From the NCBI GenBank assembly GCA_028288025.1, contig JAQBOM010000010.1, positions 1 to 64,000 of the forward strand: 64,000 nucleotides of DNA. The letters run 5' to 3'. Below are positions 1-64,000 of this stretch, piece after piece. Positions within the stretch are counted from its first letter, which is position 1. Every line of letters starts with the position of its first letter. The notes under the pieces are model-generated. The model saw only the letters and a program-made list of their open reading frames with translations, had not been told where the DNA came from and ran no database searches. Source of the DNA: Mucilaginibacter sp. (GTDB lineage: Bacteria; Bacteroidota; Bacteroidia; Sphingobacteriales; Sphingobacteriaceae). The translations under genes and the position numbers were made by a program.

Positions 1-1151
1 AGCGCCTGCAGGTTATAATTATTTTGCCCGGGGCTATTGCGGTAAAAGCTGGATGTACCCGCATTAACAGAAGCGCTGAAGGTACTCCCCGGGTTTGCAT
101 TCGCATCCTGGCTGTGTGACCAGGTAATATTAAAATCTTTCGTAGGCGGGTCGCCCTGCAGTCCATAGTTATGCGAGCCGTAGCTTAAAGATACCGTACC
201 ACCATATTTATAACGTTTTAAATAATGCATGGTGGTATTCAATTCATACGACCCCTTGGAATAAACCGTTCCCATATTGGTCAGATCCATATAATCGTTG
301 ATACCAATATAATAACCAAAGTTTCGCAGGTAAAAGCCGAGCTTTTGATCTTCTCCAAAAGTGGGAATGATAACTCCTGACGAACGTTGGTCAGGTTTTG
401 GAAAAAAACCAAAAGGGATACCGATGGGGAGTGGGATACCTTCGATTTCAAGGTAAGCAGGCCCCGAAATAATACGGTTTTTTTCACCAATTCCCCTTGT
501 TATTACTATTCCGAAATGCGTATCGGGGTAAGGCAGGTCGCACGTACTGAAAATCACATCCCGGTAGGCAACCTCGGTTTCGTTTAGCTTTTTGACCTCG
601 CCGCCCGAAATATAATCACCATCCTGCTCTGAGGCAGGGTTGAATATATGTCCTTTTTTTGACTTATAATCAAATAACAATGAGTCGGATGCTACCGGCT
701 TATCTTTACTTTGTTTTGAAATTGGCCGGCCTAAATACCGTTTTGTTATCGGATCGGTGCTGCCTTTTGCAAATATCAGGTGCTTTTTTTGGTCAACCCT
801 TATATAATCAGCATCCAACTCGAAATCCTGATAAGTTACCCGCGCATTGCCATATAAATAGGTGATCTGGTTAACCTGGTCATTGATCAGTGAATCTTCG
901 GCATGCGATGTTACAATGGAATTTAAGCCGCCGGCGGCCTTTTTTGTGGTATCCTTTTTTACCGCCGCATTTTTTGTTGTCAAATTTGCGGCAGATTTTT
1001 TATCTTTAGGGAGTTTCCGGTTTTTTACGGTATCCCGCTTATTGATGGTGTCCCCGGTACGCCCGAAACTATGATATTTGCTGTTGTTCGGGGCAGCTAT
1101 CACCGATATTGAAATTATTGCTAAAAGAAAAAACAGGCTGATGAATTTCAA
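1..1151 (-). CDS. lptD: LPS-assembly protein LptD (OstA), N-terminal part, cut by the left window edge
   Basis: This is the outer-membrane barrel that inserts lipopolysaccharide together with LptE. The frame is open from 1151 to the left edge, about 383 codons. It starts with TTG at 1149-1151. There is no in-frame ATG before the signal peptide, and a stop lies three codons upstream, so TTG is the best start. The protein has a hydrophobic signal (LKFISLFFLLAIISIS), a low-complexity K/A/T linker, then an OstA-like periplasmic domain beginning near the motif ITYLYGNARVTYQDFELDAD. After that come the first strands of a beta-barrel (motifs such as GFYLRNFGYYIGINDYMDLT and FSASVNAGTSSFYRNSPG). It is divergent from the amidase, as is common in this phylum. 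The C-terminal barrel lies outside the window. Confidence 0.88.
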   Translation of the reverse strand, partial: MKFISLFFLLAIISISVIAAPNNSKYHSFGRTGDTINKRDTVKNRKLPKDKKSAANLTTKNAAVKKDTTKKAAGGLNSIVTSHAEDSLINDQVNQITYLYGNARVTYQDFELDADYIRVDQKKHLIFAKGSTDPITKRYLGRPISKQSKDKPVASDSLLFDYKSKKGHIFNPASEQDGDYISGGEVKKLNETEVAYRDVIFSTCDLPYPDTHFGIVITRGIGEKNRIISGPAYLEIEGIPLPIGIPFGFFPKPDQRSSGVIIPTFGEDQKLGFYLRNFGYYIGINDYMDLTNMGTVYSKGSYELNTTMHYLKRYKYGGTVSLSYGSHNYGLQGDPPTKDFNITWSHSQDANANPGSTFSASVNAGTSSFYRNSPGQNNYNLQA

Positions 1152-1167
1152 AATAGATTATGAATAG

Positions 1168-1175
1168 TATTTTTG
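1168..1175 (+). promoter_or_regulatory. Candidate -7 promoter element for the amidase gene
   Basis: TATTTTTG matches the Bacteroidota -7 consensus TAnnTTTG, 29 nt before the ATG at 1205. A TTTC at 1146-1149 sits about 18 bp upstream, at the -33 position (consensus TTTG). It lies in the divergent lptD/amidase spacer. Confidence 0.45.
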
Positions 1176-1204
1176 CAGATATATTTTAACAGCGTTCAAA
1201 AATA

Positions 1205-2116
1205 ATGAAAAATAAGGCATTGAAAAGATTGATTTGTGGTTTATTGGTATTAGTGACTTCCCTGCCGTTTTTTTGCTTTGCATTAATAACCCCTTTAAAA
1301 CATGATACCGTAACAACTCCCGGCTACAGGCTCAGAACCATTATTATCGATCCAGGGCATGGCGGGAGTCATCCCGCCGGCGCACGGGGTACTTTTTCTC
1401 ATGGTGCATCGGGCTCATATTCTTTAGAGAGAAATGTAACGCTTGCCCTGGCATTTAAATTGCAAAAAGAATTAGAAAAAGAAATACCAAGCTTAAAAGT
1501 AGTACTTACACGCACTACAGAAGATGATGTTTCTCTTCAAAGGAGGGCCGAAATTGCCAATGAAAACAGGGGGGACCTGTTTATCTCGCTGCATTGTAAC
1601 TCGTTGCCCAACAGGTATATCCGCGAGGTTGTTGGCCATAAGCACCACAAACCGGTTTACCACACCGCTTCAGTCCCTGACCACTCGGGCAGAGGGGTTT
1701 TAATGCTGGTTTATGGTTTTCACAGAAGCGGAGAAGAAGAGAACGCTATCAAACAAAATAAAATTGAAGGCGGTGACTTGGAGATGAATTCAGACCCAAA
1801 CCCAAACGATCCTGCAACAATGATATTGATGAACGAGTATAAACGCAAATACCGCAAGCAAAGCATACACCTGGCCGAATTAATTGATGGTGAACTTGTT
1901 GAAACTGACGGCAGGCATAATGAAGGTATCAGGGAACAGGGTGTACACGTATTGTGCCACAGCGCGATGCCGGCTGTACTGGTTGAAACTGGTTATATTG
2001 ATAACCCGGATGATGAAGCTTACCTGAATTCAGAAACTGGTCAAAACGAAATTGTTGCCTCGATAGTAAGAGCGCTCCAGAACTACAAAAACGAAGTTGA
2101 ATCCACATCGCCATGA
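1205..2116 (+). CDS. N-acetylmuramoyl-L-alanine amidase (Amidase_3)
   Basis: Zinc amidase that cuts the bond between N-acetylmuramic acid and the stem peptide of peptidoglycan; it acts in the periplasm. The 303-aa protein has an N-terminal hydrophobic segment at residues 8-28. The zinc site is complete: H52 in DPGHGG, E75 in LERNV and H130 in SLHCNS, with the catalytic E261 in VLVETGYIDN. An insertion of about 50 residues, rich in His and Arg, follows the third ligand, as in AmiC-type enzymes. No LysM or SPOR domain is visible. The next gene in the same direction is an MCE protein. A long inverted repeat starts immediately after the stop codon. Confidence 0.93.
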   Translation: MKNKALKRLICGLLVLVTSLPFFCFALITPLKHDTVTTPGYRLRTIIIDPGHGGSHPAGARGTFSHGASGSYSLERNVTLALAFKLQKELEKEIPSLKVVLTRTTEDDVSLQRRAEIANENRGDLFISLHCNSLPNRYIREVVGHKHHKPVYHTASVPDHSGRGVLMLVYGFHRSGEEENAIKQNKIEGGDLEMNSDPNPNDPATMILMNEYKRKYRKQSIHLAELIDGELVETDGRHNEGIREQGVHVLCHSAMPAVLVETGYIDNPDDEAYLNSETGQNEIVASIVRALQNYKNEVESTSP

Positions 2117-2192
2117 ATATGAGATTAGAGATTGGAGATTAGTTTGAAAGCGCGATTGGTTTTTACCTAATCTCCAATCTCTAACCTCATAT
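2117..2192. repeat. 26-bp inverted repeat built from GATTAGAGATTGG words
   Basis: Left arm 2117-2142 and right arm 2167-2192 are complementary at 25 of 26 positions, separated by a 24-nt loop. The left arm begins directly after the amidase stop codon and is purine-rich; the right arm is pyrimidine-rich. More right-type words (CCTCCAAT, TTAACCTCCAAT) continue to the start of the next gene at 2231. The same word family recurs at 21150-21179, 21563-21592 and 29545-29580. Confidence 0.9.
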
Positions 2193-2230
2193 ATCTCGAA
2201 CCTCCAATTCTTAACCTCCAATATCTAACT

Positions 2231-3178
2231 ATGAAAATATCAAACGAAACAAAAATAGGTGCATTAACTGCAGTTGCAATAACAATACTCATACTTGGAT
2301 ATAGCTTTTTGAGAGGCAATGACCTTTTTTCGGGCTCAAATAAGTATTACGCCATTTACCGTAGTGTAGATGGACTTTCGGTATCAAAGCCTGTGTTGGT
2401 AAATGGCTTCCCGATTGGCAGGGTCTCTAAAATGAGCCTGCGCCCGGATGGCAGGACGGTTGTTGAGCTGAAGGTAGAGGATAAATACAAGATACCTTCA
2501 AACACCATGGCTAAATTGGTAAGCACCGATCTTTTGGGTGGAAAGGCCATCGTATTTGATTATGGCAATAGTAATACGTATGCAGAAGATAATGATACGT
2601 TGCATGCCAACATACAGGGCAGCCTGGCGGAAAGCCTGCAACCTATACAAACAAAGGCCGAAAACCTGATCACTAAGTTAGATTCGTCGCTGGCCGCAAT
2701 AAATAGGATATTGAACCCTAACTTTCAAAAGAATATTGACAGGAGCTTTTTAAGTATAGCCAACTCACTGGAGACCCTCGAAGGCACTACTAAAAAAATT
2801 GACGCGCTCGTAGCTACGCAAACAACACATATTAACGGGATATTATCGAATACGGAACTGGTATCTGCTAATTTGAAAAAAAGCTCGGGCCATTTAACAG
2901 GCATCACCTCAAATTTCGAAAAAGTAAGTGACGATATTGCCGCCTCGAACATCAAACAAACGCTTGATAACGCCAACAAAGCAATGGCCGACCTACAGGC
3001 AACTATCAATAAAATAAATAGCACAAAAGGGACGCTTGGCTTGCTGATAAATGATGATAAGATGTACAAAAATTTAAACGATGCATCAGCAAATCTGAAT
3101 AACCTGTTTATTGATATCAAAGCGCATCCAAAAAATTATGTAAGTTTCTCGGTATTCGGGGGGAAAAAGAAACAATAG
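2231..3178 (+). CDS. MCE/MlaD family lipid-transport protein
   Basis: Probable lipid-binding component of an Mla-type transport system between the inner and outer membranes. The 315-aa protein has one N-terminal transmembrane anchor (about residues 9-27) and then a single MCE domain (about 37-115, with the motif VDGLSVSKPVLVNG). A long helical tail follows (about 120-290) with amphipathic repeats typical of MlaD-like proteins in this phylum. No MlaE permease or MlaF ATPase gene lies nearby, so the partners are elsewhere. It follows the amidase in the same direction, but the spacer carries a strong inverted repeat, so co-transcription is uncertain. It converges on rnz. Confidence 0.88.
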   Translation: MKISNETKIGALTAVAITILILGYSFLRGNDLFSGSNKYYAIYRSVDGLSVSKPVLVNGFPIGRVSKMSLRPDGRTVVELKVEDKYKIPSNTMAKLVSTDLLGGKAIVFDYGNSNTYAEDNDTLHANIQGSLAESLQPIQTKAENLITKLDSSLAAINRILNPNFQKNIDRSFLSIANSLETLEGTTKKIDALVATQTTHINGILSNTELVSANLKKSSGHLTGITSNFEKVSDDIAASNIKQTLDNANKAMADLQATINKINSTKGTLGLLINDDKMYKNLNDASANLNNLFIDIKAHPKNYVSFSVFGGKKKQ

Positions 3179-3218
3179 TTGACAGTTTGCAAACTGCTAA
3201 CTGAAAACTGCCAACTGA
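3177..3218. terminator. Inverted word repeat between convergent mlaD-like gene and rnz
   Basis: The 42-bp spacer is filled with CAGTTT/AAACTG words. CAGTTTGCAAACTG (3183-3196) is a perfect 14-bp palindrome. AGTTGACAGTTT at 3178 can also pair with the later copies AAACTGCTAACT and AAACTGCCAACT. The array overlaps the stop codon of the upstream gene and reaches the rnz stop. A bidirectional terminator is the simplest reading. Confidence 0.55.
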
Positions 3219-3220
3219 TA

Positions 3221-4138
3221 TTATTCTCCGATTGCAAATGTTTTACCTTCGATGGCTAACTCCGTCTGCGGAAAAACGCTCCTGGCTTCATCCAATAATT
3301 CGCTTAAGGTTTTGTACCTGGCCGAAAAATGACCGATCAGTAATTTCTTCGTATTGGTTTTTAACGCGATTTGACCCGCCTGCAGGGCTGTAGTATGGTG
3401 CGTCTCTCCTGCCCTCTCCAGCATATTGTTTAAAAATGTAGCTTCATGGTAAAGCATCGTCGAGTTATTGATCTGCTTAAAATACATCTCATTATATAAT
3501 GTATCTGAGCAATAGGAATAAGTTTTGGGTTCGTCCGAATCAATGGTAACGGTATCATTTTTAATCACCTGGCCATCCGGGGCAACATAATCTGCTCCTT
3601 TTTTTAACGCCGTATAATATTCAACAGGGATATTTGCCTTGTCAAGTTTATCCTTTATGAGCTTTCTCAGCCGCTTCTTTTCTCTGAATAAAAACCCTGT
3701 GCAGGCGATCCGGTGGTCGAGCGGGATGGTTTCAACGGTTACATCGGGGTTATCTAAAATTACTTCCGCTCTTTCCGGGTTGGTAAAATTAAACTCGACC
3801 GGGTATTGCAGTGTTGTTTCGGAATAACTTAGCTGCAGGTCGATAATTTCTTTTAACCGCGGCGGGCCGTAAATTTTCAATGCTTTTTTCCGGCCGTTTA
3901 GATGCAGTGATGACAGCAGACCTACGAGGCCCAGGTAGTGGTCGCCATGAATGTGGCTGATAAAAATATGATCGATGCGGCTGGCTTTAACATCAAAGCG
4001 GAGCATTTGCTGCTGCGTACCTTCGCCGCAATCAATTAAATAAAGGCGGTCGTTAATATTGAGGACTTGTGCGGTAGGGTTTCTGTTGAATATGGGAGTT
4101 GCAGAGCTGCTGCCAAGTATTGTAACTTCGAATTTCAT
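3221..4138 (-). CDS. rnz: Ribonuclease Z (tRNase Z)
   Basis: Endonuclease that removes the 3' trailer from tRNA precursors in the cytoplasm. The 305-aa length fits the short bacterial form. The metallo-beta-lactamase zinc motif is SHIHGDH (H62, H64, D66, H67). Later metal ligands are in the motifs CSDTLYNE, YHEATF and GHFSARY. The N-terminal sequence with SSSATP and GEGTQQQ is also typical of tRNase Z. The gene lies 21 bp downstream of the STAS gene in the same direction, so the two probably share a transcript. Confidence 0.96.
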   Translation of the reverse strand: MKFEVTILGSSSATPIFNRNPTAQVLNINDRLYLIDCGEGTQQQMLRFDVKASRIDHIFISHIHGDHYLGLVGLLSSLHLNGRKKALKIYGPPRLKEIIDLQLSYSETTLQYPVEFNFTNPERAEVILDNPDVTVETIPLDHRIACTGFLFREKKRLRKLIKDKLDKANIPVEYYTALKKGADYVAPDGQVIKNDTVTIDSDEPKTYSYCSDTLYNEMYFKQINNSTMLYHEATFLNNMLERAGETHHTTALQAGQIALKTNTKKLLIGHFSARYKTLSELLDEARSVFPQTELAIEGKTFAIGE

Positions 4139-4159
4139 ACTTGGTAAACACTAAGTTAG

Positions 4160-4537
4160 CTATTTTGCTTCCTTTTTTAGTTCTTTTTCAATCTCCTCCA
4201 TAAAGATCAGGTCAATGGCTTCTTCAGGACTCGGGACAACTGTGAGCACGCTATCGAGCTGAGATATAGTAATTAAACGGGCAACAGCATCATTTAACCC
4301 ACTGAGTATGAATGTCCCTGTAGCGTTCTTACATAAACGGTGCCCTACCAATAAACTGCTCAAACCGGAGGAGTCGGCGAACTTTACTTGTGAAAGATCT
4401 AAAACTATATTTCGCTGGCCCTCAGTATTAATTAATATGAGCTCAGATTTTAGTTGCGGCGTAATTAATGAATTTAACTTTGATTCATTCAGCTTCAACA
4501 AAATATATTTTTCGTGTTTATCAATAGTAAATTTCAT
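4160..4537 (-). CDS. STAS-domain protein (anti-sigma-factor antagonist type)
   Basis: A 125-aa protein made of one STAS domain, as in SpoIIAA/RsbV. The motif FADSSGLSSLL contains the Asp-Ser-Ser-Gly loop; S57 corresponds to the phosphorylated serine of SpoIIAA. It probably takes part in partner switching with an anti-sigma or serine-kinase protein, but no RsbW-like kinase or PP2C phosphatase is in the window. The C-terminal tail is short and charged (E/K-rich). It is followed closely by rnz. Confidence 0.85.
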   Translation of the reverse strand: MKFTIDKHEKYILLKLNESKLNSLITPQLKSELILINTEGQRNIVLDLSQVKFADSSGLSSLLVGHRLCKNATGTFILSGLNDAVARLITISQLDSVLTVVPSPEEAIDLIFMEEIEKELKKEAK

Positions 4538-4590
4538 TGTTGTCCTAATTAAAAAGCTAAGATAATTTATTTTATCTATAAATAAAACAA

Positions 4591-5535
4591 TTAGAGCGTA
4601 GTAAGTGCAGAATTAATTGCTTTCTCCACCCGTTCCAATATATGCTGGTTTGCAGGTTTTATAAATTTTTCCCCTGTTATTTGTTCATAAAGCTCAATAT
4701 ACCTTTCCGAAATGGATTGAACAATTGCCTCCGTCATTTCGGGTACAACTTGCCCGTCTTTCCCCTGGAAATTATTTTCAATAAGCCATTTTCTTACAAA
4801 TTCCTTCGACAACTGCTTCTGTGATTCTCCCCTTTCCTGGCGTTCTTTATATCCATCACTATAAAAATACCTGGATGAGTCGGGTGTATGGATCTCATCG
4901 ATCAAAAAAATTGTTCCGTCAGCGTTCCCAAACTCATATTTGGTATCCACCAAAATCAGGCCATGTTGCGCGGCTATCTCTGTACCACGTTTAAATAAAG
5001 CTTTAGTATAATTTTCAAGCTGTCTATAATTCGTTTCCGAAACGATATTCTTCGCTAAAATCTGCTCTCCCGATATATCTTCATCATGCCCTACTGCCGC
5101 TTTTGTAGTAGGTGTAATAATGGGCTCGGGTAATTTATCATTTTCCTTGAGGCCATCTGGCAGGCTTACACCGCAAACCTGTCTTTTACCGGCACTGTAC
5201 TCGCGCCAGGCATGCCCTGCGAGGTAACCCCGTATAACCATCTCCACTTTAAACGGCTCGCAAATACGCCCTATAGTTACGCTGGGATCCGGCACGTTTA
5301 TTACCCAGTTTGGTACGATATCAGCTGTCGCCGCCAAAAATTTAGCTGCTATTTGGTTTAATACCTGCCCCTTAAAAGGTATTGCCTCCGGAAGTACCAC
5401 ATCAAAAGCAGATATACGGTCGGTAACAACCATTACCAGGTATTTATTATTTATCGTATAAACATCCCTAACCTTACCCTTATAAAAGCTGGTTTGGCCG
5501 GGGAATGTGAAATGTGTTTCTTTTATTGCATTCAT
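4591..5535 (-). CDS. purC: Phosphoribosylaminoimidazole-succinocarboxamide synthase
   Basis: ATP-dependent ligase of purine synthesis (SAICAR synthase), which joins CAIR and aspartate. The protein is 314 aa, the longer form of the family. Motifs: YKGKVRDVY near the N-terminus, [25 protein letters not shown], and DTKYEFG with [13 protein letters not shown]. The open frame extends upstream to a TTG at 5586, but family homology begins with [13 protein letters not shown]. The extra codons come from a repeat-like spacer, so I place the start at the ATG at 5535. Confidence 0.95.
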
Positions 5536-5644
5536 TCTTTTAGTATCAAGTCGCTGGTAGCAAGTATGCACCCTGTTTGGTACCAAATGTGTTCAAATAT
5601 TTCACTTAATAAATACTTGATACTAAATACTTGCTACTCAAAAA

Positions 5645-6604
5645 TTATTGTATATCTCCGTAAGCTGCTAAAATTTTGCGTACCAGTTTATGCCTTACAA
5701 CGTCTTCTCCGCTCAGGTAAACGATCTCAATTCCGTTAATATCTGTAAGTATCCGCAAAGCGGTATGCAGGCCCGACTGCTGTTTTTTAGGCAGGTCAAT
5801 TTGCGTAACATCGCCGGTAACAATAAACTTAGCCGACGGCCCCATTCGGGTCAGGAACATTTTCAATTGCATATCCGTGGCGTTTTGCGCCTCGTCCAGG
5901 ATAACAAAACAATTATCCAGTGTACGGCCGCGCATAAAGGCAAGCGGTGCAATTTCGATGGTGCGGTTCTCTAAGTAAAACTTCAGTTTTTCAGCCGGAA
6001 TCATATCGTCGAGCGCGTCATATAACGGCCTGAGATATGGGTCGATCTTTTCCTTAAGGTCGCCCGGCAAAAACCCCAGGTTCTCCCCTGCCTCAACAGC
6101 CGGCCGTGTTAATATAATACGTTTGATCTCTTTGTTTTTTAGCGCCCGAACGGCCAGGGCAACTGCGGTATATGTTTTACCGGTACCTGCGGGGCCTATG
6201 GCAAAAAGTATATCACTTTTATTGATGCAATCGACCATGCGCCGCTGGTTGGCTGTACGTGCCTTTACCATCACGCCGTTTGGCCCGAACACAATAACTT
6301 CACCGCTGGCGAATTTATCGGCCGACGGGTCGGCGACTGGTGTGTCAGATGCTTTTGAACCTAAAATTCGCTCGAGGTCGGTAATATTCAAGTTTTCAAA
6401 CTTCTCGACGTGCTGCAGTAAATGGCTGAATTTCTCCCGGAAAATATTTATTTCGTGGTCGTCACCCAATATCTTCACCTCATTTCCGCGGGCCACAATT
6501 TTAAGTTTTGGATACTGTTTTTTAATGATCTCGAAGTGATCATTATTTGGCCCCCACAACACTGCCGGGTTGATTTGTTCAATTGACAATTTTAGTTCGT
6601 TCAA
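5645..6604 (-). CDS. phoH: PhoH family ATPase
   Basis: Cytoplasmic P-loop protein of the PhoH (PhoL) family, linked in other bacteria to RNA metabolism and phosphate stress; its exact role is unsettled. The 319-aa protein has an N-terminal KH-like region with the typical motif LKIVARGNEVKI. Walker A is GPAGTGKT (137-144) and Walker B is FVILDEAQ (about 233-240). The start is TTG at 6604; the sequence right after it already matches the family, and I see no better in-frame ATG. It is divergent from the SAM hydroxide adenosyltransferase gene. Confidence 0.93.
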   Translation of the reverse strand: MNELKLSIEQINPAVLWGPNNDHFEIIKKQYPKLKIVARGNEVKILGDDHEINIFREKFSHLLQHVEKFENLNITDLERILGSKASDTPVADPSADKFASGEVIVFGPNGVMVKARTANQRRMVDCINKSDILFAIGPAGTGKTYTAVALAVRALKNKEIKRIILTRPAVEAGENLGFLPGDLKEKIDPYLRPLYDALDDMIPAEKLKFYLENRTIEIAPLAFMRGRTLDNCFVILDEAQNATDMQLKMFLTRMGPSAKFIVTGDVTQIDLPKKQQSGLHTALRILTDINGIEIVYLSGEDVVRHKLVRKILAAYGDIQ

Positions 6605-6703
6605 TATAAATTGATTTTTAGTTGCAGATTTTTATGAATTAAAAATTGAATATTTGTAGCCATAAAGCTAGCACAAGATTAGTGATAAATATTTAAAATA
6701 TTA

Positions 6704-7486
6704 ATGGCAATTATAACTTTAACTACTGATCTGGGCGATAAAGATATTTATCAGGCCGCCCTTAAGGGTAGTATCTTAAAATTGCTGCCTTCAGTAAATA
6801 TAGTTGACATTACAAACAGCGTTGCTGCCTATAATATACAGCAGGCGGCGTTTATATTAAAGAATAGTTATTGCTATTTCCCCGACTCAACTGTCCATTT
6901 AATTGGCATCGACACGGTTTATAATGCCAACACCCGGTACCTCGCCGTAAAATACAAGAACCATTATTTTGTAGGCGCCGATAATGGCATCTTCTCACTG
7001 ATGTTCGATACCGAGCCCGAAGAGATTTTCGAGATCAATATCATGCAGGACCTGAAGTTTCTGCACTTCCCGCTGGCCGATATATTTGTAAAGGCAGCCT
7101 GCCACCTGGCGCAGGGCCGCGCGCTTGAACAAATAGGTCTGCCGGTCAGCAATATCGAAAACAAAATGAACCTGCAGCCGGTTATCGAAAAAAACCTGAT
7201 AAAAGGCGCAGTGATCTATATTGATTCATTTCAGAATGTAATTACCAATATCACCAAGGAACTTTTTAATAAAGTGCAGCAGGGAAGGCGTTTTATGCTT
7301 TCATTTAAACGGAACGAAACGATAAATCACCTGAGCTGGCACTACAACGAAGTGCCCGAGGGTGAAAAGCTTTGCCTGTTTGGTATAAGCGACCACCTGG
7401 AAATAGCGATAAACAAAGGGAACGCAAGCGGGTTATTAGGATTGAGCTTAGGCGACAGCGTTATTATCGATTTCCAGGAACAATGA
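6704..7486 (+). CDS. SAM hydroxide adenosyltransferase family protein (DUF62)
   Basis: Member of the family that includes fluorinase and chlorinase. Most bacterial members hydrolyse S-adenosylmethionine to adenosine and methionine. The 260-aa length is normal. The N-terminus has the family motif TLTTDLGDKDIYQAALKG and the C-terminal half has YIDSFQNVITNI, the usual D-x-F-x-N-x-x-T-N pattern. Nothing suggests a halogenating activity, so hydrolysis is the default call. Its stop codon overlaps the start of the next gene (ATGA), indicating translational coupling. Confidence 0.88.
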   Translation: MAIITLTTDLGDKDIYQAALKGSILKLLPSVNIVDITNSVAAYNIQQAAFILKNSYCYFPDSTVHLIGIDTVYNANTRYLAVKYKNHYFVGADNGIFSLMFDTEPEEIFEINIMQDLKFLHFPLADIFVKAACHLAQGRALEQIGLPVSNIENKMNLQPVIEKNLIKGAVIYIDSFQNVITNITKELFNKVQQGRRFMLSFKRNETINHLSWHYNEVPEGEKLCLFGISDHLEIAINKGNASGLLGLSLGDSVIIDFQEQ

Positions 7487-8007
7487 AAAAAATCATCCTT
7501 CTAAATATTTTTTATTTTCTGCTTGGCTCCGCCATAGCACAATCAAACACCGATTCGCTGGCCTACCAGCTTCAACGGAAAAAGATCAACGGCATGCTGG
7601 CGCGGCGCGCGCAAAAGTTTGGCATATACGACGAAAGCCTGCGGATGCATACCGGTATTTTTGGCCTGCAAACAAAAAAAGATATCCGCCGGTCGAATGA
7701 TATTTTAATGGATATTGTAAAAACAGACAATGCCATTTACAGGGAATTGAAAATCCTGCTGGATTACCGAATGTTTCAGCAAACCCAAGTTCAAACACAC
7801 TCAAAGGAAGCCGAGCAAAGCAATATCGGCTTTATGATGACCATCAATAAACTGCGTGAGCAAAATGACCAGCTTAAAGCCTCGGCCGAAAAGCAGCAGC
7901 AGCGCCAGCAAAGTACGCTCCATACTTTTGTCGTTATCGCGGTATTACTTTTTGCCGTAATTTTGTTCCTTATCTTCCTTAACACAAGACGACGGGCGTC
8001 ACGATAA
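7483..8007 (+). CDS. Small membrane protein of unknown function with coiled coil
   Basis: I do not recognise the family. The 174-aa product begins with a clear signal peptide ending in AIAQ (about residue 19). A basic helical region follows, then a Gln/Lys-rich coiled-coil stretch at about 110-140, and a C-terminal transmembrane helix (about 145-167) ending in a basic tail. The topology would place most of the protein in the periplasm, anchored at its C-terminus. I chose the ATG at 7483 because it starts the signal peptide and overlaps the preceding stop as ATGA; the frame upstream of it only shadows the previous gene. Confidence 0.7.
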   Translation: MKKIILLNIFYFLLGSAIAQSNTDSLAYQLQRKKINGMLARRAQKFGIYDESLRMHTGIFGLQTKKDIRRSNDILMDIVKTDNAIYRELKILLDYRMFQQTQVQTHSKEAEQSNIGFMMTINKLREQNDQLKASAEKQQQRQQSTLHTFVVIAVLLFAVILFLIFLNTRRRASR

Positions 8008-8080
8008 AAATTACACATTCATAAAATGTATGAGCGGCCCAATCGTCTTATATTAACAATCCAAACATATAAAGTATTAG

Positions 8081-9910
8081 ATGGCAAGAGGGCGACTGAA
8101 TAGCGGCAATGCAGCAGAAAAAGATTTACCAAAAGCAAAAATAAACGGTCAGAGCTTAAAGCAGGTTGCCCGGTTACTTTCGTATATTAAACCGTACCGG
8201 GGTCGGTTTATCGCGGCCATGTTTTTTTTGTTTTTATCGAGCCTGGTTGGGTTGTCGTTCCCGCAATTTCTGGGCGCGCTGATCGATGCGGCACAGGGAA
8301 AGCATAAGTATTCTTTTTTGCCTGCCACTTTAAATGGCATCGGCCTTATCGCCCTCACCGTTTTATTCGCTCAAGCATTTGTGTCATTTTTCAGGGTGCT
8401 GTGGTTCGTGCAGGTGGCTGAAAGATCGCTTGCCGATATCAGGCGCGATACTTATTTCAAGCTGATCACCCTCCCGATGAACTTTTTTTCGAACCGCAGG
8501 GTGGGCGAACTGAACAGCCGCATATCCGCCGACCTTTCGCAAATACAAGACGCAATAACCACTACGCTGGCCGAAATGATACGCCAGCTTATATTATTGA
8601 CAGGCGGCATCACCTTTCTGCTCATCGTATCGGCTAAACTCACGTTTACCCTGTTAATGCTAATGCCGGTGCTCATCGTTATTGCCGTTGTGTTCGGGCG
8701 TTTTATACGTAAACTTTCGCGCCAGGCGCAGGATAAACTGGCTGAATCAAATACCGTAGTTGAGGAAACCCTGCAGGGCATTGCCAGCGTTAAGGCTTTT
8801 GTAAACGAAGCATTTGAAGCCGGGCGGTATGATAAAAACCTGCGCGATGTGGTTAAACTCGCAGTAAAGGGAGCTAAGTTCAGGGGGCTATTTGCCTCTT
8901 TCGTTGTTTTTTGCCTGTTCGGGGCTATCGTCGCAGTTATCTGGTATGGGTCGATCATGGTTAGCCGACACGAGTTAACAATTGGCCAACTCACCGAATT
9001 TGTAATTTACGGCATATTTGTGGCCGCTTCCATGGGCAGCTTCCCCGAGCTATACGCCAATATGCAAAAGGCAGTTGGCGCCAGCGAACGGGTGCTCGAA
9101 ATTTTAGACGAAGAAGGCGAAGATGTTTCTATCCGCGAAAGCGACAATGTCATTAAACAAAAAATATCTGGCGACCTTTCTTTTTCGAATATCGTTTTCG
9201 CCTACCTTTCCCGGCCGGAGCTTACCGTTTTAAATGATATTTCTTTCGATGCCGCCGCCGGGCAAAAGGTGGCGATAGTGGGGCCAAGCGGATCGGGCAA
9301 ATCGACTATGGCTGCTTTGATCCTTCAGTTTTATCACCCGCAAAGTGGCACCATATTGTTCGACGGAAAACCTGCCGCTGAGTACGCACTGACCGATATA
9401 CGTAACCAGGTAGCGATAGTGCCGCAGGATGTAATGCTGTTTGGCGGAACCATACGCGAAAACATCGCTTACGGCAAACTAAGCGCATCCAATGATGAAA
9501 TCATCCAGGCCGCTCAGCGCGCCAACGCGCACCAGTTTATCACTTCTTTTCCTGAAGCGTATGAAACCATAGTAGGCGAACGCGGCGTGAAATTATCAGG
9601 TGGCCAGCGGCAACGAATTGCTATAGCAAGAGCGCTGTTGAAGAATCCTTCGATACTGATATTGGATGAAGCCACATCCTCCCTCGACTCAGAGTCTGAA
9701 CGCCTCGTTCAGGAAGCTCTCGAAGAGCTGATGAAAAACAGGACGTCGATCATTATTGCTCATCGTTTGTCGACCATACGCGAGGTCGACAAGATCATCG
9801 TGCTGGAAAAAGGCAAGATCATAGAGTCGGGCAACCACCAGGAGCTGATGACCAATGAACAGGGACTTTATCGCTATTTGAGTGGTTTACAGTTTGATGT
9901 GAGTATGTAA
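8081..9910 (+). CDS. ABC exporter, fused permease and ATPase (MsbA/multidrug type)
   Basis: The 609-aa half-transporter has a six-helix transmembrane domain (about 25-330) and a C-terminal nucleotide-binding domain. Visible motifs are Walker A GPSGSGKS (401-408), signature LSGGQ (505-509) followed by RQRIAIARAL, Walker B ILILDEATSSLD, and the H-loop IIAHRLSTI. All catalytic residues are present, so a homodimer should be active. The substrate cannot be read from sequence: lipid A (MsbA) or drug export are the usual options. It stands alone between the small membrane protein and hicBA. Confidence 0.9.
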   Translation: MARGRLNSGNAAEKDLPKAKINGQSLKQVARLLSYIKPYRGRFIAAMFFLFLSSLVGLSFPQFLGALIDAAQGKHKYSFLPATLNGIGLIALTVLFAQAFVSFFRVLWFVQVAERSLADIRRDTYFKLITLPMNFFSNRRVGELNSRISADLSQIQDAITTTLAEMIRQLILLTGGITFLLIVSAKLTFTLLMLMPVLIVIAVVFGRFIRKLSRQAQDKLAESNTVVEETLQGIASVKAFVNEAFEAGRYDKNLRDVVKLAVKGAKFRGLFASFVVFCLFGAIVAVIWYGSIMVSRHELTIGQLTEFVIYGIFVAASMGSFPELYANMQKAVGASERVLEILDEEGEDVSIRESDNVIKQKISGDLSFSNIVFAYLSRPELTVLNDISFDAAAGQKVAIVGPSGSGKSTMAALILQFYHPQSGTILFDGKPAAEYALTDIRNQVAIVPQDVMLFGGTIRENIAYGKLSASNDEIIQAAQRANAHQFITSFPEAYETIVGERGVKLSGGQRQRIAIARALLKNPSILILDEATSSLDSESERLVQEALEELMKNRTSIIIAHRLSTIREVDKIIVLEKGKIIESGNHQELMTNEQGLYRYLSGLQFDVSM

Positions 9911-9928
9911 TTATTGCATAATTTTTGC

Positions 9929-9936
9929 TAAATTTG
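9929..9936 (+). promoter_or_regulatory. Candidate -7 element for hicBA
   Basis: TAAATTTG fits the TAnnTTTG consensus and ends 14 nt before the hicB start codon. I see no clear TTTG at the -33 position. A purine-rich stretch GAGAAAAGGAAT lies between it and the ATG and could act as a ribosome-binding site. Confidence 0.4.
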
Positions 9937-9950
9937 AGAAAAGGAATAAC

Positions 9951-10169
9951 ATGAAAACTATTCAAATCAATAATGCTGTTTGGAAAGAAGGGGATTACTT
10001 TGTTGCCCAGTGTTTAAATATTGATATATCTAGTTTCGGAGATACAAAAGGAGAAGCATTGTCTAATTTGCAGGAGGCTTTGGAATTGTATTTTGAAGAT
10101 AATGAAGACCCCCAGATCACTGTTATCGAGAAACCCGAAATAGTTGGCTCCGTACTAACATATGCCTAA
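9951..10169 (+). CDS. hicB: HicB-like antitoxin
   Basis: Antitoxin of a type II HicAB pair; it binds and blocks the HicA RNase. The 72-aa protein has the partial RNase H-like fold of HicB, seen in the motif EGDYFVAQCLNIDISSFGDT and the helix GEALSNLQEALELYFED. It lacks an obvious C-terminal DNA-binding domain, so autoregulation is uncertain. The order is antitoxin first, toxin second. Its end overlaps the toxin start by 8 bp, which fits coupled translation. Confidence 0.85.
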   Translation: MKTIQINNAVWKEGDYFVAQCLNIDISSFGDTKGEALSNLQEALELYFEDNEDPQITVIEKPEIVGSVLTYA

Positions 10170-10374
10170 ACTTTATTCCTCTTCACATATCCTCAAAGTG
10201 CTGGATAAGCATGGTTTTGTTTTTATTTCTCAAAAAGGAAGCCATATTAAACTTCGAAAAAGCGGCGAGGTGACTTTAACAGTTATAGTTCCCGCTAATA
10301 GAAAAGAGATCCCTGCCGGAACGTTTCATTCCATTTTACGTCAGTCGGCTCTCACCGAGGGTGATTTTAAATGA
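10162..10374 (+). CDS. hicA: HicA-like mRNA interferase toxin
   Basis: Small (70 aa) double-stranded-RNA-binding-fold RNase that cleaves mRNA when free of HicB. The fold is indicated by LKVLDKHGFVFISQKGSHIKL, with H28 of the GSH motif as the expected catalytic residue, followed by a VPANRKEIPAGT segment typical of HicA. The gene appears intact. It ends 36 bp before lepA, which has its own -7 element. Confidence 0.88.
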   Translation: MPKLYSSSHILKVLDKHGFVFISQKGSHIKLRKSGEVTLTVIVPANRKEIPAGTFHSILRQSALTEGDFK

Positions 10375-10395
10375 CGATTTATCCCCCTAAAACGC

Positions 10396-10403
10396 TACTT
10401 TTG
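10396..10403 (+). promoter_or_regulatory. Candidate -7 element very close to the lepA start
   Basis: TACTTTTG matches TAnnTTTG and ends only 7 nt before the lepA ATG at 10411. If used, transcription would begin at or next to the start codon, giving a leaderless or nearly leaderless mRNA. No good -33 element is seen. Confidence 0.4.
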
Positions 10404-10410
10404 CGCTTCA

Positions 10411-12198
10411 ATGGAACACATTCGTAATTTTTGTATTATAGCCCATATCGACCACGGTAAAAGCACGCTAGCCGACCGGTTGCTCGAATATACCAATACC
10501 ATAACTCAACGCGAGTCGCAGGCGCAACTGCTTGATGATATGGACCTGGAACGCGAGCGGGGTATTACCATAAAGAGCCATGCCATACAAATGGATTATG
10601 AGCTTGACGGACAAAAATATATACTTAACCTGATAGATACGCCCGGGCACGTGGACTTCTCTTATGAAGTTTCGCGGTCGATTGCCGCCTGTGAAGGCGC
10701 ATTGCTTATCGTTGATGCGGCCCAGGGTATACAGGCGCAAACCATTTCCAACCTTTACCTGGCATTGGAAAACGATTTGGAAATTATCCCTATCCTCAAT
10801 AAAATGGACCTTCCCGGCGCTATGCCCGAGGAGGTTAAAGACCAGATAGTGGAGTTGATAGGCTGCAAACGGGAAGAAATATTAGCAGCTTCAGGTAAAA
10901 CAGGAATGGGTGTGCACGATATATTGCGCGCCATTGTTGAGCGTGTGCCCCACCCCGTTGGCGACCCGAAAGCGCCTTTGCAGGCTTTGATATTTGATTC
11001 CGTATTTAACTCGTTCCGCGGCATTGTAGCTTATTTTAAAGTGGTAAACGGCGAAATACGCAAAGGCGACAAAGTAAAATTCTTTGCTACCGAAAAGCAA
11101 TATAACGCCGATGAGGTAGGCACATTAAAATTAAAGCAGTCGCCACGGGATATTATAAAAACCGGGGATGTAGGTTATATCATTTCCGGCATTAAAGAGG
11201 CCCGGGAAGTGAAAGTTGGCGATACCATTACGCATGTTGACCGCCCTTGTGAAGCGGGCATACAAGGTTTTGAAGAGGTAAAACCAATGGTATTTGCCGG
11301 TATTTACCCGGTAGATACTGAAGATTACGAAGAGCTGCGCGACTCGATGGGTAAACTGCAGCTCAACGATGCCGCTTTGGTTTACGAACCGGAATCATCT
11401 GCTGCCTTAGGCTTCGGTTTTCGCTGCGGGTTTTTAGGGATGCTCCATATGGAGATCATCCAGGAACGGCTTGAGCGCGAATTTGATATGACGGTTATCA
11501 CGACCGTGCCGAACGTATCCTACATGGCTTACACCACCAAAGGCGAGGCGGTTACCGTGAATAACCCATCCGATCTGCCCGACCCAAGCCGGATTGATTA
11601 CGTGGAGGAGCCTTATATTAAAGCAACCATTATTACCAAATCGGAGTTTGTTGGGCCGGTGATGTCGCTGTGTATCCAAAAACGGGGGTTTATTAAAAAC
11701 CAGTCGTATTTAACTTCCGACCGCGTTGAGCTGATATTTGAAATGCCAATGGGCGAGATCGTTTTTGATTTTTATGATAAGCTGAAGACCATCTCAAAAG
11801 GATATGCTTCATTTGATTATCACCAGATCGGATACCGGCAGTCGGATCTTGTTCGATTAGATATCCGCCTGAATGCTGAACCAGTAGATGCATTATCGTC
11901 ATTGATTTTCCGGGGCAACTCGTATGATTTTGGAAAAAAGATCTGCGAAAAGCTGCGTGAGCTCATACCGCGGCAGCAATTTGAAATTATTATACAGGCA
12001 TCCATCGGCGCCAAGATAATTGCCCGCGAGACGGTAAAAGCCCTGCGTAAGGATGTAACTGCTAAATGTTATGGTGGTGATATATCGCGTAAACGCAAGT
12101 TGCTCGAAAAACAGAAAAAAGGTAAAAAACGCATGCGCCAGGTAGGCAATGTTGAAATACCGCAGTCCGCATTTATGGCGGTTTTAAAATTGGACTAG
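10411..12198 (+). CDS. lepA: Elongation factor 4 (LepA)
   Basis: Ribosome-associated GTPase that affects initiation and back-translocation. The 595-aa length is standard. G1 is AHIDHGKST (11-19), G3 is DTPGHVDF and G4 is NKMD. The C-terminal LepA-specific domain ends with the typical [16 protein letters not shown] and VEIPQSAF motifs. The ATG at 10411 matches the usual N-terminus ([19 protein letters not shown]). Confidence 0.98.
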
Positions 12199-12213
12199 TG
12201 TTAGAACAAGATG

Positions 12214-12278
12214 CAAGAATCAAGAGACAAGATTATTTTCTTTGATTTGCAGTCTTGGTTCCTGGCTCTTTATTCTTG
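12214..12278. repeat. Imperfect inverted word repeat between lepA and folD
   Basis: CAAGAATCAAGAGAC (12214-12228) pairs with GGCTCTTTATTCTTG (12264-12278) at 13 of 15 positions. The left arm is purine-rich and the right arm pyrimidine-rich, as at other junctions. The right-arm words run up to the folD start codon at 12287. Confidence 0.6.
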
Positions 12279-12286
12279 ACTCTTAT

Positions 12287-13168
12287 ATGAAATTACTCAA
12301 CGGAAAATACGTATCTGAAAAACTTAAAGGCGAAATAGCCGAAGGCGCAGCAAAACTATTGGCGCAAACCGGGCGCAAACCACACCTGGTAGCAGTGCTC
12401 GTTGGTCACGACGGTGGCAGCGAAACCTATGTAGCGAGTAAGATAAAAAACTGCGAACAGGTTGGTTTTAAATCATCATTAGTGCGCTATGAAGATACCG
12501 TAACCGAGGACGAATTACTGAAAAAGGTTGCCGAACTTAACGCTGATGCGGATATTGACGGCATAATTGTACAATTGCCGCTGCCTAAACACATCGATCC
12601 TGAAAAAGTAACTGAACGGATAGACCACCGAAAAGATGTTGACGGCTTCCACCCGATTAACCTGGGCCGGATGCAACGGAACCTGCCGTCGTTTATCCCG
12701 GCTACACCGTATGGCATTACGCTAATGTTAAAGGAATACGGTATTGATACGGTCGGCAAACATTGCGTGGTGGTTGGCCGCAGTAATATCGTGGGTTCGC
12801 CGATCAGTATCTTAATGGCGCGCAATACTTACCCTGGTAACTGCACGGTTACTATCTGCCATAGCCGTACGCCCAATATTAAGGAAATTACACTGCAGGC
12901 CGATATCCTGATCGTAGCCATCGGCAAAAAGAATTTTATTACCGCGGATATGGTAAAAGATGGTGTGGTTGTAGTGGACGTGGGTATGAACCGGGAAACC
13001 TCAACAGTTACAAAATCCGGTTTCAAGCTTTACGGCGATGTGGATTTTGACAACGTTGCCCCAAAATCATCATGGATAACACCGGTACCCGGTGGGGTTG
13101 GTTTGATGACCATTATCGGGTTATTGAAAAACACCTTGTTATCAGCAAATAAAGAGATTTACGGTTAG
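12287..13168 (+). CDS. folD: Bifunctional methylene-THF dehydrogenase / methenyl-THF cyclohydrolase
   Basis: Enzyme of one-carbon metabolism that interconverts 5,10-methylene-THF, methenyl-THF and 10-formyl-THF using NADP. The 293-aa protein carries the catalytic [14 protein letters not shown] motif with the conserved Tyr and Lys, QLPLPKHID, the nucleotide-binding [11 protein letters not shown], and the C-terminal signature [11 protein letters not shown]. The open frame extends upstream to a TTG at 12242, but those codons lie in the repeat spacer. The ATG at 12287 fits the family start ([14 protein letters not shown]). Confidence 0.97.
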
Positions 13169-13270
13169 TTGTAAAGGTTGTAAGAGTTAAATGTTGTAAG
13201 GAGTCAGAGTAGTTAGGGTTTGCTTTTAACATTTACAACCCTTTTAACGTCTACAACCCCTTCCAACAAC
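13169..13270. repeat. GTTGTAA / TTACAAC word array between convergent folD and lipoprotein gene
   Basis: Left-type words (GTTGTAAAGGTTGTAAG, GTTAAATGTTGTAAGG) begin at the folD stop. Right-type words (TTTTAACATTTACAACC, CTACAACCCC, CCAACAACC) fill the part near the stop of the leftward gene. The whole spacer can fold as a long hairpin. The same word family recurs at 37605-37707 and 40173-40224. Confidence 0.6.
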
Positions 13271-13276
13271 CAACGA

Positions 13277-14041
13277 TCAGAAATCTATCTTCAAATTCAT
13301 TACGGATGGGTTTTTTATCACATCGTCCATATTGGTTACAAGCGTAACTCGTTTTCTATCGGCGGATACAATGGCTTTGGGATTATTTACCTTCTTTACC
13401 GGCTTGGCAAAATTCAGGACAACTTTGTATGGCATATCTATCAGCATAGCCTTTGCAACAGCGAAGGTAGACTGGGTTTTCTTTAAAAAACTATTAAATT
13501 TCCCCTTGTCAATTACCCTATAAAATTTATGTGGTGTTATTTCGTAGGAGTAATAATCCTCACCCGCTACAAGCTGTTGCGCATCAAAATCCCGGGAGTT
13601 TTTGTTGTTTTTTGTAATGGCCTTTAACTGACTATCCATTGAAATTTTAGAAAGGTGTTTCAAGTAATAGGCCAGGTCTTTCGAATTTTTTGCCAAGTGG
13701 TTAATACTCACCTTCATAAGGCTCTTTTTGAGATCCATTTTTATAGAGAGGTTACTACTTTTAGCCATATTAGCCTCGTCAAAAGTCATACGTTGCTGGG
13801 TACTATCCGGAAGTGCAGTATAAAAGTTAAGCGTAGTATCCTTAACCATGCTGAATTGCGGAGTTTCCTTAACCGAGTCAGCCATCAGGTTCATTAATAC
13901 CGAAACGGCGTGGCTCATATCGAAAGCGTAAACCACGTTACACGAGCCATCGGGTTTAAAATCGTAATGTTCTTCTATATCTACACATGAAGAGCAGCAA
14001 AGCAATACGAAAAACAGACTGAGGTAGTAAAGTTTTTTCAT
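13277..14041 (-). CDS. Predicted lipoprotein of unknown function
   Basis: The 254-aa protein begins with a lipoprotein signal: a hydrophobic stretch followed by CCSSC near residues 15-19, the last Cys being a likely lipidation site. The mature part starts with a motif VDIEEHYDFKPDGSCNVVYAFDMSHAV, seen in Bacteroidota lipoproteins of unknown role. The rest is a mixed alpha/beta sequence without motifs I can assign. It is probably attached to the outer membrane. It is divergent from queE, with a word-type inverted repeat between them. Confidence 0.75.
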   Translation of the reverse strand: MKKLYYLSLFFVLLCCSSCVDIEEHYDFKPDGSCNVVYAFDMSHAVSVLMNLMADSVKETPQFSMVKDTTLNFYTALPDSTQQRMTFDEANMAKSSNLSIKMDLKKSLMKVSINHLAKNSKDLAYYLKHLSKISMDSQLKAITKNNKNSRDFDAQQLVAGEDYYSYEITPHKFYRVIDKGKFNSFLKKTQSTFAVAKAMLIDMPYKVVLNFAKPVKKVNNPKAIVSADRKRVTLVTNMDDVIKNPSVMNLKIDF

Positions 14042-14069
14042 AAAGCAAATTTTAAGTAATGATAGTAAA

Positions 14070-14179
14070 AAAAGGTGAAAGGCAAAAGCTAAAAAAGAAA
14101 GGTTTTTTTTAATTTATTAACTATTGGTTTGATTTTGATGTTTGCCCTTTTACCTTTCGCCTTTATCCTTTCACCTTTT
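14070..14179. repeat. AGGTGAAAGG / CCTTTCACCT inverted word repeat in a divergent spacer
   Basis: AAAAGGTGAAAGG (14070-14082) and CCTTTCACCTTTT (14167-14179) are a perfect 13-bp inverted pair. More left-type words (GGCAAAAG, AAGAAAGG) and right-type words (CCTTTTACCTTTCGCC) lie between. The spacer separates two divergent genes, so simple termination cannot explain it. It shares words with the spacer at 16766-16860. Confidence 0.75.
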
Positions 14180-14184
14180 ATGCG

Positions 14185-14192
14185 TAAATTTG
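14185..14192 (+). promoter_or_regulatory. Candidate -7 element for queE
   Basis: TAAATTTG matches TAnnTTTG and ends 10 nt before the queE ATG at 14203, which would give a very short leader. No clear -33 TTTG is present at the usual distance; that space is taken by the CCTTTCACCT repeat arm. Confidence 0.4.
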
Positions 14193-14202
14193 CCGCTTAA
14201 TT

Positions 14203-14826
14203 ATGGCACACCAGATTCCGGATGATGGCTCCCTGCTTCCTTTAATGGAAGAATTTTACACGATACAAGGCGAAGGATACCATACAGGCAAGGCTGCTTA
14301 TTTTATACGGCTTGGCGGCTGCGACGTAGGCTGCCACTGGTGCGATGTAAAAGAAAGCTGGAATGCCGAACTACATGCGCTTACTGCTGCTGATGCAATA
14401 GTTCAAAATGCGTCTAAACACCCTTCAAAAGCGGTAGTTGTAACCGGCGGCGAACCACTGATCTATAACCTGGATTATTTGACGTTGGGCCTTCAAAGAG
14501 CCGGTATTAAAACGTTCATCGAAACTTCCGGCGCTTACCCGCTATCCGGCCATTGGGACTGGATATGCTTGTCGCCAAAAAAGTTCAAAGCCCCTACCCT
14601 GCAGGTTGCCGCACATGCTAACGAATTGAAAGTGATCATATTCAATAAATCGGACTTTGCATTTGCCGAGGAAAATGCAAAAAAGGTATCTGCCGACTGC
14701 AAATTGTATTTACAGCCCGAGTGGTCAAAATCCAAAGAAATGACGCCACTTATTGTGGATTATGTAATGAATAATCCGCAATGGGAAATATCGCTGCAAA
14801 CACACAAATACTTAAATATTCCTTAA
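14203..14826 (+). CDS. queE: 7-carboxy-7-deazaguanine synthase
   Basis: Radical SAM enzyme that converts 6-carboxy-tetrahydropterin to 7-carboxy-7-deazaguanine in preQ0/queuosine synthesis. The 207-aa protein has the QueE N-terminal motif EEFYTIQGEGYHTGK. The iron-sulfur cysteines are C40, C44 and C47 in GGCDVGCHWCDVK, and a VVTGGEPLIY glycine motif follows. No other queuosine genes (queC, queD, queF) are adjacent. Confidence 0.94.
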   Translation: MAHQIPDDGSLLPLMEEFYTIQGEGYHTGKAAYFIRLGGCDVGCHWCDVKESWNAELHALTAADAIVQNASKHPSKAVVVTGGEPLIYNLDYLTLGLQRAGIKTFIETSGAYPLSGHWDWICLSPKKFKAPTLQVAAHANELKVIIFNKSDFAFAEENAKKVSADCKLYLQPEWSKSKEMTPLIVDYVMNNPQWEISLQTHKYLNIP

Positions 14827-14868
14827 TATATTCGTAACTTCGGTTACAAAACCTATATATAAACACGA

Positions 14869-16767
14869 ATGAGAACAGCGTTCTTCTCGCTTCTATTGGT
14901 TTGTTTGTCCGTTTTTGCATTCGCCCAAAGGCAGTATAGTACTACAGATAGAGAAGCCATAAAATATTATGCTATGGCGGCCCAAAGCCTGGATGAGCAC
15001 TTATATGAAATCGCTGTTGAGCAATTACAGAAGGCCATTCACGCTGATGATAAGTTTGTGGAAGCCCACATGCAGCTGGGCGATATATTCCGGCAGATGC
15101 GGAAACATAAGCCGGCTGTTGAGCAGTTTCGCAAAGTTATTCAGCTAAGCCCCGACTTTAGTAGCAGTGTTTACGTCAAACTGGGCGATGAAGAGATCAG
15201 CGATGCCCAATATCCCGAGGCGCAACAGCACCTTGAAAAGTACATCAGCTACCCGAATATCACCCCACAGGGTAATATGCACGCCAGGAAACTGATTGCC
15301 GACTGTAAATTCAGCATCCAGGCACTACTGCACCCGGTTCCTTTTAAACCGGTAAACATGGGCCCCGAAATTAATACCGCTGACGATGAATACCTGCCGG
15401 TTGCCACGGCTGATGAAGGAGAACTGATATTTACCCGCAAAATAGGTAATAACGAAGACTTTTATAAAAGCCTTAAACTCAATGGCAAATGGCTAAGAGC
15501 TACCTATTTGAGCGACCAGATCAATACTCCGCAATACAACGAGGGTGCGCAATCCATCTCGCAGGACGGCAAATATTTATTTTTTACGGGTTGCAACCGC
15601 CCGGATGGATTGGGCAGGTGCGATATTTATATAGCACAAAAAAAAGGAGATGACTGGGGCAAGCCGTTTGATTTAAGTCCGCCAATAAATACTGCGGGTT
15701 GGGAATCACAACCTTCAATAAGCGCCGACGGACGGACACTTTATTTTGTAAGCAACCGCAAGGGTGGTTACGGCGGCTATGATATCTGGAGGTCTACTAT
15801 AACCTCAAATGGCTGGGGGGAGCCGGAAAACCTTGGGCCTAATATTAATACTTCATATGATGAGCAATCGCCATTTATTCACCCGGATGACAGTACGCTA
15901 TACTTTAGCTCAAACGGCTGGCCCGGCATGGGCGGAAAAGACTTATTTGTAAGTCGCCTCGGAAAAGATGGCAAATGGCAAAAGCCCGAGAATATGGGTT
16001 ATCCGATAAATTCAAGCGGAGATGAAAACGGCCTGTCTGTTACAGCAAACGGCGCTTTTGCTTTCTTTTCGTCAAACAATTTAAATGGCTACGGCGGGTA
16101 CGACATTTATACATTTGAACTGCCCCGCAGTATGCGGCCGCACATGGTAACTTATGTGAAAGGCAAAGTGCTTGATGTTAAATCGAAAGTACCATTAGAA
16201 GCTGCTGTCGAAATTATCGACCTGCAAAAAAATCAGCCTGTTTACCAGGATTACAGCGACCCTGTGCAGGGAAATTTTTTGGCCACGCTTACTTCGGGTA
16301 AAAACTATGGTTTAAATATTTCGAAAAGCGGATATCTGTTTTATTCGGAGAACTTCTCGCTTATCGGGCACGAGGCTAAAAATCCGTTTAATATTTCAGT
16401 CCTGTTGCAACCCATCGAAATCGGGAATAAAGTTGTACTGAACAATATATTTTTCGATACCAATAAATTTGATCTTAAACCCGAATCAATTGCCGAGCTT
16501 CAAAAACTGGTGGAGTTTTTAACGGTAAATCCAACTGTGCACATTGAAATATCAGGCCATACGGATAACGTGGGGAACGACCAATTAAATCAAACACTTT
16601 CGGAGAACCGCGCAAAAGCAGTATATGAGTACTTGATTGCTAGCCAGGTTACCCCGGCGCGTCTTGTTTTTAAAGGTTACGGAAAAACACAGCCTATCGC
16701 ACCCAACACATCTGAAGAAGGTCGTAAAAAGAACCGCCGCACTGAGTTTATGATTATAGCTAAATAA
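14869..16767 (+). CDS. OmpA-family protein with TPR, PD40 and carboxypeptidase-regulatory domains (PorE-like)
   Basis: The 632-aa protein has a signal peptide ending near AFAQ (about residue 19) and TPR-like helices (about 25-130). A PD40/WD40-type propeller follows (about 155-430), with repeated motifs such as GRTLYFVSNRKGGYGGYDIW. Then come a carboxypeptidase-regulatory-like domain (about 435-515) and a C-terminal OmpA peptidoglycan-binding domain with HTDN (564-567) and NRR (622-624). This order is that of PorE (PG1058), a type IX secretion component that links the machine to peptidoglycan. Related OmpA proteins outside T9SS share the layout, so PorE identity is likely but not certain. Confidence 0.82.
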   Translation: MRTAFFSLLLVCLSVFAFAQRQYSTTDREAIKYYAMAAQSLDEHLYEIAVEQLQKAIHADDKFVEAHMQLGDIFRQMRKHKPAVEQFRKVIQLSPDFSSSVYVKLGDEEISDAQYPEAQQHLEKYISYPNITPQGNMHARKLIADCKFSIQALLHPVPFKPVNMGPEINTADDEYLPVATADEGELIFTRKIGNNEDFYKSLKLNGKWLRATYLSDQINTPQYNEGAQSISQDGKYLFFTGCNRPDGLGRCDIYIAQKKGDDWGKPFDLSPPINTAGWESQPSISADGRTLYFVSNRKGGYGGYDIWRSTITSNGWGEPENLGPNINTSYDEQSPFIHPDDSTLYFSSNGWPGMGGKDLFVSRLGKDGKWQKPENMGYPINSSGDENGLSVTANGAFAFFSSNNLNGYGGYDIYTFELPRSMRPHMVTYVKGKVLDVKSKVPLEAAVEIIDLQKNQPVYQDYSDPVQGNFLATLTSGKNYGLNISKSGYLFYSENFSLIGHEAKNPFNISVLLQPIEIGNKVVLNNIFFDTNKFDLKPESIAELQKLVEFLTVNPTVHIEISGHTDNVGNDQLNQTLSENRAKAVYEYLIASQVTPARLVFKGYGKTQPIAPNTSEEGRKKNRRTEFMIIAK

Positions 16768-16860
16768 GGCGAAAGGTTGAAACTATCGCTATAGCCGCAT
16801 CCGAAGCAACCTTTTACCTTTGGCCTTTCGCCTTTAACCTTTATTTTCGCCTTTCGCCTT
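16766..16860. repeat. AAGGCGAAAGG / CCTTTCGCCTT word repeats
   Basis: The left copy AAGGCGAAAGG (16766-16776) overlaps the stop codon of the OmpA gene. It has two perfect inverted copies, at 16824-16834 and 16850-16860. Intervening words (CCTTTTACCTTTGG, CCTTTAACC) are variants of the right arm. Two alternative hairpins are possible. The word family is shared with the spacer at 14070-14179. Confidence 0.75.
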
Positions 16861-16874
16861 TAACCGAATTAAAA

Positions 16875-17519
16875 ATGAAAACCGGGTTTATTGCTTTCTT
16901 CATCCTTATTTTATGTTCATGCACGGCTGTTTATAAAACCATGAACGCCGGTAAACCCTGGCAAAATAAAACACAGCAGATACCGGGACGGATTGAGTGC
17001 GAATACTATAATGCAGGCGGCGAGGGGATTGCTTATCACGACTCGGATAGTATTAATAACGGAAGCGGAAAACTTAATCCTGCAAACGGCAATTATCTGA
17101 ATGAGTTTCGCATGCGCGAAGGAGTTGATATTTCGTACACCAAGTTGCACGATATAGATAATAATCCCTTTAACAAAGTGCCGAGAGACATGGATAAATT
17201 ATATGTAGGTTGGACACATCCCGGCGAATGGATCAATTATACAGTAAGGGTTCATGAAACGCGTGTTTATACGGTTGGCTTAATGTATACCGCCAATGGC
17301 GATGGTGTGATCTCGCTTGATATGGATGGTAAAAACATATCAAGTCCGCTTAACGTAACCTCTACACATGACAACCGCGATACGGTTCAATGGCGACAGT
17401 GGCATCATTGGAATAAATTAGTCCTGGGGTCAGTCACACTAAAAAAGGGCGTCCATATCCTCACTCTGCATGTGGTAGCCAATGGAAATATGAATTTTGA
17501 TTATTTAGAGTTTAAATAA
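16875..17519 (+). CDS. Lipoprotein with CBM6-like carbohydrate-binding module
   Basis: The 214-aa protein has a short lipoprotein signal with Cys at 14 and 16 (LILCSC). The mature part resembles a family 6 carbohydrate-binding module: EYYNAGGEGIAYHD, then a Gly/Asn-rich segment, then YVGWTHPGEWINYTVRV and a C-terminal WNKLVLGSVTLKKGVHILTLHV strand pair. No catalytic domain is attached, so it probably presents a sugar-binding surface at the outer membrane. It follows the OmpA gene in the same direction after a repeat-filled spacer of about 105 bp, and converges on recQ. Confidence 0.78.
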   Translation: MKTGFIAFFILILCSCTAVYKTMNAGKPWQNKTQQIPGRIECEYYNAGGEGIAYHDSDSINNGSGKLNPANGNYLNEFRMREGVDISYTKLHDIDNNPFNKVPRDMDKLYVGWTHPGEWINYTVRVHETRVYTVGLMYTANGDGVISLDMDGKNISSPLNVTSTHDNRDTVQWRQWHHWNKLVLGSVTLKKGVHILTLHVVANGNMNFDYLEFK

Positions 17520-17521
17520 AA

Positions 17522-17593
17522 AAGGACAGGTACGAAATGTACCTATCCTTGTAATAGCTTTTATATTTGACCACTTTTGAAAAGTGGTCAAAT
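17522..17593. terminator. Two hairpins between convergent CBM6-lipoprotein gene and recQ
   Basis: First stem: AAGGACAGGTAC (17522-17533) with GTACCTATCCTT (17539-17550), 11 of 12 pairs, 5-nt loop. Second stem: TTTGACCACTTTT (17566-17578) with AAAAGTGGTCAAA (17581-17593), perfect, 2-nt loop. They begin 3 nt after the upstream stop codon and lie where both convergent transcripts should end. Confidence 0.75.
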
Positions 17594-17604
17594 CTTCAAA
17601 ATCA

Positions 17605-17620
17605 TTTGCACATCTGCATA
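17605..17620. repeat. 16-bp dispersed word, inverted copy at 45073-45088
   Basis: ATTTGCACATCTGCAT here is the exact reverse complement of 45073-45088. Both copies lie in short spacers next to stop codons. I see no further structure around this copy. Confidence 0.7.
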
Positions 17621-17627
17621 CCGCACA

Positions 17628-19823
17628 TCAATTCCCCATTTCAGATAAAAACTTTATCCGCATAAGCTGTACTTCTTCGCGGGTATAATCGTCGTTGCCT
17701 AATTCAACCAGCGCGTCATCTATCGAATCGATTTCAGCATTGCGGAAATAATCAAACACTTCTTCCTGCTTATCTTCATCAATAACCTCGTCGATATAGT
17801 AGTTGAGGTTAAGTTTGGTTCCTGAGTTGACTATGGTTTCAACTTCTTTCAGTATCTCTTCATATGACAAGCCTTTTGAGGCTGCAATATCATCTAGGTT
17901 TAAATGGCGGTCGATATTTTGAATGATGAATACCTTTAGCGCCGATTTATTCGCAGCGCTTTTGATCACCATGTCAATGGGACGGTCAATTTCGTTATCC
18001 TCCACGTATTTCTGGATCAGGTCGGTAAACGGCTTGCCGAATTTAAGCGCCTTGCCTGCCCCTACGCCTGAAATCTGTTTCAGTTCGTCTGTATTGATCG
18101 GGTAATGCGTACACATCTCTTCGAGCGAAGGATCCTGGAATATAACAAAGGGCGGCAATCCTTTTTGTTTTGCGAGCTTTTTACGCAGGTCCTTAAGCAT
18201 CTGCAATAACTCAGTATCCAGAGCGCCTCCGCCTTGCTTAGGTCCATCTTCCGAATCGTCATCGTCAGCCGCCTCAATTGGCCTGTTTAAAATAAACCGG
18301 ATATTATATGGGTTATCAATGAACGCGTTACCTGTTTTGGTTAACCGCAATAAACCGTACTGATCAATGTCCTTCGATAAAAAATTATTCAGCAGGGCTT
18401 GCCTGAGCAACGAATTCCACAGGTTGCGGCCATCTTCCTTACCCGAACCATAATAATCAAGCAGGTCATGCTCATAGTTCTTTATTTGGGCATTCTCCTC
18501 TCCCATTAGTATGCTGATGATATGATGGTCATCAAATTTCTCGCCTATCTGTTTGATCAGGCTCAATGCTTTGTGAAGCTGCAATTCACCGTCAAAATGC
18601 TCTTTATGGGTGCTGCAGTTGTCGCACATGCTATTACAACCCGCTTCATTGAAGTTTTCACCAAAATAATGAAGGAGCTGTTTCCGCCTGCACACAGATG
18701 ACTCCGCGTAGTCGATCACCTCTTTCAATATCTGGGTGCCAATTTCCCTTTCGGCAACGGGCTTATCCTTCATGAACTTTTGCAGCTTGTCAATATCTTT
18801 CTCAGAGTAGAAGGCCACACACACACCTTCGCCGCCGTCGCGTCCCGCGCGCCCGGTTTCCTGGTAGTAGCCTTCCATGCTTTTTGGCACGTCGTGGTGG
18901 ATCACATACCGCACATCGGGTTTATCAATACCCATACCGAAGGCGATGGTAGCAACGATCACATCTACATCCTCCATCAAAAATTTATCCTGCGTATCGG
19001 TTCGTACTTTGGGGTCTAAACCGGCATGGTAAGGCAATGCCTTAATACCATTCAGGTTAAGCGCTTCAGCAACCTCCTCAACCTTTTTACGGCTAAGGCA
19101 ATAGATGATCCCTGATTTACCCTGGTTCTGCTTAACAAATTTAACGATCTCCTTGATCACATTACGTTTGGCGCGTACTTCGTAAAACAAGTTTGAACGA
19201 TTGAACGACGACTTAAAAATTGTCGCGTTGTTCATTTGCAGGTTTTTTTGAATATCCTGCTGAACTTTCGGCGTTGCCGTAGCTGTTAAAGCGATAATAG
19301 GAATATCGTCGCCGATATTGCTGATCACCTGCCTGATCTTGCGGTATTCCGGGCGGAAATCATGCCCCCATTCCGAAATACAATGGGCCTCATCAACGGC
19401 AACAAACGACACTTCGTTCAGCCGTAAAAAGTCCACATTTTCCTGCTTGGTCAATGACTCCGGCGCTACATACAACAGTTTGGTTTTGCCGGCTAAAACA
19501 TCTTCCTTTACTTTAGCTATTTCGGATTTGGTTAGTGATGAGTTTAAAAAATGTGCAATGCTGTCCGATCCGCCGAATGCCCGTAATTGGTCAACCTGAT
19601 TTTTCATTAATGCGATCAATGGAGAGATCACGATTGCCGTGCCCTCGCTCATTAATGCCGGCAGCTGGTAACACATGGATTTGCCACCACCGGTAGGCAT
19701 TATCACAAATGTATCGTTGCCCGCCAGTATATTTGTTATGATCGCTTCCTGCTCTCCCTTAAAATTATCAAACCCAAAAAAATTCTGGAGATTATCAAAA
19801 AGCGACTTCTTAGTTTCTATCAT
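17628..19823 (-). CDS. recQ: ATP-dependent DNA helicase RecQ
   Basis: 3'-5' helicase of recombination and fork repair. The 731-aa protein has Walker A PTGGGKS (43-49), DEAH (144-147) followed by CISEWGHDFRPEY, the RecQ zinc-binding cysteines (CRRKQLLHYF and GCNSMCDNC), an RQC winged-helix region, and an HRDC domain (about residues 540-620, LAKQKGLPPFVIF). A C-terminal extension of about 100 residues, acidic and helical, follows; this is common in Bacteroidota RecQ. All catalytic motifs look intact. The 238-bp spacer to manC is AT-rich and divergent, with no hairpin I can support. Confidence 0.97.
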   Translation of the reverse strand: MIETKKSLFDNLQNFFGFDNFKGEQEAIITNILAGNDTFVIMPTGGGKSMCYQLPALMSEGTAIVISPLIALMKNQVDQLRAFGGSDSIAHFLNSSLTKSEIAKVKEDVLAGKTKLLYVAPESLTKQENVDFLRLNEVSFVAVDEAHCISEWGHDFRPEYRKIRQVISNIGDDIPIIALTATATPKVQQDIQKNLQMNNATIFKSSFNRSNLFYEVRAKRNVIKEIVKFVKQNQGKSGIIYCLSRKKVEEVAEALNLNGIKALPYHAGLDPKVRTDTQDKFLMEDVDVIVATIAFGMGIDKPDVRYVIHHDVPKSMEGYYQETGRAGRDGGEGVCVAFYSEKDIDKLQKFMKDKPVAEREIGTQILKEVIDYAESSVCRRKQLLHYFGENFNEAGCNSMCDNCSTHKEHFDGELQLHKALSLIKQIGEKFDDHHIISILMGEENAQIKNYEHDLLDYYGSGKEDGRNLWNSLLRQALLNNFLSKDIDQYGLLRLTKTGNAFIDNPYNIRFILNRPIEAADDDDSEDGPKQGGGALDTELLQMLKDLRKKLAKQKGLPPFVIFQDPSLEEMCTHYPINTDELKQISGVGAGKALKFGKPFTDLIQKYVEDNEIDRPIDMVIKSAANKSALKVFIIQNIDRHLNLDDIAASKGLSYEEILKEVETIVNSGTKLNLNYYIDEVIDEDKQEEVFDYFRNAEIDSIDDALVELGNDDYTREEVQLMRIKFLSEMGN

Positions 19824-20061
19824 TATTTACGTATTCTTATTGTATTTAAAAGTTTAAAGTAACAAATTTTTATCAATAAACGATGGATTTACTTTAAAAT
19901 TTTATATAGAAATGATTATTCTATTAAAAACAATTTCTTTGTTTATTTATTTAATCAACGGTATAACCGGGTTTGAATTATTTAGTTTTATTTAATACTG
20001 AATTCACAGATTTATGTACAATTTTACAACGCTTATACCAAATTAAATTTTTAACCACCAA

Positions 20062-21147
20062 ATGAATAAAAATTACTACGCCATTATAATGGCTGGCGGT
20101 ATCGGAAGCCGTTTTTGGCCCATCAGCCGGACATCTCATCCAAAACAATTTATTGATATACTGGGCACCGGGAAAACATTGATCCAAAATACTTACGACC
20201 GTTTTTTAAAAGTATGCCCAAAAGAAAATATTTATGTAGTTACCAACGAGATATACACCGACCTGGTAAAAAAGCAACTACCGGACATGCAGGACCAGCA
20301 GATACTTACCGAGCCGGTAATGCGCAACACTGCTCCATGCATAGCTTACGGCTGTTTTAAAATTGAGAGCCTTAACCCCGATGCCATCATTGTGGTTGCC
20401 CCTTCTGACCACCTGATACTCGATGAGCCTGCCTTTATCAGCACCATTGAAAAATCACTCGAAACTGCATCCAAAAACGACTGCCTGATCACTTTAGGTA
20501 TAAAGCCATCGAGACCTGATACGGGTTACGGTTATATACAATACACCGAGCAAAATTTGAATGGCGATTTTCACAAGGTTAAAACTTTTACTGAAAAGCC
20601 TACGCTTGAAATAGCCAGGACGTTTATTCAAAGCGGCGACTTTTTATGGAATGCCGGGATATTCGTTTGGTCGGCGAACGCAATTGTGAAAGCATTTAAC
20701 CAGTATTTGCCGGATATGCATGAGATATTTGCTGAGGCACGCGGTATATACAATACCGATGCTGAAAAAAGCAGCATTAACAAATCATATATGCAATGCA
20801 CCAATATATCTATCGATTATGGCATCATGGAGAAGGCCAATAATGTATATGTCTTGCCGTCTGAGTTTGGCTGGTCGGACCTGGGTACCTGGGCTTCCAT
20901 TTACGACCTTGCCGAAAAGGATTATGTCGGCAATGCCGTTATCCCTTCAGAGAAAGTGATTATGTACGATTCATCCAACTGTATGGTCAACGTGCCGGGC
21001 GATAAACTGGTAATATTACAGGGGCTGCATGATTTCATAGTAGTTGAATCGAACAACACCCTGCTCATCTGCCCCCGCGACCAGGAACAAAACGTTAAAA
21101 AAGTAGTGGCCGATGTGAAATCGAAATTCGGATCGAAATACATTTAG
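20062..21147 (+). CDS. manC: Mannose-1-phosphate guanylyltransferase
   Basis: Makes GDP-mannose from GTP and mannose-1-phosphate for surface polysaccharides. The nucleotidyltransferase signature AGGIGSRFWPISRTSHPKQF begins at about residue 11. Substrate motifs include TGYGYIQY, FTEKPT and FLWNAGIFVW. At 361 aa it lacks the C-terminal cupin of bifunctional ManC/AlgA, so it is the monofunctional type. No capsule or O-antigen cluster is next to it. It converges on porG across a 444-bp repeat-rich spacer. Confidence 0.94.
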   Translation: MNKNYYAIIMAGGIGSRFWPISRTSHPKQFIDILGTGKTLIQNTYDRFLKVCPKENIYVVTNEIYTDLVKKQLPDMQDQQILTEPVMRNTAPCIAYGCFKIESLNPDAIIVVAPSDHLILDEPAFISTIEKSLETASKNDCLITLGIKPSRPDTGYGYIQYTEQNLNGDFHKVKTFTEKPTLEIARTFIQSGDFLWNAGIFVWSANAIVKAFNQYLPDMHEIFAEARGIYNTDAEKSSINKSYMQCTNISIDYGIMEKANNVYVLPSEFGWSDLGTWASIYDLAEKDYVGNAVIPSEKVIMYDSSNCMVNVPGDKLVILQGLHDFIVVESNNTLLICPRDQEQNVKKVVADVKSKFGSKYI

Positions 21148-21591
21148 TTGAAGAGATTAGAGGTTGGAGATTAGAGATTGGGTTATTTCAGCCCATAATC
21201 CGGAAGACCTCTAATTTCTTCCATATGCTTAATAATTCTAGTTGCTTCGACCGTATTTAAGATAAAATCAAGGCTGTATCATTTTGTGAAAGAGATACAC
21301 TTGATACAGGTGATACACTTGATACAGTTTGATACAGGTGATACAGTTTGATACAGATGATACAGCAGATACACTGACAAAATACTGTCACTGCTTTTAT
21401 AAAATCTCCCTGTAAAATTAGTAATGAACCGTTGTTATAACCGTTAATTCTTACCTTGTTTTCGGCGTTTTATGCTTTCTTCCGTGAGTGATTAAAGATC
21501 AGCCATGCATTCTCCTTTGACTAAGTTATTATTAGTCAAACATAAGTCCCTTATTTTTGACTAATCTCTAATCTTCGGTCACTAATCTCTT
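21148..21591. other. 444-bp repeat-rich spacer between convergent manC and porG
   Basis: No convincing gene is present. The spacer is bounded by a 30-bp inverted word repeat: 21150-21179 and 21563-21592 are complementary at 25 of 30 positions. One arm starts 2 nt after the manC stop and the other touches the porG stop. Inside are a GATACA array (21293-21373), a single inverted TGTATC at 21275-21280, and scattered TAGTCAAA/TTGACTAA words around 21518-21562. Confidence 0.75.
21293..21373. repeat. Nine GATACA direct repeats with 9-10 bp period
   Basis: GATACA starts at 21293, 21303, 21312, 21321, 21331, 21340, 21350, 21359 and 21368. Steps are 10, 9, 9, 10, 9, 10, 9 and 9 bp, close to one DNA helical turn, so all copies face roughly the same side. 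The linker bases vary (C/G, then TT, GT, AT or CA). An inverted TGTATC lies at 21275. The pattern resembles an iteron or a multimeric protein-binding array. Confidence 0.85.
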
Positions 21592-22377
21592 CTAATGAAA
21601 ATAACACTTCTGCGTAACGAAGGTGTATGAGATCGATATCTGCGTAAAGAAATAGGTATCACGCGGGCGTAGGTCGCCCCGTTGTGAGCCGGCAGTGCCG
21701 GTAAAAACACCCGTGCGCTCTCCCGACCTGTCGGATAAAACCGTTGCCGTATAACTGATCTTATTTTTATCGGGATAGAGGCCGCTTACGTCGTCGAGAT
21801 AGTCGGTATTTGGTTGGCGGTAGCCGATATCAGCTGCCAGTGTCCATTTACCCATAATATTGTACTTAATGCCGGCGCCGTAGGGTATAGAAAATGCGTA
21901 GGGCGAATATGGCTTTTTTTGACCTTCTGTTTGAAAATTGTCCAGCGCGTACCATTGTCCATTATATATGGTACCAGGCCAGAAGTTGAGGCCGGCCAAA
22001 CCCGCATAAATGTATGGCGTGAATTTATTTTTACCCGCCTCGGGTATATAGTGCATAAAATTAAATTCGAAGATTAAGCTGAGTTCACTTAGTGGTGTAG
22101 TAAAGCTCAGGTTACGGTTACGGAACTGCTGGCTGTTTGAGTTACTGTCGGCAGCGCTGATGCGGCCATAGGTATAATTGATCTTGGCTGACAAATAGCC
22201 GTTAAAATTGCGTTTTAAAAAACCACCCACGGCAATGCCGCTTACCTTAACGGGGTTATTGGGGTTTAAATCGCCCATATAGCCCGAGCCGCCAACAGCT
22301 CCGCCTATTTCCCAGGCTTGTGCCTGTAAATCATAGGATATAAAAACTAAAAATATAAATAGTACAAATTTCGACAT
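21592..22377 (-). CDS. porG: PorG-like outer-membrane protein (DUF6089)
   Basis: The 261-aa protein has a signal peptide ending in LQAQ (about residue 20) and then a beta-barrel of the DUF6089 family. Motifs include WEIGGAVGGSGYMGDLNP at the mature N-terminus and YAGLAGLNFWPG. In Porphyromonas gingivalis, PorG is part of type IX secretion and gliding machinery at the outer membrane. The frame can be extended to an ATG at 22422, but those codons are read from the repeat spacer. The ATG at 22377 starts the signal peptide. It follows nadK in the same direction. The isoprenyl transferase and bamA genes that usually follow are absent here. Confidence 0.82.
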   Translation of the reverse strand: MSKFVLFIFLVFISYDLQAQAWEIGGAVGGSGYMGDLNPNNPVKVSGIAVGGFLKRNFNGYLSAKINYTYGRISAADSNSNSQQFRNRNLSFTTPLSELSLIFEFNFMHYIPEAGKNKFTPYIYAGLAGLNFWPGTIYNGQWYALDNFQTEGQKKPYSPYAFSIPYGAGIKYNIMGKWTLAADIGYRQPNTDYLDDVSGLYPDKNKISYTATVLSDRSGERTGVFTGTAGSQRGDLRPRDTYFFTQISISYTFVTQKCYFH

Positions 22378-22387
22378 ATATTTTCTT

Positions 22388-22462
22388 GAGTACTGAGTCT
22401 GTAGTATTGAGTCGTAAGTCATTTAATTCCCCCTAAGACTCAAGACTACAGACTTAAGACTC
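22388..22462. repeat. GAGTCTTAAGTCTGTAGTCTTGAG-type inverted word repeat
   Basis: Left arm 22388-22416 pairs with right arm 22434-22462 at 24 of 29 positions, with a 17-nt loop. It lies between nadK and porG, with right-type words continuing to within a few bases of the nadK stop. The GACTTAAGAC word recurs at 51851-51879, and a related GTAGTCTTGAG at the yihA stop (34430-34450). Confidence 0.8.
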
Positions 22463-22472
22463 ACGACTTAAA

Positions 22473-23354
22473 TTAATAATTACGGGTATCTAAGCCCCAT
22501 AAAAGTTTGTTTCTTAACGTTGACAAATAGCTTTCATTATTTAAACGGATAAGATTCAACCGGAATCCGGCCTTTTTTAAAGTGAACCGCATGGTTTTAT
22601 CAATTACAGCCGTTCTGGAGTCACACGAAACCAGGTAGTTTGAGCTGCGGCATTCCACTTCTATAGAAAGCGTACTGGTATCGGGCAACACTACAGGTCG
22701 TACGTTTAAGTTATGCGGTGAAACGGGGGTCAATACGATGCTGTTCGACTGCGGAAAGATTATTGGCCCGCCGCAGCTTAACGAGTATGCGGTTGAACCG
22801 GTTGATGTAGATATGATGATACCATCGCCCCAATAGGAGTTTAAAAACTCTTCTTCCAGGAAAACGTGCGTGGTGATCATGGCTGCATCATCCCGCTTGT
22901 GGATGGTAATATCATTAAGCGCAAAGTTGTCCTTACCAAATATCTCCAATTCCGAATGGATGCAGATCAGTTCACGGCTATCCAGGCTAAATTGTTTGTT
23001 TACGACGGCGTGTATAGCGGCGGCTATATCGTTTTTATTAATACTCGCCAAAAATCCCAGCCGGCCAAAATTAATACCGATAACTGGTATGCCGGTATCC
23101 CCTATCATAGTAACTGTGTCAAGCAGCGTTCCATCGCCGCCCAGCGTCAAAAAAAGGTCAATAACCCCTTTTATCTCGTCGTCAGGCTCCAGCACTTTAT
23201 ATTTTACCATACTGATATGGCCCGCTAAATGATCATTCAGTTCCCGGTGTACATAAATATCAACCCCGTGCTGTGCAAGGTTATCGAAAACATGCTGTAT
23301 GCTGGGAAATACTGCCGGGTCGTTGAATTGCCTGCCGTAAACTGCTATCTTCAT
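22473..23354 (-). CDS. nadK: NAD kinase
   Basis: Phosphorylates NAD to NADP in the cytoplasm. The 293-aa protein contains the GGDGT motif (LTLGGDGTLLDT), GRLGFLA, the NE/D-rich motif around FALNDITIHKRD, and GSTAYSLSCGGPI. The frame has an ATG at 23369, but its first five codons lie in a GGTCATT repeat; MKIAVYGRQ from 23354 fits the family. It is part of the leftward block CBS-nadK-porG. Confidence 0.95.
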   Translation of the reverse strand: MKIAVYGRQFNDPAVFPSIQHVFDNLAQHGVDIYVHRELNDHLAGHISMVKYKVLEPDDEIKGVIDLFLTLGGDGTLLDTVTMIGDTGIPVIGINFGRLGFLASINKNDIAAAIHAVVNKQFSLDSRELICIHSELEIFGKDNFALNDITIHKRDDAAMITTHVFLEEEFLNSYWGDGIIISTSTGSTAYSLSCGGPIIFPQSNSIVLTPVSPHNLNVRPVVLPDTSTLSIEVECRSSNYLVSCDSRTAVIDKTMRFTLKKAGFRLNLIRLNNESYLSTLRNKLLWGLDTRNY

Positions 23355-23360
23355 TTGGTT

Positions 23361-23480
23361 ATTGGTCATTGGTCATTAGTCACTGATCATTGGTAAATAC
23401 AACTGTAACTATTAGCCTGGTAATTAAATGTGATTTGGGATTATGGCAAAACAAACAAAATGACTAATGCCCAATAACTA
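23361..23480. repeat. GGTCATT / GACTAAT word repeats between CBS gene and nadK
   Basis: ATTGGTCATTGGTCATTAGTCAC (left type, 23361-23383) faces GACTAATGCCCAATAACTA (right type, 23462-23480), which can pair in part (TTATTGGGCATTAGTC). The right words end 3 nt before the stop codon of the CBS gene and the left words begin at the nadK start. A related AGTTATTATTAGTCAAAC lies at about 21524. Confidence 0.6.
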
Positions 23481-23483
23481 AAG

Positions 23484-24146
23484 TTACAAATTAAGGTAAT
23501 TCATCAGCGAATTATACCTGTCCCTCGAATTATCATTTTCATCATTATGATTAAAGGTTGCCTTTATATCATATTCATACCGCAAAAAGGTAGCGATGAT
23601 AGCCGAAATGTCCTGTTTATTTACTTTAAGGGTAACCTCCATCCGGGTAGAATCGGGAAAGGTGCGGACATACGAACTTAATATCTGTGCATTATCTGAT
23701 TCAACAATTTGCGACATGTGGGCCAGCGAATTGTTTTTGTTGTTGATCTCCAGCACAATTATTCCTCCCGGCTGCTCAACTGCGGTTAACAAGGCAAAAT
23801 GCTGGGTAAGGGCATTGATAGAAACCAGGCCCAGGTAATTTTTTTTTGCATCCAATACCGGCACCACGGTTAACTGCAGTTCGTAAAACATACGAATAAC
23901 ATCATATATATGCTGGTCTTCCAGCACATAAGGGTTAACCAGCGAAAGTGCCAGGGCGCCTAAAGGTGTTTGATAATCTGTTTCAGCTATGAGGTCGTTC
24001 TCGGCAACGAGGCCCAAAAACTGCTCTTCATTTACAATTGGCAAATGCCTGACGCGAAATTCAATCATACGGTCAAGCACCTTCTGTATACTGTCAGAAG
24101 TATGCACCGGAAGCATCACGTCAGATATCAGTTCAATTGCGAGCAT
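23484..24146 (-). CDS. CBS-domain protein
   Basis: The 220-aa protein has two CBS domains (about residues 1-60 and 70-130; motifs VRHLPIVNEEQFLGLVAEND and LTVVPVLDAKKNYLGLVSI). A C-terminal ACT-like region follows (about 140-205). CBS pairs bind adenine nucleotides and regulate a partner; here the partner is not evident. It starts 1 nt after the stop of the alpha/beta hydrolase gene and is followed by nadK, a gene order seen widely in Bacteroidota. Confidence 0.88.
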   Translation of the reverse strand: MLAIELISDVMLPVHTSDSIQKVLDRMIEFRVRHLPIVNEEQFLGLVAENDLIAETDYQTPLGALALSLVNPYVLEDQHIYDVIRMFYELQLTVVPVLDAKKNYLGLVSINALTQHFALLTAVEQPGGIIVLEINNKNNSLAHMSQIVESDNAQILSSYVRTFPDSTRMEVTLKVNKQDISAIIATFLRYEYDIKATFNHNDENDNSRDRYNSLMNYLNL

Positions 24147-24147
24147 A

Positions 24148-24909
24148 TTAATTTTTTATTTTTTCTAAAAACCCTTTTAACAACCTGTTAAACTCTTTGG
24201 GCTGCTCCATCATTGGGGCATGCCCGCATTGATCGATCCAGTGCAATTCCGAATCCGGCAGCAGCGAATTAAATTCAACAGCCACCTCAGGCGGTGTGAT
24301 CTTATCATTTTTACCCCATATAAGCGACACCGGGATATTTATTTTATGCAGGTCCTTTTTCATATTATGACGTATGGCCGATTTAGCCATCGCTAATATC
24401 CGGATCACGCTATGCCGGTCGTTTATTATCCTATATACGTCATCTACCAGTTCTTTGGTTGCTATTTGGGGATCATAAAACGTGTATTCTACCTTTTCCT
24501 TTATAAAGTCATAGTTTCCGCGACGGGGAAACGAGCCGCCAAAAGCGTTTTCGTACAATCCCGAGCTGCCTGTAAGCACCATCGCTTTAACCATAGCCGG
24601 GTGCGATAATACATATATCAGCCCTACGTGCCCGCCCAATGAGTTGCCCAATAGCGTAACATTGCTCAACTGTTTATGAACGATGAACTTGTGAACATAT
24701 TTTGCCATGGTTTTTACACCGGTAGTTAGCAGGGGCAGATCATAAATAGGCAACACAGGGATTATTACCCTGTATTGTGATCTGAACTCCTCAATTACCT
24801 CGTCCCAGTTACTTAATGCGCCCATTAAGCCATGTAATAATAACAGAACTTCGCCTTCGCCTTCGTCAATATAGTTAAAACCTTTTTCCTGTTTAAGTGC
24901 GAAATTCAT
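24148..24909 (-). CDS. Alpha/beta-fold hydrolase
   Basis: The 253-aa protein has the fold's oxyanion motif LLLLHGLMGALSNW and the nucleophile elbow GNSLGG (Ser). The acid Asp is in LIWGKNDKITPP, and the catalytic His is in DQCGHAPMMEQP. The triad is complete. The substrate is not recognisable; carboxylester or lactone hydrolysis is typical. It is tightly linked to the CBS gene downstream. A 159-bp spacer separates it from yqeY; I see nothing definite there. Confidence 0.88.
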   Translation of the reverse strand: MNFALKQEKGFNYIDEGEGEVLLLLHGLMGALSNWDEVIEEFRSQYRVIIPVLPIYDLPLLTTGVKTMAKYVHKFIVHKQLSNVTLLGNSLGGHVGLIYVLSHPAMVKAMVLTGSSGLYENAFGGSFPRRGNYDFIKEKVEYTFYDPQIATKELVDDVYRIINDRHSVIRILAMAKSAIRHNMKKDLHKINIPVSLIWGKNDKITPPEVAVEFNSLLPDSELHWIDQCGHAPMMEQPKEFNRLLKGFLEKIKN

Positions 24910-25069
24910 ATAAATCTGTAAAGTTTAAATTGTGAAAACAGGTGTTTATTTTGCTTCGGCTCATACTTACTGAATATCCCGCCATAAAAATAGTTTATTG
25001 CGGTTGAGTTACAACAATTAAAGGAATTTAATTTGGTCGGTAGTGAGTACCTGTTATATACTCACTACG

Positions 25070-25519
25070 CTATCCCAGCAATTGCCTTACTACTTCCGAA
25101 ATGGTCCTGCCATCAGCCTGTCCGGCTAGTTCCTTATTGGCAATACCCATTACTTTACCCATATCACTTACCGATGTGGCGCCAATACGGCTAATAAGCT
25201 CCTGCAAGTACCCTTCAATTTCAAAACGGGTCATTTGCTGCGGCAGGTAAGGCTCTATTACCTGCATTTCGGCCATCTCAATCTGGTACAGGTCGTCCCT
25301 ATTTTGCGTTTTATAAATCTCGGCCGATTCCTTACGCTGTTTTACTAATTTTTGCAGCACCTTAATTTCGGCTTCGCCGGTCAGTTCCTCGGCGGCGCCC
25401 TTTTCGGTTCGCGCTACCAGCAATGCTGCTTTTATGGCCCGCAATCCGCGTAAGCGGTCGGCCTGCTTAGCCAGCATGGCTTGTTTTATATCCTGGTCAA
25501 CCTGGTTAATTAATGACAT
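25070..25519 (-). CDS. GatB/YqeY domain protein
   Basis: The 149-aa length and the sequence (LINQVDQDIKQAMLAKQADRLRGLRAIKAALLVA, then QMTRFEIEGYLQEL and a C-terminal GKVMGIANKELAGQADG) match the YqeY family. This family resembles the tail domain of the amidotransferase subunit GatB and may bind tRNA. Its function is unproven. A dispersed palindrome lies 50 bp upstream of the start. Confidence 0.92.
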   Translation of the reverse strand: MSLINQVDQDIKQAMLAKQADRLRGLRAIKAALLVARTEKGAAEELTGEAEIKVLQKLVKQRKESAEIYKTQNRDDLYQIEMAEMQVIEPYLPQQMTRFEIEGYLQELISRIGATSVSDMGKVMGIANKELAGQADGRTISEVVRQLLG

Positions 25520-25568
25520 GGGGTGGTAATTAGTGAATTGGTGAATTTATTTCGGATTTCGGATGTTC

Positions 25569-25588
25569 AACCCGATAGCTATCGGGTT
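25569..25588. repeat. Perfect 20-bp palindrome, copy 1 (core CCCGATAGCTATCGGG)
   Basis: The 20-bp sequence is its own reverse complement. The same core and flanks (TTCRA before, TTCGRATTTATTTT after) recur at 27969-27986. It lies 50 bp upstream of the yqeY start and downstream of the SDR gene, with TTTCGGA words to its left. Confidence 0.9.
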
Positions 25589-25654
25589 CGAATTTATTTT
25601 TTTATTCAAGTTGTAATCAATCAGTGAAATCCCTTAATCAAAAAAATCAGCGGT

Positions 25655-26413
25655 CTATTTCTTTACAATGTTTACTGCCGATGCCTGCGCTGTTGGCATA
25701 ACAATCATCTCATTAATATTAACATGCGCCGGGCGCGATACGGCGAACCATATTGTCTCGGCTATATCATCGGCAACTAACGGGGCAAAGCCTTCATAAA
25801 CTTTTTTTGCCCTCGTTTTATCGCCTTTAAACCGCACTTCCGAAAACTCTGTTTCAACAGCGCCAGGGTGTATTGCGGTAACTTTAATCCCGTGTTCCAA
25901 CATATCTAGCCGCATCCCTTTATTTAAAGCGTCAACGGCATGTTTTGTCGCGCAATATACGTTGCCATTGGGGTATACTTCCTTCCCGGCAATCGAGCCC
26001 AAATTTACAATATGGCCATGCCCGTTATCAATCATCCAATTTGAAACCACCTTGCTTACGTATAACAAACCTTTAATGTTTGTGTCGATCATCGTATCCC
26101 AATCGTCAAGGTCGCCTTTTTGTATCGGGTCCAGCCCCTGACTTAACCCGGCATTATTGATCAGCACATTTACCTTTTTCCATTTGGCAGGTAACCCTTC
26201 CAGGTTGCTGATCACCTCTTCGCGGTTTCTCACATCAAATGAAGAAACAGCTACTTCAACGTTATATTTTGTATTTAATTTTTTCGCCAGTTTTTCAAGC
26301 CGGTCAAGCCGCCGGCCTGTAAGTATCAGGTTATAATGTTCGCGGGCAAATAAGTGAGCGCAGGCCTCACCGATCCCGGATGAGGCGCCAGTAATTAATG
26401 CAATTTTAGCCAT
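25655..26413 (-). CDS. Short-chain dehydrogenase/reductase (YdfG-like)
   Basis: The 252-aa classical SDR has the cofactor motif TGASSGIGEA at the N-terminus, NNAG, the catalytic Ser in IVNLGSIAGKEVYPNG and the YCATK motif (Tyr and Lys). The R/LD pattern after beta-2 (TGRRLDRL) suggests NADP. The closest well-known relatives are 3-hydroxy acid dehydrogenases such as YdfG (serine/allothreonine, 3-hydroxypropionate); substrate assignment is inference. Confidence 0.9.
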   Translation of the reverse strand: MAKIALITGASSGIGEACAHLFAREHYNLILTGRRLDRLEKLAKKLNTKYNVEVAVSSFDVRNREEVISNLEGLPAKWKKVNVLINNAGLSQGLDPIQKGDLDDWDTMIDTNIKGLLYVSKVVSNWMIDNGHGHIVNLGSIAGKEVYPNGNVYCATKHAVDALNKGMRLDMLEHGIKVTAIHPGAVETEFSEVRFKGDKTRAKKVYEGFAPLVADDIAETIWFAVSRPAHVNINEMIVMPTAQASAVNIVKK

Positions 26414-26468
26414 AGATATAGATAACTATCGCAGCGAAATTATGTTTTTTCCGAACAGCTTTAGCAAA

Positions 26469-27203
26469 CTATTCAAAATATAAGCTGAACATGATAGTAT
26501 GCAGCGATAATTTACTGATCGGGCTGGAGAAGGGATGGTTTTCGGGGAGCAGCACGTTGCCCATAGAATTTGACAGTTTTATTTCCGGCGAAAGCTTAAA
26601 AAATTCAAAATAAAAATCAAAACCCAAACCTACTTCGTACGACCCAAACCCGCTGACATTTTTAACCAGTTTATTTTGCAGGGATAGCGTAGCATCGCTA
26701 TTTAGTTTTGAGCCTATTGCTTCCGAATATTTTACACCCCCTATTATATAAGCCCGGAGATTCCCTATCCTGTCGGATTTTAATTTTAATAATAAGGGAA
26801 AGTCCACCGTAGTCGTTTGCACCTGTTTAATTACATCTTGCGATGGCGTTACATAGGTATAGCTAAGAGAGCGGTCGGCAAAAACCAGTGACGGTGTAAT
26901 ACGCGCCTCCAGGTGATCGGTTAAGCGGTAACGTGTAATAAACCCGATCACAAACCCTGTCGCCGGAGTTGAGCTGATGCTGTTTAACGAATCGGTTACC
27001 TTCTGGTTTGTGGCCGGATCAAAATACGGGTTACGCCAGTCCGGCTTTTTAACGATCTTAAAATTGCTGGAAATGTAGGAAAAAGTAAAGCCAAAGCTCA
27101 GGTCATTCTGGTCGGCGCCGCCGCCCCATGCAGGCACCTGCGCCAGCAAAAAATTGCTGCAGCCAAAAAAAAGAATAAGGGCCAGGTAGCAGGTTTTACT
27201 CAT
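26469..27203 (-). CDS. porT: Type IX secretion protein PorT/SprT
   Basis: The 244-aa protein has a signal peptide (about 1-21, ending LLAQ) and an outer-membrane beta-barrel of the OMP_b-brl_2 type. PorT/SprT is needed for type IX secretion and, in gliding species, motility. The call rests on length, barrel pattern (for example ATGFVIGFITRYRLTDHLEARITPSLVFADRSLSY, split here by strands) and the immediate ubiE neighbour, a conserved pair in this phylum. Its ATG overlaps the ubiE stop (ATGA), so translation is coupled. Confidence 0.85.
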   Translation of the reverse strand: MSKTCYLALILFFGCSNFLLAQVPAWGGGADQNDLSFGFTFSYISSNFKIVKKPDWRNPYFDPATNQKVTDSLNSISSTPATGFVIGFITRYRLTDHLEARITPSLVFADRSLSYTYVTPSQDVIKQVQTTTVDFPLLLKLKSDRIGNLRAYIIGGVKYSEAIGSKLNSDATLSLQNKLVKNVSGFGSYEVGLGFDFYFEFFKLSPEIKLSNSMGNVLLPENHPFSSPISKLSLHTIMFSLYFE

Positions 27204-27931
27204 TTAATGCCTGTATAAATTGAACAGATACCAAACGCAAGGGCGCGGCATTTGGTATTTTTAAACCCCGCTTTCTCCATCAGCGCTGTAAAAGTCTTCC
27301 CATCCGGAAACGCCGCTACCGACTCGGGCAGATAAGTGTATGCCCGCGCATCTTTTGAAAAAAGCTTCCCCACCGCGGGTGTGATATAATTAAAATAAAA
27401 CGTATACAATTGTTTAACCGGGAACGCCCGGGGCTTTGAAAATTCAAGCACAACCGCTTTACCGCCGGGCTTTAAAACCCGCTGGATATCTGCCAGGCCC
27501 GATTCCAGGTTCTCAAAATTCCGCACACCGTAGGCCACAGTTACCGCATCAAACTCGTTTGCTTCAAACGGAAGTTTTTCCGAGTCGCCCAGTTTTACTT
27601 CGAAACGGCCCGCAAGGTTGCGTTTATTGATCTTTTGCTGTGCAATATCAAGCATGCCCTGCGAAATATCAACACCTATGATTTTTTCGGGATTAAGTAT
27701 GGACAGTGCCTCAAAAGCAAAGTCCCCCGTGCCCGTTGCTACGTCCAGTATTAATTTTGGCTTATCGTTTTTCAGTTCGTTGATCGCTTTTTTGCGCCAG
27801 ATAATATCTATCCCCAGCGATAAAAAATGGTTCAGGAAATCGTATGTTTTTGAGATATTGTTGAACATATCAGCAACCTGTTGCTTTTTGGTGCCCTGCT
27901 GATCGTGGTACGGGGTTATCGTTTTAGCCAT
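27200..27931 (-). CDS. ubiE: Demethylmenaquinone / ubiquinone methyltransferase
   Basis: SAM-dependent C-methyltransferase of the last menaquinone step (MenG/UbiE). The 243-aa protein has the SAM-binding motif LDVATGTGDFAFE, then GVDISQGMLDIA, AYGVRNFENLESGL and LKPGGKAVVLEFS. Bacteroidota use menaquinone, so that is the expected substrate. It overlaps porT by 4 bp. A TATCTTTG promoter-like element lies just upstream of its start. Confidence 0.96.
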   Translation of the reverse strand: MAKTITPYHDQQGTKKQQVADMFNNISKTYDFLNHFLSLGIDIIWRKKAINELKNDKPKLILDVATGTGDFAFEALSILNPEKIIGVDISQGMLDIAQQKINKRNLAGRFEVKLGDSEKLPFEANEFDAVTVAYGVRNFENLESGLADIQRVLKPGGKAVVLEFSKPRAFPVKQLYTFYFNYITPAVGKLFSKDARAYTYLPESVAAFPDGKTFTALMEKAGFKNTKCRALAFGICSIYTGIK

Positions 27932-27936
27932 TCCTG

Positions 27937-27944
27937 CAAAGATA
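27937..27944 (-). promoter_or_regulatory. Candidate -7 element for ubiE-porT
   Basis: On the minus strand TATCTTTG (TAnnTTTG) ends 5 nt before the ubiE ATG at 27931. The dispersed palindrome at 27969-27986 sits just upstream of where the -33 element would be. No clear TTTG is present at -33. Confidence 0.4.
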
Positions 27945-27968
27945 GGATTATTTGATTTCGGAAGTTCG

Positions 27969-27986
27969 ACCCGATAGCTATCGGGT
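27969..27986. repeat. Perfect 18-bp palindrome, copy 2 (core CCCGATAGCTATCGGG)
   Basis: Second copy of the palindrome at 25569-25588, in the same relation to its leftward neighbour: 38 bp upstream of the ubiE start. About 34 bp including flanks is shared between the two copies. The rest of the spacer to 28181 is rich in TTCGGA words and has an inverted GTTGC/GCAAC pair near 28078-28100. Confidence 0.9.
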
Positions 27987-28181
27987 TCGGATTTATTTTA
28001 AATTCGGATTTTTTCGCCGTTGGTTGTTTTTTTAAGACGCTTAAGAAGGCTGCGCCGTTCGGATGTTCAATTTCGGGGTTGCTAGCGTTTGTATTGCAAC
28101 GCGATATTTTTTAATATATAATAGGATGTCTATATTTAACAACCTAATTATTAGACCATCTAAATCCGAAATACAAACCGT

Positions 28182-29552
28182 ATGAAAGAAAACCAAGAAC
28201 CATCACGCAGGGGCTTCCTGAAAAAACTAGGTACAGCCACAGCAGCAGCAGCAATAGGTACCAGTGTATTTGCTGCTGAAAGGCAAAGCAAGCCGTTTGA
28301 ATACCTCAAAAGGAGTTCCGCTATAAGCGCGAACAGCCAAATCAATATTGCCTTAATTGGCGCCGGGGGGCAAGGCTCGGAAGATACCAGCGTTGCGCTG
28401 AAAGTGCCGGGAGTAAAACTGGTAGCAGTATGTGATTTGTACGATGGCCGGTTAAATGATGCTAAAAAACGCTGGGGCGCGGATATTTATACCACCAAAA
28501 TTTATAAAGAAATACTGAACCGCAAAGATGTGGATGCCGTAATTGTTGGCACACCGGACTTCTGGCACCAGCAAATATCAATTGATGCCATGCGCGCAGG
28601 TAAGCATGTGTATTGCGAAAAACCGATGGTGCATTCCATCACCGAGGGCCCGGCCATCATCAAGGCGCAGCAGGAAACCGGTAAGATATTCCAGGTAGGC
28701 AGCCAGGGGGTATCATCGCTTGGTAATGAAAAAGCGCGTGAGCTGCTAAAAAGCGGGGCTATCGGCCAGTTGAATTACGCCGAGGGCTTTTGGGCGCGGC
28801 GCGGGCCGGTTGAGGTCTGGCAATATCCCATTCCGGCTGATGCTTCCCCGCAAACGGTCGATTGGGAAACATACGTGAGCAATACGCATAAGCGGCCATT
28901 TGACGAAAAGCGCTTCTTCAGGTGGCGCAATTATACCGATTATGGTACAGGTATGGCAGGCGACCTTTTTGTACACCTGTTTTCGAGCCTGCATTTTGTA
29001 ACCGGTTCGTACGGCCCCGAAAAGGTGTACGCCTCCGGCGGCCTGCGTTTCTGGAACGACGGCCGCGAGGTTCCCGATGTATTGTTAGGTACGTTTGATT
29101 ATGGTAAAAACGCCGCCCATCCGGCATTCAATCTTTCGCTGCGCTGCAATTTTGTTGACGGCACCAGCGGCACCACTTATTTAAGGCTGGTTGGCAGCGA
29201 AGGCGCTATGGATATTACCTGGGATAAAGTGGTGTTAAAAAGAAATAAGGTATTTCAATCGGAAGATCCTTTCTACCTTGAAAAGCTGCGCCAGGCTGGT
29301 GATACCAATCCCGAAAGGAAAAAAATGATGCCACCCGAAGAAATTTCGTTTGAAGCGGATAAAGGCTACCTGGGTGGGCCCTACGACCACATGAATAATT
29401 TTATTACCGCCATCAGGAACAACGGTAAAGTTACAGAGGACGCCACCTTTGGGTACCGCGCTGCAGCACCCGCACTGTTGTGCAATGATAGCTATTACCA
29501 AAATGTCCCCATGCACTGGGATCCTGAGAAAATGGTTTTGAAACGAGGTTAG
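28182..29552 (+). CDS. Gfo/Idh/MocA family oxidoreductase with Tat signal
   Basis: The 456-aa protein starts with a twin-arginine signal (RRGFLKKLGTATAAAAIG), so it is probably exported folded with its NAD(P) cofactor. The Rossmann motif is ALIGAGGQGS and the sugar-dehydrogenase motif is HVYCEKPMVHS. A C-terminal Gfo/Idh domain continues to the end. Exported members of this family oxidise or rearrange sugars, for example 3-dehydrogenation of glycosides. The next gene encodes a DUF1080 protein, which supports a role in 3-keto-glycoside breakdown. The exact substrate is unknown. Confidence 0.9.
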   Translation: MKENQEPSRRGFLKKLGTATAAAAIGTSVFAAERQSKPFEYLKRSSAISANSQINIALIGAGGQGSEDTSVALKVPGVKLVAVCDLYDGRLNDAKKRWGADIYTTKIYKEILNRKDVDAVIVGTPDFWHQQISIDAMRAGKHVYCEKPMVHSITEGPAIIKAQQETGKIFQVGSQGVSSLGNEKARELLKSGAIGQLNYAEGFWARRGPVEVWQYPIPADASPQTVDWETYVSNTHKRPFDEKRFFRWRNYTDYGTGMAGDLFVHLFSSLHFVTGSYGPEKVYASGGLRFWNDGREVPDVLLGTFDYGKNAAHPAFNLSLRCNFVDGTSGTTYLRLVGSEGAMDITWDKVVLKRNKVFQSEDPFYLEKLRQAGDTNPERKKMMPPEEISFEADKGYLGGPYDHMNNFITAIRNNGKVTEDATFGYRAAAPALLCNDSYYQNVPMHWDPEKMVLKRG

Positions 29553-29580
29553 AGATCAGAGGTTGGAGATTAGAGGTTAG
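29545..29580. repeat. GGTTAGAGATCAGAGGTTGGAG-type words at a stop codon
   Basis: Left-type words GAGGTTAGAGATCAGAGG and TTGGAGATTAGAGGTTAG run across the stop codon of the oxidoreductase gene (29550-29552). They belong to the same family as 2117-2192 and 21150-21179. No matching right arm is seen in this 54-bp spacer. Confidence 0.6.
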
Positions 29581-29606
29581 AATTAATTGTTGTTAAACTA
29601 TATATT

Positions 29607-30332
29607 ATGAAAAGTTCTATAAAAAAAATCACAATACTATTTGCGGCAGGCTTAATTGGACTGCAATGTTTTGGTAAAATACCTCCTCGCCACAAACCGT
29701 TAAAAGTTGCGATCGGCGGTTGGGTTAGTCTTTTTGACGGTAAAAGCCTTAAAGGCTGGCATAGTTTTAATAAAAAAGGCGAGGTAAAAAACTGGACGAT
29801 CGTAGACGGTTCGCTTGTATGTTTGGGCGCTGCAGCCGATGCATCGGGAGGCGATATTGTGACTGATAAGCAGTATTCAAATTTTGAGCTCTCATGGAGC
29901 TGGAAAATTGAGCCGGGCAGCAACAGCGGCGTGATGTATCATGTGGTTGAATTGCCGAAATATCATACCACCTACGAAACCGGGCCGGAATACCAGATCA
30001 TTGATGATAACGGCTGGCCGGACAAACTTGAAGAATGGCAAAAAACCGGCTGCGATTATGCCATGCATCTGCCAAACAACCAAAAGAAGCTGATGCCTGT
30101 AGGCGAATGGAATACCAGCAAGATCGTTTTTAACCACGGCCATGTGGAAAACTGGCTGAACGGCAAAAAGATCCTTGAGTTTGAGGCCTGGACGCCCGAC
30201 TGGAACAAGAAAAAAGCCGAAGGCAAATGGAAAGATTACCCGGATTACGGCATGGCTAAAACCGGCCATGTCGCTTTGCAGGACCACGGGCATAAGGCGT
30301 ATTTTAAGAATATCAGGATAAGGGAATTGTAG
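29607..30332 (+). CDS. DUF1080 protein (3-keto-disaccharide hydrolase family)
   Basis: The 241-aa protein has an N-terminal signal segment (about 1-22). It is a single concanavalin-like DUF1080 domain with the motifs WVSLFDGKSLKGW, NSGVMYHV, GPEYQIIDD and GHVALQDHGHKAYFKNIRIREL. Members have been linked to hydrolysis or elimination of 3-keto-glycosides. It is 54 bp downstream of the Tat-exported oxidoreductase and likely acts with it in the periplasm. Confidence 0.9.
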   Translation: MKSSIKKITILFAAGLIGLQCFGKIPPRHKPLKVAIGGWVSLFDGKSLKGWHSFNKKGEVKNWTIVDGSLVCLGAAADASGGDIVTDKQYSNFELSWSWKIEPGSNSGVMYHVVELPKYHTTYETGPEYQIIDDNGWPDKLEEWQKTGCDYAMHLPNNQKKLMPVGEWNTSKIVFNHGHVENWLNGKKILEFEAWTPDWNKKKAEGKWKDYPDYGMAKTGHVALQDHGHKAYFKNIRIREL

Positions 30333-30418
30333 TTTGTCTGAACATGATTTGCAGGATTAAAAGATAACCATGATTAATCATGCAATTCTTAAATCCTGCA
30401 AATCATGGTTCAGACAAA
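30333..30418. terminator. Long inverted repeat between convergent DUF1080 and VOC genes
   Basis: Left arm 30333-30358 starts directly after the DUF1080 stop. Right arm 30392-30418 overlaps the stop and last four codons of the VOC gene. The arms pair over 26 positions with one bulged base. A perfect palindrome CATGATTAATCATG (30369-30382) sits in the loop. A bidirectional terminator or 3'-end stabiliser is likely. Confidence 0.8.
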
Positions 30419-30897
30419 GTAGCCAGCAGCCCTTCTACATCCAGCCTCCTGGTATACATTGTGAGTTCGCCATTTTCATCAAGCGGCCAAAGTTCACGGG
30501 GCCTGTCCCAATACAGCTCAACTCCGTTTTTATCCGGGTCGTCCAGGTAAATCGCTTCGGATACGCCATGGTCGGATGCACCGGTAATAGGGTATTTGGC
30601 ATCTATTAAACGCTGCAATATCGCAGCAAGGTCCTTACGTTCCGGGTATAAAATCGCGGTATGAAATAATCCCGCCGCATACTCCGGGGCTGGTGGCGCA
30701 CCTTTGCTTTGCCAGGTATTCAGGCCAATATGGTGATGGTACCCTCCTGCTGATATAAAAGCGGCCTGATCGCCGTACATCACCATTTTTTCGAAGCCCA
30801 GTAGTCCGCAATAAAAATCAATTGACCGCTCAAGGTCACTCACTTTTAAATGTACATGGCCTATGCGGGTTTGTGCGGGTATTTTATAGTCGCTCAT
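30403..30897 (-). CDS. VOC family protein (glyoxalase/extradiol dioxygenase fold)
   Basis: The 164-aa protein has one full vicinal-oxygen-chelate module pair: RIGHVHLKVSDLERSIDFYCGLLGF at the start and a second half with GLFHTAILYPERKDL and GVELYWDRPREL. Probable metal ligands are the His in HVHLK, the His in FHTAI and the Glu in VELYWD. It resembles CatE-like catechol dioxygenase relatives, but the reaction cannot be assigned. Its last four codons (LSEP) are part of an inverted repeat shared with the spacer. TAAATTTG at 30918-30925 (minus strand) is a candidate -7 element. Confidence 0.87.
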   Translation of the reverse strand: MSDYKIPAQTRIGHVHLKVSDLERSIDFYCGLLGFEKMVMYGDQAAFISAGGYHHHIGLNTWQSKGAPPAPEYAAGLFHTAILYPERKDLAAILQRLIDAKYPITGASDHGVSEAIYLDDPDKNGVELYWDRPRELWPLDENGELTMYTRRLDVEGLLATLSEP

Positions 30898-31062
30898 ATA
30901 ATAAATGTTTAAACATGCAAATTTAACGATATATAAGTTAAATAGTGTTATTGGCGTGTCAATATCCTCTCGAAAATTGTTAAGGTTTGTTAACGAATGT
31001 TAATGCAGTAGGCCCGGCAAAATTAATTATACATATTTGATTAACCGAACGCCTTATCCCGA

Positions 31063-33798
31063 ATGAATAAGATATTTCTCTTTTTTTTTCTATTAATATC
31101 AACTTTTAGCAGCTTAGCCCAAAACCGTCCAATTGCAATAATTAGAGGCAAAGTAATTGACTCCATCAGCAACAAAACACTTGAACTCGCAACGGTAGCT
31201 ATTTTAGATGTGAAGGACACTTCTTCGTCGCTAATATCCTATACGCTAAGCGATAAAACGGGCATGTTCACATTGCATAATATGCCCGTAGGAGTTCCTT
31301 TAAAAATACTTATCTCGTTTGTATCTTATCAACCTTATCGTAAAATATTTACAATAAAAAGGGGCGAAACCGTTGATTTGGGCATCATTCCTCTTAGCCA
31401 CAAACTATTAAACGAGGTAATTATAAAGGGAGAGCGGCCGCCGGTTGTTGTTCGAAAAGACACCATTGAATTTAACGCAGAAGCGTTTAAAACACGCCCC
31501 AACGCAGTGGTTGAGGACCTGCTTAAAAAGTTGCCCGGTATTGAAGTTGACAACCAGGGCAACATAATTTTTAACGGCAAAAGCGTTAAAAAAATCATGG
31601 TTGACGGCCATGAATTTTTTTCTAACGACCCACGCATCGCTTCAAGGAACCTGGATGCAGATATGATAGACAAGGTACAGGTATATGACGACCGGGAGAA
31701 TGACCCCAACCATATCGTACCGCAATCGCAGGTTAACAAAATCATCAATCTCAAATTCAAGAAGGCATTAAAGAAAAGCGTATTTGGCAAAGTATTCGGA
31801 GGGAGTGGCACAGAAGGGCGATATACTGCCGGGGGCTTAATTAACATGTTCAGGGACACTCTACAAATAAGCATGCTGGGCCAGGGGAACAACTTAAACA
31901 ATACCGGCTTTTCTTTCGACGACCTTTATTCGCAAGGGGGATTTAACCGCGGAGGCGCGGAGACGTTTTACAGGGGCGGCTTATCCTCTTTTGGTGGTTT
32001 TAGCAGCTCCGGTATTCAGAGGGTATTATCAAGCGGCATAAATGTTAATACTGATTACGGTAAGAGGCTGAAAATAAATCTATCTTATTATTATACGCGC
32101 GATCATAACGATTATAACAGCATTACCAACAAGCAGCAGTTTTTAAGTGATACTGATTTTACGACTAAATCAGCAAATTCGCGTATTCACAATGACAATA
32201 AACATAACCTGAGCGCGACCGTGAGGATCCAGCCCAATGATGCGACACAGATAATTTATAACCCGACATTCAGTTATACCGACAACCATTCGGTAAGTTC
32301 CGGAATGGTAAATAGCCTCAGCAACTTTATTCCTCAAATTGCCCTTACGAATAACACCGACAATAATATAAGCAACAATATGCAATTCGGGCAGTCATTC
32401 AGCTATAATCACCAATTCAAAAGGCAGGGTGAATCTATAAACATATCGCATAGTTTACGGGTAAACCCCGATAATGGAACGGATTATAACATCAGTGATC
32501 TTACCTCCTTTACTCCGGCATTGGCCTCTTACGATTTAAATCGTTTTAGCAAGACGATTAACCGCAATACAGATGCGAGTATGTCTGTAAGTTATCGCTA
32601 TCCTTTCAGCAAAAAGCTTACGGGCACGGTAGATGTAAGCGACGAATATAATCACCAGGTGAACAATACCATTACCTATGATTTTGATCCGTCAACCGGG
32701 TTATATGATTCCTTTTTACAAACGTTAAGCACCAATCTTACACGTAACCAGGCGATAAAAAGTATAAGCCCGGGCATCACTTATAATTTTAAAGAAGGTT
32801 ATCAATTGGTTACCTCCGTTAATACGGAGCTGTTGCAGGTTATAAACCGGTTTGACCGAAACGTTGCCGATATTAACCGGCATTTCATATATTTTTTACC
32901 CAGCGTTAATATAACGCTTAACAATATTTCGTTGGGCTATCAATACAGCTTTAACTTGCCCAACATTGGCGACTTGATACCATATACAGTCATTTTCAGC
33001 CCGTTATTCAGGGTTACAGGTAATCCCGATCTTAAGCCAACAACCCGCAATAATTTTAGCTTTGGCTACAATGCTTATAAAATGGAGAGCCAGGTAAGTA
33101 TATATACCGGCGCAAATGCATCATTTGAGGAAAACGGCATTTTCCGGCGGCGCACTATCGATGCAGTCGGCGCTGAAACAAGTACGCCAATAAACATGAA
33201 TGGCCGGTACAATTTCTCGTCGAACGGGCGCATAAGTAAAAGATTTAAGAAGCGTAATGATATAACCCTTAGCGAAGCAACGGGGTTATCAGTTGGCACC
33301 AGCCGCGGCTTTTTTGAAATAAACCGCCAGGACGGTTATCAGTATACATACAATTTTAACATTGACCAGCAATTTTCAATAAACTGGAAGGACATTATTG
33401 AACTGGCACAATCCTACCGGCTTAATACTTCAGTGGTAAATTATAAGGGTATAAATTATAATCACGTAAATAATACCACGCATGTTCTTGATACCCATTT
33501 TAACGTATTTTGGCCAAAACATATAAACATTGAAGGCACCTATACTTATACCTATAACCCGTTGGTAAGCCCCGGTTTTCAAAAAAGCGCCAATCTTGTA
33601 AATTTGAGCATAGCCCGGGCGCTGTTAAAAAAGGACCGGGCAGAAATCAAGCTATCGTGCTACGATATTTTAAACCAGAATATCAGCTCATTCAGGTATA
33701 TCAATGAAAATACAATTACTGATACACAGTCACAGGTATTAAGGAGGTATTTTCTTTTGACGCTGCAGTTTAAGTTTAATAAGTCATTAATCAAATAA
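31063..33798 (+). CDS. Outer-membrane beta-barrel, TonB-receptor-like (carboxypeptidase-regulatory N-terminus)
   Basis: The 911-aa protein has a signal peptide (about 1-19, ending SLAQ) and a carboxypeptidase-regulatory-like domain (about 25-110). A plug-like region follows (about 115-230, with VVVRKDTIEFNAEAF and VEDLLKKLPGIEVD), then a long barrel rich in alternating aromatic strands (OMP_b-brl_3 type). I see no SusD partner gene, so it is not a typical polysaccharide locus. The substrate is unknown. It stands alone between the VOC gene and yihA. Confidence 0.86.
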   Translation: MNKIFLFFFLLISTFSSLAQNRPIAIIRGKVIDSISNKTLELATVAILDVKDTSSSLISYTLSDKTGMFTLHNMPVGVPLKILISFVSYQPYRKIFTIKRGETVDLGIIPLSHKLLNEVIIKGERPPVVVRKDTIEFNAEAFKTRPNAVVEDLLKKLPGIEVDNQGNIIFNGKSVKKIMVDGHEFFSNDPRIASRNLDADMIDKVQVYDDRENDPNHIVPQSQVNKIINLKFKKALKKSVFGKVFGGSGTEGRYTAGGLINMFRDTLQISMLGQGNNLNNTGFSFDDLYSQGGFNRGGAETFYRGGLSSFGGFSSSGIQRVLSSGINVNTDYGKRLKINLSYYYTRDHNDYNSITNKQQFLSDTDFTTKSANSRIHNDNKHNLSATVRIQPNDATQIIYNPTFSYTDNHSVSSGMVNSLSNFIPQIALTNNTDNNISNNMQFGQSFSYNHQFKRQGESINISHSLRVNPDNGTDYNISDLTSFTPALASYDLNRFSKTINRNTDASMSVSYRYPFSKKLTGTVDVSDEYNHQVNNTITYDFDPSTGLYDSFLQTLSTNLTRNQAIKSISPGITYNFKEGYQLVTSVNTELLQVINRFDRNVADINRHFIYFLPSVNITLNNISLGYQYSFNLPNIGDLIPYTVIFSPLFRVTGNPDLKPTTRNNFSFGYNAYKMESQVSIYTGANASFEENGIFRRRTIDAVGAETSTPINMNGRYNFSSNGRISKRFKKRNDITLSEATGLSVGTSRGFFEINRQDGYQYTYNFNIDQQFSINWKDIIELAQSYRLNTSVVNYKGINYNHVNNTTHVLDTHFNVFWPKHINIEGTYTYTYNPLVSPGFQKSANLVNLSIARALLKKDRAEIKLSCYDILNQNISSFRYINENTITDTQSQVLRRYFLLTLQFKFNKSLIK

Positions 33799-33802
33799 GG
33801 TG

Positions 33803-33810
33803 TAACTTTG
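33803..33810 (+). promoter_or_regulatory. Candidate -7 element overlapping the yihA start region
   Basis: TAACTTTG fits TAnnTTTG and ends only 4 nt before the ATG at 33815. If it is a real promoter, the mRNA would start within or next to the first codon; otherwise transcription comes from further upstream. Confidence 0.35.
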
Positions 33811-33814
33811 AGCC

Positions 33815-34432
33815 ATGATCATCAAATCTGCCGAATTTCTTTGCAGCAACACCCAAATTTCAAAACTGCCGCCGCCGGTAATGCCCGAATACGCTTTTAT
33901 CGGGCGGTCGAATGTGGGCAAATCTTCGCTCATCAATATGCTAACGGGCAAAAAGGGACTGGCCAAAACTTCGCAAACGCCCGGCAAAACACAGCTTATA
34001 AATCATTTTTTAATTAACGATAGCTGGTATATTGTCGATTTGCCGGGATACGGGTATGCTCGTGCGTCCAAAAGCAAAAAAGCCGACTGGAGCAAGTTTA
34101 TACATACCTACCTGGATAAACGCGAAAGCCTGCAATGTGTGATGGTGTTGATTGACAGCCGCCTGGAGCCACAAAAGATCGACCTGGAGTTTTGCAACTG
34201 GCTGGGTGAAAAAGGCCTGTCATTTGTTATCGTTTTTACCAAAGCCGATAAGCAATCGGGGGTTAAAACCGATCAGCATGTGGCGCTGTTTAAAAAAATA
34301 TTGCTGGCTTCGTTTGACGAATTTCCTCCGTATTTTATCACTTCAGCCGAAACAAGGGTTGGCCATGATGAGCTTTTAAATTTTATAAGCGACGTAAATA
34401 AGAATTTTACCATACCGGAGTTTAAGTCCTGA
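33815..34432 (+). CDS. yihA: Ribosome biogenesis GTP-binding protein YihA/EngB (YsxC)
   Basis: GTPase needed for assembly of the large ribosomal subunit. The 205-aa protein has G1 GRSNVGKS (30-37), a G2 threonine in KTSQTPGKTQLIN, G3 DLPGYGYA and G4 TKADK. The start fits homologues (MIIKSAEFLCSNT). The stop codon lies inside word repeats (CTGAGTCGGTAGTCTTGAG). Confidence 0.96.
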   Translation: MIIKSAEFLCSNTQISKLPPPVMPEYAFIGRSNVGKSSLINMLTGKKGLAKTSQTPGKTQLINHFLINDSWYIVDLPGYGYARASKSKKADWSKFIHTYLDKRESLQCVMVLIDSRLEPQKIDLEFCNWLGEKGLSFVIVFTKADKQSGVKTDQHVALFKKILLASFDEFPPYFITSAETRVGHDELLNFISDVNKNFTIPEFKS

Positions 34433-34507
34433 GTCGGTAGTCTTGAGCCATAATAGTTTATTAAAAATTCATCTTCAAAATATAACTTTACCAAAAAAAC
34501 AAAACCT

Positions 34508-34927
34508 ATGAAACGTACGGCAAACGCCCATTGGAATGGCACCCTGAAAGAGGGAAAAGGAGAGATTAGTACACAAAGTACCACTTTAAACAATACACAA
34601 TTTTCGTTTAAAACCCGTTTTGAAAACGGTGTGGGTACAAACCCGGAAGAATTAATAGCCGCCGCGCATGCAGGATGCTTTACCATGGCCGTTGGCGCCG
34701 CGTTAACCCAGGCAGGCTTCACTCCCGGTGACCTGAATACCGAAGCTATCCTTGACCTTGATATGATCGCATTGAGCATTACCGGCATACATCTTGAATT
34801 AAAAGGTTCCACAATAAGCGGCGTATCGGAACAAAAATTCAAGGAAATTGCGGAGGGTGCAAAGGCTAATTGCATCGTCTCAAAAGCGTTAAGCGTACCT
34901 ATTACGTTGAACGTACAATATCAATAA
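34508..34927 (+). CDS. OsmC/Ohr family peroxiredoxin-like protein
   Basis: The 139-aa protein has the two conserved cysteine motifs of OsmC: AAHAGCFTMA and KANCIVSKAL. These reduce organic hydroperoxides through a disulfide. The N-terminal motif RTANAHWNGTLKEGKG and NPEELIAAAHAGC fit the OsmC rather than the Ohr branch. A near-match promoter word TAACTTTA lies about 20 bp upstream. It converges on the histidine kinase gene with only 7 bp between stops. Confidence 0.92.
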   Translation: MKRTANAHWNGTLKEGKGEISTQSTTLNNTQFSFKTRFENGVGTNPEELIAAAHAGCFTMAVGAALTQAGFTPGDLNTEAILDLDMIALSITGIHLELKGSTISGVSEQKFKEIAEGAKANCIVSKALSVPITLNVQYQ

Positions 34928-34934
34928 GGTAATT

Positions 34935-37166
34935 TTAGACCAACTCGAGCTTGGTTTGCTTTAATATACCGGTCGGCACGGTGAATGAGAATTCGGTACC
35001 CTGCCCGGGTTTGCTGCTGGCCCATATTTTACCCTGGCATTTTTCAACCAGGTCTTTACAAAACAGCAGGCCCATGCCGGTACCCGATTCATTATTGGTA
35101 CCGGTTATACTGTTCACCTTGCTTTTAAATAGGTTATCAAGCTGCTCGTCGCTCATACCAGTGCCCGTATCTTTAACGGTGATTATATTGTTATTATCTT
35201 CCTGGCGGGCAGTGATCTCGATCGTGTCGTCTTTTCTTGAAAATTTGATGGCGTTTGTGATCAAATTACGTATAACGATGCGGATAGAATTCGGGTCGGC
35301 AGATGCGATAACATTATGCGGAACATTGTCGACCAGGTTAATACCCTTTAACATAGCTTGTTCGTGATAGTTTTCTGTTTCCAGCGCTACTACGTCTTTA
35401 ATTCTAAATTCCTTTACCGAGTTATTAAAGTTCTCCATCTGGCTGTTTATCCAAAATAGCAGCGTATCCAGGAAATCGGAAGTGTATTCCAGGTTTTTTA
35501 ATACGTGAGGTATCATTTCCACCATTTCGGCATGTGAAATGGAGTCATCCTGAAAAAGAGTAAATAACCCGCGCAAGGTACCTAATGGTGCCCGTAAGTC
35601 GTGGGCCAGTATCGACATCAACCTATCCTTTAAAATATTGAGGTCATTTAATTTCCGGGCCTGGTTATCCAGGTTGGCTTTTTGCAAGGATATTTCCTTG
35701 TTTTTATCCTCAAGCACCAAATTTATTTTCTGCTGCGCTAATTTCTGCTTATAATAAACAACAGAAACAGTGATCATGCCGATAATAATGATAAGAAAAA
35801 TAGCATTTATCAATCGCTGCTGTTTTATCTTTTGGCCGTATAACAAATCCCGTTCATGCTGCTGTTGTGCAAGCTGATTCTCTTTTGAAGCAAAATTAAG
35901 TTCCAGGGTATAAGAAGTTAATTTTTGAATGCTTTCGTTGTTTTTTAAACTATCTCTCAGATCAATATATTGCTTTAACATCCGGTATGCTTCATCATAC
36001 CTGCCCAAACCGGCCATGGTTTTATTTAATTGCAAGGCCGCATTTGAACGTACCGCCAAATTCCCAAGCTTTACGGCCAGTTGTTGTCCCTGTGTAGCAT
36101 ACTTATAGGCATTTTTATAATCCTTTTGCATGTTATACATGGTGGCAAAACCGATTAAGGTATAGGCCTGGTTATATACGATTTTGTATTTGGTGGCAAT
36201 ATGCAAAGAAGTCTTCAAATAGTTTTCCGCCTTTTGAAATTGACTTTTATTGGCATAGCAAAGTCCCACATCTGTATATACCGAACTCATCCCGTCTTTA
36301 TCATCCTGCTTTTCGGCGATCTTTATCGCTTTAAACAGGTAAACAAGGGCCAGATCGTAATTTTTTTGAGCAAGATATACTTCACCTATATTTTCGTTAA
36401 CAGTACCTACCCCAAGTAAGTGATTGGTATTCTCCAGTATGGCGAGCGCTTTTTTATAATATTCAAGGGCTTTGGGGTAAACTTCCATACCGTATAACAC
36501 AAACCCGATATCGTTGTAGTTGGCAGCAGCATCAAGTTTTGCATCTATCTTCAGATCGATAAATAATGCCTTATAATAATAATCGAGCGCAGTAGATAAT
36601 TGCCCCTGGCTGAAATAAACGATGCCGATGTTTTTATAACAATCGGCTACATCTCTCTCACTTTTTATTTTTTTATTCAGGTCAAGCGCCTGGTTTAAAT
36701 AGGTTAGTGCATACTTATATTTAGCCAGTAAATTGTACATACGCCCATATTGCATATAACAATAAGCAAGCCCCTTTTTATCATCAATCTGCTTATAAAT
36801 TACAATTGCGGCGTCGAAATTCCGTTTGGCAACGTCAAATTTTCCTTTAAAATAATAGGCATGACCGGTTTGCACCAGGCCGTCCGCCATTCCGGCTTTA
36901 TAGTGGATCTTGCGTGAAAGTGAAATACTTTTTTGTCCGTAATAGAGGGTGCTATCCGGGTTAAAATCAAAATAATTGGCAGCAAGTTTATTTAACCGAT
37001 TAATATTTAGGGTATCGGGTGCGTCCTGGGCTTGCAACGAGGTGGTCACAAGGCTTTTTAAGCTATCTACCTCGCCCTTGCTAACTGCCGCGAACCCCGC
37101 CAATGTAATAAACAGAAAAGGAAGAGCTAAAAGTCGTTTCAATATTTCTGATTTATTTATTATCAC
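34935..37166 (-). CDS. TPR-containing sensor histidine kinase
   Basis: The 743-aa protein has an N-terminal signal segment (about 10-28) and a long run of TPR repeats in the periplasm (about 55-400). One transmembrane helix (about 455-475) is followed by a short coiled coil, a HisKA domain with the phospho-acceptor His522 in LAHDLRAPLGTL, and a HATPase_c domain (NLITNAIKFS, VKDTGTGM, GTGMGLLFC). All kinase boxes are present. No response regulator gene is adjacent, so it is an orphan kinase. The start is GTG at 37166; a TTG at 37142 is an alternative that would put the signal peptide at the very N-terminus. Confidence 0.9.
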   Translation of the reverse strand: MIINKSEILKRLLALPFLFITLAGFAAVSKGEVDSLKSLVTTSLQAQDAPDTLNINRLNKLAANYFDFNPDSTLYYGQKSISLSRKIHYKAGMADGLVQTGHAYYFKGKFDVAKRNFDAAIVIYKQIDDKKGLAYCYMQYGRMYNLLAKYKYALTYLNQALDLNKKIKSERDVADCYKNIGIVYFSQGQLSTALDYYYKALFIDLKIDAKLDAAANYNDIGFVLYGMEVYPKALEYYKKALAILENTNHLLGVGTVNENIGEVYLAQKNYDLALVYLFKAIKIAEKQDDKDGMSSVYTDVGLCYANKSQFQKAENYLKTSLHIATKYKIVYNQAYTLIGFATMYNMQKDYKNAYKYATQGQQLAVKLGNLAVRSNAALQLNKTMAGLGRYDEAYRMLKQYIDLRDSLKNNESIQKLTSYTLELNFASKENQLAQQQHERDLLYGQKIKQQRLINAIFLIIIIGMITVSVVYYKQKLAQQKINLVLEDKNKEISLQKANLDNQARKLNDLNILKDRLMSILAHDLRAPLGTLRGLFTLFQDDSISHAEMVEMIPHVLKNLEYTSDFLDTLLFWINSQMENFNNSVKEFRIKDVVALETENYHEQAMLKGINLVDNVPHNVIASADPNSIRIVIRNLITNAIKFSRKDDTIEITARQEDNNNIITVKDTGTGMSDEQLDNLFKSKVNSITGTNNESGTGMGLLFCKDLVEKCQGKIWASSKPGQGTEFSFTVPTGILKQTKLELV

Positions 37167-37215
37167 ATTTACTTATACGAAAATAGCACTATAATTTGTT
37201 TTATTTTTTAAAATT

Positions 37216-37246
37216 AAAAAAGCCCGGTTTCAGCATGAAAACGGGC
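37216..37246 (-). terminator. Rho-independent terminator of rpsT
   Basis: Read on the minus strand, GCCCGTTTTC pairs with GAAACCGGGC (9 of 10 positions) around a 5-nt loop and is followed by TTTTTT. It lies 22 bp downstream of the rpsT stop codon. Confidence 0.88.
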
Positions 37247-37267
37247 CATTTAGTATTATTAAAGTGC

Positions 37268-37522
37268 TTATTTTAAAGCATTTACAAATTTCGTGAGTTT
37301 CGACTTATTATTTGACGCTTTGTTTTTATGAATAACATTCTTTTTTGCTAAACGGTCAAGCATTGAAATAACCTTAACCAATAGTGGGCTTGCTTCGGCC
37401 AGCGTAGTTGTGCCCCTTAATTTCTTAATTGCATTCCTGGTGGTTTTAGCCTGGTACCTGTTACGTAAACGTTTCGCAGCATTTGAGCGAATCCTTTTTA
37501 ATGATGATTTATGATTTGCCAT
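37268..37522 (-). CDS. rpsT: 30S ribosomal protein S20
   Basis: Small-subunit protein that binds 16S rRNA. The 84-aa, strongly basic sequence [20 protein letters not shown] and the internal [31 protein letters not shown] helix (read in parts) are typical. It forms its own transcription unit: a good promoter at 37557-37587 and a terminator at 37216-37246. Confidence 0.97.
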
Positions 37523-37556
37523 TGTATAGCTTGTTATTCTTTTTATTTTAAGGATG

Positions 37557-37587
37557 CAAATATAGGTTGATTTTTTTTAAAATCAAA
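37557..37587 (-). promoter_or_regulatory. Primary sigma promoter of rpsT
   Basis: On the minus strand, -33 TTTG (37584-37587), a 19-bp spacer and -7 TATATTTG (37557-37564). Both elements match the Bacteroidota consensus exactly. The start point would be near 37551, giving a leader of about 30 nt. It is the clearest promoter in the window. Confidence 0.8.
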
Positions 37588-37604
37588 TACCTTTTTTTGA
37601 AGAT

Positions 37605-37707
37605 GTTGTAAAGTTGAAAAGTTGTAAGGTTGAAAGGTGGTTTGTAGAACGTCTTATAGCAGATTACATCTTATTAGAAAATAAAGGCGACGTTTCAACT
37701 TTACAAC
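37605..37707. repeat. GTTGTAAAGTTGAAA / TTTCAACTTTACAAC inverted word repeat
   Basis: The two 15-bp arms (37605-37619 and 37693-37707) are perfect inverted copies. Extra words AGTTGTAAGGTTGAAAGG follow the left arm and CGTTTCAACCTTCC the right arm. It lies in the divergent spacer upstream of the phospholipase-like gene, 36 bp from its ATG, so it is not a simple terminator. Confidence 0.8.
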
Positions 37708-37742
37708 GTTTCAACCTTCCAATTCTTAAACTATATTTGGTT

Positions 37743-38702
37743 ATGAAACGAACCGCCCTCCTGTTAACAGGCATGTTACTCATCATAATATGCTCCTCCT
37801 GGGGGTTTTTCGCACATTACCGGATTAACCGGCTGGCTGTTTTTACGCTGCCTAAAGCCATGTCGGGTTTTTATAAAAGCAATATTGAATTTATAACCGC
37901 GCACGCCGTAAGCGCCGACAAGCGCAGGTATGTGGATTCGACCGAGGCGCCCCGGCATTTTTTTAATGCCGATCATTACGGCAAACACCCATTTAATGCC
38001 GTGCCCCGCAACTGGTTTGATGCCGCTTTGAAATACTCAGCCGATACGGTAATCAAATACGGCACTGTGCCATGGACTATCCAGTACAATTATTTAAAAC
38101 TGATCAGGGCCTTCCGGGATCATGATACCACCGGCATTCTCAAAACCTCGGCAAACCTGGGCCATTACGTTGCCGATGCCCATGTACCGTTGCACCTCAC
38201 CAAAAACTATAACGGACAGCTAACTTATCAAACCGGCATACATGCCCTATGGGAAAGCCGCCTCCCGGAGCTTTTAAGTAACCGTTATAACTATTACGTT
38301 GGCAAAGCGAGGTATATTAATGATCCGTTGGAAGAGGCCTTTAAAATATGCAGGGCGTCATTTAACGAAGTGGATACCGTTTTACGTTTTGAGCGGATAT
38401 TAAACCGGTCATTCCCCGCAAATAAAAAATATGCGCTTGTGCTGCACGGAAAAAAATACATAAAGGATTATTCTGCCGCGTACGCTAAAGCCTATCAGCA
38501 AATGCTTAAAGGCATGGTTGAACGCCGGATGCGCTCGGCTATATTGTCGGTCGGCAGCTACTGGTACTCCGCATGGGTTGATGCCGGCCAGCCCGACCTG
38601 GATAAGCTGATCAAACAGCCGCTTAGTCTTGCAGGCAAAGCAAACCTGCAAAAAGAAGAATCTTTGTATCGGACCGGAAAAGTATTAGCTTTATCGAACT
38701 GA
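37743..38702 (+). CDS. Zinc-dependent phospholipase C / S1-P1 nuclease superfamily protein
   Basis: The 319-aa protein has a signal segment (about 1-19) followed at once by a Trp (SSWGFFAHYRINR), the N-terminal metal ligand of this superfamily. Further ligand motifs are HFFNADHYG, LGHYVADAHVPLHL and GIHALWESRL, so the three-metal site looks complete. It should be exported and act on phosphodiester bonds, but whether it prefers phospholipid or nucleic acid is unknown. The frame extends to a TTG at 37614, but those codons are in the repeat spacer. The next gene starts 1 nt after its stop. Confidence 0.82.
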   Translation: MKRTALLLTGMLLIIICSSWGFFAHYRINRLAVFTLPKAMSGFYKSNIEFITAHAVSADKRRYVDSTEAPRHFFNADHYGKHPFNAVPRNWFDAALKYSADTVIKYGTVPWTIQYNYLKLIRAFRDHDTTGILKTSANLGHYVADAHVPLHLTKNYNGQLTYQTGIHALWESRLPELLSNRYNYYVGKARYINDPLEEAFKICRASFNEVDTVLRFERILNRSFPANKKYALVLHGKKYIKDYSAAYAKAYQQMLKGMVERRMRSAILSVGSYWYSAWVDAGQPDLDKLIKQPLSLAGKANLQKEESLYRTGKVLALSN

Positions 38703-38703
38703 C

Positions 38704-39456
38704 ATGAGACTAAAAACCGCCCAAATCACCAAAAAGAAAAACAAAATTGAATGGCGCAGTCATGAGCCTTCGCGCCTGGAAACTTTTAGCGACGCCGTTT
38801 TCGCCTTTGCTGTAACGCTCATTATTGTTTCTCTCGAAGTACCCAAATCATTTGATGAATTGTTTGAGACCATGAAAGGCACATTTAGTTTTGCCGTTTG
38901 CTTCGCACTATTGTTTCAAATATGGAATAATCAGAATTTATTTTTCAGGCGTTACGGCCTTAACGATCCATGGACGGTCGCCTTAAACGGGATGTTGTTA
39001 TTTGTCGTATTAATTTATGCTTATCCGCTTAAATTTTTATTTGGAACGCTCTTTTCTGATAATACTTATTTGGTGAATGGCCACGTGCATGAAATGATCC
39101 AGGGTGCGCAAACACCAACTTTGATGTTAATTTACGGAGCAGGCTTTACAATAATTTATTTATTGTTCTTTTTAATGTATGCTAATGCGAAGAAGCATGC
39201 GAAGGGCCTGAATCTCGATGCAAAAGAAATTTTTGAGACACAGTCAATTGTTTATTTAAATTTTATATGCGCCGTTATAGGCTGCATAGCGATGCTTTTG
39301 GCCTGGCTGTTACCCGTTGAATATTCCGGCCTTTCGGGCTTCTTTTATTGCACTATAGGATTTGCTTATTTCTTTTGGCTAGGTTACCGTGGCAGGTTGG
39401 CGGGAAAAAAATTTAAAACTGTCGCGGTACCGGAGCAGATAAAAACTACCTTTTGA
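38704..39456 (+). CDS. TMEM175-family membrane protein (DUF1211)
   Basis: The 250-aa protein has six predicted transmembrane helices. Helix 1 carries the family signature RLETFSDAVFAFAVTLIIVSLEVP with the FSD motif. Bacterial TMEM175 homologues form potassium-permeable channels; ion selectivity here is inference. It starts 1 nt after the phospholipase-like gene and is probably co-transcribed. Its stop codon lies within TTTTGAC repeats and overlaps the convergent dedA-like gene by 11 bp. Confidence 0.88.
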   Translation: MRLKTAQITKKKNKIEWRSHEPSRLETFSDAVFAFAVTLIIVSLEVPKSFDELFETMKGTFSFAVCFALLFQIWNNQNLFFRRYGLNDPWTVALNGMLLFVVLIYAYPLKFLFGTLFSDNTYLVNGHVHEMIQGAQTPTLMLIYGAGFTIIYLLFFLMYANAKKHAKGLNLDAKEIFETQSIVYLNFICAVIGCIAMLLAWLLPVEYSGLSGFFYCTIGFAYFFWLGYRGRLAGKKFKTVAVPEQIKTTF

Positions 39457-40111
39457 CTTTTGACTTTTGACTTTTCCCTTTTGACTTAAAAAACGCAGCG
39501 TAAATTGGCGGGATAACCGAGATCAATACAATCGCCACTCCTACCAGCGTGAAATGGGCCTTGAGGAAAGGAATATTACCCAAAAAATATCCTGCAAAAA
39601 GGAAGATCAATATCCACGATGCGCCGCCGATGATATTATAGAGGCTATATTTTAAAAAGGGCATACCACCCACTCCTGCTACGAAGGGCGCTATGGTGCG
39701 GATAATCGGCATAAAACGGCTTAATATAACCGCAATAGCCCCGTGTTTATCGAAGAATGCCTGGGTGCGGAGATAATATTCTAATTTTAAAACTTTGTTT
39801 TTTTCCTTGAAAACCTTCGGGCCCAGGTAGCCGCCAAGCAAATAATTTACCGTATTTCCCAAAAACGCTGCAGTGATTAAGATAATTGCCAGAACGTAAA
39901 TACTCAGGCCGGTATTTCCACCGGCTATTAGGGCCCCCGCGGCAAATAACAACGAATCGCCCGGTAAAAGCGGGGTAACCACAAAACCTGTTTCAGCAAA
40001 AATTATCGCTGCCAGGATAAGATACGTTAAAGCATGGTACTGGCTTATAATATCGGCCAGGTGCTTATCGATATGCAGTATAAAATCGATGATGTTTTTA
40101 ACTATTTCCAA
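39446..40111 (-). CDS. DedA family membrane protein
   Basis: The 221-aa protein shows the DedA/SNARE-associated pattern: FAETGFVVTPLLPGDSLLFAAG and FLSRF-type motif LSRFMPIIRTIAPFVAGVGGM. The family contains undecaprenyl-phosphate or phospholipid flippase-type transporters. The start is TTG at 40111, since no ATG precedes the conserved N-terminus. The C-terminal 13 residues (KSKGKSQKSKVKR) are encoded by a heptamer repeat shared with the convergent gene end. Confidence 0.9.
   Translation of the reverse strand: MEIVKNIIDFILHIDKHLADIISQYHALTYLILAAIIFAETGFVVTPLLPGDSLLFAAGALIAGGNTGLSIYVLAIILITAAFLGNTVNYLLGGYLGPKVFKEKNKVLKLEYYLRTQAFFDKHGAIAVILSRFMPIIRTIAPFVAGVGGMPFLKYSLYNIIGGASWILIFLFAGYFLGNIPFLKAHFTLVGVAIVLISVIPPIYAAFFKSKGKSQKSKVKR
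39451..39485. repeat. Five tandem TTTTGAC heptamers inside the dedA-like gene end
   Basis: TTTTGAC at 39451, 39458, 39465 and 39479, with a variant TTTTCCC at 39472. The array contains the stop codon of the TMEM175 gene and codes for the basic tail of the DedA protein on the other strand. Confidence 0.9.
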
Positions 40112-40172
40112 TGTTTTGAGTTTTGGGCAAAAATAGAAATTAAATTGGTTGATTAAGTGGGTAGTTATATTG

Positions 40173-40224
40173 GTTGTAAGGGTTGCAATTTATTGCCTTT
40201 TATAACATTTACAACTTCTGCAAC
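40173..40224. repeat. GTTGTAA / TTACAAC word repeat between DUF4397 and dedA-like genes
   Basis: GTTGTAAGGGTTGCAA (40173-40188) faces TTTACAACTTCTGCAAC (40208-40224); GTTGTAA/TTACAAC is perfect. The right words end about 10 nt before the stop of the DUF4397 gene. Same family as 13169-13270 and 37605-37707. Confidence 0.55.
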
Positions 40225-40234
40225 ATTTTGAACC

Positions 40235-40951
40235 TTATTTATTGGTCAATACGGCAGCGCTAAAGGCCGCACTATCTATACGGGTGGTATATCCGTAACT
40301 ATAGAGGGTATAAAGGCGGCCATCCTGTATGGTTACAGTTGGCAGGTCTTTCAAAATATTGGTTGAACCGGTGGCTTTTATCTGGAGGTCGTAGTTGCCG
40401 ATGGGTAGTTCAATATATTTCGAAATGGTTTTGTACGGGACCTTGCTAAAGGCCGGTGTACCATTTGCAGTAACATCCAGACCGGCTGCCGCGGTAGGCG
40501 AAGCATTTACAAATCTTAATTTGCCCCGCCCTATAGCCGGCGCGGCTGATGTGTCAATGGTAAAAATTTGCGTCAGCGAATGGTCGTTGTTAGCTCCGGT
40601 AATAAATAATGTATATTTCAAACCCGACTTTAAAATATCATCCCGCGAAAATAAAGTGGCACCCGAACTAAGGGCTGTCCTGAACTGGTAAGGGGTATCA
40701 ATAGCGGGCACATAGAAATAGCCGTGGTTTATATTGTAAACAAACGGATTGGTGATGGCGTTTACTGACTGGGCGTTAACAAACAGGTTTACCGGGAACA
40801 AATCGGGGCTCAGGTTTAACACCTGGTATTGAATATTTAAGCCTAACGGGCTGTTGCTGCTCTGCTTGCCGCAGGATGTGATCATCATTGTGAGCAATAC
40901 CCCCGCTATAAAGAGCGACAGATTTGATATATTGGCCTTATGGTTATTCAT
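40235..40951 (-). CDS. DUF4397 lipoprotein, second of a tandem pair
   Basis: The 238-aa protein has a lipoprotein signal ending in MMITSC (about residue 26). Two Ig-like DUF4397 repeats follow, with the motif VNASPTAAAGLDVTANGTPAF and a typical C-terminal YTLYSYGYTTR. Function is unknown; such proteins are exported and likely surface- or periplasm-facing. The ATG at 40951 is preferred over a TTG at 40966, since it starts the signal peptide 11 bp after the previous stop. Confidence 0.82.
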   Translation of the reverse strand: MNNHKANISNLSLFIAGVLLTMMITSCGKQSSNSPLGLNIQYQVLNLSPDLFPVNLFVNAQSVNAITNPFVYNINHGYFYVPAIDTPYQFRTALSSGATLFSRDDILKSGLKYTLFITGANNDHSLTQIFTIDTSAAPAIGRGKLRFVNASPTAAAGLDVTANGTPAFSKVPYKTISKYIELPIGNYDLQIKATGSTNILKDLPTVTIQDGRLYTLYSYGYTTRIDSAAFSAAVLTNK

Positions 40952-40962
40952 TCGCGTAATTA

Positions 40963-41631
40963 TCAATTGGTTAGTCGTCTTACATTAAAAGCTGCATTGC
41001 CTTTCCCATTTAACAATCCTTTTGTAAATAAAGTATAATCAGTGTTTGATTGAAAAGCCATTGTTGTATCCAGTTTTGCTATTGTGGCGCCTGAAAGATA
41101 CACTCTGATCCTTTTTTGTCCGCTTCCCATAAGTGAAAATGGGGAAAATAATTTATAAGCCACACCCGGTATTTTTAACGAGTCGATAAATAAATCCAGG
41201 TTACCGGCGTCAGGCGCGGCATTAACAAACCTTACCGCTGTTGTAAATTTAAACGTATCAATAACCGGCGGTACATCCCGCGTAGTGAACACCTTGTCAG
41301 CCGACTCGCCTGTAATATATATCGAGTTAAGCGTATTGTAGGTAAAGTTCGTAGGCGTACTCAGTAAAACATTCGGGTTGCCGGCTTTTTTAAACTGGTA
41401 ATTTTGAAGCCCCGATGGAATAAGGAACAAGCCAGTGTTACCTGAGGGATATAACGGAGATACTCCGTTTTGCCTGGTACCGTTGACGTAGAAGTTTAGT
41501 GTATCGGCAGTCGCGTTTATTACGTTCAGGCCGGTTTGAAGAGCCGGGCGTATAACGCTGTCGTTATTTTTACAGGATAGCAGCCCGCCTGTTATAAGCG
41601 TTAAAAATAAAATCGAATACCTGATATTCAT
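40963..41631 (-). CDS. DUF4397 lipoprotein, first of a tandem pair
   Basis: The 222-aa protein begins with a signal ending in GLLSC (Cys20, likely lipidated). It then has a DUF4397-like pattern: INATADTLNFYVNG, and later VRFVNAAPDAGNLDLFIDSLK. It is similar in layout to the gene that follows and most likely arose by duplication. The two are close enough to be one operon. Confidence 0.82.
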   Translation of the reverse strand: MNIRYSILFLTLITGGLLSCKNNDSVIRPALQTGLNVINATADTLNFYVNGTRQNGVSPLYPSGNTGLFLIPSGLQNYQFKKAGNPNVLLSTPTNFTYNTLNSIYITGESADKVFTTRDVPPVIDTFKFTTAVRFVNAAPDAGNLDLFIDSLKIPGVAYKLFSPFSLMGSGQKRIRVYLSGATIAKLDTTMAFQSNTDYTLFTKGLLNGKGNAAFNVRRLTN

Positions 41632-41687
41632 AAGTAATGCTAATATAACTGCATATGATAAAATTTGTTATCCGGGTTATAAAAAGA

Positions 41688-42503
41688 TCAAACCCCGCCG
41701 AATATGGAGAAACCGCCATCCACACATATCATTGAACCGGTAACAAACGCAGAAGCGTCGCTTAGCAGCCAAACCAGGGCGCCTATAAGCTCGTCGGGGT
41801 GGCCAAAACGTTTGAAAGGCGTATTCGCTATCACTTTTCCTCCGCGTTCGGTATAACCGCCCTGTGGCAGCGTTAATAAATTCCGGTTTTGTTCAGTCAG
41901 GAAAAAGCCGGGCGCCAGCGCATTCATCCTTATAGTATCACCATAACGGTTAGCCAGCTCAACCGCGAACCATTGGGTATAGCAATCAACAGCCGCCTTA
42001 CCCATGTTATAACCCAGCACTTTTGTGATGGCCCGCTTTGAATTCATAGATGAGATATTTACGATACTGCCTTTGCCGGTTTTTGCTATGGCTTCGCCGA
42101 ATATTTGTGTAGGATAAAGCGTCCCCCACAGGTTAACCTCCATCACTTTCTTCATCCCTTCCAGGTTCATGTGAAAAATATCCTCATCCGGCTGTAAAAC
42201 ACCTTCCGGCATGTTACCGCCCGCACCATTCACCAGTCCGTCTATCCTGCCGAAGGCATCTAATATTTTATTTTTAGCGACGGTCAAATCGCCGGCATTC
42301 ATTACATCGGCCACTAAGGCAATAGCTTTACCCCCGCTTGCATTGATGAGGTTGACACGTTCATCTGCTGTAGACTTATTGCGGCCCAAAATGCCGACTG
42401 TGCCGCCTGCTGCAACAATGCCGTTTACAAACGCATTTCCTAAAATACCTGTACCGCCGGTAACAACAATTACTTTCCCGGCTAATGAAAATTGATCTGC
42501 CAT
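41688..42503 (-). CDS. SDR oxidoreductase, possible D-mannonate oxidoreductase
   Basis: The 271-aa SDR has GGTGILG for cofactor binding, NGAGG, the catalytic Ser in IVNISSMNSKRAITKVLGYNMGKAAVD (Tyr and Lys in YNMGK), and the C-terminal ASAFVTGSMICVDGGFSIFGGV. The pattern resembles SDR-type D-mannonate (fructuronate) oxidoreductases of Bacteroidota. No uxuA or uronate transport gene is adjacent, so the substrate is tentative. Confidence 0.85.
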   Translation of the reverse strand: MADQFSLAGKVIVVTGGTGILGNAFVNGIVAAGGTVGILGRNKSTADERVNLINASGGKAIALVADVMNAGDLTVAKNKILDAFGRIDGLVNGAGGNMPEGVLQPDEDIFHMNLEGMKKVMEVNLWGTLYPTQIFGEAIAKTGKGSIVNISSMNSKRAITKVLGYNMGKAAVDCYTQWFAVELANRYGDTIRMNALAPGFFLTEQNRNLLTLPQGGYTERGGKVIANTPFKRFGHPDELIGALVWLLSDASAFVTGSMICVDGGFSIFGGV

Positions 42504-42562
42504 ATTATCTTAAATCAGCTATCCAGTTGGTTTTGGATGTGGCAAATATAATCTTTTAACGT

Positions 42563-43954
42563 TTACACCTTCACCGTCTTCCATCTCCCCTTTTTAAAAA
42601 GATACAGGCTTAATAAAGCGGTAACAAATTGCGATATAACGATGGCGATAAAGATGGCTTTGGGTTCTTTGATATAATACTTACTTAAAACCCATGCGAG
42701 GGGAATTTGAAACAGCCAGAAGCCTACGAGGTTAACAATGGTTGGCGTACGCGTATCCCCGGCGCCGTTAAACGCGTTGAGCATAACCATGCCCACACCA
42801 AAAAACACATACCCCGTGCTGATGATGCGGAGCGCCTGTAAAGCGTAAGCGCGGGCTTGTACGTCGCTATTCATAAAATTGACCACCGGTTCGCCGAAAA
42901 GAAAGAAAAATCCGCTGACCGAAAGCATAAATATAACATTGTATAAAGTGGTGGTCCATACGCTTTTTTCGGCGCGGTCGGGTTTGCCTGCGCCCAGGTT
43001 TTGCCCGGTGAGTGTGGCAGCCGCATTGCTAAGCCCCCAGGCCGGGAGCAGAAAAAATATAAGCAGTCGTATAGCAATCTGGTACCCGGCCATGGCCGCT
43101 TCGTGGAAACCGGCCATCAGCCTGGCCAAAAATATCCAGCTGGCCGAGCTCACCAGGAACTGTATCGTGCCTGTACTGCCTATTTTTACTATTTGCGTTA
43201 ATAATTCCTTATGCGGTTTTAGTTGATGTAAATAGAAGCTTAATAGGCCTTTGCGAATAAACAAACGATACAGCTGGTATAAAACGCCCATTCCCCGTCC
43301 AAGGGTGGTAGCAATAGCCGCGCCTTTTAAACCGAGGCCCGGAATTGGGCCGTAACCGTAAATAAGCAATGGGCACAAAATAATATTGGCGATATTGCCT
43401 ATCCACAAGCTTCGCATGGCAATACTGGCATCCCCCGCACCTCTGAATATGCCGTTTATTAAAAACAGCAGCATGATCACCACATTACCGCCGAACATGA
43501 TGCGGGTATAAGCAATGTTATCGGCAATCATTTTATCGCTGGCGCCCATCAGGTGTAAAACCGAACTGGCCGACGTTATCCCGGCAACGGCTATAATGGC
43601 CGAGAGCACAAGCGAAAACAAAATGGTTTGCATGCCCGCGTGCGCCGCTTCGCTGAAGTTCTTTTCACCTACGCGCCTGGCTACCAGCGCCGTGGCGGCC
43701 ATACTTAAACCGATAGCGACGGAGTATACCAGGCTAAGTACCGACTCTGTCAACCCGACGGTAGCAACCGCCTCGTTACCCAGCTTGCCTACGAAAAAAA
43801 TGTCGACAACAGCGAACACCGATTCCATCATCATCTCCATGATCATGGGAATGGCGAGCAGGAACACGGCTTTGCGTATGCTGCCAACGGTATAATCCTG
43901 TTCACTGCCGGCAACCGCCTGCCGGAATAAAGAAAAAAATCCTTTTAATTTCAA
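42563..43954 (-). CDS. MATE family efflux transporter
   Basis: The 463-aa protein has 12 predicted helices and two MatE halves: LAIPMIMEMMMESVFAVVDIFFVGKLG near the start and GLSNAAATLTGQNLGAGKPDRAEKSV in the second half. It exports drugs or metabolites by sodium or proton antiport; the substrate is unknown. The start is TTG at 43954, which directly precedes the conserved N-terminus. It lies 15 bp downstream of the DoxX gene and may share its transcript. Confidence 0.93.
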   Translation of the reverse strand: MKLKGFFSLFRQAVAGSEQDYTVGSIRKAVFLLAIPMIMEMMMESVFAVVDIFFVGKLGNEAVATVGLTESVLSLVYSVAIGLSMAATALVARRVGEKNFSEAAHAGMQTILFSLVLSAIIAVAGITSASSVLHLMGASDKMIADNIAYTRIMFGGNVVIMLLFLINGIFRGAGDASIAMRSLWIGNIANIILCPLLIYGYGPIPGLGLKGAAIATTLGRGMGVLYQLYRLFIRKGLLSFYLHQLKPHKELLTQIVKIGSTGTIQFLVSSASWIFLARLMAGFHEAAMAGYQIAIRLLIFFLLPAWGLSNAAATLTGQNLGAGKPDRAEKSVWTTTLYNVIFMLSVSGFFFLFGEPVVNFMNSDVQARAYALQALRIISTGYVFFGVGMVMLNAFNGAGDTRTPTIVNLVGFWLFQIPLAWVLSKYYIKEPKAIFIAIVISQFVTALLSLYLFKKGRWKTVKV

Positions 43955-43969
43955 GCGCGTGTCCTGGTT

Positions 43970-44359
43970 TTATACTACGGCATCCGTATGTTTCGTGGCT
44001 TTTAGTTTTTTATGCCAGTAGATATATGAAACGATCAAAATGGCAAAGAAAACAGGGAACAACGCCAGATTCTTCCACGGCTCGTGAGTGGCTATAAATG
44101 AATACAGCGCGCCCATTAGGTCAAAAGTAAATCCTGCGTAAGCCCATTCTCTGATCCTTGGAAAGCCCGGAACAAGTATGGCGATAACACCTAATATTTT
44201 TAATACGCCGAGGTACCGGTTAACATAAGCCGGGTAGCCCAAATGCGCCATAAATTTTATGGTATCCGGGCTGTTGATGATACTTGGGATCGCTGATGAC
44301 AGCATTAATAAAGCCAGCAAAATGGTAGAGATCCAGTAAATGATGTTGATTGTTTTCAT
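43970..44359 (-). CDS. DoxX-like membrane protein
   Basis: The 129-aa protein has four transmembrane helices and a DoxX-like pattern (FMAHLGYPAYVNRYLGVLKILGVIAIL). Such proteins are common near SRPBCC-domain genes; their role is not established. It lies downstream of the SRPBCC gene in the same direction. Confidence 0.85.
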   Translation of the reverse strand: MKTINIIYWISTILLALLMLSSAIPSIINSPDTIKFMAHLGYPAYVNRYLGVLKILGVIAILVPGFPRIREWAYAGFTFDLMGALYSFIATHEPWKNLALFPVFFAILIVSYIYWHKKLKATKHTDAVV

Positions 44360-44421
44360 TGTTGTGATTTTTTAAGGTCAAGTTGGATTAGATTTTTTAT
44401 GAATTAATAATTTGGAGTCAA

Positions 44422-44952
44422 TTATTCTAAAACACGTTTTAAGTTACCGAGACTGATTTTTACGTCCTTTGACAGCATACCGGGGATAAATAAATTCATC
44501 ACGTTAAAGGGAAACGGAGTTTGGCCATGCATGCCCCACGTCACTTTGGTGCTATTGCCGGGCGCATCTTCAGTTGTTATGTAGGCGGTAGCTGTATTCT
44601 TAAAGGGCTGTATAAAACGCAGGTTATAATCCACCCGGCTTCCATCGGTTATTTTAGCTATTTCCTGTTCGCCCTGACCCACATTTTTGTCGTCGCTATC
44701 CCAGGCGTAAACAAAACCGGCAATGCCGTCTGTACCTGTGAAGTGTTTCCTGACATGCGGATCCATCATTACCCATTTGTTATAGCTGTCCTGGTTTTTC
44801 AGGAGCTTGATATAGCCGAAAACTTTTTGTTTTGGCTGGTTAATGATCACTTCCTGTTCAACGGTGTATTCTTTTTTTATCAGTAACGCCGCGACCAAAA
44901 AGATCACAATGATAGCGGCAATTACCACCAGGATGATTTTTACAATGTTCAT
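44422..44952 (-). CDS. SRPBCC family protein with membrane anchor
   Basis: The 176-aa protein has one N-terminal transmembrane helix (about 5-25). An SRPBCC (START-like) domain follows, with QEVIINQPKQKVFGYIKLLKNQDSYNKWVMMDP and a C-terminal MHGQTPFPFNVMNLF. It may bind a hydrophobic ligand in the periplasm or at the membrane. Ligand unknown. It heads the group SRPBCC-DoxX-MATE. Confidence 0.85.
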   Translation of the reverse strand: MNIVKIILVVIAAIIVIFLVAALLIKKEYTVEQEVIINQPKQKVFGYIKLLKNQDSYNKWVMMDPHVRKHFTGTDGIAGFVYAWDSDDKNVGQGEQEIAKITDGSRVDYNLRFIQPFKNTATAYITTEDAPGNSTKVTWGMHGQTPFPFNVMNLFIPGMLSKDVKISLGNLKRVLE

Positions 44953-45072
44953 TTTGCTAGGGTTTAAGTTATTCGCGGTTTAAATTTAATATTTATATAA
45001 AGCAAACCTATCATAAAATAACAAAATAAAAAGGCGCAATGCGTGACAATGTGAGGGGGGAATTGGGACAAT

Positions 45073-45105
45073 ATGCAGATGTGCAAATTTTAAATGTGCA
45101 AATTT
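45073..45105. repeat. ATGCAGATGTGCAAAT word and TGTGCAAATTT direct repeat
   Basis: 45073-45088 is the exact reverse complement of 17605-17620. TGTGCAAATTT occurs twice, 15 bp apart. Confidence 0.75.
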
Positions 45106-45200
45106 CAGATACGGAAATCCGGATAACTGATTTTTTTTGGCTGCGCTGATAAGTTTATCATATAACCTCCAGTGCATGGGATGGAGGTCGTAGGGCCTCC

Positions 45201-45214
45201 GTCAAAATTTTGAC
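45201..45214. repeat. Perfect palindrome GTCAAAATTTTGAC
   Basis: A 14-bp perfect palindrome 41 bp downstream of the last RND gene, next to a GGAGG/CCTCC hairpin at 45183-45200. It could be part of the operon's terminator region or an operator; no U-tract follows in the operon's direction. Confidence 0.5.
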
Positions 45215-45254
45215 AGGTCCTTCTAAAATCCATTCGCCTAAACGGGATACACCC

Positions 45255-48200
45255 CTAATGCCCGTGCCTCGCCCTGTCGGCTTTATTTGCGACGTGGGCC
45301 TCGGCGATGTCGTATTCCAGTTCCGGGTCAATGTTTTGCTCTTCTATCCTTCTTTCTTTTTCCATCAGGTTCTCATGATTAGCCTGAAGCCAGTCCAGCT
45401 CCTTTTTGCCATAGGATAGCCGTGTGAACAGTACAAAAAGAACCGGTACAATAAAGATAGAAATGGTTGAAGATGCGATCATTCCGCCTAAAACCGTAAC
45501 ACCAATGGTATTTCTTGATTCAGCGCCGGCGCCTGTTGCCAGCACGAGCGGCAATACACCGAAAATAAACGACAACGATGTCATGATGATGGGTCGCAGG
45601 CGCAAACGTACCGCATCGAGCGTTGATTGGACGAGCTCCTCACCCCTGTCGACCCGCAGTTTGGCAAACTCGACGATGAGGATGGCGTTTTTGGCTGATA
45701 AACCAATGAGTGTTATCAAACCGATCTGTGCATACACGTTGTTGGTGATGGTCGGGGCAATAGTGAGCGCGACAATGGCGCCAAATGCACTGACAGGAAC
45801 AGTCAGCATAACCGAAAACGGCACCGACCAGCTCTCGTACAATGCAGCTAAAAACAGGAAAACAAAAATGATGGAAAACAGGAAGATATAAATAGTAATG
45901 GAGCCGGCCTTTATCTCTTCGTAGCTAAGACCCGAAAATTCGTAGGTGTATCCCCGCGGCAATTCGGTTGCTGCCAGCGCTTTTAATCCCGCAAGGGACT
46001 GGCCACTACTGTATCCCGGTGGTATCGAGCCGTCAACCTCTGCCGAACGGAAAATATTAAAGTGACTGATGAGCGGCGCGGCAACAGTAGGCTTATAGCT
46101 GATAACGGCGCTTAACGGCAGCATTTGCCCTTTTGAATTACGCACGTAATATTTATTCATATTCGAAACCAGTGCACGGTATCCTGTATCAGCCTGTACA
46201 ACAACATGATATGTGCGGTTATATAAAGTAAAGTTATTTACGAACAAGCTACCCATGTAAGCCTGCATCGTCGAAAACACATCCGAAATATTGATACCAA
46301 GCTTTTCGCATTTCTCCCTGTCAACATTCAGCTCGAAGCTTGGGGTATGTGTTGTAAAATAGCTGAACGCTGTTGACGTGGCCGGGTTCTTTTGTGCTGC
46401 AGCCACAAATTTTTTAACTACTTTTTCAAAGGTTTGGAGATTATCGGTCGAACTGCCCTGTTCAATTTGCATGGCAAAGCCCGCTGCCAGGCCTATACCC
46501 CGGATCGGCGGCGGCTGGATAGTTACCACATTGGCATTTTTGATACCAGCTTTGGCGGCCCGCTTTTTTATGGCATCCATAATGCCCTGTACGCGGGTAG
46601 CCGGAGTGGTACGCTGATCCCACGGCGTGAGCATGCAAAATATAGAGCCGCTGTTTGAACTTGCGCCTCCGTTTAAAACGTTAAAGCCTGAAGCCGCGCT
46701 GTAATGAAGTATGCCGGGAGTTGAACCCACTATCTTCATCAATTTTTCCATTACCGATACCGACTGGGCTGTTGCCGAAGCGTCGGGCAATTGGTAGGTG
46801 ATGATGAGGCGGCCTCCGTCTTCGGGTGGTACAAAGCCGGATGGCTTACTTTGAAACAGCATGTAAGCGCCCGCACAAATGCACACCAGTATAATTACAA
46901 CATACTTTGAATTTTTTATACTTTTCTTTACACCGTTTGAATACCCGTGGGTTATCCTGTCAAACCCGCGGTTAAACCAGCTAAAGAATTTATCGAACCA
47001 ATTTGACTTTGCATTCTCATGATGGCTGGGCCTTAACAATAAAGTACACAATGCAGGTGTCAGCGATAAAGCTACGAATGCCGAAAAGATAACCGAAATG
47101 GCGATGGTGATAGCAAACTGCTGGTATAACCTGCCCACAATGCCCGGTATAAAGCCGACCGGCACGAATACCGATGCCAGGATGAGTGCTATGGCAACCA
47201 CAGGCGCCGATATCTCCTTCATGGCATGATAGGTAGCCTCCTTGGGCGACATGTGCTGTTCATCAATATAATGCTGCACCGCCTCGACCACTATAATCGC
47301 GTCATCCACCACTATACCAATTGCCAGCACGAAACCAAACATGGTAAGCGTATTGATAGTAAAACCTAACGGTATAAAGAAACAAAAAGTTGCCAGGATA
47401 GAAACCGGTATGGCTAAAATTGGGATAATAGTAGACCGCCAGTTTTGCAGGAACAGGAAAACCACCAAAGCCACCAGTCCTAGCGCTTTTAACAGGGTGC
47501 CCAGCACCTCCTGCATCGAAACTGTAATAATGGTTACGGACTCAAAGGGTACGATATAATCGACGTCGGCGGGGAACGACTTTTTTAGCCTTGCCAGTGC
47601 GGCATATACATTATCTGCTGTTTGAAGTGCATTGCTGCCGGGAGATTGGAAAACCTGCAGGGTTGAACAGCGGTTGCCGTCGGTAAATGAATTGCTTGAG
47701 AATGTAAACTTGCCCAATTCAACCCGGGCCACATCTTTCAGATAAATGAAATGCCCAGTTGAAGGAATTGTTTTGACGATGATATTTTCATATTGCGCGG
47801 GTTTATTCAGCATACTGTTTACCAGTATCCCGGTCTCGTGAGTTTGGGTTGGCGCCTGCGGCGGCGCGCCTACAGAGCCGGCGGCTACGTACACATTTTG
47901 CGCGTTCAACGCTGCAACAACATCCGCCGGGGTTAAACTATACGATGCCATCTTATCCGGATCCATCCAGATGCGCATACTGAAATTATCCGTACGGGCA
48001 CTCACGTCGCCAACGCCGGGCACACGCAATATGGCGTCTTCAATAAATGTGTTCGTATAGTTATCCAGGAACGTTATACCGTGCGTACGCTTTGGTGAAT
48101 ATATTGATATCAGCATCAGCTGATCGGGATTACTCGCCCGTACGGTAAGGCCCAGCCTGCTTACTACCGCCGGCAATATTGGTTTGGCTATGCCTACACG

Positions 48201-48530
48201 GTTTTGAACGTTAAGCGCCGCTATCTGCACATTAGTGCCGATGTTAAATGTTACCCTTACGCCTACACCACCACTGCTTGTACTGGTGCTTTGCATATAC
48301 TCCATGCCCGGTGTGCCATTTATTTGTTCTTCAACGGGGATAGCAACGGTTTGCTCTACTGTTTGAGCATCGGCGCCGGTATAACCGCCGTTAACGGAAA
48401 CACTTGGCGGCGTAATATTGGGGTATTGATCGACAGCAAGATTAAAAAGGCAAATCAAGCCCGATATCACTAAAATCAATGATATAACAATTGCGGTGAC
48501 GGGCCTTTTTATAAATGTATTTGCAATCAT
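45255..48530 (-). CDS. RND efflux permease, HAE1 type (second of two)
   Basis: Inner-membrane proton-driven pump of the AcrB/MexB type. The 1091-aa length is slightly longer than AcrB, with a charged C-terminal tail. The proton-relay residues are present: D409-D410 in GIVVDDAIIVVE and K947 in GLSAKNAILIVEF. The N-terminal signature is FIKRPVTAIVIS, and two large periplasmic loops are intact. Its ATG overlaps the stop of the preceding permease by 1 nt (TAATG), so both are translated from one message. Confidence 0.95.
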   Translation of the reverse strand: MIANTFIKRPVTAIVISLILVISGLICLFNLAVDQYPNITPPSVSVNGGYTGADAQTVEQTVAIPVEEQINGTPGMEYMQSTSTSSGGVGVRVTFNIGTNVQIAALNVQNRVGIAKPILPAVVSRLGLTVRASNPDQLMLISIYSPKRTHGITFLDNYTNTFIEDAILRVPGVGDVSARTDNFSMRIWMDPDKMASYSLTPADVVAALNAQNVYVAAGSVGAPPQAPTQTHETGILVNSMLNKPAQYENIIVKTIPSTGHFIYLKDVARVELGKFTFSSNSFTDGNRCSTLQVFQSPGSNALQTADNVYAALARLKKSFPADVDYIVPFESVTIITVSMQEVLGTLLKALGLVALVVFLFLQNWRSTIIPILAIPVSILATFCFFIPLGFTINTLTMFGFVLAIGIVVDDAIIVVEAVQHYIDEQHMSPKEATYHAMKEISAPVVAIALILASVFVPVGFIPGIVGRLYQQFAITIAISVIFSAFVALSLTPALCTLLLRPSHHENAKSNWFDKFFSWFNRGFDRITHGYSNGVKKSIKNSKYVVIILVCICAGAYMLFQSKPSGFVPPEDGGRLIITYQLPDASATAQSVSVMEKLMKIVGSTPGILHYSAASGFNVLNGGASSNSGSIFCMLTPWDQRTTPATRVQGIMDAIKKRAAKAGIKNANVVTIQPPPIRGIGLAAGFAMQIEQGSSTDNLQTFEKVVKKFVAAAQKNPATSTAFSYFTTHTPSFELNVDREKCEKLGINISDVFSTMQAYMGSLFVNNFTLYNRTYHVVVQADTGYRALVSNMNKYYVRNSKGQMLPLSAVISYKPTVAAPLISHFNIFRSAEVDGSIPPGYSSGQSLAGLKALAATELPRGYTYEFSGLSYEEIKAGSITIYIFLFSIIFVFLFLAALYESWSVPFSVMLTVPVSAFGAIVALTIAPTITNNVYAQIGLITLIGLSAKNAILIVEFAKLRVDRGEELVQSTLDAVRLRLRPIIMTSLSFIFGVLPLVLATGAGAESRNTIGVTVLGGMIASSTISIFIVPVLFVLFTRLSYGKKELDWLQANHENLMEKERRIEEQNIDPELEYDIAEAHVANKADRARHGH

Positions 48531-51500
48531 TACTGATCGGATTTACTTAACTCACGCGATTTTTGTATCTCGTATTCCAGTTCAGGGTCGATATTTTGGG
48601 CTTCAACTTTTTTGGCCTTTTCCATCAGGGCCTCGTGATGCGCTTTGAGGTAATCAAGACGTTTTTTACCATACGAAAGACGCGTGATGACTACATACAG
48701 CACCGGCACGATAAATATCGCTATCGACGAAGCTGCAAGCATACCGCCGAGCACGGTTAAACCTATTGTCCTCCGTGCTACGGCGCCCGCACCTGTCGCG
48801 AAAACTAGCGGGAGAACACCCAATATAAATGCCATTGACGTCATGATGATCGGTCGCAAACGCAGGCTCACCGCATCGAGGGTCGATTTGATAAGCTCTT
48901 CTCCCCTGTCGACCCGCACTTTGGCGAATTCAACTATCAGGATGGCATTTTTAGCGGCAAGGCCTATTAATGTGATCAACCCGATCTGCGCATAAACGTT
49001 GTCGGTAAGGCTTGGCACCAGGAACAGCGCCAGTATCGCACCGAACGCCCCGACAGGTACGGCAAGCAGTACCGAGAACGGCACCGACCAGCTTTCATAC
49101 AACGCTGCCAGGAACAGGAAGACGAACGTGATCGAAAACAGGAATATATAAAACGTAGTTGAGCCGGCTTTGATTTCCTCGTAGCTTAGTCCCGAAAACT
49201 CGAAAGTATAACCCTGCGGCAAAGTTTTGGTGGCCAGGTCCTGCAATGCAGTTAACGCCTCGCTGCTGCTAACGCCAGGCGCGGGCGACCCATCTATCTC
49301 GGCAGTCCGGAATATATTGAAATGCGAGATAACGGGCGCGGCCTCAGTAGGCTTATAGCTGATGAGCGTACCCAATGGCACCATGTTACCTGCCTGGTTG
49401 CGCACATAGTATTTATCGATATCGGAGACCAGTTTCCTGTAGGCAGTATCTGCCTGCACAACAACATGGAATGTCCGGTTATAAGTGGTAAAGTCGTTGA
49501 TATATAAACTGCCCATATAAGCCTGTATGGTTGTAAACACATCCGCCACATTTACGCCCAGTTTTTCACACTTTTCACGGTCAACAGTTAAATTATAATT
49601 CGGTGTATGTGCAGTAAAAAAGGTGTAGGCTTTGGTAATAACCGGGTTTTTATTGGCTTCGGTAATAAAGTTATTTACAACTTTTTCAAACGCATGAATA
49701 TCGTCGTTGGTGCTGCGCTGTTCAATCTGCAAACTAAAACCAACGGTAGTACCTACCCCCGGCAACGGTGACGGCTGTATCACCTGCACGTTGGCATCCT
49801 TAACACCGGCATCAGCAATGCGTTGCTGCAGCACTTTTATAATGCCTGGTACCTGCTGCTCTGTAGTGCTGCGCTCATCCCATGGGGCAAGCTGGCAATA
49901 TATTGTGCCATTGTTAGAGTTGCTGGCGTTGGTTACCACATTCAATCCCGACAAAGCGGCATAATGTGCCACTCCCGGCGTAGAGCCGATAACTTTCATC
50001 AGCTTATCCATTACCTGCACGGAAGCAGCGGTTGATGATGCTGGCGGCAACTGGTAGGTAACATACAGGTTCCCGTCGTCTTCCGATGGGATAAACCCCG
50101 TCGGTTTGTGCGCAAATAAAAACCAGGTGCCAATGCAGATACAGATCAATATAATGATGACCAGCCGCGAAGCCTTGATGCTCTTTTTAACACCTTCGGT
50201 ATAATTTGCGGTTACTCTGTCGAACCAATCGTTAAATTTGGTGAACCATTTGGTTATGCCTTTATGCTTTTTCGATTCGTCAGTCGGCTTTAACATTAGC
50301 GAACATAAAGCCGGTGTTAATGATAGGGCGATAAATGCCGAAATGATAACAGATATAGCAATGGTAATAGCAAATTGCTGGTACAAACGGCCGACTATGC
50401 CGGGTATAAAACCCACCGGCACAAACACCGCCGCAAGAATAAGTGCGATAGCCACAACCGGTGCAGAAATATCTTTCATGGCATGGTATGTAGCCTCTTT
50501 GGGCGACATCTTTTCATGATCGATATAATGTTGCGTTGCCTCAACCACGATAATGGCATCATCTACCACAATACCAATGGCCAACACAAAGCCGAACATG
50601 GTCAACGTATTTATGGTGAAGCCTAAGGGGATGAAAAAGCAAAATGTACCGAATATAGATACGGGGATGGCAAGAACCGGGATAAGCGTTGATCGCCAGG
50701 TTTGCAAAAACACGAATACCACTACCGCCACCAGCGCTAATGTTTTTAATAACGTTCCGACAACGTCCTGCATCGAAACCTTTACCACGGTAACCGATTC
50801 AAAGGGAACACTGTATTCTACGTCCGATGGAAACGTTTGCTTTAATTTGGCGAGGGCGGCATACACGCCGCTTGCTGTTTGCAGCGCATTGCTACCGGGC
50901 GCCTGGTAAATTTGCAGGTATGATGCCCGGTGACCGTCAACAAACGAATTGCTTGAAAAGGTAAATTTCCCCAGCTCAACACGTGCCACATCCCTGAGGT
51001 AAACCAGTTCGCCTGTGGTTGGGTTGTTTTTAACAATAATATTTTCAAATTCCGATGTCTTATTTAACCTGCCGTTTACAAGGATACCTAACTCATACGT
51101 CTGGTTTGATGCCTGCGGGGGCACCCCGGCGGTACCGGCAGCTACCTGTACGTTTTGTGAATTAAGCGCGGTTATGACATCCGAAGGCGTTAAACTGTAG
51201 GACGCCATCTTTTCCGGGTTCATCCATATCCGCATACTGAAATCGTCGGTAAACCTGTTTATGCTGCCCACACCCGGTACACGAAGCAGCGCATCCTGGA
51301 TAAAAATGTTGGTGTAATTGTCGAGGAAGGTGATGTTATGGCTATCCTTTGGCGCAAAGATGGCTACCATCATCAGCATGCTCGGGTTTACCGCACGAAC
51401 GGTAAGCCCCAACCGGCTTACCACTGCAGGCAGCAAAGGGCTTGCTATGCTTACCCGGTTTTGTACGTCCAGCGCGGCGACGTCAATGTTAGTTCCTATC

Positions 51501-51787
51501 TTGAAGGTAACATTCAAAGTCATCAACCCGTTGTTGGTGCTGTTGCTTTGCATGTACTCCATGCCCGGTGTGCCGTTTACCTGGCTTTCAACGGGCGTGG
51601 CTACGGTTTGCTCAACGGTTTGCGCATCGGCCCCGGTAAACTGCCCGTTTACCTGTACCACCGGGGGTGTAATGTCCGGGTATTGATCGACAGGTAAAAG
51701 CAGTATGGCCACCGTGCCGGTAATAACCAGTACAATAGATATCACGATAGCCGTTACCGGCCTTTTAATAAAGGTATTCGCAATCAT
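48530..51787 (-). CDS. RND efflux permease, HAE1 type (first of two)
   Basis: Paralogue of the next permease, similar along nearly its whole length (1085 aa). It keeps D409-D410 (GIVVDDAIIVVEATQ) and K946 (GLAAKNAILIVEF), so it should be active in its own right. Periplasmic porter-domain sequences diverge most between the two. A repeat-bearing spacer of 87 bp separates it from the adaptor gene. Substrate unknown: drugs, bile-like compounds or solvents are typical. Confidence 0.95.
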   Translation of the reverse strand: MIANTFIKRPVTAIVISIVLVITGTVAILLLPVDQYPDITPPVVQVNGQFTGADAQTVEQTVATPVESQVNGTPGMEYMQSNSTNNGLMTLNVTFKIGTNIDVAALDVQNRVSIASPLLPAVVSRLGLTVRAVNPSMLMMVAIFAPKDSHNITFLDNYTNIFIQDALLRVPGVGSINRFTDDFSMRIWMNPEKMASYSLTPSDVITALNSQNVQVAAGTAGVPPQASNQTYELGILVNGRLNKTSEFENIIVKNNPTTGELVYLRDVARVELGKFTFSSNSFVDGHRASYLQIYQAPGSNALQTASGVYAALAKLKQTFPSDVEYSVPFESVTVVKVSMQDVVGTLLKTLALVAVVVFVFLQTWRSTLIPVLAIPVSIFGTFCFFIPLGFTINTLTMFGFVLAIGIVVDDAIIVVEATQHYIDHEKMSPKEATYHAMKDISAPVVAIALILAAVFVPVGFIPGIVGRLYQQFAITIAISVIISAFIALSLTPALCSLMLKPTDESKKHKGITKWFTKFNDWFDRVTANYTEGVKKSIKASRLVIIILICICIGTWFLFAHKPTGFIPSEDDGNLYVTYQLPPASSTAASVQVMDKLMKVIGSTPGVAHYAALSGLNVVTNASNSNNGTIYCQLAPWDERSTTEQQVPGIIKVLQQRIADAGVKDANVQVIQPSPLPGVGTTVGFSLQIEQRSTNDDIHAFEKVVNNFITEANKNPVITKAYTFFTAHTPNYNLTVDREKCEKLGVNVADVFTTIQAYMGSLYINDFTTYNRTFHVVVQADTAYRKLVSDIDKYYVRNQAGNMVPLGTLISYKPTEAAPVISHFNIFRTAEIDGSPAPGVSSSEALTALQDLATKTLPQGYTFEFSGLSYEEIKAGSTTFYIFLFSITFVFLFLAALYESWSVPFSVLLAVPVGAFGAILALFLVPSLTDNVYAQIGLITLIGLAAKNAILIVEFAKVRVDRGEELIKSTLDAVSLRLRPIIMTSMAFILGVLPLVFATGAGAVARRTIGLTVLGGMLAASSIAIFIVPVLYVVITRLSYGKKRLDYLKAHHEALMEKAKKVEAQNIDPELEYEIQKSRELSKSDQ

Positions 51788-51822
51788 ATATTACTCATCG
51801 TCTAAATGCAGTTGTTTAAAGC

Positions 51823-51879
51823 CGAAAGTCTGATTCGTAGTTTTACTGATGACTTAAGACTTTCGACTTAAGACTTACC
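51823..51879. repeat. CGAAAGTCT / AGACTTTCG and GACTTAAGAC words
   Basis: CGAAAGTCT (51823-51831) and AGACTTTCG (51857-51865) are perfect inverted copies. GACTTAAGAC (51851-51860) and GACTTAAGACTTAC (51865-51878) overlap the adaptor stop codon. This is the same family as the spacer at 22388-22462. Confidence 0.6.
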
Positions 51880-53077
51880 TGCCGCGCTTGCCACCGCCGC
51901 CCGGACCTACTTTATTGGCGGTAGTAATTTGCGAGCCATCATGCAGTGATTGAATACCATCAATCACTATCCTGTCGCCGGCATTTATCCCGCTTTTTAT
52001 AATCTGGTTAGGCCCAATCGTTTGTCCTACCTGCACCTTTTTTTCTACTACAATAAGCTCTTTTTTGTGCCGCCCGGTATCTGTTTGGGCCTTGGGGTTG
52101 TTGATTACCGTATCTTTCGCCACAAACACAAAGTACTCGCCCATTTGTTCCACAACCGCTTTGCCCGGAACCACCAATTGCGGGCCTACATCCTGGTTGT
52201 GCACACGTACCACACAACTCATCCCAACTCTTAAAACTCCTTTTGGATTATCAAACACGAGCCTTACTCTTATTGAACCGGTTTGAGCATCAACAGCCCG
52301 GTCAATCACGGCTATCCGCCCTGTATATGGGTATAACGTATTATCCGGCATTAAAATAGTGAACAGCGAGTCGACCACATGCTGTTTGCTATTTTGCAAT
52401 TGCTCAAATTTGGGCAGTTGTTTTTCGTTAACGATAAAGTCGACAGCCATCGGGTTATCGGTTGATATGGTAGTTAGTATTGTCGAACCCGGGTTTACCA
52501 CGTCGCCAAGCTTTACCATGCTGAAACCGATAGTTCCGCCAAACGGCGCATAAACAATTGAATAATTCAAATTGGTCCGGGCCGTTTTCACCATCTGTGC
52601 CGAGGCTTGAACTGTGTTTTTAGCATTGTCGAGTGTCACTACGGCGTGATCATAAAGCTGTTTAGCTACGGCATTATACTTATTCAGGTAGGCATACCTG
52701 TCGGCGTCCTGCTGCGCCTGCGCCAGGTTACCTTGCGATACCTTTAAATTAGCAACCGCCTGGTCATAACTAGCCTGGTAAAGGCGCATGTCTATTTCGT
52801 ATAATTTTTGCCCTTTTTCAACGTGCGTTCCCTCTTTAAAATATATAGCAGTAATTGCCCCGGTTATTTGCGGCAGCAGGTTAACCTGGCTCAATGCAGC
52901 CGTCGTTGACGGGTATTTATCATAATATAAAACCGACCGCGGAGTTATTTTCAACAAGTTGACAGGCACTTCCATGTTTGGCGGTGGCTGCTTTTTTTTA
53001 CAGCCCGCAATAATGAGGCAACTGATAAGAAGGGCGCTTGATATTGCTCTATTCATAGAGGATATTTTACTAATCAT
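51875..53077 (-). CDS. RND periplasmic adaptor (membrane fusion protein, HlyD family)
   Basis: The 400-aa lipoprotein has a signal ending in CLIIAGC (Cys about 26). A barrel-sandwich/lipoyl domain follows (about 60-110 and 185-215, ITGAITAIYFKEGTHVEKGQKLYEID), with an alpha-hairpin between the halves and a beta-barrel and membrane-proximal domain after. It links the inner-membrane pump to TolC. The ATG at 53077 overlaps the TolC stop (TAATG); a second ATG at 53056 is also possible. Confidence 0.93.
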   Translation of the reverse strand: MISKISSMNRAISSALLISCLIIAGCKKKQPPPNMEVPVNLLKITPRSVLYYDKYPSTTAALSQVNLLPQITGAITAIYFKEGTHVEKGQKLYEIDMRLYQASYDQAVANLKVSQGNLAQAQQDADRYAYLNKYNAVAKQLYDHAVVTLDNAKNTVQASAQMVKTARTNLNYSIVYAPFGGTIGFSMVKLGDVVNPGSTILTTISTDNPMAVDFIVNEKQLPKFEQLQNSKQHVVDSLFTILMPDNTLYPYTGRIAVIDRAVDAQTGSIRVRLVFDNPKGVLRVGMSCVVRVHNQDVGPQLVVPGKAVVEQMGEYFVFVAKDTVINNPKAQTDTGRHKKELIVVEKKVQVGQTIGPNQIIKSGINAGDRIVIDGIQSLHDGSQITTANKVGPGGGGKRGR

Positions 53078-54504
53078 TAATATGAAATATTTCCCATAGC
53101 CTTTTCGAGGTCTATTTTGTATGATAACACCTGGAACAAGGCATTTAAATAGCTTATTTCGGATGTCATAAGGTTCGATTCTGCCGTGATGACATTCAGG
53201 TATGGCACTATTCCCTGCCGGTATTGCAAGGTTACAACGAAATAAACCCGCTGGGCCATGGACACATTTTTTTGCAGCAGCTGCAGGTTAAAATAATTGC
53301 TTTTATAATTGGCCAGTGCACTGGTATACTGGGTATATATCTGCGATTTTAGATCAGTTTCGTCCCAATCCAGGATCTTTTGCTGCAACTTAGCCCTGCG
53401 GAGGCTGTTGGTTCGTGAAAAACCCGTAAAAATCGGAATACTGAACTGCAGGCCTACATATGAGCTTGCAAAGGAGCTTCCAAAAAGATTGCTCAGATTA
53501 TTGTTATCAAACTCCCGGTTATAGTTATAAAAAGCAGATACGGTAGGTAAAAAAGAGTACTTATAATAATTAACCAGCTGCGTTTGCAAGCCCTTGCTAT
53601 TTATGATCTGCTGGTACTCGATACGGCGTTCATATTGCAATTGCTGGTTGGTATCAATATGAATGCTTTTCATCATCTCCAAAGTATCAAAAACCACGTT
53701 AAACTGCTGTTCGGGCGGGAAACCCATCAGTTGTTTTAGCGTAGCATATTGCGGCACAACATTTTCAGTAGCCATCTTTAATTGGCCGATGGAGTTATTC
53801 AGCGTTATCGTGGCCTGCTCATAATCGGTTTCGTCCACAATGCCGCCTTTGTATTGATAGTACGCATCGCGGACACTTTTACCGAGCCGTGCCGTATCTT
53901 CTTTAAAAACATTGATCTGCTCCAATGTAAGCAGCAGATTGTAGAATGATTTGCTGACCGACGAAACCAGGAATATTTTGGTACTGTCCGAAGCCTGCTG
54001 CGCTTGTTTAACATAGTATGGCGCGCTTTTGAAAGCATATAGCAAGCTCGGGGTAAATATCGACTGTGTAACCGCAATACCCGGTATAAATGTATTGGCA
54101 ATGCCTACACCCTTTAAAGAGTTTGATGTTGTGTTTACAGAGCTATTACCGGGCTGATAGTAATGTACCAGCCTGCCGGCCGAGCTTACCTGCGGCAGCG
54201 CAGTGGATAAATTGATGGCATTGGTTATTCTGGCAATGTTGATGCCTATCAGCGAACGATTTAGGGCAGGCTGATGTAGTATGGCATAGTCAATACATTG
54301 CTGCAAGGTCAAATACTGGGCGGTATTACTGGAATCCTTTATGGTAACCGGTATTAATAAATTGTGTTTGCTGGTATCGGGAGCGACGAGCGGCGGAGAC
54401 ACACCGGTTGTTTTTTGTTTTTGCGCAAATGCTGTTAACTCAAAAAGCAAACCAATTGTAAATAAACAAATACGGATGAGCCGGTTAAAAAAAATACTTG
54501 CCAT
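53077..54504 (-). CDS. TolC family outer-membrane efflux channel
   Basis: Trimeric exit duct of the RND pump. From the ATG at 54504 the protein has 475 aa, with a signal peptide (MASIFFNRLIRICLF, ending TAFAQ). The paired OEP repeats contain long helices, for example the YLTLQQCIDYAILHQPALNRS start and the C-terminal YRQGIVPYLNVITAESNL. A longer frame to 54543 exists, but its first codons are hydrophilic and do not fit a signal. It is the first gene of the operon TolC-adaptor-permease-permease. Confidence 0.93.
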   Translation of the reverse strand: MASIFFNRLIRICLFTIGLLFELTAFAQKQKTTGVSPPLVAPDTSKHNLLIPVTIKDSSNTAQYLTLQQCIDYAILHQPALNRSLIGINIARITNAINLSTALPQVSSAGRLVHYYQPGNSSVNTTSNSLKGVGIANTFIPGIAVTQSIFTPSLLYAFKSAPYYVKQAQQASDSTKIFLVSSVSKSFYNLLLTLEQINVFKEDTARLGKSVRDAYYQYKGGIVDETDYEQATITLNNSIGQLKMATENVVPQYATLKQLMGFPPEQQFNVVFDTLEMMKSIHIDTNQQLQYERRIEYQQIINSKGLQTQLVNYYKYSFLPTVSAFYNYNREFDNNNLSNLFGSSFASSYVGLQFSIPIFTGFSRTNSLRRAKLQQKILDWDETDLKSQIYTQYTSALANYKSNYFNLQLLQKNVSMAQRVYFVVTLQYRQGIVPYLNVITAESNLMTSEISYLNALFQVLSYKIDLEKAMGNISY

Positions 54505-54639
54505 ATTAAAACCGCTAACTGGCATTTTTAAACAATATCCCATAAAATATTCCGCAACAGGATAACAGTCAATAATATCACTACCTGCTGATGCCCTGAA
54601 GTGTTTTGTAAAAGTGTAAAAAACATTGCAATACTACCA

Positions 54640-54680
54640 GTAACAATATTATGAATGAATTACTGCATCAATATTGTTAC
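54640..54680. promoter_or_regulatory. 11-bp inverted repeat upstream of the RND operon
   Basis: GTAACAATATT (54640-54650) and AATATTGTTAC (54670-54680) are perfect inverted copies with a 19-nt gap. The right arm overlaps the stop codon of the cytochrome b gene. It lies about 136 bp upstream of the tolC ATG, so it could be an operator or the terminator of the upstream gene. No regulator gene is next to it. Confidence 0.5.
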
Positions 54681-55285
54681 CTATCGGTCAATGTTTTTTT
54701 TCGGTTTTTCCGCTTGCTATAATTATACTTTACCCGTAAAAAGGTCGCTGCAATTAACACCAACAGGCAGGCTTCACAGAGTAATTTTTCTCCGTCAAGC
54801 CAGTCGGTTAGCCTGTCTTTTAGCCCGGGGTCCATCATCAACCCATGAATAATAAAAAGCATGGCCGTACCGTACGATATCAAATGGATATTTTTCCAAA
54901 GCCTGAACGACATTTTTTTCTTTATTACCTTTTGCGTTGTAATGATCACGGTGATCAGCGCATACATGGCCAGAGTTCCCAGCGTCACAAAAAAGGCTTG
55001 TTTCGGCGCGTGAAACGGCAAGAAAACATCCAGAAAAGTAAACTTTGTACTGGCATCAAGCACCAACAATAAAGGGTGCAGCAGCACTAATGTTAATGCA
55101 AGGTATGCCGTCCAGTTATGCAGCCATAAAATATCGATCTTTTTAACAGCACCCGGCAGTTTCTTCCACCGGGCGCTGGTTTTGTAGGCTGTACTTAACA
55201 ACATGCCTAATAATACATTTATGGTTAGCGTTACCATGGCGCAAAGGCCAATAACCGCCGAAACATCTAATAATTTAAGTTCCAT
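54677..55285 (-). CDS. Ferric-reductase-like transmembrane cytochrome b
   Basis: The 202-aa protein has about five to six transmembrane helices. Four His residues lie in pairs: H56 and H70 (LHNWTAYLALTLVLLH), and H134 and H147 (IHLISYGTAMLFIIH). The 13-14 residue spacing is that of the two-heme ferric-reductase-like (FRE/NOX) domain. No FAD- or NAD-binding domain is attached, so electrons must come from another protein. It is 21 bp downstream of the first sortilin-like gene and likely in the same operon. Confidence 0.8.
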   Translation of the reverse strand: MELKLLDVSAVIGLCAMVTLTINVLLGMLLSTAYKTSARWKKLPGAVKKIDILWLHNWTAYLALTLVLLHPLLLVLDASTKFTFLDVFLPFHAPKQAFFVTLGTLAMYALITVIITTQKVIKKKMSFRLWKNIHLISYGTAMLFIIHGLMMDPGLKDRLTDWLDGEKLLCEACLLVLIAATFLRVKYNYSKRKNRKKTLTDR

Positions 55286-55306
55286 TATTTACTGCAAGCG
55301 GGGTAT

Positions 55307-58300
55307 TTATTCCTTAATGCCGATGGTTGGAACCTGCTTAGCCAGGATCAGTTTATTTAACGCCGGTATATCCTCCGATTTTATTTTTTTTAACTTATCC
55401 AACTGTATATCGCTCGCGACGGCTAACTCAGCAAAGGTTTCCTTTGCCTGTTTGCTCGGTAAGGTTTCGCCGCTTGATACCACGCCATATACACCCGACA
55501 ATTTATCATTTAAACGTATAGGGAAGTTGAGCGGATCCTGCCCGCTTTTTGATTTGGTTTGATAAAGCGCCTCTTCAACCGCGGTAAGTTTTTTATTAAT
55601 GGAATCCGCCATCGTTTTGATATCCTTTGTGCCTGATTTACCCATCCGCGAAGTAAAATCGTTGATCTGCATTCTCAGCGCGCGGATATCCTTAATTGCT
55701 TTTTGCAGTTCGTTAAACTTGTCACGTATCTGCAGCAAAAATCCAACCTGTGCATCATAATCAGCCTCAGTCATCTTATAATTCGGGTTCGGTTTGATCA
55801 CGAACGGAACATCGGTCGAGTCTTTCTCAAACCTGAAACGCGCCGTATATTTTCCCGGGGCCGCTTTAACGCTGCCAACACCGCCGGTCCATAAAATGAG
55901 GCCTTCTATTGTTTCGCCCGGCGGGTACAGCATATCCCATACAAACTGGTTCATGCCCGGGTTAAAATCAATTTTATCTGTTGTTTCTTTCGCTTTCCTG
56001 CTGAATGTTCTGATCGGTTTGTTCTGTTTGTCAAAGATGGTTATGGATACTTTCGACGAGTCGGTAGCATTTTTTAAGTAGTAATTTATGACCACTCCGT
56101 TCGGCGGGTTAGCGCCGGCATTTTGTACCGCAGCCCGCCTGTTACGCCCCCTGCGGCCGCCGCCCTCAGCCCTATAGGCATCGTTTACCGCGAACACTTT
56201 GAGATTTTGTTCAGGCAGTTCATCAGCCTTTTGCTGGATCATGCTTAGATCATCAATAACATAAAAGGCACGGCCCTGGGTAGCTACCACTAGGTCGTTA
56301 TTTTTGATGGTGAGGTCGGTAATGGGCACTACCGGCAGGTTTAACTGGAATTTTTTCCAGCTTGCACCATCGTTATAACTAATATACATGCCATACTCCG
56401 TACCTGCATATAGCAAGCCGGGGCGTTTTTTGTCGGCACGCAAGGCTCTTGCAAAATGCATTTTATCAATCCCTGCTGTGATCAGTTTCCACGTGCTGCC
56501 ATAATCTTCCGTTTTGAAAATATAGGGCGTAAAATCATCCAGCTTATATTTTGTGCCTACGAAATAGGCGCTGCCTTTTTTAAACGGATCCGTTTCAACA
56601 CAATTCCACATCATCCATTTCCCGGCAGCCGGCGGCGTTACATTCTTCCAGTTTTTGCCAGCATCCCTGCTTACATAAATCAACCCGTCATCACTGCCTG
56701 TCCATAAAAGGTCTTTTTCTATTGCTGATTCGGCGGCGGTAAAAATGGTACAATAGTATTCGACCGAGGTATTGTCCTTGGTAATGGGCCCGCCGCTTGA
56801 AACTTGTTTTGTTTTATCATTGGTTGTCAGATCCGGGCTGATCACTTCCCAGCTCTGGCCTTCGTTCTCGGTAACAAACAAATGATTGCCGGCAGTATAT
56901 AAACGTTTGGGATTGTTTGGTGAGAAAAATATAGGGAAGTTCCATTGGAAACGATACTTCAGCACATCCGCACCTGCACCCGTCGGGTTATCGGGCCACA
57001 CGTTTATCGCCCTGTTTTCGCCGGTTTTATGGTCAAGCCGGGATAAGTAACCATCGTAATTACCTCCATACACAACGTCCGGGTTTAACGGGTCGGGTAC
57101 TATGTAACCGCTTTCGGCCCCGGCTGTCGGTTCCCAGTCGGCTTCGGTTATACCCGCGCTGCCCGACCTGCTTTTTATCCGTACCGAAGTATTATCCTGC
57201 TGTGCACCCAGTATGCGATATGGGTGCGAATTATCGGTTGTTACCCTGTAAAACTGGGCAGTAGGCTGGTTATTGAGTTGGCTCCATGAATTGGCCGCGT
57301 CGAAACTGATCTGCGCGCCGCCGTCGTCCGCAATGATCATCCGCTTGCCGTCAGCCGGATCTATCCAAAGATCGTGGTGGTCGCTGTGGGGTGTGGCAAC
57401 GCTTTTAAATGTTTTTCCGCCGTCAAGGCTGCGCATACATTCCACGTTAAGGCAGTAAACCAAATCCTCATTTTTGGGATCAACAAATACTTTATTGTAA
57501 TACCAGGCACGCTGGCGAATATTGCTGTCGCTGCTGGTTAAAACCCAGGTTTCGCCGCCATCCTCGCTCATAAATAAACCACCTTTGGCATTTTCAACCA
57601 GTGCATAAATTTTGTCAGTATTGCTTGCCGCCACTGCTACGCCGACTATGCCCCAGGTTCCGCCGGGTAAGCCTTTCTTTGCAGTTAGATTTTTCCAGGT
57701 TTCGCCGCCATCTGTGCTTTTGTATAAGCCGCTGCCTTCGCCGCCGCTATCCATACCGTAAGGTGTACGGCGCATACGCCACATACCTGCATATAAAACA
57801 GATGGGTTACCAGGCTCCATCACCAGATCGGAGCAGCCGGTATCGTTATTCACAAATAATATCTTTCTCCACGTTTTGCCGCCGTCAGTAGTTTTATATA
57901 CTCCCCGGTCGTTGTTTGGACCAAATAAATGGCCCATGGCAGCAACCCAAACGTTATTTGGATTTTGCGGATCAATAATAATACGGACAATATGCCGTGT
58001 TTCTTTCAGCCCCAAGTTCTTCCAGCTGCGGCCGCCGTCGTTGCTGCGCCATATCCCACCCAAACCTTCCGAAACGTTTCCGCGCAGGGTGTTTTCGCCC
58101 TCGCCGACATACAATACCGATTCATCGCCCGGCGCAACCGCAACCGCGCCGATGGTGCCACCAAAATACTTATCGGTGATGTTTTTCCAGTTCGCGCCGC
58201 CGTCGGTCGTTTTCCAAACGCCGCCGCCTGTAGCGCCGAAATAGAAAGTGTTTTTATCCTTATAACTGCCGGCTACAGCTCCGGTCCGGCCCCCGCGGAA

Positions 58301-58444
58301 AGGGCCAACCAGGCGGTATTTGGTCGTAGAGTAAAAGACAGAATCAGCAGTTGCCGATTCTTTAACAATTTTACTTTTCTTTTGCGCGACCGCGGAAGAG
58401 ATGATGAATAAAATCAGGATCGGAAGGAGGGTAAACTTTTTCAA
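55307..58444 (-). CDS. Exported sortilin/BNR-type beta-propeller protein (downstream copy)
   Basis: The 1045-aa protein starts with TTG at 58444, followed by a signal peptide ending AVAQ (about residue 21). It has many Asp-box/BNR motifs of the form SxDGGxxW, for example GGVWKTTDGGANW and GLYKSTDGGETW. This gives a VPS10/sortilin-like propeller (about 30-720). A C-terminal beta and helical region (about 750-1045) includes FEKDSTDVPFVIKPNPNY. Some homologues are annotated as glycosyl hydrolases, but no catalytic residues are obvious. No T9SS C-terminal sorting domain is visible. It is a paralogue of the preceding gene. Confidence 0.85.
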   Translation of the reverse strand: MKKFTLLPILILFIISSAVAQKKSKIVKESATADSVFYSTTKYRLVGPFRGGRTGAVAGSYKDKNTFYFGATGGGVWKTTDGGANWKNITDKYFGGTIGAVAVAPGDESVLYVGEGENTLRGNVSEGLGGIWRSNDGGRSWKNLGLKETRHIVRIIIDPQNPNNVWVAAMGHLFGPNNDRGVYKTTDGGKTWRKILFVNNDTGCSDLVMEPGNPSVLYAGMWRMRRTPYGMDSGGEGSGLYKSTDGGETWKNLTAKKGLPGGTWGIVGVAVAASNTDKIYALVENAKGGLFMSEDGGETWVLTSSDSNIRQRAWYYNKVFVDPKNEDLVYCLNVECMRSLDGGKTFKSVATPHSDHHDLWIDPADGKRMIIADDGGAQISFDAANSWSQLNNQPTAQFYRVTTDNSHPYRILGAQQDNTSVRIKSRSGSAGITEADWEPTAGAESGYIVPDPLNPDVVYGGNYDGYLSRLDHKTGENRAINVWPDNPTGAGADVLKYRFQWNFPIFFSPNNPKRLYTAGNHLFVTENEGQSWEVISPDLTTNDKTKQVSSGGPITKDNTSVEYYCTIFTAAESAIEKDLLWTGSDDGLIYVSRDAGKNWKNVTPPAAGKWMMWNCVETDPFKKGSAYFVGTKYKLDDFTPYIFKTEDYGSTWKLITAGIDKMHFARALRADKKRPGLLYAGTEYGMYISYNDGASWKKFQLNLPVVPITDLTIKNNDLVVATQGRAFYVIDDLSMIQQKADELPEQNLKVFAVNDAYRAEGGGRRGRNRRAAVQNAGANPPNGVVINYYLKNATDSSKVSITIFDKQNKPIRTFSRKAKETTDKIDFNPGMNQFVWDMLYPPGETIEGLILWTGGVGSVKAAPGKYTARFRFEKDSTDVPFVIKPNPNYKMTEADYDAQVGFLLQIRDKFNELQKAIKDIRALRMQINDFTSRMGKSGTKDIKTMADSINKKLTAVEEALYQTKSKSGQDPLNFPIRLNDKLSGVYGVVSSGETLPSKQAKETFAELAVASDIQLDKLKKIKSEDIPALNKLILAKQVPTIGIKE

Positions 58445-58470
58445 AGTGTTAAAATTAGGTGTGTGATCAA

Positions 58471-61400
58471 CTATAAATTTATTTTTTCGAGGTTGGAACT
58501 AACCAATTGTTCATTCAGCATTTTTAAACGATTACCGGTAAGGGCACTATATTTTGAATATAATTGGTTATAGGATATTTCAGTGGCTGCGACGGCTTTC
58601 ACAGTTTGGGTGGTCATCGGCATATCGCTTCCCTGCAACGAACCCATCAGGCCGGTTAAACTCCCTCTTAAGCTGCTTAAGCCTTCGGTTTTGCCTTGTC
58701 GGTTTCCTGCCAGCAGCCTGGTAATATCACCGTCAATAATTTTTAGGGTGTCAGCTAACGGGCCTCTTGCGGTGGGTATTAATTTCTTAACCTGTGCCTG
58801 GAATTTTTCGAGCTTTTCAGCGGCATTTAATATCGATTTTAATTCGGAGTAGCATTTATCAGACAGCACATATTGCTTTTGCAGCTCGATCGCCGGCGTT
58901 TTTACCCGTGGGTCCATTTTAATAGTCAACGGCTGTGTATAGGTTTTCCCGTCCACGGTTAATTTAACCGTATAAGTTCCGGGCAATACCCATGGGGATG
59001 TTGGCTCGGGCGCAGTCTGGCCGTATATAGCCGCTATTGGATAAGTTGCAGGCAGGTTAAGGGGTTGGGTATGCATATCCCATACAAAACGGTGCGCACC
59101 CTTAGCAGCGGATAAAATTTGCTGGGGCCTGATCCAGTACAGCGGAATATTTACCGGCGGGATAGAATAAGGCTTATCAACACTGGTGAATACTCGGATG
59201 GTTTTTCCTGAGGCATCCATTATTTCCAGTTTCACAACTGACGCGGCATCGTTATTCAAATAATAATCAATAATGGCCCCATCGGGCGGGTTTTGGCCTG
59301 CTGGCTCTTCCTGCGGCAATGGCGTATCGGTATTCATGTTCCAGCGTACCCGGTAGGCAAGACCTGTGCTATATAAGACAGTAGCAGCATGTTCTTTCGC
59401 CTTTGCGATGTTCCGGAGCGCCGTAATATCATCCAGTATCCAGAATGAACGGCCATGCGTACCGACAACCAGGTCGTTATCTTTAATAACCAGGTCGCGG
59501 ATGGATGTTGCCGGCATGTTTAACCGCAGTGGCTGCCAGTTATCGCCGTCATTAAAAGAAACATATACGGCAGTTTCGGTTCCGGCAAACAGCAAACCTT
59601 TACAATAAGGGTCTTCTTTTACAGAATTGACCGGATCGGTTGGTAAACCAGCCACAATTTTTTTCCAGGTTTTACCGCCATCGTGTGTTCGATAAATGTA
59701 GGGGTTCATATCGTCGAGACGTATTTTGTTCACCGCCGCATACGCAGTCATATCATCAAAATGGCCCGCATCAATGATGGATATCTTATTCCACGATGTA
59801 ATCTCTGCCGGGGTGATGTTTTTCCAGGTCTTCCCGCCGTCCGCAGTTCGTTGTATTAAACCATCGTCCGTTCCGATCCAGATCGTATTTATATTTTTGG
59901 CCGATGGCGCTACGGTATAAATCACCCCGCGCTGTGGCATCTTAGCTAAGTCGCTCGTGTTGTAAACACCGACGCTTGCGGGAATATCCCAGGTAGTTCG
60001 GGTAAGGTCGGGACTGATGATGTCCCACGAATTTCCTCCTGTTGTTGTTTTAAACAGCACGTTCCCGGCGTAGTAAAGGCATTTTGGGTCGACCGGCGAA
60101 AAAAGGACCGGCGCCGTCCGGATAAAGCGATAAGTTCCACCTCTTCGGGTGGTTTCCGGCGAAATATTTTGGACTTGCCCGGTGAGTTTATTAAACTTTG
60201 ATATCTTTCCGCCGTAAATGATGTTGGGATCAAGCGGATCGGCGGCCACATAGCCATATTCCTCCGCGCCTACCGGGTGCCATTCCCTGAAGGTAATCTG
60301 TCCGTCGTTTCCGCGACTGGCAATACCTACCGAACCACTCTCCTGCTGCCCGCCATACACATTGTAAGGAAAAGCATTATCCGCGCTCACGTGGTAAAAT
60401 TGCGCAGTCGGCTGGTTATACCACGAGCTCCATGTTTCGCCGCCGTTAACAGAGATCTCCGCGCCCTGATCGCTGCAAAGCAAAATAATTTCCGGGTGAT
60501 CGGGATTGAACCACAATCGGTGATAATCGTCGCCGCCCGGTGCGCCCCGGAAAGCTTTCCAGCTTTTACCGGCATCGGTCGACTTCCAGGTAACTACATT
60601 GGCAATATAAACGATATCGGCATTTTTAGGATCGACTTTGCATTCGGCAAAATCACTGCCTCTGTCCCATAAGCGCTGGTCGATATTCTCCTGGTTCCAT
60701 GATTCGCCGCCATCATCTGATTTATAAACGCCGCCGCCTTTTGTCGCATCCACGCAGGCGTACATTCGCTTTGGGTTGCTTGGCGCGAGACTAAAACCGA
60801 TACGGCCCAGGCCGTCGGCAAAGGTCGGCAGGCCTTTGGTTAATTTTTTCCAGGTCGTTCCCCCATCGGTTGATTTGAACAGTCCGCTTTCCGGGCCCTG
60901 CCATGCGCCATTTTCCCAGGGGCCCTGCCTGCCTGCCCATAAATCGGCATAAATAATGTCTGAATTTTTAGGGTCGATCATCACTTGTATCGCACCCGTA
61001 TTTTCATCTTTATACAATACTTTTTCCCAGGTTTTACCGCCATTGGTTGTGCGGTAAACGCCCCTCTCGGTATTCGGCCCGTAAGGATGTCCTAAAGCGG
61101 CAACAAAAACTTTGTTTTCATCCTTTGGGTCGATTGCTATGCCGCCAATTTGCTGCGCGTCCTTTAAACCGGTATTGACCCATGTTTTACCGGCGTCGAT
61201 CGATTTATACATACCATTCCCGACCGAAAGATCGGGCCTTTGCAACCCTTCCCCGCTGCCGGCATAAATCACATCCGGGTTGGATGGCGCAACAGCAACA
61301 TCACCTATTGAACCGGTTGACTGGTCATCAAAGACGGGCTTCCAGGTGCGGCCGAAATCATTTGTTTTCCAAACCCCGCCGTTGTTTACACCCATGTAAA

Positions 61401-61581
61401 AAACATTGGGTTGCTGCGGAACACCCGCGGCCCCTACCGTTCTCCCTCCGCGATGCGGACCAATCATGCGCCATTGGAGCATGTTATATGCGCCAGGATC
61501 GACAGTTTGTGCGCCGGCCGGAATTGAAAACAAAACCAATACAGCGTATAAAAAACCGTTTATAGTTAATGACTTGTTCAT
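58471..61581 (-). CDS. Exported sortilin/BNR-type beta-propeller protein (upstream copy)
   Basis: The 1036-aa protein has an ATG start and a signal peptide ending PAGAQ (about residue 25). Its propeller has the same BNR pattern as the next gene (GGVWKTNDFGRTW, SGLFKSTDGGTTW and others), followed by an Ig-like and helical C-terminus. The two proteins align in domain order with conserved motifs (YNQPTAQFYHVSADN against NNQPTAQFYRVTTDN), so they are old duplicates. Only 26 bp separate them. Substrate or ligand unknown. Confidence 0.85.
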   Translation of the reverse strand: MNKSLTINGFLYAVLVLFSIPAGAQTVDPGAYNMLQWRMIGPHRGGRTVGAAGVPQQPNVFYMGVNNGGVWKTNDFGRTWKPVFDDQSTGSIGDVAVAPSNPDVIYAGSGEGLQRPDLSVGNGMYKSIDAGKTWVNTGLKDAQQIGGIAIDPKDENKVFVAALGHPYGPNTERGVYRTTNGGKTWEKVLYKDENTGAIQVMIDPKNSDIIYADLWAGRQGPWENGAWQGPESGLFKSTDGGTTWKKLTKGLPTFADGLGRIGFSLAPSNPKRMYACVDATKGGGVYKSDDGGESWNQENIDQRLWDRGSDFAECKVDPKNADIVYIANVVTWKSTDAGKSWKAFRGAPGGDDYHRLWFNPDHPEIILLCSDQGAEISVNGGETWSSWYNQPTAQFYHVSADNAFPYNVYGGQQESGSVGIASRGNDGQITFREWHPVGAEEYGYVAADPLDPNIIYGGKISKFNKLTGQVQNISPETTRRGGTYRFIRTAPVLFSPVDPKCLYYAGNVLFKTTTGGNSWDIISPDLTRTTWDIPASVGVYNTSDLAKMPQRGVIYTVAPSAKNINTIWIGTDDGLIQRTADGGKTWKNITPAEITSWNKISIIDAGHFDDMTAYAAVNKIRLDDMNPYIYRTHDGGKTWKKIVAGLPTDPVNSVKEDPYCKGLLFAGTETAVYVSFNDGDNWQPLRLNMPATSIRDLVIKDNDLVVGTHGRSFWILDDITALRNIAKAKEHAATVLYSTGLAYRVRWNMNTDTPLPQEEPAGQNPPDGAIIDYYLNNDAASVVKLEIMDASGKTIRVFTSVDKPYSIPPVNIPLYWIRPQQILSAAKGAHRFVWDMHTQPLNLPATYPIAAIYGQTAPEPTSPWVLPGTYTVKLTVDGKTYTQPLTIKMDPRVKTPAIELQKQYVLSDKCYSELKSILNAAEKLEKFQAQVKKLIPTARGPLADTLKIIDGDITRLLAGNRQGKTEGLSSLRGSLTGLMGSLQGSDMPMTTQTVKAVAATEISYNQLYSKYSALTGNRLKMLNEQLVSSNLEKINL

Positions 61582-61664
61582 AATTAAATGTCCGATTTAA
61601 TGATATACTAGTAATAGAAGTGCATTAATACTTTAAAAATGTTAAATTAATAAGAAGTTGTAAA

Positions 61665-64000
61665 TTATGACTTATTTCCTGAATTAAAATCTAAGGGGAT
61701 CAACACTTTAAAACTTATATTCCTGCCCATATTAAATACCCCAACCCTGCCAGTTGTATAATTTACCGGGTAATATTTAAAGCGGCTCATGTAATCGATA
61801 TAAGCGGTGTTGAACAGGTTATTGCAGATGAGATATATTTCGCAAACCTTTTTCCCTTTTGAATAAATATCACTGCCGGCGCCAACATTAAATAAGGTAT
61901 AGCCCCTGGTGGCCGCTTTGCTTGCCGCATATTCGTAGGGGGTTAATGCTGTGTTCAAGCCATTGTAGATAGCATACTGCTGGTAAACATTTTTCTGTTG
62001 GAATGCACTAAGCAAGCCTGCCTTAATATAAACGTTTTTTAAGATTTTTCCTAATTCAGGAACGTGAAATTTGAGGTCGGCCGTAACCCGTGCCGGCGGT
62101 ACAAAGGGCAAATATTTAGCAGAATCGGCCGAATGCAGCAGGCCGCCGTACACCATGCCCAGGGTTGAGTTTAGTTCCCAATGCGGCAAATTAACCGGGT
62201 GGATGGTAAAGGCGATTTCGCCACCATATAATTGAGCCTGCCCTTGTGTATACTTATAAACGGGCGCCGCGCCTAAACCGACCGCGTTGAGCGAATTGTT
62301 TATCGAATCGGCGCCTGCTGTGGTTTTTAAACCGCGGGCATATATAAAATCGTTTACCCGGTTGTTAAACATATTCACTTCCAGGTCAATATCTTTTGAA
62401 TTTATACCGAAGGAAAGGTCTTCTTCCAGGCTTGTTTCGGGTTTGAGGGTTGGGTCGCCGATCTCGTAAACCACCGTGCCATCATGTACGCCATTGGCAG
62501 CGGCTTCGGCTACGTTTGGCGCGCGCCATCCGCGTGCTATATTGGCTTTCACATACATGTTTTTGGTAAGATCGTAGGTTCCTCCAAAACTGAACGACAT
62601 CCCGCTAAAGCGGGTAATAAAGCCCTTAAACTCATGAATGGCATTCAGAGCAAAGGGGGCAGCCGGCGCCTGGTTTGTTGAATCGACCCAATGGTCGATG
62701 CCATTAAATGTACGGGTATCATACCTGATGCCGCCGCTTAGGTTAAGCTTGCCTAATTTTTTGTTGGCGATGGCAAAACCGCCTATTTCAAAAAAATTAT
62801 AATCGGGTATAAGCAGCAACGTTCCCAGGCTTTTTGAATTTTGGTAAACTCCATTGGCGCCTGTCGAAAAATTGAACCCATTAACCTGCGGCGAAACATA
62901 GCGCACATCATAGGTTGCGGCGTTTGATAAGTAATAAATATCAGCTGTGTTGGGGATTGTCGCATCGTTGTTTTCACGCCGTTGATTTTTTTGCCATGAA
63001 AATATTCCTTTTACGCGGCCATCGCCCATGGCTATACTATTATCCCAAACAATTTTGGTGTGTTGTATCTGCTGGTTAATAACAAATGGCGTATAACCCG
63101 TTTGCTCCTGGCGCGTTGGCAAAACATAGGTGGGCGCACCGCCATTCAGGCCCGTGTAGGCAACCAACCGCTCCATTTGCCCGTTTACGGAATCCCTCGT
63201 ACCGTCCACAATGCCGGTGCGCATATCGAAATAACCGACATGCAATTGTGTATATCCCCATTTGCGATGCAGGCCTATCGTACCGTCGATGTTAAAATTG
63301 CTGAATTGCGAGTTCAGCACATATCCGTCATTTGGGTTCTGATAGGCGTGCGCCATGGTATTATCTATCCTTGCGCTCCACGAGATTCCATTTTTGGTGC
63401 CTGCCATGTGCAGCATATTGTTGATCAGTCCATTATTGGTTTGATAATTGAAAAGTATCGTCCCTTTTACCTGGCCCTCCGGAAGCGGCTGTTCGGGAAT
63501 AAGATTCACCACACCGGCGATAGCGTCGGAACCAAATGCCAGGGATGCCGGGCCCTTTAAAATTTCGTACCTGTTTACCGCATTAGCGTCGGCTTCTATG
63601 CCAAATTCGTCAAACCAGGCCTGGTCAACCTGCTGCACACCGTCATTTATCGTTAGTACACGATTGTATCCCAAACCCCGTATTACAGGCTTCGAAATAC
63701 TTTGCCCGCCCGTCATTGCGGAAACGCCCGGTACTTTTGCAATGGCATCAATAACATTGGTTGATGAGTTTGGTAATAAATCCGTAGCCTCCATGGTGGC
63801 AATGGCGTACGGTGTGTGTTTCTTTTCTGTAGCATTGATAACGCCCGTAACCACTACCTCTTTTAACTGGTTAACCGCAGGCTCAAGCACATAATCTTTT
63901 TGAACAACACCTTTAAAAACGATAGTTTCAATTTTGGCAGCATAGCCGGCAGCGCTAACTTCTACCACATAAGTACCCCGCGGGATGTTTTTTATGGTGT
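61665..64000 (-). CDS. TonB-dependent receptor, N-terminus cut by the right window edge
   Basis: The frame is open from the right edge to a stop at 61665, about 778 codons. The first residues visible (TIKNIPRGTYVVEVSAAGY) belong to a carboxypeptidase-regulatory-like domain. A TonB plug follows (LKEVVVTGVINATEKK, VIDAIAKVPGVSAMTGGQSISKPVIRG, read in parts), and a 22-strand-type barrel fills the rest. A GTG at 63968 is not the start, since the domain continues upstream. The 83-bp spacer to the sortilin-like gene suggests one transcript. Ligand unknown; there is no SusD. Confidence 0.9.
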   Translation of the reverse strand, partial: TIKNIPRGTYVVEVSAAGYAAKIETIVFKGVVQKDYVLEPAVNQLKEVVVTGVINATEKKHTPYAIATMEATDLLPNSSTNVIDAIAKVPGVSAMTGGQSISKPVIRGLGYNRVLTINDGVQQVDQAWFDEFGIEADANAVNRYEILKGPASLAFGSDAIAGVVNLIPEQPLPEGQVKGTILFNYQTNNGLINNMLHMAGTKNGISWSARIDNTMAHAYQNPNDGYVLNSQFSNFNIDGTIGLHRKWGYTQLHVGYFDMRTGIVDGTRDSVNGQMERLVAYTGLNGGAPTYVLPTRQEQTGYTPFVINQQIQHTKIVWDNSIAMGDGRVKGIFSWQKNQRRENNDATIPNTADIYYLSNAATYDVRYVSPQVNGFNFSTGANGVYQNSKSLGTLLLIPDYNFFEIGGFAIANKKLGKLNLSGGIRYDTRTFNGIDHWVDSTNQAPAAPFALNAIHEFKGFITRFSGMSFSFGGTYDLTKNMYVKANIARGWRAPNVAEAAANGVHDGTVVYEIGDPTLKPETSLEEDLSFGINSKDIDLEVNMFNNRVNDFIYARGLKTTAGADSINNSLNAVGLGAAPVYKYTQGQAQLYGGEIAFTIHPVNLPHWELNSTLGMVYGGLLHSADSAKYLPFVPPARVTADLKFHVPELGKILKNVYIKAGLLSAFQQKNVYQQYAIYNGLNTALTPYEYAASKAATRGYTLFNVGAGSDIYSKGKKVCEIYLICNNLFNTAYIDYMSRFKYYPVNYTTGRVGVFNMGRNISFKVLIPLDFNSGNKS

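Follow-up and report, generated by a model that had tools for sequence, protein, structure and literature searches.

A candidate metal-chelate uptake locus with two propeller proteins and a ferric reductase-type cytochrome in Mucilaginibacter sp.

Four leftward genes in a 64,000-nucleotide stretch of Mucilaginibacter sp. DNA (hereafter, the window; contig JAQBOM010000010.1, positions 1 to 64,000) encode a TonB-dependent receptor (TBDR), two exported propeller proteins (BNR1 and BNR2), and a cytochrome (CYB). We propose, with moderate confidence, that these genes form a metal-chelate uptake module with periplasmic reduction. Judged from its sequence families, the set has the layout of XusABC of Bacteroides, with a propeller and a reductase of other families.

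Results

The features of the locus are listed in Table 1. According to the ORF coordinates, TBDR adjoins BNR1 and lies 83 bp ahead of it, and the following gaps are 26 and 21 bp. The initial annotation described a TonB receptor, two propellers, and a cytochrome in this orientation and with this spacing, and the ORFs and Pfam domains agree with it. The terminator scan placed no terminator-like site inside any of the three intergenic gaps. Site counts in the promoter and terminator scans did not exceed those of shuffled sequences (19 vs. a mean of 18.3; 14 vs. 13.3), and both scans were dropped. Transcription of all four genes as one unit is plausible.

Table 1. Features of the four-gene locus; positions are those of the window unless indicated otherwise.
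Feature	Position	Strand	Basis or remark
TBDR, TonB-dependent receptor, 3' 777 codons in the window	61665..64000	(-)	ORF; Pfam barrel and plug
TBDR, whole gene	contig to position 64226; L002:1666-4227		853 aa in all, complete on the contig
BNR1, exported propeller protein, 1036 aa	58471..61581	(-)	ORF, Pfam, orthologs
BNR1-BNR2 gap, 26 bp	58445..58470	(-)	equal length in G907 (L112:475-500)
BNR2, exported protein, 1045 aa, TTG start	55307..58444	(-)	ORF, Pfam, AlphaFold model, Foldseek
CYB, Ferric_reduct-domain cytochrome, 202 aa	54677..55285	(-)	Pfam, hydropathy, model and fold comparisons
CYB His56, putative heme ligand on the cytoplasmic side, paired with His134	55118..55120	(-)	invariant 21/21
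CYB His70, putative heme ligand on the periplasmic side, paired with His147	55076..55078	(-)	invariant 21/21
His134 of CYB, proposed partner of His56	54884..54886	(-)	invariant 21/21
His147 of CYB, proposed partner of His70	54845..54847	(-)	invariant 21/21

TBDR contains the TonB_dep_Rec_b-barrel and Plug domains of Pfam. Its nearest solved relatives by sequence are ZnuD, the colicin I receptor, and PhuR. On the heme/hemoglobin receptor models TIGR01785 and TIGR01786, the 777-aa part fell far short of the curated cut-offs (146.3 vs. 316.85 and 161.2 vs. 323.75 bits, respectively), and three full-length relatives scored 136-156. The score on the ZnuD model was 73.1 against a cut-off of 950. The Asp-His pair in the plug of ZnuD, which we take to be zinc ligands, is replaced by Glu-Phe in the TBDR alignment. 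Other heme receptors are treated in PMC9331221, the available part of which mentions neither a reductase nor PepSY.

Sortilin-Vps10 and BNR were above the cut-off in both BNR1 and BNR2, and the Pfam families found at E <= 0.001 in these proteins were limited to Sortilin-Vps10, BNR, PSII_BNR, and BNR_2. The Sortilin-Vps10 match was above the cut-off, yet fell into partial stretches (best, 3-114 of 446). Sortilin/VPS10 proteins have a single ten-bladed propeller with cysteine-rich modules. The chains of SorCS2 (E 1.2e-6) and sortilin (E ~5e-5) matched the BNR profile more weakly than GH74 chains. VPS10 was not mentioned in the matching literature, with most subscription papers lying outside the search. 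Inspected by eye, the signal peptides of BNR1 and BNR2 are of the plain type and lack a lipobox cysteine; that of BNR1 ends in ...PAGAQ. A T9SS tail in BNR1 was considered and rejected because the match was below the cut-off and internal.

The AlphaFold model of BNR2 (mean pLDDT, 86.6) comprises two propellers, a beta domain (residues ~784-884), and a C-terminal helical part (893-1035). Its best Foldseek match was the GH74 xyloglucanase 2cn3 (E 7e-26, 823 columns, TM-score by target of 0.58), and the best 24 matches were all GH74 enzymes. Judged by this fold match, BNR2 and GH74, in which the two propellers are seven-bladed, share tandem propellers with BNR/Asp-box blades. However, the additional beta domain and the C-terminal helical part distinguish BNR2, and one catalytic Asp of GH74 is replaced: the BNR profile has Thr opposite the Asp of 2cn2 (Ala in 2cn3), presumably the catalytic residue. 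Several polar residues are invariant across BNR1, BNR2, and remoter propellers (33 sequences), such as R312, D355, H357, Q416, and R498 of BNR2.

Ferric_reduct was the sole Pfam family matched by CYB (38 bits; cut-off, 28). H56, H70, H134, and H147 are invariant in 21 of the 21 aligned CYB sequences, two in each of two helices, and the four well-placed histidines noted in the initial annotation are thus upheld. The fifth histidine, H92, is not invariant in the same alignment. In the available part of PMC3591440, the histidines of human NOX2 (His-101/115 and His-209/222) have spacings of 14 and 13, which CYB equals. YedZ/STEAP proteins are described there with an arginine instead of the first canonical heme histidine, whereas all 21 CYB sequences keep this histidine (His56) and none has the YedZ-type arginine.

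CYB has five hydropathy peaks, and five long helices are present in its structure model, which was built from five sequences and has a mean pLDDT of 68. Charges predict an N-out, C-in topology. Cytochrome b561, STEAP, Dcytb, and NOX headed the VIA-align list, with Z of ~13, a range in which the tool cautions on helical bundles. In Foldseek, nothing matched the CYB model at E <= 0.001; STEAP1 was first and NOX5 fourth in the ranking. A PDB sequence search with CYB alone as the query gave no match to E 1. Pfam detected no FAD or NAD(P)H domain in the 202-aa CYB of the window. Four CYB relatives lie in frames of 555-576 aa, and Pfam, run on two of these long relatives (L005 and L056), identified FAD, NAD, and 2Fe-2S domains in both. 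CYB resembles the short and long FRD proteins of bacteria (bFRE), STEAP, and NOX in its Ferric_reduct domain, four histidines, helical fold, and dehydrogenase-fused relatives. However, those proteins have six helices, whereas CYB appears to have five; it also lacks a dehydrogenase domain and is paired with propeller proteins. MsrPQ (YedYZ) is similar in that an FRD cytochrome has a separately encoded soluble partner (the YedZ/YedY complex in the available part of PMC3591440). However, that partner is a molybdoenzyme, whereas the partner of CYB is a propeller. PF01794 and PepSY redox clusters are the subject of PMC8238504, and the available part of that paper contains no mention of propeller, sortilin, or VPS10.

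In the window's own family, the full set was absent from the 120 other genomes sampled, and CYB occurred in 2 of 121 genomes, that of the window included. CYB was present in 4 of 400 genomes of the order and 3 of 395 of the class; two MAG contigs were likewise searched for its neighborhood. The resulting impression of a unique or accidental cluster was reversed by the family of G702, presumably Chitinophagaceae (hereafter, the second family), with CYB in 13 of 195 genomes. The conserved neighborhood to which the initial annotation looked was, therefore, missing from the window's own family but present in the second family, where CYB lies within three genes of BNR1 or BNR2 in 9 of the 13 CYB-bearing genomes. 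Altogether, 22 CYB genes were counted in 20 genomes or MAG contigs. For ten of them, from seven genera, a BNR1 or BNR2 ortholog lies no more than three ORFs away, with one or more of these orthologs on the same strand; outside the window, the CYB-linked orthologs are 64-78% identical to BNR1 or BNR2. Five of these ten neighborhoods also contain a TBDR with an identity of 41% or more, and all four genes occur together in five genomes of four genera, the window included. Statistics that ignore relatedness associate CYB in the second family with BNR1 (11/13 CYB genomes vs. 27/182 others) and BNR2 (13/13 vs. 60/182, paralogs counted in). Propeller proteins of the BNR kind are found in 73 of the 195 genomes of that family, paralogs included.

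The link between CYB and the propellers is recurrent, not obligatory, because BNR1, BNR2, and TBDR are all missing from the available flanks of 12 of the 22 CYB genes. Many genomes carry BNR1 or BNR2 orthologs without CYB and the receptor, and G948 has BNR1-BNR2 without CYB. The receptor and BNR1 are adjacent without CYB in G101 and G897; G978, which also lacks CYB, has a BNR2-like paralog of 44% between the two. Receptor relatives of 50-53% (G795, G848, G855, and G890) and 68% (G803) have no propeller ortholog beside them. Within the window's genus, TBDR-BNR1 occurs without BNR2 and CYB in G101; in G014, the two lie on separate contigs.

Two further arrangements bear on the role of CYB. In G851, a single 1238-aa protein exceeds the Pfam cut-offs of Ferric_reduct and of Sortilin-Vps10; the other genes of its row encode BNR1, BNR2, a small protein, and a TBDR of 69% identity. 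A Lys/Arg-rich stretch and a signal-like segment, which contains cysteines, separate the two halves; therefore, the fused propeller should be outside the cytoplasm. G847 and G928 carry a one-strand row of small protein, TBDR, binding protein, FecCD permease, ABC ATPase, and CYB (annotated with Pfam and NCBIfam on G847, and by BLAST to G847 for G928), in which CYB starts 7 or 28 bp past the ATPase. The best models for this FecCD-type row were those of heme, B12, and Fe-siderophore, and the ATPase scored 254.4 bits on a heme ABC model with a cut-off of 261. The receptor of these rows differs from the TBDR of the window (27-29% over ~250 residues).

In the trees, the window CYB is sister to the CYB of G907 (support of 100/96), and BNR2 (99) and BNR1 (98) are each sister to their G907 counterparts. 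The BNR1, BNR2, and receptor trees were quick trees without bootstrap; the sister place of BNR1 has SH-aLRT support, and G907 BNR2 was represented by its C-terminal part. One contig end of G907 carries BNR1, a 26-bp gap, and the start of BNR2, and another the end of BNR2, an 11-bp gap, and CYB, which suggests that the contig ends abut and that the gene order is as in the window. The trees support a joint origin of BNR1, BNR2, and CYB with the G907 set. The identity of the window BNR1 is higher to G014 (77%) and G101 (76%) than to G907 (75%), and when G907 is left out of the tree, BNR1 groups with G014 and G101. The propeller-linked state is not confined to a single clade of the CYB tree (5 changes, of which starred branches force 3). 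Therefore, it does not represent one inherited accident; losses could explain part of the pattern.

Discussion

We propose that TBDR carries a chelate across the outer membrane, siderophore-bound iron or heme being a first guess. In the periplasm, BNR1 and BNR2 would bind the chelate and hand it to CYB. The cytochrome would draw electrons from a cytoplasmic NAD(P)H-flavoprotein, and these would cross two stacked hemes, held by His56/His134 on the cytoplasmic side and His70/His147 on the periplasmic side. The metal would then be reduced by CYB and released for import. In this scheme, we infer the ligand, electron donor, heme content, propeller-CYB contact, and expression as one unit. The site at which the ligand is held is probably the periplasm, not the cell surface, because BNR1 and BNR2 have no lipobox and the fused propeller is predicted to lie outside the cytoplasm, on the side of CYB. 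The uptake reading of the initial annotation is reinforced by the fusion and by the TBDR-SBP-FecCD-ABC-CYB row, which tie CYB to propellers and to uptake; its site of ligand capture has moved to the periplasm. A redox-active peptide, also suggested there as a ligand, found no support beyond the HvfB/HvfC neighborhood of one relative.

The set was initially thought to be without a described counterpart; however, XusABC has the same layout. According to the available part of PMC13142918, this xenosiderophore utilization system of Bacteroides thetaiotaomicron encodes together a TonB-dependent transporter, a beta-propeller binding protein, and an inner-membrane reductase, for which capture, import, and periplasmic reduction were proposed. 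XusB is a seven-bladed DUF4374 surface lipoprotein and XusC a PepSY protein, whereas the window encodes an FRD cytochrome and two larger proteins that each have two propellers and lack a lipobox. Neither DUF4374 nor PepSY was detected in the window proteins (Pfam, E <= 0.001). More tentatively, the large BNR/VPS10-type propellers of this kind in Bacteroidota may possibly be substrate-presenting subunits of a transmembrane ferric reductase cytochrome and, with a TonB receptor, constitute a second, independently assembled way of freeing chelated metal by reduction in the periplasm, parallel to XusABC, with propeller and cytochrome fused in one lineage. If this is true, the receptor-propeller-reductase layout of iron piracy has been assembled more than once, from unrelated parts. 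Propellers of the BNR kind have no tested function in the libraries used, and a role that can be tested follows from their fusion and repeated adjacency to a four-histidine membrane reductase, in combination with a receptor or an importer of chelates.

Other explanations need to be weighed against an uptake module. CYB may power a reaction that the propellers run on a substrate in the periplasm or envelope, by analogy with MsrQ and MsrP, with the receptor as a separate passenger. CYB is most tightly tied to BNR1 and BNR2, and by fusion to BNR3, there is no receptor in the partly short flanks of G967, G803, and G907, and the invariant polar residues of the propellers would suit an active site. 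However, Pfam found no redox domain in the propellers, CYB retains the histidine that is an arginine in YedZ/STEAP (PMC3591440, available part), and CYB closes the receptor-ABC import rows of G847 and G928. We regard such an enzyme as rather unlikely. The GH74-like fold raises the question of whether the propellers digest a glycan imported via the receptor, with CYB being incidental, and the top NCBIfam model of both propellers is indeed a glycosylhydrolase-named family, though below its cut-off (148 and 154.3 vs. 175 bits). This use in polysaccharide or glycoside utilization appears quite improbable to us: the presumed catalytic Asp is a Thr in the BNR profile, neither SusD nor another glycosidase was found by Pfam among the four genes, and CYB is left unexplained.

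The module may instead import or handle copper, with CYB acting as a cupric reductase. In G948, BNR1-BNR2 follows genes for HvfB (388.8 bits; cut-off, 360) and HvfC (145.1; cut-off, 142), which we take to belong to a RiPP group with a copper link. In G394, a CYB fusion comes after genes for an HMA-like protein (22.9, below the cut-off of 24.8) and a receptor with a plug domain. However, each of these neighborhoods was seen once, and the FecCD-type rows fit heme, B12, and Fe-siderophore models best; a copper system is, therefore, given a low probability. A coincidental cluster of mobile accessory genes without a joint function is what we consider highly improbable. CYB, BNR1, and BNR2 have a patchy distribution, can each be found singly, and are combined differently from genome to genome, and the CYB-linked label in the BNR1 tree is barely more clustered than in shuffles (as low in 52 of 500). 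However, adjacency with short gaps recurs in seven genera, in addition to a fusion, the linked state is spread over the CYB tree, and the three inner genes of the window are all sister to those of G907.

Genomic context of the cytochrome

The four leftward genes placed by the initial annotation at 54677-64000 are borne out by the gene coordinates of the window. A TonB-dependent receptor (TBDR), truncated at the window edge and whole on the contig (853 aa), is followed by two exported propeller proteins (BNR1 and BNR2) and a 202-aa cytochrome (CYB), with gaps of 83, 26, and 21 bp. Pfam assigned a receptor barrel and plug to TBDR, Sortilin-Vps10/BNR to the propellers, and Ferric_reduct to CYB. 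The RND efflux set that begins 133 bp past CYB on the same strand is not counted as a member of this module. An apparent adaptor-RND-TolC set also adjoins CYB in the relative genome G906, but upstream. The T9SS-type sorting tail of a protein upstream of the window's receptor was recognized by eye; the start of this protein is missing.

Coordinates of features in the window, on the window's own contig (L002), and in contigs of relatives (other L numbers)
Feature	Location	Strand	Context
RND efflux set (TolC, adaptor, two tandem pump genes)	window 45255-54543	as CYB	downstream of CYB
Apparent adaptor-RND-TolC set (G906)	L078:9765-15664		upstream of CYB
Protein with sorting tail	L002:4435-5193		contig end
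CYB relative (G075)	L004:1495-2085		24 bp past apparent phosphatidylserine decarboxylase gene
HvfB/HvfC group (G948)	L085:5450-7862		shortly before BNR1-BNR2
Small YDV protein	L074:5370-5861		before receptor
Small YDV protein	L083:12234-12773		before receptor
Small YDV protein	L084:14455-15042		before receptor
Small YDV protein	L094:15353-15853		before receptor
Small YDV protein	L105:7261-7797		before receptor

The flanks of 22 CYB genes from 20 genomes or MAG contigs were read; some covered little sequence, such as that of L042 with 2.1 kb and one of those of L006 with 129 bp. BNR1 or BNR2 (64-78% identity outside the window) lay within three ORFs of CYB, with one or more of them sharing its strand, for 10 of these genes (window, G967, G803, G813, G906, G928, G907, G912, G847, and G851) in seven genera. 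The complete set lay together in five (window, G813, G906, G912, and G851; TBDR 41-69% outside the window). These counts take in the same-genus pairs G813/G906, G847/G928, and G967/G803. No such neighbors were found in the flanks read for the other 12 genes (two each in G075 and G394, and one each in G702, G565, G354, L006, L007, G872, G849, and G924). Where CYB is absent, the receptor still adjoins BNR1 in G101 and G897, and in G978 the two are parted by a BNR2-like gene; no propeller ortholog stands beside the receptor relatives of G795, G848, G855, G890, or G803. BNR1-BNR2 occurs without CYB in G948, and eight of the BNR1 orthologs examined (L107 and L113-L119) stand alone. Since 12 of the 22 CYB genes are apart and the propellers are often alone or in a different tandem of BNR2 and another propeller (e.g., L087-L092), the module is a recurrent partnership, not a fixed operon.

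Many genomes of the family of G702 (the second family) pair a BNR2 ortholog with another propeller gene (33-35% to BNR3, the propeller fused to CYB; L087-L093 and L100-L102), with CYB and the receptor absent nearby. Small exported genes of the 'TADEVVNKHIEAIGG' type often precede these tandems. CYB has quite different partners elsewhere, as in G075 (see table).

Distribution and shared origin

CYB is rare, being present in 2 of 121 genomes of the window's family, 4 of 400 of the order, and 3 of 395 of the class (own genome counted in each), and in 13 of 195 of the second family. We infer that the latter is Chitinophagaceae because the Chitinophagaceae MAG contigs L006 and L007 match the gene order of its loci L054 and L073. 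BNR1 and BNR2 each had matches in 12 of the 121 genomes of the window's family (E up to 1e-100, own included). Orthologs of BNR1 (76-77%) were present in G014 and G101 and those of BNR2 (65-66%) in six other genomes; no other genome among the 121 had both. G101 retains the TBDR-BNR1 pair (71 and 76%) without BNR2 and CYB, and the TBDR and BNR1 relatives of G014 are on separate contigs. The second family has BNR1 in 38 of 195 genomes (E up to 1e-280) and BNR2 in 73 (E up to 1e-100, paralogs included). BNR1 was detected in 11 of 13 CYB genomes versus 27 of 182 others (Fisher p 2.4e-7), and BNR2 in 13 of 13 versus 60 of 182 (p 1.4e-6); both tests ignore relatedness.

In G907, which belongs to a different family from the window, BNR1, a 26-bp gap, and the BNR2 start occupy one contig end, and the BNR2 end, an 11-bp gap, and CYB the start of another contig. 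The window and G907 were sisters in the trees of CYB (100/96), BNR2 (99), and BNR1 (98). The simplest reading of this placement across families is that BNR1-BNR2-CYB moved as a unit. This is not beyond doubt because the window's BNR1 is more identical to those of G014 and G101 than to that of G907. The window's TBDR grouped with the window's genus (97).

Protein features and informative loci

The AlphaFold model of BNR2 (mean pLDDT 86.6, built from 33 sequences) has many propeller strands to approximately residue 730, followed by a beta domain and, at the C-terminus, a helical region. GH74 enzymes were its first 24 Foldseek matches (best E 7e-26). GH74 activity is unlikely given that the BNR profile has Thr at the site occupied by Asp in 2cn2 (Ala in 2cn3). 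By eye, both propellers start with plain signal peptides.

His56, His70, His134, and His147 of CYB are conserved in 21 of 21 aligned relatives, and His92 is not. The four are spaced by 14 and 13, as in NOX2 according to the available portion of PMC3591440. There, most short bacterial forms are described as carrying no more than two or three of the histidines, and the rare short forms with the full set adjoin the long forms in the tree. Frames of 555-576 aa occur in four CYB relatives (two in G394 and one each in G075 and G354); in the two scanned with Pfam (L005 and L056), FAD, NAD, and 2Fe-2S domains are added. These long relatives formed one clade (99/96), which fell with the window's CYB in a less supported group (83/87), fitting the pattern in that portion of PMC3591440. 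Mean Lys/Arg numbers in 21 sequences were 4.9 in loop 1, 5.5 in loop 3, and 4.4 at the C-terminus, compared with 1.7 in loop 2 and 2.0 in loop 4; hence, the N-terminus is predicted to lie outside and the C-terminus inside, with the His70/His147 heme on the periplasmic side. A structural comparison, subject to the tool's caveat for helical bundles, placed cytochrome b561, STEAP2/1/4, Dcytb, and SpNOX at the top of the list, with NOX5 not far below.

G851 encodes on one strand BNR1, BNR2, a 1238-aa CYB-propeller fusion above both Pfam cut-offs, a small unannotated protein, and TBDR. CYB leads in the fusion and is followed by Lys/Arg-rich residues, a hydrophobic signal-like stretch with cysteines, and lastly the propeller, so the propeller should lie outside the cytoplasm. 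In G847 and G928, a small protein, TBDR, a binding protein, a FecCD permease, an ABC ATPase, and CYB are in line, adjoined by BNR1-BNR2 and a third propeller. In this type of row, the ATPase is near a heme model, below its cut-off, and the permease and binding protein scored best with B12 models.

In many relatives, the receptor is preceded by a small protein of 163-195 aa, which is hydrophobic near its N-terminus and contains a YDV motif. It had no Pfam match (four scanned: L074, L083, L084, and L033) or NCBIfam match (three scanned), and none was seen by eye before the window's receptor.

Possible function

The cytoplasmic NAD(P)H-domain fusions of some relatives, the exported-propeller fusion of another, and the end position in two receptor-ABC rows are most simply explained if CYB, with its four histidines, is a periplasmic reductase serving chelate uptake. 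The initial annotation knew of no described system with this set; XusABC, the siderophore system of Bacteroides, is a precedent with a receptor, propeller, and reductase (available portion of PMC13142918). As far as that portion describes XusABC, the layout of the present module is alike, with parts from other protein families. The module is thus placed outside Xus, and by analogy it may work like Xus.

The best models for the window's receptor were heme/hemoglobin families, with scores far below the cut-off. The HvfB/HvfC group is linked to copper, and its position before BNR1-BNR2 in one relative, G948, would point to this metal. Besides HvfB (MNIO maturase) and HvfC, this RiPP group next to the propellers includes a small protein with Cys and a DoxX-like gene.
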